Made by a program: the position numbers and the translations under genes. A DNA stretch of 33,219 bases from Paracoccaceae bacterium. GTDB taxonomy: Bacteria; Pseudomonadota; Alphaproteobacteria; Rhodobacterales; Rhodobacteraceae. Positions 1 to 33,219 of the stretch are shown here, piece by piece. The stretch spans positions 1 to 33,219 of the forward strand of contig WFQE01000342.1 of the NCBI GenBank assembly GCA_015487165.1. The letters are read 5' to 3'. Within the stretch, counting starts at the first letter, position 1, and every line of letters starts with the position of its first letter. The notes below the pieces were generated by a model, which worked only from the letters and a program-made list of their open reading frames with translations, was not told where the DNA came from and searched no databases.

Positions 1-942
1 GCCCACAAGGCCGCCGAAGACCGCGTGATCGACGCCCTTGCCGGTTCCGACGCCCGCGAATCCACCCGCGAGATGTTTCGCAAGAAGCTGCGCGAAGGCC
101 TGCTTGACGACAAGATGATCGAGATCGAGGTTGCCGACACTTCCAACCCGATGCAGATGCTCGACCTTCCGGGCCAGCCCGGCATGGGGATGGGGATGCT
201 CAACCTCGGCGATCTGTTCGGCAAGGCATTTGGCGGGCGCACGCAGCGCAAGCGCCTGTCGGTTGCCGACAGCTATGACCTGCTGATCAACGAAGAGGCC
301 GACAAGCTGGTTGATCAAGAGGTCGTCACCCGTGAGGCCGTCAAGGCGGTCGAGGAAAACGGCATCGTCTTTCTGGACGAGATCGACAAGGTCTGTGCCC
401 GCGCTGACGCCCGCGGCGCCGATGTTTCGCGCGAAGGCGTACAGCGCGACCTGCTGCCGTTGATCGAAGGCACAACCGTCAGCACCAAACATGGCCCCGT
501 GCGCACCGACCACATCCTGTTCATCGCCTCGGGTGCCTTTCACATCGCCAAGCCCAGTGACCTGCTGCCTGAATTGCAGGGTCGCCTGCCGATACGGGTT
601 GAACTGCGCGCCCTGACCGAAGACGATTTCGTGCGCATCCTGACCGAAACCGACAATGCCCTGACCCGCCAATACACCGCGCTGATGGCCACAGAAGAGG
701 TTGAGGTCACCTTTACCGATGACGGCATCCACGCGCTGGCCCGCATCGCGGCCGAGGTCAACCAGTCGGTCGAAAATATCGGCGCGCGGCGGCTTTATAC
801 GGTGATGGAGCGTGTGTTCGAAGAGCTCAGCTTTACCGCCCCCGACAAGGCCGGCGCAAAGGTCACGGTCGATGCCGCCTTTGTCGAAAAGAACCTCGGC
901 GACCTGTCGCGCTCGACCGACCTGAGCCGCTATGTGCTATAG
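1..942 (+). CDS. hslU: ATP-dependent protease ATPase subunit HslU (5' end outside window)
   Basis: AAA+ unfoldase of the HslUV (ClpYQ) protease, which feeds unfolded substrates to the HslV peptidase in the cytoplasm. The window opens in frame inside the gene, so the Walker A region is missing and about 313 residues remain of a family norm near 435. Visible are the Walker B segment IVFLDEIDK, the sensor region ([10 protein letters not shown] followed by [18 protein letters not shown]) and the C-terminal tail ending SRYVL, which docks into HslV in this family. The reading frame is continuous across the left edge, so the GTG at 25 is not a real start. The last 54 codons are duplicated at 9536-9697 with only synonymous differences, so this end of the gene may be a recombinant joined to the island downstream. 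It converges with the gene ending at 964. Confidence 0.97.
781..942 (+). repeat. Left copy of 162-bp direct repeat (hslU 3' end)
   Basis: The last 53 codons plus stop of hslU recur in the same orientation at 9536-9697. By eye there are 9 mismatches in 162 bp, all at third codon positions. Eight lie in the first 57 bp; the next 86 bp (838-923 here) are identical, and one more mismatch is at 924. Similarity stops just after the TAG codon. The two copies bracket the left operon of the island. Confidence 0.93.
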
Positions 943-963
943 GACAGGCGTGTGCTTTGGCAC

Positions 964-1689
964 CTAATCAAAGTCATCCGCACCACCATCGTCATAGTCG
1001 TAATCGACACCCATGTCGTCAGAGCCGATTGACTGCCCCATCACGACAAACGGCAGGGCCGACCCGTCTTCGCTGACCCGTCTGCCCTGATCGTCAAGAT
1101 AGACCTTGCGGCGCGCCTTCAGCGCCAGCGCGAACATGAGAACCGCAATGATGCCCAGCCCGCCGGCAATGGTCGTCGCAGCCATGACATCGCTTTGCGG
1201 CATGCCGCGGCTTTTCATGGAAAAGACGCCAAAGACCATGATGATCGCGCCAAGCAGAAAACAGAGAGAAAGAAACAGGACAATGCCGCCACGCCAGCCG
1301 AATTTTCGCTTTTCAAGCGGCGCTGCGCTGCGCGACACCACCGGTTTTGCCCTGCGAGGGGGCGTCTGCGCGGGCGGAGGAGGTGCGGCAATCGCTTGGC
1401 CGGTGGCCAGATCGGCCGCCTGTCGGGGGCTAAGTTCCTGCTCGGTATCAAGGCAGAAGATCGACCCGCCCTGCCCGACAAAACCAAAATCCCCCGCTGG
1501 CCCGCTGGTCGCGATATAAGGCGCGCAAGGGTCTGGCGTGTCGGGTGTATCCAACAAGGCCAGCTGGCGCATTGCCCCCAACAGTTGATCCGGCCCCAAC
1601 AGGCCGCGCGCCCGAACCTCGAAATCACCTGTTGCGGTCAGCCAGTCATCTGAAATACCTTGGGTTTCTATGGCTATTGTTGCTGTCAT
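964..1689 (-). CDS. Predicted membrane protein with two transmembrane helices, unknown function
   Basis: I do not recognise this 241-aa protein. Residues up to about 90 look like a soluble domain (it contains GLLGPDQLLGAMRQLALL), followed by a proline- and arginine-rich linker. Two hydrophobic segments follow, around GIVLFLSLCFLLGAIIMVF and ATTIAGGLGIIAVLMFALAL, and the protein ends in an acidic tail rich in Asp and Tyr. There is no clear signal peptide. I chose the ATG at 1689 because a GGGGGCC stretch precedes it and it lies 13 bp after the stop of the upstream gene; a TTG at 1722 would add 11 residues and overlap that gene. It is the last gene of the minus-strand operon starting at 8791 and converges on hslU. 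Role in the island is unknown; a membrane anchor for the exported proteins is only a guess. Confidence 0.75.
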   Translation of the reverse strand: MTATIAIETQGISDDWLTATGDFEVRARGLLGPDQLLGAMRQLALLDTPDTPDPCAPYIATSGPAGDFGFVGQGGSIFCLDTEQELSPRQAADLATGQAIAAPPPPAQTPPRRAKPVVSRSAAPLEKRKFGWRGGIVLFLSLCFLLGAIIMVFGVFSMKSRGMPQSDVMAATTIAGGLGIIAVLMFALALKARRKVYLDDQGRRVSEDGSALPFVVMGQSIGSDDMGVDYDYDDGGADDFD

Positions 1690-1702
1690 GATGGCCCCCA
1701 AA

Positions 1703-2221
1703 CTAGTTGCACGTATCCGCAACAGGCTGCACCTGCAGGCTGCGGGACATATGGGTCACAATTGAATCAAAGGCCTTTTTCTGGCTTGCCGGATATCGAA
1801 GAAACAGATGATGGGCGACCAGAGATCCGCAGCTACGGGTCATCAGAACCTTTTCATAAACAATGTCGCCCCCCAGAAACCCCGAATAGACAAACCAGTT
1901 TTTCTTGCCGGCGTTGTACACGATATCGACCCCGCCATCGCGCGCGTAGCCCAGCGTGTCGCGGCGGTAATCCCGCAGGTTATCGACCGTGACGGCAAGT
2001 GCGGCGAACACCAGTATTTCCGAGCGCCCGTCTGTCGAGAACCAGGCCCGGCCATCGCCGTTTTCCGAAGGCGGTTGCGCGACAAAACCCTGTGCGGGGA
2101 TATCGGCCGTCGTGCCAAAACGCGCGTTACTGTAAATCAGCCACTGTGCGGAACGGGCCACCATTGGTAACGAAATGATCGTCACAAGGGCGATCAAGAC
2201 CAGGATATGTTTGCGCATCAT
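1703..2221 (-). CDS. Small exported protein of unknown function (172 aa)
   Basis: This 172-aa protein starts with a clear Sec signal peptide: MMRK, a hydrophobic stretch and a probable cleavage site after ARSA. The mature part begins QWLIYSNARFGTTADIP, and resembles small exported proteins that are common in alphaproteobacteria and lack a known role. Two cysteines in the mature part (in TRSCG and near the C-terminus in DTC) could form a disulfide in the periplasm. The start is supported by AGGAG four bases before the double ATG. It lies 12 bp after the stop of the 870-aa gene and 13 bp before the next gene, so it is third in a tight four-gene operon. Confidence 0.8.
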   Translation of the reverse strand: MMRKHILVLIALVTIISLPMVARSAQWLIYSNARFGTTADIPAQGFVAQPPSENGDGRAWFSTDGRSEILVFAALAVTVDNLRDYRRDTLGYARDGGVDIVYNAGKKNWFVYSGFLGGDIVYEKVLMTRSCGSLVAHHLFLRYPASQKKAFDSIVTHMSRSLQVQPVADTCN

Positions 2222-2233
2222 GTTCTCCTGTTT

Positions 2234-4846
2234 CTATTGCGAGGACAGCTCGCTTGCGCCCATGCATTCGGCAGCAAGCCGCCCGCCAGGGCGGGCATTG
2301 GCGCACGACCCCGTTGCGGCCTTTGGGGTTTTTCTGACCGCTGCCTTTGCTGGTTTCGCCGCCTGCACGGGTCTGTTGACGGTCACCACCATCGTTTTTT
2401 CGGCGGTCGCCCCGGCCTTGTCGGTCAGGACAACCCTGAGTCGGTGGCTGCCTGTCTTGGAAAAGCTGGCGGTAAACTGTGCCTTGCGCCCGTCTGTCGC
2501 TTGGTGATCGATCTCGAACCCGTCTGCAAACAGCGAAAACAGGAATCCCGCCTCACCGCCAGTGGCGGTTGCTGTGATTGAGGTGTTTGCGCCCGGCAAT
2601 AATGTGCTGGGGTTAGCGACAAGCGAAACCGAAAGGGCGGCCGCGCCTTCTATATATATACGAAGTGGCACCTCGATACGGGTTTGCCGATCGAACACGG
2701 CAAGATCGACCCATTTGATCGACGCCTGGCCGGGGTCTGAAAATCGCTGAAAAAACCTGTTTCTGGCGGAATCCTTGTGAAAGGTCTGTCCTCCGTTCCG
2801 GGCCCAGCGCAGGGCGTAATCGCCGCTGCCGCCAATAACGCGCGCAAATACCACCAGCTCCCCACCATTGTCGGCAACGCTTTCAGTTTCGACCTCAAGC
2901 CTGAACGCAACGGGTATTGTCAGTCGCGTGTCCCCTTGCGCGCCGCGCGCATCTGTAACGGTCAGCTCGACATCTTGTTGGCCGGGTTTGGCAAATGTCA
3001 GTGGAATCGTGAAATTGCCCGTGCTTGTCGTTGCGTGACCGGCCGCTTTGCCGTTGATCTGCCAAGAAAGGTCGAACGGTGGTGAGGAATCCGGATCTAT
3101 GTGACCGCGCAAAGTGAAGGCTTGTCCGACCTCAACCCGATCCGGCGTCTTTACCGCGATGTTCAGCCCGACATCGAACTTGGCGCGGTGGCGGCTGATC
3201 GTCTGCTGCCAGCTGTCGATCACAAGGCGGTTGGATTCCATGTCGCCCAGCATAATCAGGTATTCCAGGCGCGCATCGGTGCCACCAAACACAAGCATCC
3301 GAAAACTGCGCTGCGGCAAGGAAATCTGCTGTCGTTCGACCAGAACATCCTGTTGAACAGCAAGGCGGATTTCCGCCCGCGTGCCTGCCAGATCAAGCCC
3401 GTCGGGCAAATCCAGCGTGCCGACGATGATCCGGGGATGAAAGCCATTCAGCTGTTTCAGGATTTCGCGGTTCTTTTCGATCATCCGGCCGTCGCCCAGG
3501 CGCGACAGAATATAGCGATAGTCGAACAGGACACGGTTGCGGTTCAGGCTGAAATGCTTGTCCAGATAGCTGTCGAATCCGGCCCCTACCCCGCTGCGGG
3601 TTTCAAGAATCTCGACCGCCCGTGCTTTCGTGACGTTTTCCGAGGCAAGTATATGTTTGAGACGTATCCATCTGTCCTGAATCTCTGTGCGCAGGGTTTC
3701 GGCATCGCCGTAATTGGCAGTAAATCCGCCCGGTATCCCATAAATGGCAAAGGCGGCGGGCACGTCGGTCTTGACGCCGGGGCTGGCCTTGGCAACCGTC
3801 TTGAGCATCTGAATGATCTTGCGAATGGCGGTAGCACCGCCAACGCCAGCGGGCGCCTTCAACCATTTTTTTCCGGTCCAGAAATACAACAGCCCCGGGT
3901 TTTCGAAATCGACATACAGATCCTTGATATCCCCCTCGGGACAGGCGGTGCCGGGATATTTGAATTTCACGCCGCGTTCGTTCTGCGCCAGCGTGACACC
4001 ATGTGTGCCGGTGCCGACACAGCCCATATCCCACCGCGCGATGATCTTTTTCAGCCGCAGTGTCGCGGCCAGCATTTCCTTGGCGGTGGACATGTATAGC
4101 GACACGAATTCGCCAAGAATTGGCAGGTTGCCCGCGGTCTGGTCGATCAGGCTGAACAGCGCCTCGGCCCTTGCGCCCGGCGCCTTGCCCTCGACCCCCT
4201 TGTAAATCGTGTCATACATTCCCCAATAGGTGCCCACGGGGGATTCCAGCACGCTGCGGATTTTCTGCAGGCGTTTTTCAAGCGCCTGAAAGCTGTCGAT
4301 ACCCGACCCACCAAGCCCGTATTCGCGCATCAGGTCGGTAAACTCGGTTTCACTTTTGATTGTTTCAAAGCGATCAGCGGCCTTTGTCAGGGCATCAAGG
4401 CGGGATTTGGCCCTGGCAGCAACCTTTTCAAGGTCGCCATAAATGGCTTGCACCTCGGGGCCTATGTATTTTCGGGCATGGTTGATCGCGGCAAAGGGCG
4501 TGCCGTTCCCCTCTTTTTCGACCGCCTTTTTCAATGCCTGCTTGGGGCTTTTCCCGGCCTTGAGCTGCTCTTTGAAGATCTTCATTGCCTTGGGATTGCC
4601 GCGTAGAAATGCGGCCATCAGGGTAAAGGCGCCGTCTTCCTTCCACTTGTCCGTGATGGCGTTGGATTTTTCCTCGGCCATGCCAAGAACCACCTGCAGC
4701 TCGTGGTAATACAGCCGTTCAAGCCGCGCTTGCAGAACGTTGGTATCAAGGGAAAAACTGGCCGCCGTGGCACAGCCGGCAGAAAATGGCGCAAGCCCGG
4801 GAAATGCCAGCACCATGACAACAAGAAGTTGGCGAAAGGGGTTCAT
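2234..4846 (-). CDS. Large exported protein: alpha-helical N-terminal half, three Ig/PKD-like beta domains at the C-terminus
   Basis: This 870-aa protein has a signal peptide (about residues 1-28). Cys25, in FSAGC, makes a lipoprotein possible, though the lipobox is poor. Residues about 30-290 are strongly helical and rich in Lys, Glu and Ala. A middle region (about 290-555) includes a segment with PGGFTANYGDAETLRTEIQ. From about 565 to 825 there are three successive Ig/PKD-like beta-sandwich units: one starting at RVEVGQAFTLRG, one at FRLEVETESVAD, and one at LSVSLVANPSTLLPG ending in LTDKAGATAEKTMVVTV. A low-complexity Ala/Lys/Pro tail follows, with two cysteines near the end. The start is supported by AGGAG upstream of the ATG. 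It lies 21 bp after the 1307-aa gene. Ig-like units in exported proteins usually serve binding or spacing, which suggests a surface or periplasmic structural role. No enzymatic motif was seen. Confidence 0.85.
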   Translation of the reverse strand: MNPFRQLLVVMVLAFPGLAPFSAGCATAASFSLDTNVLQARLERLYYHELQVVLGMAEEKSNAITDKWKEDGAFTLMAAFLRGNPKAMKIFKEQLKAGKSPKQALKKAVEKEGNGTPFAAINHARKYIGPEVQAIYGDLEKVAARAKSRLDALTKAADRFETIKSETEFTDLMREYGLGGSGIDSFQALEKRLQKIRSVLESPVGTYWGMYDTIYKGVEGKAPGARAEALFSLIDQTAGNLPILGEFVSLYMSTAKEMLAATLRLKKIIARWDMGCVGTGTHGVTLAQNERGVKFKYPGTACPEGDIKDLYVDFENPGLLYFWTGKKWLKAPAGVGGATAIRKIIQMLKTVAKASPGVKTDVPAAFAIYGIPGGFTANYGDAETLRTEIQDRWIRLKHILASENVTKARAVEILETRSGVGAGFDSYLDKHFSLNRNRVLFDYRYILSRLGDGRMIEKNREILKQLNGFHPRIIVGTLDLPDGLDLAGTRAEIRLAVQQDVLVERQQISLPQRSFRMLVFGGTDARLEYLIMLGDMESNRLVIDSWQQTISRHRAKFDVGLNIAVKTPDRVEVGQAFTLRGHIDPDSSPPFDLSWQINGKAAGHATTSTGNFTIPLTFAKPGQQDVELTVTDARGAQGDTRLTIPVAFRLEVETESVADNGGELVVFARVIGGSGDYALRWARNGGQTFHKDSARNRFFQRFSDPGQASIKWVDLAVFDRQTRIEVPLRIYIEGAAALSVSLVANPSTLLPGANTSITATATGGEAGFLFSLFADGFEIDHQATDGRKAQFTASFSKTGSHRLRVVLTDKAGATAEKTMVVTVNRPVQAAKPAKAAVRKTPKAATGSCANARPGGRLAAECMGASELSSQ

Positions 4847-4867
4847 GGGGGCTCCTGTTCCGGGTGT

Positions 4868-7800
4868 CTAGTGAGTTCCGCTATCGGTCAGTTCGCCTGC
4901 CCAGTTGTAAGAAACGTATCGGCCCTTTTCCTGCCCGGCGACAAAGGTGGTGGTGCTTTGCATCATGACGGGGCCTTGTTCGGATTCCGAATAATAGACC
5001 TCCAGCCCGTCTTTCTTGCCGTTCCGGTAGGTTGTGCGCCGTGACAGCTGACCGTTCTGAAAACTAAGTGAAAGAATGATCTGCCCCGCGTTATCCCGAT
5101 ACTCCAGAAGTTCGAGGTTTCCGTCGTAATCATATTTCTGAAGTTGCGCCTCATGATCGGCAGTGGCTGCAACATTCAGAACACGGATCAATCCGGTTTC
5201 CGCGTCTACTTCGATCGGTGTCTTCAGATCCTTCCCGGCCTTGTAATGGGCGATCGTGGCAAGGCTTCCGTCCTCTCGATAGGTCCACATCGGGCCGTCA
5301 CGCTCGTCTTCCACGAATGTCCCGGCTTCACGCACGACCAGCTTGCCCGACCGATCAATGCCATATGCCATGTATGGCCCGTTTCGCTTGTCCGCGTGAT
5401 ATGTATCCCACCGGCCAATATGGGACCGGCCATAATAGACGGTCACCCCCTCGACCTTACCATCAACAAAAGCCTCTTTCTTGACCAGTTTTCCCTGTTC
5501 GTATTCGCGCTGAGTGCCGGAAAGCCGGTTGTTCTTGAAATAGGATTCACGCAGCAGGCGGCCTTGCTTGTCATAACAAGCGGTGCGGCCCTGTTTGATA
5601 AAGGTGTTGCCGCTTTTGGCAACCTGGGTGCCACGAACGCATTGTGGTGCGCCATTTGCGAAATACTCGTAAACCTGCCCATCCGGAACATCGCCTTTCG
5701 CAACTTCGCTGGCCGAAAACAGGCGATTGTTGTCATTGCTGAATCTCAGCAGAATCCGGTGACTGCCCTCTGACGGATAGGTCACCGTTTTGACCAGACC
5801 TGCACGATCAAAGGTGATGCGAAAGCCGGTTGTCTTGCCATCCACATATCTTTCAAGGCTTTCGCGCTTGAGCTCCACCCAGGCGTTCAACGGCGGGGCC
5901 TTGCTTTCATCGCCACCATAGAGGCTGTGAACCGCGCGGCCGTCCACCGCATATCCCTTTTTCATCTGTGGAACACCGGTCGCGGGATCCTTGGGATGAT
6001 AGGTGGAAACGCTGCCCCAGGGCTGAGCCTCGGTGATGCCCAGCGCGGATTTAACCTCGTCCATGGTCTTTCCGGCCAGCTCGACATGCTTCCATGATGC
6101 CGCGCTCGGGAAATTCCCCAACGCATCTGCCGGCGCATCCGGTTGAACCAGCGGCGGTTGAGCATCATCAAACATCGATGCTGGCCGAGCCAGAACCGCG
6201 GCCATGTCGCGTGCGTTTGGTACAGTGAGGTCCGGTGCGGGATACTGGCTGAACGGATCATCGGGCAATGGAGGAACTGCTATATTGATGAACGAATCCG
6301 GTCCGGTAGCCAATGTGGATTTGCCCTTGGTCTTGGTCCTGGGCACTGTTGGGGCTGCCGGAGCATCCACCACCCCAGATGCGGCCGGCGCTGGTGTCGG
6401 GGCCGGTGCGAAATCGGAAGGCACCGCCTCCTTTGATGCCTGCCCGTCAAGCGGTGTTCCCGTCAGGGGGCCAGCGCTGTCATCAACACGGCGTGCGCGA
6501 AAAACCTGCAGACCGGTTGACCCGCAGCTACCCCAGTTGCCCTCCAGAAGGGTACCGTTTTCCTTTAAGCGTGCTTCTATCTTGCCCCAATAGGCGCTAC
6601 CCAGCCGGTTGTGGTCGCAGGCCTGTCCCACTGGCCCGCTTTTGCCTGCCCAGATGCCTGTCAGCAGATCGCCAGATATTTCGCCCTGGAAAACTCCATT
6701 CGGGGTTTCAAAAGCGCCGTCAACCAGATCCCGGGCCTGATCGAACCTGACGGATGCAAAAGCGCCCTGTTCTATTTCCCAGACACCGGACAGACCCCGG
6801 GGTTCGGCAACCACAGGATCCGTGGTCTGAACTGATGCAGGCGGGGTCTGTGGCGCAACAGGGGCGGCCGGCAAAGGGGCCGCGGGCTTTGGCGGCGCTA
6901 CCGGTTGCGGCGCGGCCGGCTTGGTCTTTCTGACGGAAACCCTGTCTTGGGCCGCGATCCGATAGGCGCCGTTTGGCCAGTCAAGATATAGCCTGACAAC
7001 ATAGTCACCTTCGGGCAACGCACGAAAGCTGTGCCTGCCGCTGGTCGGGCTGCCGTCCAGCATGACCATATCGAAATACTGCTTTGGGCCTTGATCCACA
7101 CCTGCAATGGCCAACCAGTCCTGCCCCCTGCCCGACAACCCGTCAAAGGTAACCTCGATCCTGGCACCTGGCGCAAAAACTCTTTGCGTTGCGGCGATCG
7201 TCGGACTGCCCGCGCTGACCTTTGCCGGCGCGGCGGCCGGGCCGGGCTGTTTTTCAGCCGCTTCACGCACGATGATGGCTCGCTGGAACAGGGTTTTCTT
7301 GAACTCCTGATCCTGCATACGGATCAGATACTTGCCTGGCTTTGTGGGGGCTGTGAAATTCAGCGTGCCGGTGACGCTGTTCTTGAGATACTGCTTTCCT
7401 ATCAGGATCTTGACCTGTTCCTGCGAAATGTTGCGGGGGGTTCGGGGCCCGACAATGGCGACCCAGTTGTAATAGCTGTAGTTCGGGGATGCCCGGTAAT
7501 TGACCACGAATGCCTGGCCCGGATCCAAAACAGAGCCCGAAGGCAGCGCAAGATGGGCGCTGTCGGTATCGATCGTGATCCGCACCGGCTTTTCCGCAAG
7601 CAGCGCCCCGTTATAGCGGTCGTACATCCACAAACGATAATCGCCCAACATGCGCGGCACTTCGACCGTGACGGCGCCCGCTGTTCGCGCAGACATCGTT
7701 ACCTGCGCAAAATGACTGGGGGTCGGTGAGGGTGCTGCATCATCCGCGACAAAGCCGATCCACGATGCGGGGTCCAGCCCCGGTTCGGCCGTAAATTGAA

Positions 7801-8791
7801 TATCGATCTTGTCGCCTGGGTGCAGGATGGTACGTCCCTGCTTGGAACGGAAATCACCCATGAACTGCATGCTGTTCCAACGGTTTCCACTGGTCGTATT
7901 CGACGCGGATGCGGTCTGGCGCTGTTTCTTCAGCATCTCATCCAGATGTTTACGCGCCTTTTTGTGGCCTTGCGCCGCCGCCTTGCGAAACCATTTTATC
8001 GCCTCGGCATCACTCTGTGGAACTCCTTTGCCATTACGATAAAGCAGGCCCAGATTGTTCTGCGCGTTCTTGTTTCCTTGTTCGGCCGCTTTTCGTATCC
8101 ACTGTGCCGCGATGCGCCTGTTCTTGGTCACCCCATAGCCACGATAATACAACACCCCCACCCGATTCTGGGCTCTAGCATCCCCCGCCTCGGCCAGAGG
8201 CATCCATTCACGCAAGGCACCCGCGTAATCCTTGTTCTTGTAGGCCTTGAGGCCACGGACAAAATCGGGTGCCGGCGCTGTTTTGGTCAGATAGCTGTCT
8301 GCGCAATCCATCAATAGGTTGATGGCCTTGCGGGTTCCTCTCAGCGGAAAGGACTTGTCGCCAAAAGGCGTTTGCATGGTGATCCGGTTGCCTGCCTGCA
8401 CGGATTCGACCGAGGGCTCATCAAGGCCGAAAACGTAATCGATCATGGTCGGGGTGGCGACCAACGCTTCAATCCCTTGGTCAAACAGGTTGTCTATGCG
8501 CACACGGCTGATGAATTTGTCACCTGCCTTCAGCTTCCACCTCTCATTGAAAAGCCCGATATGCAAACCCAGCCCGTTCCAGATCAGCAGGACATAAACA
8601 TCTGCGCTTTTGGCGCGCGCGACCAGATAACAGTTTAGCGGGGCACCATTGTCATCCCCCTTTACCCCGCCCTGCCAGATCCCCGATTTCAGTGGGCGCA
8701 GGTCCGACCCCGCCGTTGCGGACGTTGTGAAAACAAGAAACGAGAGAAGGGCAAACAGCAGGTTTTTCGACAGGCGGAAAGGGTCGGTCAT
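4868..8791 (-). CDS. Exported mosaic protein: Sel1 repeats, beta-sandwich repeats and C-terminal MORN-like repeats (1307 aa)
   Basis: A signal peptide (about residues 1-28, ending ATAG) is followed by an N-terminal domain (about 35-165) beginning SGIWQGG. Two to three Sel1-type TPR-like repeats occupy about 185-285, with units such as AQNRVGVLYYRGYGV and AQNNLGLLYRNGKGVP; these usually bind proteins. Three beta-sandwich units follow (about 305-410, 412-510, 530-622), each with a PG...Y/F pattern and a strand such as YRLWMYD, YLIRMQD or YVVRLYLDW. After a Pro/Ala linker, a domain at about 667-768 opens LSGVWEIEQG. From about 1040 to the end are repeats of the MORN_2/YwqK type (for example GQVYEYFANGAPQC and YREDGSLATIAHYKAG). 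The start is supported by GAGG nine bases before the ATG. It is the first gene of the left island operon. I do not recognise the full architecture; a scaffold or binding protein outside the cytoplasm is my inference. Confidence 0.86.
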   Translation of the reverse strand: MTDPFRLSKNLLFALLSFLVFTTSATAGSDLRPLKSGIWQGGVKGDDNGAPLNCYLVARAKSADVYVLLIWNGLGLHIGLFNERWKLKAGDKFISRVRIDNLFDQGIEALVATPTMIDYVFGLDEPSVESVQAGNRITMQTPFGDKSFPLRGTRKAINLLMDCADSYLTKTAPAPDFVRGLKAYKNKDYAGALREWMPLAEAGDARAQNRVGVLYYRGYGVTKNRRIAAQWIRKAAEQGNKNAQNNLGLLYRNGKGVPQSDAEAIKWFRKAAAQGHKKARKHLDEMLKKQRQTASASNTTSGNRWNSMQFMGDFRSKQGRTILHPGDKIDIQFTAEPGLDPASWIGFVADDAAPSPTPSHFAQVTMSARTAGAVTVEVPRMLGDYRLWMYDRYNGALLAEKPVRITIDTDSAHLALPSGSVLDPGQAFVVNYRASPNYSYYNWVAIVGPRTPRNISQEQVKILIGKQYLKNSVTGTLNFTAPTKPGKYLIRMQDQEFKKTLFQRAIIVREAAEKQPGPAAAPAKVSAGSPTIAATQRVFAPGARIEVTFDGLSGRGQDWLAIAGVDQGPKQYFDMVMLDGSPTSGRHSFRALPEGDYVVRLYLDWPNGAYRIAAQDRVSVRKTKPAAPQPVAPPKPAAPLPAAPVAPQTPPASVQTTDPVVAEPRGLSGVWEIEQGAFASVRFDQARDLVDGAFETPNGVFQGEISGDLLTGIWAGKSGPVGQACDHNRLGSAYWGKIEARLKENGTLLEGNWGSCGSTGLQVFRARRVDDSAGPLTGTPLDGQASKEAVPSDFAPAPTPAPAASGVVDAPAAPTVPRTKTKGKSTLATGPDSFINIAVPPLPDDPFSQYPAPDLTVPNARDMAAVLARPASMFDDAQPPLVQPDAPADALGNFPSAASWKHVELAGKTMDEVKSALGITEAQPWGSVSTYHPKDPATGVPQMKKGYAVDGRAVHSLYGGDESKAPPLNAWVELKRESLERYVDGKTTGFRITFDRAGLVKTVTYPSEGSHRILLRFSNDNNRLFSASEVAKGDVPDGQVYEYFANGAPQCVRGTQVAKSGNTFIKQGRTACYDKQGRLLRESYFKNNRLSGTQREYEQGKLVKKEAFVDGKVEGVTVYYGRSHIGRWDTYHADKRNGPYMAYGIDRSGKLVVREAGTFVEDERDGPMWTYREDGSLATIAHYKAGKDLKTPIEVDAETGLIRVLNVAATADHEAQLQKYDYDGNLELLEYRDNAGQIILSLSFQNGQLSRRTTYRNGKKDGLEVYYSESEQGPVMMQSTTTFVAGQEKGRYVSYNWAGELTDSGTH

Positions 8792-8914
8792 TCTGGGCCT
8801 CGTTATTGTTGCCGCTCGACCGCGAAAAACCTGGTTACGGACTGACGGGTTACTCTACAATATCCGGTGTCAGCCAAGCGATACCGGGTGCTTCATATGT
8901 GGTTACAAGGATGG

Positions 8915-8963
8915 CTGCCGGCGATCCGGCAGTGGGCACGCGGTGCGACATGGGCACACCGCG
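8915..8963. repeat. Two adjacent GC-rich hairpins
   Basis: CTGCCGG/CCGGCAG forms a 7-bp stem with a 4-nt loop at 8915-8932. CGCGGTG/CACCGCG forms a 7-bp stem with an 11-nt loop at 8939-8963. Neither is followed by a T tract, so they do not look like intrinsic terminators. Confidence 0.6.
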
Positions 8964-8980
8964 GGCAGAAAGGGGTGATC

Positions 8981-8995
8981 TGGCCAACTTGGCCA
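8981..8995. promoter_or_regulatory. 15-bp palindrome, possible operator
   Basis: TGGCCAACTTGGCCA is a perfect inverted repeat of 7 bp around a central C. It lies about 190 bp upstream of the 1307-aa gene start, in the only sizeable non-coding stretch of the island. A binding site for a dimeric regulator is possible, but no regulator gene is in the window. Confidence 0.35.
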
Positions 8996-9220
8996 CTGTA
9001 TGAACAATAGCGTTTACCAAACAAAACCCTCGACACTACGCCCGAGGTCCAGAACATCAATGAAATGTGGTCGCAATAATTGGCGGCGCTGTCATGCCAC
9101 TGAATAATCCAGCCTTCCCCTACTACTGCACAGAGTTCGTTCTTGTGCAAATCTTTTCTTCCGGTGCGCGTTCGCGTAAATGGGTCTGCGCTGGACTGTA
9201 CGTGTGGTCAGGTCACAGAA

Positions 9221-9535
9221 TTATTCACCGACACAAGGCCTTAGCCTGTTTGTCGACTCTTTCAGATCTGCCCTGATACGAAGACCATATTGTTCTGCTT
9301 CGGCGTCGGATTCGTCCATCTTTCCAAGCGGGTCGATTCCAGCGCCGGCGGCTCTGGCATCCTTTGCCAGTTTATCCATCGTTTCCGTTGTCTGTTCATA
9401 ATCGTACCGCTGGATCAGATATCCCATGAATTCGGTAAGAACCATGAACGCTTGTTCGCGAAAGATCTGGCATTCCCCCGAATTGCTACTGTTCATCAAC
9501 ACGCGGTTGGCGGTATAAACCAACTCCAGATCCTC
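9221..9535 (-). pseudogene. Truncated C-terminal remnant of a homologue of the 2913-aa island protein
   Basis: On the minus strand the frame reads from the hslU remnant junction to a TAA at 9221. The product begins [15 protein letters not shown] and ends NRLRPCVGE. It aligns by eye with the last ~75 residues of the 2913-aa protein: [12 protein letters not shown] with DVELFNAARRLI, EC-QIF with [15 protein letters not shown] with YLKDRQYFEQ, RIRADLK with QVRANLK, and C-VGE with C-GGG. The fragment carries an internal insertion of about 20 residues relative to it. Everything upstream is missing because the frame runs into antisense hslU at 9536. I therefore read it as the 3' end of a once much larger gene, cut off when the hslU remnant was joined here. 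A TTG at 9523 could start a 100-residue product, but it has no good ribosome site. Confidence 0.72.
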
Positions 9536-9697
9536 GGTGCGCGGCGGCTGTACACAGTGATGGAGCGCGTGTTCGAGGAACTCAGCTTTACAGCCCCCGA
9601 CAAGGCCGGCGCAAAGGTCACGGTCGATGCCGCCTTTGTCGAAAAGAACCTCGGCGACCTGTCGCGCTCGACCGACCTCAGCCGCTATGTGCTATAG
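9536..9697 (+). pseudogene. hslU: hslU 3'-end remnant (right copy of the direct repeat)
   Basis: These 53 codons plus TAG encode exactly the same residues as the end of the intact hslU ([16 protein letters not shown]... to SRYVL). The nine base differences are all synonymous. The first codon matching hslU is GGT at 9536; the sequence before it is unrelated to hslU and is antisense to the truncated gene 9221-9535. No start codon or ribosome site serves it. A longer open frame beginning at 9290 is a chance fusion. After the stop the sequence differs from that after the intact gene. It most likely marks the former boundary between hslU and the 2913-aa gene. Confidence 0.93.
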
Positions 9698-9769
9698 GGT
9701 TGGCACGCCTTGGCCGGGATCAATGTCATTCGCAGGCATTACTGATGTTCGCATGCCCGGACTGAAACT

Positions 9770-12700
9770 TTAGCCGCCTCCACAAGATTTCACCAATTCC
9801 ATATTCCGTTTCAGATTGGCCCTGACCTGGCGGCCAGGCTGACTCGGCGTGTTCGCCTGTTCAAAATATTGCCTGTCTTTCAGGTAATATGTGAACACCA
9901 CGAGATTCGAATACAGCCCAGAGGTGTAGATTGTGCAAGCGAGCGTGTTGGGCGCAGTTGAAATCAGACGCCTTGCAGCATTGAACAGTTCCACGTCCCG
10001 AGGTGGCGTTCCGGGCGGTAAGGGAGGCAAATCAAAAGTCCGTGGTGCTGGAGGTGTCGGCGCGGTCGGAATTTGCACACCAGGGACAGCGGGCAGGGCC
10101 GGTTGCGGTCCGTTTCCGGGCAGAACGGGGTTGAAATCGGGCACTGGCCGGGGTGTGAACGGAACAGGGGTTTTCGGCGATACGCGCCCTTGCGGTGGCT
10201 GTCCCGACCGGGCCGCATCATTGCTCTGGGTGCTGTTTGCATCCGGCGGCTGGCCAATATCACCCCTTGATGCCGCGCCCTCGTCATGTATCCGTTTGGC
10301 CTTCAACAAGGGAGCCCATTTCCCGGTGTGGATGATTTTGCAGCCTTTCTCCAAGCCCAGCATCTCGACGCGGGAATTGATTGCCTCGCCCCCATCCACC
10401 AGCCAGGCCTCGAACCGGGCTTTCGCACGTTTCGGGCCACAATCGGGGGATGTGGTGAAGGGTATGAACGCCGTTCCGGTCAGCTTGCCGTCCTTCACGA
10501 CCCCTTCGTAAAATACATCTCCGACTTTCCAGCCAAACTTCAGGTCTTCCGGCGTGGCCTTTACGATCACGCCCTTTATCACGTTTCCTTCACGGACATG
10601 TCTTATCACAGCGCCGCGCCATCCCAGCCAAAGCCCCTCAAAGCCCGCGCCCCGTGTTTCCCGCGGCGTTTCGCCTTTGGGGGCGGCAGGTGCGGGTGGC
10701 GTTCCGGGAATGACCAGTTGCGGCATGGCGGGTGCCGGTATGCGAACTGCCGGTGCAGGGGGCGCCGCGATTGCTGTCTTCGGCCTGGCATCGTGAACAA
10801 CCCTGACCACCAATTCGATCTGTTCCCCCTTGGGCAGCGGGGCCTGACCAACTTGTCGCCCACCCTTTTGCGGTTGCGCATATCCGATGATGCGGCCGCC
10901 AAGTATCACCTGGCCATTTCCCAGCACCTCGACAGCCTGGGGCGGGGTAACAAGAATATCTGGCGGCACCTCGGGCGAAAACCAGATCTTGCCGGTCGGA
11001 TCTTTCTGCAAATGACCAATAATATGCCCTTTGGCATCCCGAACCGCACCACCCTCTGCCGCATCGGCGGAATCGTGTCGTTTTCCACCCGCTGATGGTT
11101 TGGCTTTCGGCCCCAGCTTGCCGATCTTGTGGTCGCCAAGAACCACCGATCCATCTGCTGCAATTTCCACCTTTTGGGGGGGCGTTACCATGACGCCCTC
11201 GGGAACATCGGGACGGAACCATTTTTGCCCGTTCGGATCGGTTTCAATCCAGCCCAGGACATTCCCTTCGGCATCCAACACGGGCCGTTCGCCACCATCG
11301 GTGCCCTGGTCTGGCATTGCCGCGTCGGTTTTTTCCTTTTCCGCCCGGGGCGGGCTGGGCGGCGCCTTGCGGCTTGCGCTGTTGGGCGCGGCCGCCTTGT
11401 TGGCCGGGCCAGTTGCGCCGGATCGTGCCGCCCTTCCGGTCATGCCTTGGTGCTTTGTCTGTCTGCGCGCGGTGCGACCTGCGCTGCGGCCTGCGGAATT
11501 GGCAGGTGGCGTGGCTTTCGGCGCGGCGCCCAAAGGTCTTGCGCTTGCGGGAACGGCCCTTCCGATCTTGCGATAGGGCGTAACGATACCCCCGCCCTTC
11601 AACAGCTGAACCTTCTGCGGGGGCGGCGGCGGAGAGCCGGGCATACCCAGCGGCTGAAACCATGCCTGGCCGTTGGGGTCGCGATAGACCCAACCGTTCT
11701 GGTTGCCATCGCCGTCCACGACCTTGTGCCGTTCGCCCCGTGCATTTGCCTGCTCATGATCACGCTTGTCATCTTTCTGCCCACCGGCCGGGCCAGGGCC
11801 TGCAGCGCGAGGCCCGTGTGTTTCGCCCGTCGTGCGCCTGCCGCCTGTCGGTTCGGTGCTGATCTCTTTTGCCTTGGGTTTCGGTGGGGGTTGTTTGCGG
11901 GGTTGAACAATCGAAAGAGGCGCTTGTTGATATACCTCGCCCGTCAGCCACTCCATCGCCTTGCGCACATCGCGGGCAAATTCGGCTGCCTTTTGTCCGG
12001 GCAGCATTTCAGCAAGTTTTTCGGTATTGCCGCGGTTCTTTTCGACCTTCACCGTCAGTTTGACCAGATCCTCGATTCGGTGAAGATCGACCCCGGCAAG
12101 ATGCGCCGCGTCCAGCATTCTGAGAAAGTATTTCGACAACTTGCCGGCCAGCTTGACCGCTTTTGCGGGGTTCTTCTCATACCCCTGATAATGGGAATAC
12201 TGGTGCAACAGATATCCAAGCTGTTCAAACAATGACTGGCGTGCCTCGTTTTTGGTCATCGGCACTTCCAGCTTTTCGGTTTTGCCGCTCAGCAGGCTGT
12301 TCGACGTGATCTTGCGGCCCACCATCTGAGTGTTGAAAACGATGTGGTTGATCGCGGCCTCGGTCAGATAGGCCTCGCTGGCGAAATACAGCGCCTTGGC
12401 CTGGGTGTCACGAATCTGCTGTGCGATTCTGCTGCGCTCGGCATCTGTTTTCGCCTTGGCAAAATTTTCCCGCAGCTCGATGATGCGCTTGAGAGACCTG
12501 CCATACAGCGTATTGGCCGCATAGATCCTGGCGTTTTCATCCCCACCGGCAGACAGTTTTTCCAGCTCGCGCTGGGCCTCGGCATAGCCTTGTTCAACCC
12601 GGTCCAGAATATCGCGCATCTGGGCCTTTTTTGCGCCTTCCAGCGCGTCAAGCACACGGTTGCGGTGGGCCTGCCATTCGGCATCGGTAGCATAGCGGCG

Positions 12701-15700
12701 CACGCCCAGCTGGGCGGCTGTTTCCTGTGAAACCACGTCTTTGTCATTTCCGACATATTCGCGATAGCGGGGATAGGTATAAACATTCGTATCAAGCCGT
12801 CCGGCGGATTCCACGCCGCCGATGGCAAAGGCCTTGCCCCAACGCGAGCGAAATCGGTCGTTGAACAAAAGAACCGCAAGCTCGGCCTTTTCGCCCTTGA
12901 AGCTGAGGTCGTAATCGCTGGTCAGATTGACAGATCCCACCGCATCCCACAGTTTTTCGCGGGCCATTCGGTCGATCCCATAGATGTTCAACACCACCTC
13001 ATTTGCCAGCGCATCGACGATTTCCTTGCGGATCTGGGTCAGCTCTCGCATCGTGTCTTTTGGCACCTTTCCGGCCTTGAATGCATCGACAAGCTGATGC
13101 CAGTCGCCGTTGTAATCTTTCATGAGAACCTGAAGCGCACTTTCCCTTTCGGCCTGGCGTCTTTCCCGGTCGCGGGCATTTTCACGCGGGGTTGCGCCCC
13201 CTTTCAATACATCCAGCGCCTTGTTGAACGGCAAGCCGACTGCCTTGAGCTCGGCCAGAAAAACCAGGTTCCGCAGCAGGCCTTCGCCGTTGACGGGGGT
13301 TCCATTGAAAACGCGGTCTATCGCCTGAAGCGTCGCGGCCTCGACGCCCACCTTGCCCGCACCACCCAACAGGAACCAACTCCATTCCCGGGGCGTCACC
13401 TCGCGTAGCTGCGAGAGCGGCATATTCATGATATCTTCAGCACCATAACGCAAAGGAGCCCCGTCGCGCACCGTTTCGCCAAGCCTGGTCGCGCCCAGTC
13501 CCGACAGCTGCAGGCCGCCCATGACAACAACATTGTGGGCATAGTCCTTGAGCCAGGTCTTGAGATTCCAATAATCCTTTTCCAAGGCAAGCGAAGGGTC
13601 CAGCATCAGCGCGCCGGCGCGGCTGTAGCCGGTAAAAAACGCGGCCTCGACCCCAAGTCGCCCAAGCGCATTCATGGCGATCCATCGGCTGGCGACATAT
13701 TCGGTGGCAGCAAAGGAAAGGCGCCCGGGGATGATGACTGTCAACAAGGTCTCGGCCGCGCTTTTGGCATTGACGAGGTTATCCAGCGCCGTGCGCTTGC
13801 TGGCCTTGTCAAGATCGGTGCCCGCGTGAAATACAAACCCGCGGGGAATGACATATTTCGTGCGGGTTTTACCCTCTTTGATGAATCCCTGTCGTTTCAG
13901 CAGGTCATATGCGCGGCGGTTCCTCTGTTTCAGTTCCTTTGCCGTCAGTCGCGAAGCCGCCTTGAGCGCCGCATTGAAGCTGCCGGTTTCGTTGATCTGC
14001 CTGGTGAACCGGTCAAGAACCTTGTCATAGCCCCACTCACTGCCAAGCCCGAGATATCCGCTGGCAAGGTAATAGGCCTGCGATGCCCCCAAACGGTACC
14101 ACGGCGTTTCAAGGTACTTGTTATAGCTGGCCAACCCCTTGTCGAGCTCGATATCCTGAAGCCCGGCAAGAAGGGCAAAGAACTTTTGCGGGTTGGCGCG
14201 CTGGCTTTCGGTTATCAGCCGATCAATCAAGGTTGGCGTTTCGCCATATCGCAAGTCGCGCTCAAGCTTTTCGGCATAGGCGCGCTGATCCCTGCCCAGA
14301 TCGAAAGGCCCATATGACAGGCGTTTTCCTTCGCCCTTCCAATAGGATTTTTCGCGGTTCAGTTCGCGCAGATAGGCCGCGACGTTTTCAGATGGATCGC
14401 GGTTCGGGTTTTCCAGAATCACGGCGCGGCGTCTGGCCCTGAGATAGCGCAGACGATCTTTCAGGATGATCGCCGTCAGCCCGCTGTCATCGTCGTCGGT
14501 AAACAGCTGCTGCAGGATGCCGTTTTTGCGCAGCCTTTCGTTCGGGCGATCAGGGCGGCCGTTTATTTCATCAAAGATTTTGCGCGCAAGCTGTTCCCGC
14601 GGGGTGCGGATACCGTTGAAGCGGGGATGAAGTTTCAGCAAGAGATCAACCACGGCGTCTCGTTCGGCGCGCAGGATATTCAGCTCGACCAGCTTGAGCA
14701 TCACCCTTTGCCGCAGATAGCTGGCTGCCTCGGTCGGGTCGCCCGACTTGCCCTTGAGGGCGTCAAGCTCGCGCTCGGCTTGCCAGATTCTTGCGTTCAG
14801 TTTGCCCCGGCGCCTTTCAAGGCCGTCGCGGTCAGTCCTGCCGAGTTCGAGTTTCCGCCGTTCCAGCCGCCGAAGCCGTTGCAGCGCGGCAAGCTGTTCG
14901 TTGCGCAGCCGGGCCAACTTTTTCGCCGTTTCGCCGCTAGAAGTTTCGGGCAGGGCAATGATGGCGTTGCCCGTCTTATTGACGATGGTTTCACGTTCCG
15001 CACTTATCAACTTGTCCAGGGCCCGTGCGTATTTCTTTTTCAGTCGGGCGCGGAACTTTGCCAGTGCCTTGCGCTCGGTCTTGTTGATCTTGTGCAGATT
15101 TTTCCTTTCCTCGGGGCTTATCAGCGCCAAAGCCGCAAGTTTTTCCTTGCTGATCGGGCGCTCGAGAATCACGTCGCCAAGGAATATGGGCAGATCGCTT
15201 TGTATCTGCCGGTTCACCAACCGCAGCATGGCGGCGATCAGCGCGCGGCTGCGTTCGTCACTGCCTTCGCGTTCAAGGATTGTGAGCACCCTTTCAAACG
15301 CCTTGGCCGCATTGGCGATATTGCCCTTGCGGAACTGTTCGAATGAAACCTTGATCAACTTGTCGATGTCATATGTCCGTGAAAGATCGCCATATTCCAG
15401 CCGGGCCCGCGCTTTGGCTCTGCTAACCAGAATTTGCATGGCCGATCGGGCAAAACTGATGACGCCTGCATATCGTGCCCGCTCTTTTTCAGGCAGGCGG
15501 TCGATCCAATAACGCAGGTTGGAAACAACCCGGTCGATTTCGGAATTGGATATTGATGAGACGTCGGCCAGCAGGGTGTCGGGATCATTCAGGGAATAGT
15601 GGCCTATATATCTGCGATAATGCGCAATCGCCGCGCGGATCAGGCGGTTTCTTGCGGTTTCGTCCTTTTCCCTTCTCAACATCCGCCAGAACAGGCTGTC

Positions 15701-18511
15701 GGCGGCAAGGACCAGATTTTTTCGCGCGTCCGGCCTTAGATCGGCGGAAAAGATCAGCTGGTCAAGCGCGACAAGCGTTTCCGGGCTGCCGCCAATGATG
15801 CGTTCCAGAACATCGGCGCGCTTGCGCGGGGCAATCTTTCCCGTGGGCCATTTGCCCAGCGCCTCCCACGCGGCAAGAAGGGGGGGTATGTTTTCATCGT
15901 TTTCGCGGACCTCGGCCAACATGCGATCAAGAATCTCTGACGCCTTTTTCCGGGAATCAGGGGCGCCCTGTTGCCAAAGGGTCAGCGCGGCCTTCAGCTT
16001 GTCCCCGCCCTGCGTTTCGGGATCGTCGATTATCCTGATCAGCGTGGCGTCGATACCGTTGCGGATTCTTTCGGAAACGGTTTTGCCCTGCCCATGCAGA
16101 ACAATGATGCGCCGTTCCGCCGGTGTCAGCAGACCCTGATGTGCCTTCAGGTCGTTTAAAGCCAGCAACTGCAGCGCACGGGCGCCCAGCCTGATAGTGG
16201 CATCGCCGTCCTGTTCGGCCAGACTGGCCTGAGCAAGGGCGCTTGCCCTGTCACCAGCCAGCAGAAACGCGCGCGCTGCTGCCAGGCGCAGTGCCGAAAC
16301 CTTGTCGTCCGGCGCATTCGCCAGATCGGCCTGGGCAACCAGCCCTTTGGCCAACGCATGTGCGATCAACCCCGACACCCGACGTGCAAAGGGCGACTCG
16401 GCGCGCCCGGCAAGCATGATCAGCTGGCGGAGTTTTTCGGCATGTTGGTCCCAAAAGGCGTTCGCCGCCTTTATATCCTTCGGGGCCTTTTGGCTTGTCA
16501 GTTTTTCAAGTTCTGCAACGGTTTGTGCAATCCGGTTTTCCTGATCGAGGCGACTCTTGCCATTTATCAGGCTTGCCTTCAGCAACTGGAGCTCGGTCAG
16601 ATCATAGGCCGAGCGCAGCTTTCGCCCTGTTTTCAGGCGGGCCCTGATATTGCTGATCTGTTTGTCCAGCGCCTTCAATGCGCTTTCGCGCAAGGGCGCC
16701 ATATCTGCAGGTTTCATACCCCACAACCTGGCGCGGTCGGGGTCTCTCAGAATGGCCGTTATGATCCGCAAATAATCCTGTTCGATCCTCTTGTTCAGGC
16801 TTGAGCTGGAAGAAATGTTGTTCCTGATCCAGTCTCGCAAGAACCCCAGAAACCCAACCGGCGACTTGCTGCCATGCTGTTGATTGAAATCGGCAATGAT
16901 CCGGTCAACGGTATCACTACCAACCGCGCGCTCAAAAAACACGATCAGTTCCGCGATGGGCGGTATCGGAGGCTGCGGGCGGTCGCGGTACAGTTCCTTG
17001 ACAAAGGCGGCAAGTTTGAGCCGCCGGCGCTGTTCGCGGGCCAACGCGCGCGCTTTGGGCAACCCCTTGCGTGCCTCGGCCAGTGCTGCCCTCAGGCGAT
17101 CAAGGCGATCAAAGTGGCGGGTCTGCTGTTTCCGCAGCTTTTCCCAGCGTTCTTCGAGCTTCCTGACCTGCTGGTTGATCTCTTTTTCTTTGGAAAAGTC
17201 CCTGCTTTTGAGCAGCCGAATGATCTGCGCGTGAATCCGGTTTTTTTGCCGTTGCAGATCTCGAATTCTGAAACGGGCGATCGATCTTGCCTTTTCCAGC
17301 GCCTTGATATGGTCAAGCGCGGCCTGTTCTGCATCCAGCGGCCTGGTGGTGGCGGGCGTCCGGGTGGTTTCGCGGGGCCTGGCGGGCGCGTTGTCAGCCT
17401 CAACGACTGGCGTAGTTGTCTCGTGGGCTGCCGGCCGCTTCAGACTGCCGATTCTGCGCCCTGCCCACATGATCGTGCCATCGGGGAATCTTTCGACAAG
17501 CTGGGGCTCGGCGGGCATCGCGCCAGGTGGGGCTTGTGGGGCAAGATAGCTCCGCCCGTCGGGCCCGGTCATCAGATGGCCGATGATCTGTCCGTCATTT
17601 CCGTAAACCGGCTTTCCTGCCGGATCCTCAATGGCGGGCTTTGCGGGGTGGGGCGTCGCAGGTTCCTCCGACGCGATTTTCCCGATTCCGATGGTGCCCC
17701 AGACGATATGACCACCGGGCAATATCTCGACGCGCTGAGGTTCGGCCGGCATCGCGCCCGCAGACGTTTCCGGGGTGAACCAGGCGGCGCCAGTGGGATC
17801 TGTTTGAACATGGCCGACAAGCCGACCGGCCTTGCCCAGAACGGGCTTTCCCAAGGGGTTTGGTTTTTCTTGCGCCGCGTCAACACTCAGGCCAGGTGCC
17901 TTGCCGATGGGTGTTCCGCCGGTCACGGTGCTGCCCTCGGGCAGCCGGGCAACACTTTCGGGGCGCTTGTTCGGATTTTTTGGGATCAACAGCTTGCGGC
18001 CTGTCTGCCCGGTTTTTATCGCGCCCTCGTCAACCTTTTGCACCGCTGTGTAGGGGGTAGAGGAAATAACCTTTTCAATATGGCTGCGTATTGCGGCCCA
18101 GCTTTCGGTATCATGACAGGGTTGAACGGTTTTTCGCCCCGGCGCCGGAACGGTAATTGCGGGGTTTGCGATTATCCTGATGCCACCCGTTTTCTGCAGT
18201 GCATCGCGCAGATCCAGCCCCAACAAGGCTGGGCGCAAGCTGTAGGGGGTTTTTTCGAGCTTGGCCTTCAGCCGGGCGATCGCCTGGCCAAGATCGCCCT
18301 CGATACACACCCATCCCTGAAGGTTAAAAGTAACTGGATGCGGTTTGTCGGGAGGGACGGTGAACACGACCTCGGCCCTTCGAGCGGGGGCCTGCACGAC
18401 CTCGGAGCCTGCAGGGACCGAAAAACCGAGGGTGACCGCGATAACAGCCAACGACCAAGATGTTCTGGCCTGCCTTCGCGAAAGACAGCTATTTCCAGAG
18501 CCTTCCTTCAC
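9770..18511 (-). CDS. Giant exported repeat protein of unknown function (2913 aa)
   Basis: Starts at a GTG preceded by AAGGAAGGGG, 33 bp after the 250-aa gene. The N-terminus has a basic stretch (SRRQAR), a hydrophobic core (SLAVIAVTLGF) and a likely cleavage site near residue 35, indicating export. Two copies of a repeat of about 58 residues lie at about 222-280 and 300-358. A long charged helical region follows, with coiled-coil-like heptads at about 390-520. The very long centre is alpha-helical and rich in Arg, Lys and Glu, with a more hydrophobic glycine-rich stretch (13250-13800). A segment near residue 1860 (AVGSVNLTSDYDLSF, later LDTNVYTYPRY) resembles nucleotidyltransferase metal-binding motifs. 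Three more repeats occupy 10873-11731. After them come a domain opening FEGLWLGWRGAV, a Pro-rich linker, and a C-terminal domain (DVELFNAARRL to CGGG) that is also found, truncated, at 9221-9535. The overall family is not one I recognise. Confidence 0.85.
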   Translation of the reverse strand: MKEGSGNSCLSRRQARTSWSLAVIAVTLGFSVPAGSEVVQAPARRAEVVFTVPPDKPHPVTFNLQGWVCIEGDLGQAIARLKAKLEKTPYSLRPALLGLDLRDALQKTGGIRIIANPAITVPAPGRKTVQPCHDTESWAAIRSHIEKVISSTPYTAVQKVDEGAIKTGQTGRKLLIPKNPNKRPESVARLPEGSTVTGGTPIGKAPGLSVDAAQEKPNPLGKPVLGKAGRLVGHVQTDPTGAAWFTPETSAGAMPAEPQRVEILPGGHIVWGTIGIGKIASEEPATPHPAKPAIEDPAGKPVYGNDGQIIGHLMTGPDGRSYLAPQAPPGAMPAEPQLVERFPDGTIMWAGRRIGSLKRPAAHETTTPVVEADNAPARPRETTRTPATTRPLDAEQAALDHIKALEKARSIARFRIRDLQRQKNRIHAQIIRLLKSRDFSKEKEINQQVRKLEERWEKLRKQQTRHFDRLDRLRAALAEARKGLPKARALAREQRRRLKLAAFVKELYRDRPQPPIPPIAELIVFFERAVGSDTVDRIIADFNQQHGSKSPVGFLGFLRDWIRNNISSSSSLNKRIEQDYLRIITAILRDPDRARLWGMKPADMAPLRESALKALDKQISNIRARLKTGRKLRSAYDLTELQLLKASLINGKSRLDQENRIAQTVAELEKLTSQKAPKDIKAANAFWDQHAEKLRQLIMLAGRAESPFARRVSGLIAHALAKGLVAQADLANAPDDKVSALRLAAARAFLLAGDRASALAQASLAEQDGDATIRLGARALQLLALNDLKAHQGLLTPAERRIIVLHGQGKTVSERIRNGIDATLIRIIDDPETQGGDKLKAALTLWQQGAPDSRKKASEILDRMLAEVRENDENIPPLLAAWEALGKWPTGKIAPRKRADVLERIIGGSPETLVALDQLIFSADLRPDARKNLVLAADSLFWRMLRREKDETARNRLIRAAIAHYRRYIGHYSLNDPDTLLADVSSISNSEIDRVVSNLRYWIDRLPEKERARYAGVISFARSAMQILVSRAKARARLEYGDLSRTYDIDKLIKVSFEQFRKGNIANAAKAFERVLTILEREGSDERSRALIAAMLRLVNRQIQSDLPIFLGDVILERPISKEKLAALALISPEERKNLHKINKTERKALAKFRARLKKKYARALDKLISAERETIVNKTGNAIIALPETSSGETAKKLARLRNEQLAALQRLRRLERRKLELGRTDRDGLERRRGKLNARIWQAERELDALKGKSGDPTEAASYLRQRVMLKLVELNILRAERDAVVDLLLKLHPRFNGIRTPREQLARKIFDEINGRPDRPNERLRKNGILQQLFTDDDDSGLTAIILKDRLRYLRARRRAVILENPNRDPSENVAAYLRELNREKSYWKGEGKRLSYGPFDLGRDQRAYAEKLERDLRYGETPTLIDRLITESQRANPQKFFALLAGLQDIELDKGLASYNKYLETPWYRLGASQAYYLASGYLGLGSEWGYDKVLDRFTRQINETGSFNAALKAASRLTAKELKQRNRRAYDLLKRQGFIKEGKTRTKYVIPRGFVFHAGTDLDKASKRTALDNLVNAKSAAETLLTVIIPGRLSFAATEYVASRWIAMNALGRLGVEAAFFTGYSRAGALMLDPSLALEKDYWNLKTWLKDYAHNVVVMGGLQLSGLGATRLGETVRDGAPLRYGAEDIMNMPLSQLREVTPREWSWFLLGGAGKVGVEAATLQAIDRVFNGTPVNGEGLLRNLVFLAELKAVGLPFNKALDVLKGGATPRENARDRERRQAERESALQVLMKDYNGDWHQLVDAFKAGKVPKDTMRELTQIRKEIVDALANEVVLNIYGIDRMAREKLWDAVGSVNLTSDYDLSFKGEKAELAVLLFNDRFRSRWGKAFAIGGVESAGRLDTNVYTYPRYREYVGNDKDVVSQETAAQLGVRRYATDAEWQAHRNRVLDALEGAKKAQMRDILDRVEQGYAEAQRELEKLSAGGDENARIYAANTLYGRSLKRIIELRENFAKAKTDAERSRIAQQIRDTQAKALYFASEAYLTEAAINHIVFNTQMVGRKITSNSLLSGKTEKLEVPMTKNEARQSLFEQLGYLLHQYSHYQGYEKNPAKAVKLAGKLSKYFLRMLDAAHLAGVDLHRIEDLVKLTVKVEKNRGNTEKLAEMLPGQKAAEFARDVRKAMEWLTGEVYQQAPLSIVQPRKQPPPKPKAKEISTEPTGGRRTTGETHGPRAAGPGPAGGQKDDKRDHEQANARGERHKVVDGDGNQNGWVYRDPNGQAWFQPLGMPGSPPPPPQKVQLLKGGGIVTPYRKIGRAVPASARPLGAAPKATPPANSAGRSAGRTARRQTKHQGMTGRAARSGATGPANKAAAPNSASRKAPPSPPRAEKEKTDAAMPDQGTDGGERPVLDAEGNVLGWIETDPNGQKWFRPDVPEGVMVTPPQKVEIAADGSVVLGDHKIGKLGPKAKPSAGGKRHDSADAAEGGAVRDAKGHIIGHLQKDPTGKIWFSPEVPPDILVTPPQAVEVLGNGQVILGGRIIGYAQPQKGGRQVGQAPLPKGEQIELVVRVVHDARPKTAIAAPPAPAVRIPAPAMPQLVIPGTPPAPAAPKGETPRETRGAGFEGLWLGWRGAVIRHVREGNVIKGVIVKATPEDLKFGWKVGDVFYEGVVKDGKLTGTAFIPFTTSPDCGPKRAKARFEAWLVDGGEAINSRVEMLGLEKGCKIIHTGKWAPLLKAKRIHDEGAASRGDIGQPPDANSTQSNDAARSGQPPQGRVSPKTPVPFTPRPVPDFNPVLPGNGPQPALPAVPGVQIPTAPTPPAPRTFDLPPLPPGTPPRDVELFNAARRLISTAPNTLACTIYTSGLYSNLVVFTYYLKDRQYFEQANTPSQPGRQVRANLKRNMELVKSCGGG
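10873..11731 (-). repeat. Three C-terminal copies of the DPxGxxWFxP repeat within the 2913-aa gene
   Basis: Protein-level repeats of about 58 residues lie at roughly 11555-11731, 11111-11290 and 10873-11049. Shared features are a D-x-x-G turn, G-[HW]-[LVI], DP[TN]Gx[KAI]WF.P, a P-P-Q-x-V-[EQ] strand, and a closing [KR][IK]IG. The copies differ enough that they are old rather than recent duplications, and Pro/Ala/Lys-rich linkers separate them. Confidence 0.85.
17438..17848 (-). repeat. Two N-terminal copies of the same repeat within the 2913-aa gene
   Basis: Copies at about residues 222-280 (GHVQTDPTGAAWFTP ... MPAEPQRVEILPGG ... IGIGKI) and 300-358 (GHLMTGPDGRSYLAP ... MPAEPQLVERFPDG ... 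RRIGSL). The sequence around residues 190-207 (LPEGSTVTGGTPIGKAPG) looks like the tail of a further, incomplete copy. Confidence 0.85.
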
Positions 18512-18544
18512 CGCCCCTTCCTTGTTTTATCCCGCGCTGCCGGA

Positions 18545-19297
18545 TCAGGGGGTTTCGATCCTGACCCAGTCGACCGTCATCAGGGCCTCGCCATCGTGGG
18601 GCAGATAATCCGAACTCCAACTGCCAAACGTCATGAAGAACTTGTCGCCCGGTTTGCGCAATGACGTCAGTTTCTGAACTTCGCGCCATTTTCCATCGGG
18701 CGCGCCTTTGGTGCCGGGGTTGACCGGTTCCAGCCGCATTCGCGCGATATAGTTGCGTTTCTTTTTTTCAAGCTGCAGCTCGACCGCGGCGATGTTCTTT
18801 GGAAAAACCGATGCACGCCCCTCGAGGTTTCGGCCGCTGATGGTGTAAAGCGTGCGTGAGAAATATGTCTTCTTGCCTTTTGAAACCTTTTCGCCGGTAA
18901 GGTTGACATTGGTGTCGGCATAATTTTCCGTGTACATTTCCAGCATGGAAAACAAGGTGTTGTCCTTGTCTTTCGCCACGCCGGCCATAAAAATCTCGCC
19001 CAGCGTCTGGGGGGTAAAGATTAGCCGCACGGTCATTTTCCAGTCACCCTTGGGGATCGGCTTGTTCAGAACCAGGGTGTTCGGCGACTCACCAAACACG
19101 GCGGTCGTGTGATCGGGAACCAGCAGCGTCAGTACGCCGTCTTCGACAAGATATGATTCGGGATCTTCATTCACGACCGTCCAGTCCGGAGACAGTTCCG
19201 CGCCATCAAAGTTGTCTTCAAAATACACCCCGGCGGTGGCGGATGTCGCGACCAGACTGGCAGCAATTGCCAGAAGCGTGTTCTTGAGATTGTTCAT
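18545..19297 (-). CDS. Exported beta-sandwich protein, paralogue of the VWA protein's C-terminal domain
   Basis: A 250-aa protein with a signal peptide ending SATAG. The mature part, from VYFEDNFDGAELSPDW to DWVRIETP, is one domain. It aligns along its whole length with the C-terminal half of the neighbouring VWA protein: FEDNFDGAELSPDW with FADDFDGTSLAPHW, PKGDW in both, NLEGRASVFPKNIAA with NLQGRSAFFARNIAA, and SDYLPHDGEA with SDYLPDHGEG. The DDFDG...W opening and alternating hydrophobics resemble concanavalin/LamG-like or DUF1349-type jelly rolls that bind carbohydrate, but this fold is an inference. The ATG is preceded by GAGGAGAAGG. Middle gene of the right island operon, 48 bp after the VWA gene. 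Confidence 0.83.
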   Translation of the reverse strand: MNNLKNTLLAIAASLVATSATAGVYFEDNFDGAELSPDWTVVNEDPESYLVEDGVLTLLVPDHTTAVFGESPNTLVLNKPIPKGDWKMTVRLIFTPQTLGEIFMAGVAKDKDNTLFSMLEMYTENYADTNVNLTGEKVSKGKKTYFSRTLYTISGRNLEGRASVFPKNIAAVELQLEKKKRNYIARMRLEPVNPGTKGAPDGKWREVQKLTSLRKPGDKFFMTFGSWSSDYLPHDGEALMTVDWVRIETP

Positions 19298-19345
19298 TTC
19301 CTTCTCCTCAACAACGGATTTCTTGTCAGGTTGGGTTGGTCACAT

Positions 19346-20731
19346 TTACGGGCGTTCGATCTTGACCCAATCGATCTGCACCGCGCCTTCGCCGTGGTCG
19401 GGCAGATAATCCGATGCAGAACCACCAAACGAGATATAGAAAGCGTCGCCCGGTGTTTTCAGCGAGCTGAGTTTTTGAACCTCTATCCATTTTCCGTTCG
19501 GCGGCGCCTTGGCCCCCGGTCGAGGTTCCAGCCGGACACTGGCAACATATTTGCGGCCCTTTTTCGTCAGCCGCAGCTGTATTGCGGCAATGTTCCGGGC
19601 AAAAAATGCTGACCGCCCCTGCAGGTTACGGCTGTCGACGTAATAGATCATACGGTCGAACCTGGCGTTCTTGCCCTTGGCGCCGGAAATTTTTTCGCCA
19701 ACAAGCGTCAGTTCCGTGCGCGCATAGTTGGTGGTGTTGAAATAGACCGACGAATAGATGCCGCGGCCATCCTCCCGACCGATGCCGATGCGAAATGCTT
19801 CGCCCATATAACGGGGCTCCAGCACAACGCGCGCCGTGATTTGCCAGTCGCCTTTCGGAACTGGCTTTTCAAGCCTCAGAATGTTCGGCCCATCTGGCTG
19901 CGCAAGTGGTGTGCCGTCAGGGGCGACGATTGTCAGCGCGCCATTTTCGACAAGATAGTTGTCTTCGTCGGGGTTGATGACCTGCCAATGCGGGGCAAGG
20001 CTGGTTCCGTCAAAATCATCGGCGAAATACAGCTTTGGCGCCTCGGGTTTCTTGGGCGCCAGGGGCGGAGGTGGCGGGGCAGGTTTTTCAACCTGTTTTT
20101 GAACCTCGGCGATTGCGACCTTGAAATCATTGGCATTTCTCGCATCAAAATACTGGCCCTTGCCGGCGCGTGCGATACATTGCAGTTGTGCCCTTGCCTT
20201 GGCGTCAACATCGAAACCGACCACATTGACGCGCAGGTTGATGCCGCGCTTTGTCAGCTCTGCCGCCACGGCGCAGGGGTCGCCACCGCAGGTTTCGATC
20301 CCGTCCGATATCAGAAGAACCGAATTGTTTTCCTCAAGCCTGTCCTCAAAAGCGCGTCCGGCCTGTTTCAGGGCGGCGGCAATCGGCGTCTTGCCCCGTG
20401 GAGTGATGTTTTTCACAAGGCCCGCAATTGCCTTGGGCGAGGTGCTGCCAAACGGGGCCACCAGCTGAACATCGCCACAATCATTCTTTTGCCGATGCCC
20501 ATAGACCATCAGCGCGGGGGTTACCCCCTTGGGTAAAGAGGAAACAGACCCCTGCAAGACGGACTTGGCCGTATCGATCTTGGTCTGCTTGCCCACATGC
20601 CCCCACATGGAATTGGAAGCATCAAGTATATACAGAAGGTTGGTTTTTGCCGCGCCCGGTGTGGCAATGAATACGACAGCCACGAACCCTGTTGCAGCAG
20701 CGGCAATAATTTTGCCAACACGGGTACGCAT
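19346..20731 (-). CDS. Exported VWA-domain protein with C-terminal beta-sandwich domain
   Basis: A 461-aa protein from the ATG at 20731, which has AGGGGGTG about four bases upstream; a GTG at 20737 would add two residues. The signal peptide ends near ATPGAA. Residues about 30-215 form a von Willebrand factor A domain with an intact metal-ion-dependent adhesion site: D37-A-S-N-S, a Thr in GKTPIAAAL and an Asp in LISDGIETCGG. Four or more cysteines (NDCGD, ETCGGDPC, LQC) suggest disulfides outside the cytoplasm. A Pro/Lys linker leads to a C-terminal domain homologous to the next gene's product. VWA domains of this kind mediate metal-dependent protein contact, so it may be the partner-binding component of the island. 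It is the first gene of its operon, 104 bp from the Smr gene on the same strand, so read-through from the housekeeping operon is possible. Confidence 0.88.
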   Translation of the reverse strand: MRTRVGKIIAAAATGFVAVVFIATPGAAKTNLLYILDASNSMWGHVGKQTKIDTAKSVLQGSVSSLPKGVTPALMVYGHRQKNDCGDVQLVAPFGSTSPKAIAGLVKNITPRGKTPIAAALKQAGRAFEDRLEENNSVLLISDGIETCGGDPCAVAAELTKRGINLRVNVVGFDVDAKARAQLQCIARAGKGQYFDARNANDFKVAIAEVQKQVEKPAPPPPPLAPKKPEAPKLYFADDFDGTSLAPHWQVINPDEDNYLVENGALTIVAPDGTPLAQPDGPNILRLEKPVPKGDWQITARVVLEPRYMGEAFRIGIGREDGRGIYSSVYFNTTNYARTELTLVGEKISGAKGKNARFDRMIYYVDSRNLQGRSAFFARNIAAIQLRLTKKGRKYVASVRLEPRPGAKAPPNGKWIEVQKLSSLKTPGDAFYISFGGSASDYLPDHGEGAVQIDWVKIERP

Positions 20732-20830
20732 AAACACCCCCTAGCAACAATCATTAGATATTCTACCAGTAACACAGGTATTCTTGTCGCCAGATCGGGC
20801 TTTGTCGAGTCAAAAGTTACCCAGGGTCAA

Positions 20831-20848
20831 CCGCGTCACCCCACGCGG
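20831..20848 (-). terminator. Possible weak terminator hairpin at the end of the Smr gene
   Basis: CCGCGT/ACGCGG forms a perfect 6-bp stem with a 6-nt loop spanning the Smr stop codon. On the minus strand it is followed only by a mixed TTGACCC stretch, not a T run, so termination would be weak or Rho-assisted. Confidence 0.3.
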
Positions 20849-21456
20849 CGGCGGCGCAGATACACATAATATGCGCCCGCACCGCCATGGCGACGGTGGG
20901 CCTGATTTACCTGCAAGATCAGGGGCGCCAGGGGTGGTTGCGCCAACCAGCGGGGAACCTGATGTTTCAGAATGCCCCTGGGGGTGGGCATGATGTCGTC
21001 ATTGTCGCCATCCCGCCCCTTGCCGGTAATCACCAGCAACAGGCGTTTGCCCGAGGCGTGGGAGTCTCGAACAAAGATGCTTAGCGCCGCCTGGGCGCGG
21101 GCCTGGGTCATGCCGTGCAGATCAAGCCGCGCGTCGATTGCCAGCTTGCCCCGTTTCAGTTTTTCAAAGCGCTTCCGGTCCATCGCCGGCGTCTTGTTGC
21201 CCCCTGACAGCGCAAAGCTTTCCTCAAGACTTGGCACAAGATCCCGACGTTGCTGTGGGGCGGGGCTGGCCTGCCCAATGCGGAAATATGTGATGCTGTG
21301 GGCGGGCTTTGGCGGTATCGGCCTTGCCGGCGGGGTATCTGCCGTCGTCGGGGGTTCGGCCGCCTGGCGCATCGGCGCGGCGTGGGCCACGACCTTTTCC
21401 CAAAGCGCGCGTTCGGCCGGGGTCAAGCTACGCCTGGTCTTTTTCTTTCCCGACAC
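20836..21456 (-). CDS. Smr/MutS2-type domain protein
   Basis: A 206-aa protein with a Smr domain in its C-terminal half. It shows LDLHGMTQARAQAAL, the VITGKG motif, and the closing GGAGAYYVYLRR. Smr domains act as DNA or RNA endonucleases in several families; standalone Smr proteins in alphaproteobacteria have no settled role. The N-terminal ~80 residues are basic then Pro/Ala-rich and probably disordered. Its start lies 3 bp after the mltA stop, so it is the last gene of a Tim44-mltA-Smr operon. The gene ends where the accessory island begins. Confidence 0.92.
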   Translation of the reverse strand: MSGKKKTRRSLTPAERALWEKVVAHAAPMRQAAEPPTTADTPPARPIPPKPAHSITYFRIGQASPAPQQRRDLVPSLEESFALSGGNKTPAMDRKRFEKLKRGKLAIDARLDLHGMTQARAQAALSIFVRDSHASGKRLLLVITGKGRDGDNDDIMPTPRGILKHQVPRWLAQPPLAPLILQVNQAHRRHGGAGAYYVYLRRRRVG

Positions 21457-21459
21457 GGT

Positions 21460-22497
21460 TCATCCTTCCGGCACCAGTCTTTTCGCGATCTGGTTTGGCA
21501 ATAGAACAACAAGCCGGCCGCTGTCCATCACCTGCCCGGCCAAGGTTCCCGCCGCAGGGCCCGCCCCAAAAAATATATCGGCCCGTTGCGGCCCCTTTAT
21601 GGCAGATCCGGTATCCTGCGCGACAACAAGACGGCGCATGACGAAATTGCCGCCCTTTTCGATCCAGACCGGCGCACCCATCTGAACGAAACGCGGATCC
21701 ACCGCGATGGAACGCATGCCGGTCAGGGGCCTGTCCAGCGCGCCAAAGGTGGCGTCGCTGTCATCCTTGAGTTCGCGGAAAAAGACATAGGACCTGTTGA
21801 ATTCAAGCGCCCTTATTCCGCGCGCCGGGTCTTGCATGAACCATTTCTTGACGCCCTCGATGGAGGCACTCGGAAAATCAAGCACACCCTGGCGAACCAG
21901 CTCGCGTGCGGCCGAGCGGTATATATGCCCGTTTTCGCCCGCATATCCCACCCTGATGATCGTGCCGTCCTGCAGCCGCACACGACCTGAACCTTGGATG
22001 TGCAGGTAATACAGGTCAACCGGATCTTTGACCCAGGCGATTTCAAGCCCCCTGCCCGCCAGCGCCCCGTTGTCGATGGCCTCGCGTGTCAGCATCGGAT
22101 CGCGTGGTTTGAGGTCGGGGGGCTTTCGGTAGATCGGATAGCGATACAGGTCGGTTGGTGTTCTCGAGCCTTCAAGTATCGGGTCGAAATATCCGGTGAA
22201 CAGCGCGTTTTTTTCGGGCGCAACCACGACAGGGGTAAAGAAAAGTTCGAAAAACTGGCGCGCCGGCGGGTTGGTTTTTGCGAATTTGCAGATCGGCGCC
22301 CATTCCGGGGCCGATATGTCCTGACATGATTTCTGAAATGCCCTTAGCGCGGCAAGATGGTCGTCCTGTTGCCAGCCCAGAAGTTGGTCAAACCTGACGG
22401 CCTGATATTTGTGGCCGGCGCTTACCGGAGATGAGGTCAGAAAAAGCGCCAGAACGCCAAGCCAGAGCCCCCCGCGCTTTCGCCGGCGTTCCGTCAT
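21460..22497 (-). CDS. mltA: Membrane-bound lytic murein transglycosylase A-like protein
   Basis: A 345-aa peptidoglycan-cleaving transglycosylase that forms 1,6-anhydromuramyl ends. It has a signal peptide (MTERRRKRGG, a hydrophobic core, then SSPVSAG) without a lipobox cysteine, so it is probably periplasmic rather than lipid-anchored as in E. coli. The MltA domain is recognisable from FTGYFDPILEGSRTP, and the 3D domain from QDTGSAIKGPQRADIFFGAG, which carries the conserved aspartates. The ATG overlaps the Tim44-like stop by 4 bp, indicating translational coupling. Confidence 0.95.
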   Translation of the reverse strand: MTERRRKRGGLWLGVLALFLTSSPVSAGHKYQAVRFDQLLGWQQDDHLAALRAFQKSCQDISAPEWAPICKFAKTNPPARQFFELFFTPVVVAPEKNALFTGYFDPILEGSRTPTDLYRYPIYRKPPDLKPRDPMLTREAIDNGALAGRGLEIAWVKDPVDLYYLHIQGSGRVRLQDGTIIRVGYAGENGHIYRSAARELVRQGVLDFPSASIEGVKKWFMQDPARGIRALEFNRSYVFFRELKDDSDATFGALDRPLTGMRSIAVDPRFVQMGAPVWIEKGGNFVMRRLVVAQDTGSAIKGPQRADIFFGAGPAAGTLAGQVMDSGRLVVLLPNQIAKRLVPEG

Positions 22498-23159
22498 AAC
22501 CCGGTGGCGACCAGTATCCAGTTGGGGTCGCTGCTGCCCATGATGCGGGAAAAGGTCCAGACGTCCTTTTGCCGTTTGATCTGCTTGGGATCGCCTTCAA
22601 TGATTTCGCCGCTCTCGTTACGCACGACAGAGGTCAGTTCGGCAACGAACTGAACGGTGATTTCCCCTTCTCGGGTGTCGGGGTCCAGATTGGCGTCGAT
22701 GATCCTGGTGTCGCGCAAACCGATAAAACTGGCATCAATGTGAATACCTTCGGCGGCGCGGGCATCGATGACCTGGGAAAAGCTGTCATATACCTCGTCG
22801 GCCAGGAAACGGCGCAAGGTTTCCTTGTCTCCGTTTTCAAACGCCATCAGCAGCATTTCATAGGCCGCACGCGCGCCCTCCATGAAATGCGTGACGTTGA
22901 ATTCGGGATCGATGCGTTTCATTTCGGCCAGCGCAAGCCCTGCCTTGCTGTTCAGGTCGACATGATCGGCGATGTCCTTGTCGATTCCACCCTGGATGAC
23001 CTCGAACTCACGCCGGTTGACAGTCGGGCCTGTCTGCGGGGGCAGCGGTGCGGGCGGTTTTTCGAAACCGTCCCGCGTGCCAAGAACCTTGGACAGGCGG
23101 ACAATCAGGAAAATGGCTATCCCTGCAAGCACGATCAGTTGGATGACGGCTGAACTCAT
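22494..23159 (-). CDS. Tim44-like domain membrane-anchored protein
   Basis: A 221-aa protein with an N-terminal transmembrane helix (SAVIQLIVLAGIAIFLIVRL), a Pro-rich linker and a C-terminal Tim44/Tim45-like domain (about residue 75 onward, from FMEGARAAYEMLL). Such bacterial proteins are inner-membrane anchored and related to the mitochondrial import motor adaptor; proposed roles are in membrane or protein quality control. I chose the ATG at 23159 because the helix begins right after it and AGGAG lies about 11 bases upstream. A longer frame from 23216 has no ribosome site and would run into the promoter. First gene of the Tim44-mltA-Smr operon, divergent from fxsA. Confidence 0.92.
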   Translation of the reverse strand: MSSAVIQLIVLAGIAIFLIVRLSKVLGTRDGFEKPPAPLPPQTGPTVNRREFEVIQGGIDKDIADHVDLNSKAGLALAEMKRIDPEFNVTHFMEGARAAYEMLLMAFENGDKETLRRFLADEVYDSFSQVIDARAAEGIHIDASFIGLRDTRIIDANLDPDTREGEITVQFVAELTSVVRNESGEIIEGDPKQIKRQKDVWTFSRIMGSSDPNWILVATGL

Positions 23160-23213
23160 TTTTGGGACGGCTCCTGAAATATAATTGTCGGACGTGGTAT
23201 CCGGGTCCACAAG

Positions 23214-23241
23214 CACATATGTATGTTACGGCTGTGGTCAA
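23214..23241 (-). promoter_or_regulatory. Candidate sigma-70-type promoter for the Tim44-mltA-Smr operon
   Basis: On the minus strand TTGACC (23236-23241) and TATGTG (23214-23219) are 16 bp apart, about 55 bp upstream of the chosen start at 23159. It lies in the 127-bp divergent gap shared with fxsA. Confidence 0.4.
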
Positions 23242-23286
23242 GTCCACCACACTACATTGCGAGAATGACAGGCAAGGAACAATAAA

Positions 23287-23769
23287 ATGTGGCTGTTTCT
23301 GATATTCGTGGCGGTTCCGATCATTGAAATCGCGCTGTTCATACAGGTCGGCGGTGCGATCGGCCTGTGGCCAACCCTTGCCATCGTCGTGCTGACGGCG
23401 TTCGCCGGAACCTGGCTGATGCGCCAACAGGGGATGATGACCCTTGCGAAATTGCAAAAATCGCTGGCCGAGGGGGGCAATCCGGCCGACCCCATGGCAC
23501 AGGGGGCGATGATCCTGGTTGCCGGGGTTCTGCTGCTTACGCCGGGGTTCTTTACCGACACGGTCGGTTTTTTGTTGCTGCTGCCGCCGGTGCGGGCGGC
23601 CCTGATCAAATGGATTTCGGCGCGTATCATTGCCAGTGGCTCGGTTCACTTCTCGTCCACAACCTCGGCATCAGAGCGCGGCACAAACACCACGATAGAA
23701 ACCGATTACATCATCATTGACGAGGATTCCGAGCCTCGCGAAGGCCCGTCCGGCTGGACCAAACATTAG
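23287..23769 (+). CDS. fxsA: FxsA family cytoplasmic-membrane protein
   Basis: A 160-aa protein with hydrophobic segments at about 1-20, 25-45 and 75-100, and the FxsA hallmark layout: PIIEIALFIQVG near the start, then GLWPTLAIVVLTAFAG, and ADPMAQGAMILVAGVLLLTPGFFTDTVGFLLLLPPVR. In E. coli FxsA overproduction relieves exclusion of phage T7 by the F plasmid; the native function is unknown. The start has AAGGAA seven bases upstream. A hydrophilic, Asp/Glu-rich C-terminal tail ends at 23769. Confidence 0.95.
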   Translation: MWLFLIFVAVPIIEIALFIQVGGAIGLWPTLAIVVLTAFAGTWLMRQQGMMTLAKLQKSLAEGGNPADPMAQGAMILVAGVLLLTPGFFTDTVGFLLLLPPVRAALIKWISARIIASGSVHFSSTTSASERGTNTTIETDYIIIDEDSEPREGPSGWTKH

Positions 23770-23770
23770 A

Positions 23771-23799
23771 TTGTCGCCGCCGGTATGACCTGCTAGTCA
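23771..23799 (+). promoter_or_regulatory. Candidate secB promoter
   Basis: TTGTCG (23771-23776) and TAGTCA (23794-23799) are 17 bp apart in the 66-bp gap before secB. The match is partial, so this is tentative. Confidence 0.25.
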
Positions 23800-23835
23800 T
23801 TGCCGCGAAATTTGCAAGTTTACAGGAGTCTCTTG

Positions 23836-24333
23836 ATGGCCGAGGAAAACAACAGCCAGAATGACGAAGCGCCCCAACCCCCGCGCCTTCAGGTGCTGGG
23901 CCAGTTCATCCGTGATCTGTCGTTTGAAAACGTCGCGGCCCAAAAGGGCGTGATGGGCGAAGGGCAACCGGATATTCAGGTTCAGGTCAATCTTGATGCC
24001 ACGCGTCGTGAATCAGACAAGAATTACGAGGTCATCCTCAAGCTGAACATCGAATCCCGGCTAAAGGAAATGGATGCCACGCTGTTCATCCTTGAAATCG
24101 AATATGCCGGTATCTTTCAGGTCGAAAACGTGCCCGACGACCAGCTGCATCCGTTCCTGCTGATCGAATGTCCGCGCATGATCTTCCCCTATCTGCGCCG
24201 GATCGTAAGCGACATCACACATGATGGTGGCTACCCGCCGCTGAACCTTGAAAACATCGACTTCCTGTCGCTGTATCAGCAAGAGCTTCAGCGCCGTGCC
24301 GAGGCCGAAAAGGCCGGTCAGCCCGTCGCCTGA
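23836..24333 (+). CDS. secB: Protein-export chaperone SecB
   Basis: A 165-aa cytoplasmic chaperone that keeps preproteins unfolded and delivers them to SecA. The start is the ATG at 23836, with AGGAG eight bases upstream; a longer frame from 23800 lacks this. Family features include QVQVNLDATRR, the beta strands NYEVILKLNIESR and FILEIEYAGIFQVENV, then LLIECPRMIFPYLRRIVSDIT and GGYPPLNLENIDFLSLY. Length is typical for alphaproteobacteria. It converges with dnaQ, whose stop is 15 bp away. It could serve the large exported proteins of the nearby island, but this is only a possibility. Confidence 0.97.
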   Translation: MAEENNSQNDEAPQPPRLQVLGQFIRDLSFENVAAQKGVMGEGQPDIQVQVNLDATRRESDKNYEVILKLNIESRLKEMDATLFILEIEYAGIFQVENVPDDQLHPFLLIECPRMIFPYLRRIVSDITHDGGYPPLNLENIDFLSLYQQELQRRAEAEKAGQPVA

Positions 24334-24348
24334 AAAGCTGTGTGAAAA

Positions 24349-25050
24349 TCAGCTCTGGCCGAATTTCGACCAGAGCGCGTTTTCGCCCATCGACTTTATG
24401 AATTCTGCATGCCGCGCCCGCTCTTCCGCGCTCAAGCGCGGCGGCAACGGTCTTGGGCGCCGCGGCGCCCTCCATCTGTCCCGGCCCGTTTCCGACGACA
24501 TGTTGTGCCCTGCCCCCGCGTCAAGGCCAAAGCCGGGCTGCCTGCCCCCCATGAGTTCAAGATACACTTCGGCCAGAAGTTCCGAATCCAGCAACGCGCC
24601 GTGTTTTTCGCGACCGGAATTGTCCACCGAAAACCTGCGACAAAGCGCATCCAGCGAATTCTGCGCGCCCGGATAGCGTTTGCGTGCAATCTCAAGCGTA
24701 TCGATTGCGCGCGCCATGGGCAGGGGTTGCCGCCCGGTCTTGAGCAGCTCGGCATTGATAAAGCGCATGTCGAAGCTGGCATTGTGGATGACCAGTGGAT
24801 CCTCGGCAATGAATTCAAGGAAGGCATCGACGATTGCGGCAAAAACCGGTTTGTCAGCAAGAAATTCGTCTGACAGCCCGTGAACGGCCTCGGCCTCTTT
24901 CGGCATGGATCGTTCAGGGTTGATATACTGGTGATAGGTGCGGCCGGTTGGGACGTGGTTCAACAGCTCGACTGCGCCGATTTCGACGATCCGATCGCCA
25001 TTGTCGGGGTTCAGGCCCGTTGTTTCGGTATCCAGCACGATTTCACGCAT
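24349..25050 (-). CDS. dnaQ: DNA polymerase III epsilon subunit (3'-5' proofreading exonuclease)
   Basis: A 233-aa DEDDh exonuclease that proofreads for the replicative polymerase. Exo I is at the very N-terminus (VLDTETTGLNP), Exo II at HNASFDMRFIN, and Exo III at HGALLDSELLAEVYLEL, so all catalytic acids and the histidine are present. The C-terminal tail is Pro/Arg-rich, as expected for the linker that binds the alpha subunit. The ATG overlaps the end of coaE by 8 bp, making it the last gene of the maf-aroE-coaE-dnaQ operon. Confidence 0.97.
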   Translation of the reverse strand: MREIVLDTETTGLNPDNGDRIVEIGAVELLNHVPTGRTYHQYINPERSMPKEAEAVHGLSDEFLADKPVFAAIVDAFLEFIAEDPLVIHNASFDMRFINAELLKTGRQPLPMARAIDTLEIARKRYPGAQNSLDALCRRFSVDNSGREKHGALLDSELLAEVYLELMGGRQPGFGLDAGAGHNMSSETGRDRWRAPRRPRPLPPRLSAEERARHAEFIKSMGENALWSKFGQS

Positions 25051-25654
25051 CCGTTTCGATCCTTTTGCGAAGCTGCTCTATGATGCGGCTGACCTCGGTG
25101 CGTGCCCATTCGGGCGTGCGGGTCTCGATGACAAAATCAGCGCGTGCGCGCTTGTCGGCATCGCTCATCTGGTTTGCAAGGATTTTCTGAAAATGCTCTT
25201 CGCTCATGCCCGGCCGCGCCATGACCCTTTCGCGCTGCACGTCTGGCGATGCGGTTACGACAAGCGTGGCATCAACTGCCCGGTCGCCGCCGGTTTCAAA
25301 CAGCAAGGGGACATCGACAACGACGATATCCCGCCCCTCCTGTGCTGCCTTTTCGATAAAGGCCGCACGATCACGGGCAACAAGGGGATGAACCACCTTT
25401 TCGATCTGTTCCAGGGCTGTTTCATCGCGGCCGATCCATTCACGCAGCACGGCGCGGTCAACCTGCCCGTCAACAACCGCCTTGGGGCAGATCCTGCCGA
25501 TTGCCGCGACCCCTGCCCCGCCAGGCCCATAGATACGGTGCACGGCCGCGTCCGCATCCCAGACGGGAATGCCGAACTCGCGGAAAAAACCGGCAGTCGT
25601 CGATTTTCCCATGCCAATGGATCCGGTCAGGCCCAGTATCAGCGGCCGCCTCAT
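25043..25654 (-). CDS. coaE: Dephospho-CoA kinase
   Basis: A 203-aa enzyme that phosphorylates dephospho-CoA in the last step of coenzyme A synthesis. The P-loop GLTGSIGMGKSTT is at residues 7-19, followed by WDADAAVHRIY and DVPLLFETGGD, all family signatures. The start overlaps the aroE stop by 4 bp and its end overlaps dnaQ, so translation of the three genes is coupled. Confidence 0.97.
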   Translation of the reverse strand: MRRPLILGLTGSIGMGKSTTAGFFREFGIPVWDADAAVHRIYGPGGAGVAAIGRICPKAVVDGQVDRAVLREWIGRDETALEQIEKVVHPLVARDRAAFIEKAAQEGRDIVVVDVPLLFETGGDRAVDATLVVTASPDVQRERVMARPGMSEEHFQKILANQMSDADKRARADFVIETRTPEWARTEVSRIIEQLRKRIETDA

Positions 25655-26487
25655 GCGTTCAACACCTCTTGCCGCAGATCCTCGTCAACCTCGGGGCGGA
25701 TCCCGAACCAGTTTTCAAAACCCGGTACCGCCTGGTGCAACAACATTCCCAGCCCGTCCACCGTTTGGCAGCCCATCTTTCCGGCCTCGACAAGAAGGGG
25801 CGTGCGCAAAGGGGTATAAACGATATCGGTCACCAATGTTCCCTTGCGCAGCTTGGCCAGGGGCAGGTTCAATGGCGGCTGGCCTGTCATGCCAAGCGAC
25901 GTGGTGTTGACCAGCATATCGACCTCGGCCATTGCCGCGCCTGCCTTTGTCCAGTCAACCACCTTGATGCGCGCGCCGAAATGTTCGGCCAGCATCTCGG
26001 CCCGGCTGCGGGTGCGATTGACAAGATAGATTTCGGGCACCCGTTCGGACAAAAGCGATGAAAGGATCGCACGAGACGCCCCGCCCGCCCCGATAACCAT
26101 GGCCGGGCCGGTAGAGGCAGACCAGGCCGGGACATGCTGTTTGATATTGGCGATGAATCCATAGCCATCGGTATTGTCGGCCTGAATGCGCCCGTCCTTG
26201 CGAAATGTCAGGGTGTTTGCCGCACCTATCAACGCGGCCCTGTCGGTAATGACATCGGCAAGCCCGACAACCGCCTCTTTATAAGGGATCGTCACATTCG
26301 CGCCCTTGAATCCAAGGCGGATCAGCGCCTCGATCCCATAGGCAAGATTGTCTTGCGACAGCTCGATAGGGATATAATGGCCGCGCAAATCGTATTTTTT
26401 CAGCCAGTATCCATGAACGCGCGGTGACAGGCTGTGCGCGATCGGCGAACCTATCACTGCCGCAAGCGGTATCGATTCAGTATTCAT
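25651..26487 (-). CDS. aroE: Shikimate dehydrogenase (NADP+)
   Basis: A 278-aa enzyme that reduces 3-dehydroshikimate to shikimate in aromatic amino acid synthesis. Substrate-binding residues are in SPRVHGYWL and GANVTIPYKEAV (catalytic Lys), with the Asp in DNTDGYGF. The NADP-binding glycine loop is GAGGASRAI, and VNRTRSRAEML supplies the phosphate-binding arginines. The 4-bp overlap with the maf stop places it second in its operon. Confidence 0.97.
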   Translation of the reverse strand: MNTESIPLAAVIGSPIAHSLSPRVHGYWLKKYDLRGHYIPIELSQDNLAYGIEALIRLGFKGANVTIPYKEAVVGLADVITDRAALIGAANTLTFRKDGRIQADNTDGYGFIANIKQHVPAWSASTGPAMVIGAGGASRAILSSLLSERVPEIYLVNRTRSRAEMLAEHFGARIKVVDWTKAGAAMAEVDMLVNTTSLGMTGQPPLNLPLAKLRKGTLVTDIVYTPLRTPLLVEAGKMGCQTVDGLGMLLHQAVPGFENWFGIRPEVDEDLRQEVLNA

Positions 26488-27083
26488 CTTTCCAGCAGCC
26501 CCGCCTGTTCAAGGTAATTCAGGACGTCGATCAAGGGCATCCCGAGAATTGTGAACCAATCACCTTCTATCGCGGAAAACAATCTTACGCCAATATCTTC
26601 AAGCTTGTAACAACCGACTGTTGTCAAAACGTCCTCACCGATTCGCGCAAGATAGTTGTCGAGAAAACTGTCGGAAACCGGTTTCATTTCCAGTCTGGCC
26701 ACCCCGACCTTGCGCCAGACCGGCCGGCCATTGATGGCGATGACGGCGGCAGACAGCAACCGGTGCCGCTTGCCGCGCAGGGCCTCAAGGTGGCGTCGCG
26801 CCTGATCCATGTCCCTGGGCTTGTCGAAAATCACGCCGTCAAGTTCAAGCACCTGGTCGGATCCTATGACCACCGCATCGGCGTTGCGATTTGAAACCTG
26901 CATCGCCTTGGCTTCGGCCAGGGCATCGGCGATATCAAAAGGCGCCAGCCCTTCGGCCAGCAGCGCCGCCTTGATTGCCGTCTCATCAACGCGCGCAGGT
27001 CGAACGCCAAAAGCAACGCCGGCACGCGCTAGCATGTCCTGTCTTGCTGTCGAGCCAGAGGCAAGGATGATATGTTCAACCAT
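26484..27083 (-). CDS. maf: Maf family nucleoside triphosphate pyrophosphatase
   Basis: A 199-aa house-cleaning pyrophosphatase of the Maf/YceF group, which hydrolyses non-canonical or methylated nucleotides to monophosphates. It shows LASGSTARQDML (the S..R motif), RVDETAIKAAL, the catalytic Asp in VVIGSDQVLEL, and DKPRDMDQARRHLEALRGK. The ATG at 27083 gives the family N-terminus; a longer frame from 27203 would extend into the predicted origin with non-conserved sequence. No strong ribosome site is visible. First gene of the minus-strand operon leading away from oriC. Confidence 0.94.
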   Translation of the reverse strand: MVEHIILASGSTARQDMLARAGVAFGVRPARVDETAIKAALLAEGLAPFDIADALAEAKAMQVSNRNADAVVIGSDQVLELDGVIFDKPRDMDQARRHLEALRGKRHRLLSAAVIAINGRPVWRKVGVARLEMKPVSDSFLDNYLARIGEDVLTTVGCYKLEDIGVRLFSAIEGDWFTILGMPLIDVLNYLEQAGLLER

Positions 27084-27093
27084 TGTAGAAACC

Positions 27094-27102
27094 TGTGGAA
27101 AA
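27094..27102 (-). promoter_or_regulatory. DnaA box TTTTCCACA
   Basis: Matches the TTWTNCACA consensus on the minus strand, 11 bp upstream of the maf start. Confidence 0.55.
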
Positions 27103-27270
27103 GAATTGTGCGAAGTGGGGCAGTCTGCCCGAAATCGGGCGCTGGCCCAAAATCCTGTAATACATGCCCGGTTGTAAAGCCGCTCGGTGCAGGTTGTCCA
27201 CAAGGCATGGTTTTTTCCCGCGCCTGTGGATAGCCCCTTTGCGCCGCGATGGCAGTTGGTTCATGCCATG

Positions 27271-27279
27271 TTTTCCACA
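27271..27279 (+). promoter_or_regulatory. DnaA box TTTTCCACA
   Basis: Consensus match on the plus strand, just left of the AT-rich stretch of the predicted origin. Confidence 0.6.
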
Positions 27280-27492
27280 GATGTATCAACGACGTCATGT
27301 TTTGCAAGTAATTGAAAAACAACGATAAATCAGACTTATCTTGTCATGTTGATCAATTTTCTCATCAGCGACGATATAAATCCTGTTCTGGATTATTGTG
27401 GACGAAAACCTTGATCCCGATGTTTCCACTGTATCTATAACAACAACGTCTTTCTCTTTAATATTATTTGTTTTAGGAAGCGTGGAACCGTC

Positions 27493-27501
27493 TGTGCAAA
27501 A
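27493..27501 (-). promoter_or_regulatory. DnaA box TTTTGCACA
   Basis: Consensus match on the minus strand, 11 bp before the hemJ start, to the right of the AT-rich stretch. Confidence 0.55.
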
Positions 27502-27512
27502 CCCGGAGCCAA

Positions 27513-27968
27513 ATGATGGCCGAAACGCTTTCCAACCTGTATCCTTGGATCAAGGCGCTGCATATCATTTCGGTAATTACATGGATGGCCGGCATCTTTT
27601 ACCTGCCCCGCCTGTTTGTCTATCACGTCGAGCTGACAGAAAATTCCGACGTTCCGGCAAAAACATTCGAGACAATGGAACGCAAGCTTTTGCGGATCAT
27701 CATGAACCCGGCGATGATCGCAACCTGGACATTTGGGGGTTTGCTAATCTCTACCCCGGGGATCGTGGACTGGTCGCAGGGGTGGCCATGGGTCAAGGCG
27801 ACGATGGTTCTGATCATGACGTGGTTTCACCACTGGCTGGGCCGCCGGCGCAAAGAGCTGGCCAATGGCACCTGCCAGACGACGTCGAAAACCTTCAGGT
27901 TGATGAACGAGGTCCCTACCCTGCTGATGATCGTGATCGTGTTCATGGTGGTCGTCAAGCCATTCTGA
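27513..27968 (+). CDS. hemJ: Protoporphyrinogen IX oxidase HemJ
   Basis: A 151-aa membrane protein of the HemJ (UPF0093) family, which oxidises protoporphyrinogen IX to protoporphyrin IX in haem and chlorophyll synthesis. It has about four transmembrane helices and the family residues WIKALHIISVITWMAGIFYLPRLFVYH, which carries the conserved histidine, and a later KATMVLIMTWFHHWLG. GGAG lies five bases upstream of the first ATG (27513); a second ATG follows at 27516. First gene to the right of the predicted origin. In related genomes it often sits by hemE, which is absent here. Confidence 0.95.
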   Translation: MMAETLSNLYPWIKALHIISVITWMAGIFYLPRLFVYHVELTENSDVPAKTFETMERKLLRIIMNPAMIATWTFGGLLISTPGIVDWSQGWPWVKATMVLIMTWFHHWLGRRRKELANGTCQTTSKTFRLMNEVPTLLMIVIVFMVVVKPF

Positions 27969-28101
27969 GCGCCTGTTTGACTTACCCCCCGGCATTGCGG
28001 TAAAAGCCGTGACGTCTGGCCGTCCGGCCGTCAAGACGTTTCCTGAGCATAGCCCATAGCATCGACAGGTCATTGCACCTGCCGTCGATACGGAAGTTTC
28101 C
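27969..28101 (+). promoter_or_regulatory. Structured leader upstream of rho
   Basis: The 133-bp gap can fold two hairpins. At 28012-28039, ACGTCT pairs with AGACGT and GGCC with GGCC, with a small bulge. At 28061-28089, ATCGAC pairs with GTCGAT and AGGT with ACCT around the loop CATTGC, ending 12 bases before the rho start. Neither has a T tract. rho is autoregulated through its leader in E. coli, so a regulatory role is plausible but unproven here. Confidence 0.4.
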
Positions 28102-29373
28102 ATGACACTAGAAAAGATGTTCCTTTCGGAACTGAAAAAGAAAAGCCCCGCCGACCTTTTGAACATGGCCGAGGAACTCGAGATCGAGAACGCCTCGACC
28201 ATGCGCAAGGGCGATATGCTGTTTGCCATTCTCAAGGAACTGGCCGAAGAGGGCGTCGAAATTTCCGGCGACGGCGTGCTTGAGGTGATGCAGGACGGTT
28301 TCGGTTTTCTGCGCTCGCCCGAGGCGAACTATCTGCCGGGCCCGGATGATATCTATGTCAGCCCGGAACAGATCAGAAAGTTTTCACTGCGCACCGGCGA
28401 CACCGTCGAAGGTGTGATCCAGGCGCCGCGCGAGAACGAGCGCTATTTCGGGCTGGTAAAGGTTTCCCAGATCAACTTTGAAGATCCCGAAATGGTCAAG
28501 CACAAGGTCCATTTCGACAACCTCACGCCACTTTACCCCGATGAACGGCTGAAGATGGAGGTCGAAGACCCCACCATCAAGGACAAGACCGCGCGCGTGA
28601 TTGATCTGGTCGCGCCTATCGGCAAGGGCCAACGGGGGCTGATCGTTGCGCCGCCACGCACCGGTAAAACCGTGATCCTGCAAAACATTGCCAACTCGAT
28701 CGCCCATAATCACCCCGAGGTCTATCTGATCGTTCTGCTGATCGACGAGCGGCCCGAGGAAGTCACCGACATGCAGCGCAGCGTCAAGGGCGAGGTCATC
28801 TCTTCGACATTCGACGAACCTGCAACCCGGCACGTGGCCGTGTCGGAAATGGTGATTGAAAAGGCCAAACGCCTGGTGGAACACAAGCGCGACGTGGTGA
28901 TCCTGCTGGATTCGATCACGCGTCTGGGCCGCGCATTCAACACGGTTGTACCCAGCTCGGGCAAGGTGCTGACGGGCGGTGTGGATGCAAACGCGCTGCA
29001 AAGGCCCAAGCGGTTCTTTGGTGCGGCCCGGAACATCGAAGAAGGGGGTTCGTTGACCATCATCGCGACCGCGCTTATCGACACCGGCAGCCGTATGGAC
29101 GAGGTGATTTTTGAAGAGTTCAAGGGCACCGGCAACAGCGAACTGGTGCTGGATCGCAAGGTCGCCGACAAGCGCGTATTCCCGGCAATCGACATCCTCA
29201 AATCCGGTACCCGGAAAGAAGAGCTGCTGGTTGACAAGGGCGATCTGACCAAGACCTATGTGCTGCGCCGGATTCTCAATCCGATGGGCACGACCGATGC
29301 GATCGAATTCCTGCTCAGCAAGCTCAAGCAGACCAAGAGCAACGCGGAATTCTTTGACTCGATGAACACCTGA
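28102..29373 (+). CDS. rho: Transcription termination factor Rho
   Basis: A 423-aa hexameric RNA helicase that ends transcription at Rho-dependent sites. The N-terminal helical domain is followed by the RNA-binding cold-shock-like fold with [23 protein letters not shown]. The ATPase has Walker A PPRTGKT at residues 184-190, [13 protein letters not shown], Walker B around [16 protein letters not shown], and the Q/R loop region [15 protein letters not shown]. Length and all core motifs are typical. GGAAG precedes the ATG, with a structured leader further upstream. Confidence 0.98.
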
Positions 29374-29404
29374 TACGCGGCGCAGGTCGCGCAAGGGGAA
29401 TGTC

Positions 29405-30700
29405 ATGGATACGATTTTTGCGCTCGCTTCGGCCCGCGGCAAGGCCGGGGTCGCGGTCATACGCGTTTCCGGCCCCGCGGCGATAGATGCCGGCAAGATC
29501 GTTGCCGGGGATGTAGGTGCGCCATTTCGTACATCCCTGCGCTGGCTGAGGGACAAGGACGGCGCCCCGTTGGACCAGGGGTTGGTGTTGTTTTTCCCGC
29601 ACGGGCAAAGCTTTACCGGCGAGGATGTCGTTGAATTCCACATCCACGGCAGCATGGCCGTCATCAACGCCGTTCTCAAACGGCTGTCGCAGATAAGCAG
29701 CCTCAGACCCGCCGAACCCGGTGAATTCACGCGTCGTGCCCTGGAAAACGGCCGTCTGGACCTTGCTCAGGTAGAGGGCCTGGCTGACCTTGTGGAGGCC
29801 GAAACCGAGGCGCAGCGCCGGCAGGCCCTGCGGGTATTCGAGGGGCGCCTGGGGCAGCTGGTGGATGGCTGGCGCAACAATCTGATCCGTGCAGCGGCGC
29901 TGATCGAAGCGACCATTGATTTTGCCGACGAGGAAGTGCCCGTTGATGTGTCGCCCGAGGTGACGGACGCAATCAGCGAGACGCTGAAATCATTGAGGGC
30001 CGAAGCCGAGGGTAGCCGCGTTTCCGAGCGGATCCGCGAAGGTTTTGAAGTGGCGATCATCGGCAAGCCGAATATCGGAAAATCGACCCTTCTCAACCGT
30101 TTGGCCGGACGAGAGGCGGCGATAACGTCGGAAATTGCGGGCACGACACGGGATATCGTCGAGGTGAGGATGGACCTGGGCGGCCTTCCCGTGACTTTGC
30201 TGGATACGGCGGGCATAAGGGAAACGCAGGACCATGTTGAGAAACTCGGCGTCGCGCGCGCGATAGAACGGGCCGACCGGGCGGATCTTAGGGTGTTATT
30301 GATTGACGAGGAAGGCGTGTCAGCAATCGGGCGGCAGGTTGAGGAAGACGACATCGTCGTGCAGGCGAAGGCAGATATATCACGCAAAAACAATGGCTTA
30401 GCTATATCCGGGAAAACGGGGCAGGGGGTTGATGAGCTGGTGGCAGAGATCGCGGCGCGGCTTGAACGTAAAAGCCTCGGCGCCGCTACGGCAACGCGGC
30501 TGAGGCATCGCATCGCGATGGAAACGGCAATTTCCTGTTTGGAGCGCGCGCTGGATCATGTAAACAGCGGCTCAGGCCTTTCGGAACTGGCGGCAGAAGA
30601 GCTGCGCTCGGCAACAAGGGCGCTGGATTCGCTGATCGGCAAGGTTGGGGTCGAGAATCTGCTGGACGAAATTTTCGCCAGCTTCTGTATTGGCAAGTGA
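29405..30700 (+). CDS. mnmE: tRNA uridine-5-carboxymethylaminomethyl(34) GTPase MnmE (TrmE)
   Basis: A 431-aa GTPase that works with MnmG to modify wobble uridine 34 in certain tRNAs. Residues 1-118 form the folate-binding domain (starting [22 protein letters not shown], with [21 protein letters not shown]). The GTPase domain has G1 GKPNIGKST (220-228), G2 in IAGTTRD, and G3 DTAG near residue 266. The expected G4 motif NKxD reads AKAD (residues 321-324). The C-terminus ends FCIGK, with the conserved catalytic cysteine. AAGGGGAA precedes the ATG. The stop is three bases before the mnmG ATG. Confidence 0.97.
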
Positions 30701-30703
30701 GGA

Positions 30704-32581
30704 ATGTTTCACGTGAAACATCACGGGTTCGATGTTGTGGTAATCGGGGGCGGGCACGCGGGTGCCGACGCCGCCCATGCCGCTGCCAGAACGGGCGCCA
30801 ATACGGCACTGGTCACGCACCGTTTTGACAGGATTGGCGAGATGTCGTGCAATCCGGCCATCGGCGGGCTGGGCAAGGGTCACCTTGTTCGGGAAATCGA
30901 CGCGCTTGATGGCTTGATGGGTCGCGTTGCTGATCGGGCGGGAATTCAGTTCAGGTTGTTGAATCGCCGCAAGGGCCCAGCCGTTCGTGGCCCGCGGGCC
31001 CAGGCTGATCGCGCGTTATATCGGGCGGCGATGCAAAACGAGATCGCTAATACCCCTAACCTGGCGGTCATTGAGGCAGAGGTTGCGGATTTGCAGGTAG
31101 AGGCCGGCAGGGTTACAGGCGTTATACTGGGCGACGGATCGGTTATACCAGCCAATGCGGTCGTATTGACGACGGGCACATTTCTACGCGGCGTTATTCA
31201 TATCGGCAATGAACAAAAGCCCGGCGGCCGCATGGGCGACAAGCCCGCCATTCCCCTTGCCGAGCGCATTAATGATCTGGGCCTTCCCATGGGCCGGCTC
31301 AAAACCGGAACCCCCCCTCGGCTGGATGGCAGAACAATCAACTGGGATATTCTGGATTCCCAGCCGGGGGACGAAAACCCTGTGATGTTTTCCTTTTTGT
31401 CGACAGGCCCGTCAGTTCGGCAGGTTTCATGCGGTATCACCCATACAAATGAAAAGACGCACGAGGTTATCAGAAAAAACCTGGATAAATCCGCGATGTA
31501 TGGCGGGCATATCGAGGGCGTCGGTCCCCGTTATTGCCCCTCTATAGAAGACAAGGTTGTGCGGTTTTCCGAAAAGCCCTCGCATCAGGTGTTTCTGGAG
31601 CCCGAGGGTTTGAACACGACGACAGTCTATCCCAACGGTATTTCGACATCGCTACCGTTTGAGGTTCAGCAGGAATATGTGGCCTCTATCAAGGGGCTCG
31701 AGAATGCACGGATCACGCAGCCTGGCTATGCTATTGAATATGATTATGTGGATCCGCGCGCGCTGACACCGACACTGATGGTAAAAACGCTGCCCGGGCT
31801 ATACCTCGCAGGCCAGATCAACGGGACCACCGGTTATGAAGAGGCTGCGGCCCAAGGTCTGGTTGCCGGCCTTAACGCTGCGCGCGCCGCAAAGAGCATG
31901 GAGCCGGTGATTTTCAAGCGCTCAGAGGCCTATATTGGTGTCATGATTGACGATCTGGTCACAAGAGGGGTGACAGAACCCTACAGAATGTTCACCTCGA
32001 GGGCAGAGTTCCGATTGTCGCTGCGCGCCGATAACGCCGACCAACGGCTGACCCCAAAGGGCATTGAAATTGGCTGTGTGAGCGCCGAAAGGAAAATCGC
32101 GTTCATGGAGAAGATGGATAAGCTTCACAACGCCCAAGAGCGGTTGAAATCCATGACGCTTACGCCGCAAGAGGCTGAAAAACACGGAATAAAGGTAAAC
32201 CGTGACGGCACGCGGCGAAATGGCATCGACCTGCTTTCCTTTCCGGAGGTCACGTTTGAGTCATTGAAGGCTGTCTGGCCCGATCTGGCGCATGTCGAAC
32301 CCGCGATTGCGGAGCAGGTGGAATGCGATGCTGTCTACGCCAATTACATCGAACGGCAGCGGCGCGATGTCGAAGCACTCGAAAAAGACGAGGCGCTGAA
32401 GATTCCTGACGGTTTCGACTATACAACGATCTCGGGGCTTTCGAACGAGTTGAAGGGAAAGCTTGCAAAGATTCGCCCACAGACATTGGGGCAGGCCGGG
32501 CGGATTGATGGCATGACGCCGGCGGCGCTCACCCTGATTCTTTCACGAATTCGCCGTGAATCAGGAAGGCGCAGGGCATGA
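30704..32581 (+). CDS. mnmG: tRNA uridine-5-carboxymethylaminomethyl(34) synthesis enzyme MnmG (GidA)
   Basis: A 625-aa FAD enzyme that partners MnmE. The Rossmann motif [19 protein letters not shown] is at residues 11-29, followed by [24 protein letters not shown] and [13 protein letters not shown]. Later family signatures are [21 protein letters not shown] and [21 protein letters not shown]. The annotated start ATG (30704) lies directly after the GAGGA stretch, with almost no spacer, because the codons MFHVKH are imposed by a parS site. A GTG at 30713, inside the same palindrome, is better spaced from GAGGA and would shorten the protein by three residues without harming the FAD fold. Confidence 0.96.
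30705..30720. promoter_or_regulatory. parS: parS centromere site 1
   Basis: TGTTTCACGTGAAACA is a perfect 16-bp match to the canonical ParB-binding parS palindrome. It covers the first six codons of mnmG and begins at the second base of the start codon. ParB bound here would nucleate chromosome segregation next to the origin. Confidence 0.95.
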
Positions 32582-33213
32582 AAGGGCGAAACGACGCCAT
32601 TCAGCGCCTCGAACAGGTGGCTGATGTTTCACGTGAAACAATCGCGGCCCTTGAAACATATGAAAAGCTGCTGAGAAAGTGGAATCCCGCGATAAACCTC
32701 GTCAGCGCCTCGACGCTGAACGACATCTGGCATCGGCATTTCCTGGACTCTGCCCAGATATGGCGGCTTTGTCCCTCGGGCGCCACAAAATGGGTTGACC
32801 TCGGCAGTGGTGGGGGGTTTCCGGGGCTGGTTGTTGCTGTCATCGCCAAAGAGGTTGCACCCCAGCTCGAGCTTGTTCTGGTGGAATCCGATATCCGCAA
32901 GGCAACCTTCCTGCGCGAAGTGAGTCGCACGCTGTCGCTCAACACCGCCATCCATGCAAAGCGTATCGAAGAGCTTGAACCGCAGAATGGTGATGTGGTT
33001 TCGGCCCGTGCGCTGGCGCCGTTGCCGAAATTGCTGCCACTGGCGGCCCGGCATTTAGGAAATTCGGGAATCTGTTTGTTTTCCAAGGGCGAATCTGTCG
33101 AAACGGAATTGACTGACGCCCGGAAATGCTGGAAATTCACCTTGGAAAAGTCGCCCAGCATCACCGGATCTGGCGGGATCATACTGAAAATCGGAGGTCT
33201 TGGGCGTGTCTGA
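32578..33213 (+). CDS. rsmG: 16S rRNA (guanine(527)-N7)-methyltransferase RsmG (GidB)
   Basis: A 211-aa methyltransferase that uses S-adenosylmethionine to methylate G527 of 16S rRNA; loss gives low-level streptomycin resistance in several bacteria. It shows [10 protein letters not shown], the motif I glycine loop [26 protein letters not shown], and [13 protein letters not shown]. The ATG overlaps the mnmG stop (ATGA), so translation is coupled. The codons for DVSRET near residue 16 are part of a parS site. Confidence 0.97.
32625..32640. promoter_or_regulatory. parS: parS centromere site 2
   Basis: A second perfect copy of TGTTTCACGTGAAACA, exactly 1920 bp from the first. It lies inside rsmG, where it is read as part of DVSRET. 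It is about 0.6 kb upstream of the parA start. Confidence 0.95.
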
Positions 33214-33219
33214 CCCAAA
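33206..33219 (+). CDS. parA: Start of chromosome-partitioning ATPase ParA (truncated by window edge)
   Basis: A GTG at 33206 begins MSDPK and runs off the window, overlapping the end of rsmG by 8 bp. It is preceded by GGAGG about nine bases upstream. Only five residues are visible, so the call rests on context: parA follows rsmG in most alphaproteobacteria and two parS sites lie just upstream. Confidence 0.7.

Follow-up and report, generated by a model that had tools for sequence, protein, structure and literature searches.

A displaced giant-protein tail joined to a second hslU end in a marine Paracoccaceae genome is probably a recombination scar

The window, a stretch of 33,219 bp that makes up the whole of contig C342 in the genome of a marine Paracoccaceae bacterium (G000; draft, 3.4 Mb, 359 contigs, 4.5% contamination), contains two gene ends joined to each other beside a gene for a 2913-aa giant protein: the C-terminal domain of a second giant-family gene and the last 165 bp of a second hslU. 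We propose that this segment is probably a recombination scar, a hybrid of two haplotypes produced by one homologous and one illegitimate crossover. The features on which this reading draws are given below; the name hslU was taken from the first-pass annotation together with the sequence.

1..942, plus strand: hslU, 3' 313 codons, with the 5' part off the contig start (Pfam AAA_2/AAA; 99% identical protein in the relatives G001 and G002); presumably the intact, working copy
779..943, plus strand: hslU tail copy 1 (last 165 bp), direct repeat D1
964..1722, minus strand: 252-aa protein (ORF), last gene of a four-gene block and convergent with hslU, with one probable membrane segment judged by eye; homologues in G006 and G009
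1703..2221, minus strand: 172-aa block protein (ORF); homologues at other loci in G006 and G002
2234..4846, minus strand: 870-aa PKD/Ig-like block protein (Pfam PKD)
4868..8791, minus strand: 1307-aa Sel1-repeat protein (Pfam Sel1), first gene of the block; homologues at other loci in G003, G009 and G006 (N-terminal part)
9221..9535, minus strand: the fragment, C-terminal domain of a second giant-family gene, displaced and lacking its N-terminal side (profile homology)
9534..9548, no strand: the joint, readable as giant tail (P-P-R-T-E) or as hslU (sequence comparison)
9534..9698, plus strand: hslU tail copy 2 (remnant, last 165 bp), 95% identical to 779-943
9770..18511, minus strand: gene for the 2913-aa giant protein, 79% identical to that of G002 (2404 residues) and 57% to that of G085 (2928 columns)
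9773..10000, minus strand: C-terminal domain of the giant, ~76 residues, the family of the fragment (profile and structure prediction)
18545..19297, minus strand: 250-aa protein, neighbour of the giant in the same order in G002 and G085, and present in G001 without the giant
19346..20737, minus strand: 463-aa VWA protein (Pfam VWA), whose C-terminal half resembles the 250-aa protein

Beyond the VWA gene lie Smr, MltA and Tim44 genes. Downstream of the fragment, 429 bp precede the 1307-aa Sel1 gene, and this gap holds an 85-aa frame with a TTG start (8893-9150, minus strand) that has no Pfam match and no relative in the loci of the compared genomes. No Rfam family falls within 8700-9800, and in 8700-9850 one promoter-like site (shuffle mean 0.6) and one terminator-like site (shuffle mean 1.3) were counted, about equal to shuffled sequence.

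The minus-strand frame at 9221-9535 is open over 104 residues plus a stop and shares homology with the final ~76 residues of the 2913-aa protein. Specifically, a profile of three giant C-termini (window, G002 and G085), with the fragment left out, scores the fragment at 27.6 bits (E 6.8e-8 across 474 window segments), where only the giant itself ranks higher; the segment that follows stands at E 1.6, and the best score among 5,000 shuffled fragments with the same profile is 10.6. In leave-one-out profiles the fragment scores 26.6 bits, the window giant 25.5, the G002 giant 29.5 and the G085 giant 12.9, and in each case none of 2,000 shuffles reaches the true score (best shuffles 8.1 to 10.2, with 8.1 for the fragment). 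The match to the last ~75 residues that the first-pass annotation had reported from the letters is thus confirmed as significant profile similarity. The pairwise match is weak: BLASTP against the last 700 residues gives 28.5 bits (E 4e-5, composition correction off), used as a lone query, the fragment fails to match the giant of its own genome at E 0.01, and the C-terminal piece of the G002 giant yields no BLASTP match either (best E 0.72). The tails share a pattern of [R/E]D-x-x-L, then C, then F-x-x-x-L, a spacer of variable length and a final C followed by three to six residues, and the two cysteines of the fragment, C22 and the near-C-terminal C101, align with both cysteines of the three giants. 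The fragment has a G+C content of 50% (third positions 55%) versus 59% (66%) for the giant gene. It matches nothing in Pfam or NCBIfam, and a weak Cas8a match (E 0.008) was taken as chance.

The fragment is most likely a gene remnant, because no free-standing gene with the giant C-terminal domain was found in 389 genomes, its own included. Its frame continues as antisense hslU up to 9691 and is not attached to a giant protein, which marks it as a remnant rather than a working member of the domain family. Additionally, the first start in the frame is a TTG at 9523, inside the conserved beginning of the domain; having no start before the domain, the frame is probably not a working gene. In line with this, the earlier description of the fragment as a truncated C-terminus of the giant family is upheld by the profile match and by the search of the 389 genomes. 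That the fragment is instead a complete small gene in its own right is extremely improbable: the frame is indeed intact and free of stops, but in the 389 genomes the domain is otherwise seen only at the ends of giant proteins (G000, G002 and G085, all in the profile by construction), two weak partial matches apart, and the position of that TTG speaks against it as well.

The C-terminal domain of the giant family spans ~76 to 110 residues and carries two conserved cysteines separated by a spacer of variable length. For the window version, structure prediction gives four helices (pLDDT 79), one cysteine lying where the second helix begins and the other where the fourth ends, an order from which we infer that the two cysteines may pair as a disulfide. 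A Foldseek search with the tail of the window giant returned no match at E <= 0.001 (best E 0.7), and of two PDB sequence searches one gave a single match at E 0.55 and the other none. In the VIA structure comparison, six chains reach Z >= 8, the top one being 3rgu_A (Fap-NRa; Z 9.6, rmsd 3.1, 75 residues); judged from the predicted model, these matches may reflect only a common helical-bundle arrangement. Neither Pfam nor NCBIfam gives a match above cut-off for the giant protein, whose middle is predicted at a pLDDT of only 35. Within a well conserved part of it, residues 1859-1870 (window 12902-12937; G-S-V-N-L-T-S-D-Y-D-L-S) are reminiscent of a nucleotidyltransferase signature. Between the window and G002, 18 of 74 tail residues are identical versus 79% across the first 2404 residues, and identity declines gradually through the Pro-rich linker that precedes the tail (13 to 14 of 34 to 37 aligned residues per 40-residue bin). 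In this sequence comparison the last ~76 residues vary far faster than the body.

The middle of the giant is present in two of 10 genomes of the genus (the own genome and G002), in two of 394 family genomes (the own genome and G085) and in one relative (G002) in the genome_contigs set, and it is absent from the plasmids searched. The domain search of the 394 family genomes found G000 and G085 only. A four-copy profile run over 389 genomes, the own one included, matched G000, G002 and G085, by construction since all are in the profile; the other 386 genomes gave two weak partial matches, in other families (E 0.001 and 0.004).

At the other side of the joint, positions 9534-9698 repeat 779-943 at 95%, and similarity to hslU ends left of 9534. 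The fragment is thus cut exactly where hslU sequence begins, just as had been noted from the sequence. Here two unrelated genes, hslU and the giant, meet. Antisense hslU reads AGCCGCCGCGC-G-CCGA in copy 1 and AGCCGCCGCGC-A-CCGA at the joint. In protein terms, the fragment reads P-P-R-T-E-D at this place, the giants of G002 and G085 read R-P-E-D and the window giant reads P-P-R-D, so that R-T-E-D at the joint agrees with the Arg preceding P-E-D in the G002 and G085 giants. At 9538 the joint has a T, unlike hslU copy 1 and seven of eight relatives (all but G007), and this base may derive from the giant side. The dual-readable stretch covers about 8 to 16 bases with one mismatch to hslU copy 1, and some or all of it may have been shared with the giant gene of the donor (giant'). 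Because this short stretch fits both genes, its sequence makes it a good candidate for the site of an illegitimate crossover. A short shared sequence guiding the exchange had been suggested before, and a joint readable as either gene is compatible with this suggestion.

The two hslU tails differ at nine of 164 positions within the repeat, and all nine differences are synonymous; a tenth, at 9533, lies outside the repeat. At four of the nine sites (tail positions 22, 43, 46 and 145) the copies agree with different relatives, one with G001 and the other with G002, whereas copy 1 alone departs from both relatives at three sites and copy 2 alone at two. Because four sites side with different relatives, and because a neutral remnant so old should show amino-acid changes, the tail sequences suggest that the two tails derive from two lineages, in each of which the tail was once part of a working hslU. 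The argument from silent changes is weaker than it appears, as the remnant need account for only two to six of the nine changes; those in the working copy would have been silent in any event, and an old in-place duplication is therefore only made unlikely. A P value of 5e-6 to 7e-5 for the silent changes was discarded, since it treats all nine as unselected. The differences are unevenly placed: the copies differ at eight of the first 60 sites, where either copy differs from G001 or G002 at 4 to 8, and at one of the remaining 104 (Fisher P 0.0015, an optimistic value since the split was chosen after seeing the data), and G001 and G002 differ from each other without such skew (6/60 and 12/104). 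Later conversion or crossover between the tails would explain this skew and may have made their last 105 bp near-identical. Divergence at four-fold sites between G001 and the window is 0.20 in hslU, against 0.38 to 0.69 in those downstream genes for which a match was found. The low value in hslU was rejected as a breakpoint, as the upstream 228-aa (0.21) and 841-aa (0.25) genes are equally low between G001 and G002 (other upstream genes 0.32 to 0.56), and is taken as conservation or codon bias.

The same locus in relatives supplies the likely starting order. In the sister species G002, hslU is convergent with the giant gene, with 7 bp between the stop codons and neither block nor fragment between them; the giant gene of G002 is split over two contigs, the second of which goes on with the 250-aa, VWA, Smr and MltA genes. 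G001 has the order hslU-250-VWA-Smr-MltA, without giant and without block. In G085, of another genus, VWA, 250-aa and giant genes lie together on an 18-kb contig that has no hslU match. In six genus members with both genes on one contig (G003, G004, G006, G007, G008 and G009), hslU and MltA are 0.7 to 2.7 kb apart, a distance that leaves no room for the block; neither gene was found in G005 (77% complete). In the gap between hslU and Smr of other genus members (L058 and L060), G007 and G009 carry a transporter-like gene and G009 also a small toxin-antitoxin-like pair, all named by eye.

Homologues of block genes occur elsewhere: 1307-like genes in G003 and G009, the N-terminal part of the 1307-aa gene with the 172-aa and 252-aa genes in G006, the 172-aa gene in G002 and the 252-aa gene in G009. 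A locus in which hslU is followed by the block and a giant gene was found in none of the nine other genus genomes. The first-pass annotation had called for genomes in which a complete giant gene adjoins a homologue of the 1307-aa gene; none turned up, the 1307-like genes of three genus members being at other loci and without a giant tail nearby (the G009 contig does not extend to the upstream side). On five stretches with block homologues, four of which reach a contig end, the giant tail domain gave no match at E <= 1. A full homologue of the 870-aa protein was found neither in the nine other genus genomes nor, apart from the own genome, in the 394 family genomes, two of which match at all: the own genome and, in part, G253 (27%, ~216 residues, E 6e-9), a match set aside as it sits in a 1325-aa protein of other build. 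In genome_contigs this protein gave 24 pattern matches with no relative among them, and in plasmids none. The 1307-aa query against 100 family genomes found mostly Sel1-repeat matches (56/100) and was not used for counts. Separately, contig 10 of G006 (L091, 5041-10808) holds a variant of the block in which a lipase-like protein replaces the 870-aa protein; this variant ends near an IS110-type transposase at the contig end.

We propose that two haplotypes existed downstream of hslU in related lineages. Type I would be hslU followed by giant-250-VWA-Smr, as observed in G002, and type II, which we infer, would be hslU followed by 252-172-870-1307-giant'. Type I is favoured as the original state because the sister species has that order. 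The window would then be a hybrid, type II on its left as far as the point where the giant' tail domain begins and type I on its right from about the last 54 codons of hslU onward. A homologous crossover would have taken place in or upstream of hslU, and an illegitimate one probably in the short GC-rich stretch where antisense hslU and giant' can both be read (P-P-R-T-E-D). A linear incoming piece, joined by homology at hslU and illegitimately at its other end, would yield exactly this structure, leaving a second 165-bp hslU tail and a broken giant' tail with hslU itself intact. The first-pass annotation had also placed hslU-giant first, which G002 supports; it had further assumed that nearly all of a second giant gene was lost, a step that becomes unnecessary, as the incoming piece may have ended inside giant'.

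The converse polarity gives the same product and the same joint. Here the resident locus would be hslU followed by block and giant', and an incoming giant end with its hslU tail, joined by homologous exchange within or past the giant body and by illegitimate exchange at the joint, would have replaced the tail of the giant and displaced the old one. The tail being far more variable than the body suits such a replacement, and an old tail left next to a full gene is reminiscent of orphan Rhs modules (PMC3967940). The main argument against this order of events is that type I, as in G002, makes the simpler ancestor. Moreover, four-fold divergence between the giant genes of the window and G002 is spread over 0.26-0.46 (blocks of at least 17 sites, one 4-site block end omitted) without a clear breakpoint, and the gradual fall of identity in the linker suits fast evolution as well as exchange. 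Overall, this divergence is 0.35 for the giant versus 0.15-0.29 in the other genes compared, which may reflect weaker codon bias or another source. We regard replacement of the tail as unlikely.

The remaining explanations are less probable still. Duplication of the hslU end in place within one lineage, with or without rearrangement of a block-giant locus and followed by drift, requires no donor, agrees with the single difference in the 3' 104 bp of the tails and leaves changes in the working copy silent regardless; nevertheless, the first 60 bp stand at a species-level distance while the remnant shows no amino-acid change, and the copies side with different relatives at four of nine sites, so that we hold it to be very unlikely. 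A mobile element that inserts site-specifically at the hslU 3' end and brings its own hslU tail typically leaves an intact gene and a far displaced tail with silent differences, much as seen here. The four block proteins include no integrase family by Pfam, NCBIfam or PHROGs, the window has no tRNA, and block homologues occupy other loci in relatives, which together leave this explanation with very little probability. A chimeric join of two strains during metagenome assembly is conceivable, given a fragmented draft of 359 contigs with 4.5% contamination that is likely a MAG like the relative G002, and given two strain-like hslU tails on one contig. However, the dual-readable stretch at the joint is only about 8 to 16 bases, and usual assembly words are longer; we therefore consider a chimera highly improbable.

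Among known systems, the e14 and phage 21 insertions in icd duplicate the 3' end of the gene with silent differences, and phage-like elements use some protein genes in this way. The hslU case is alike in its duplicated 3' end and silent differences, but has no recognised integrase or phage genes and no apparent attachment core. The literature searched yielded no evidently related report on hslU as an integration site of genomic islands. The closest process is homology-facilitated illegitimate recombination (PMC3240628); in the present case it is read from one natural sequence. As for the marks of such a recombination product, hslU would be shared at one end, similarity to hslU stops at 9534 at the other, and neither the donor haplotype nor a donor genome was found. 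Orphan Rhs C-terminal modules (PMC3967940) are alike in being start-less C-terminal fragments downstream of a full gene with a different tail. They differ from the arrangement here, which has no recognised immunity gene and no toxin match, has tails homologous to each other, and has hslU sequence rather than shared core in front of the fragment. It is tempting, though quite doubtful, to regard the tip of the giant as a fast-exchanging part that strains swap by recombination involving the giant gene and convergent hslU, leaving displaced tips behind; such a tip-switching system, an equally doubtful element of the same reading, would stand outside the known Rhs/CDI families.

The scar, on the favoured reading of a two-haplotype hybrid, is of an ordinary kind and unusually legible: it would show, in readable form, an entire gene cluster becoming part of a genome next to a housekeeping gene, and one of its joints can be located nearly to the base. 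The scar also draws attention to the giant family itself, which lacks any Pfam or NCBIfam match above cut-off and whose last ~76 residues change far faster than the remainder. On the far side of the giant gene, at 18545-20737, the C-terminal half of the VWA protein and the adjoining 250-aa protein are similar, with cross-matches of 47.8% and 42.3% in G085; from their sequences, the pair looks like a tandem duplication to which a VWA domain was added.
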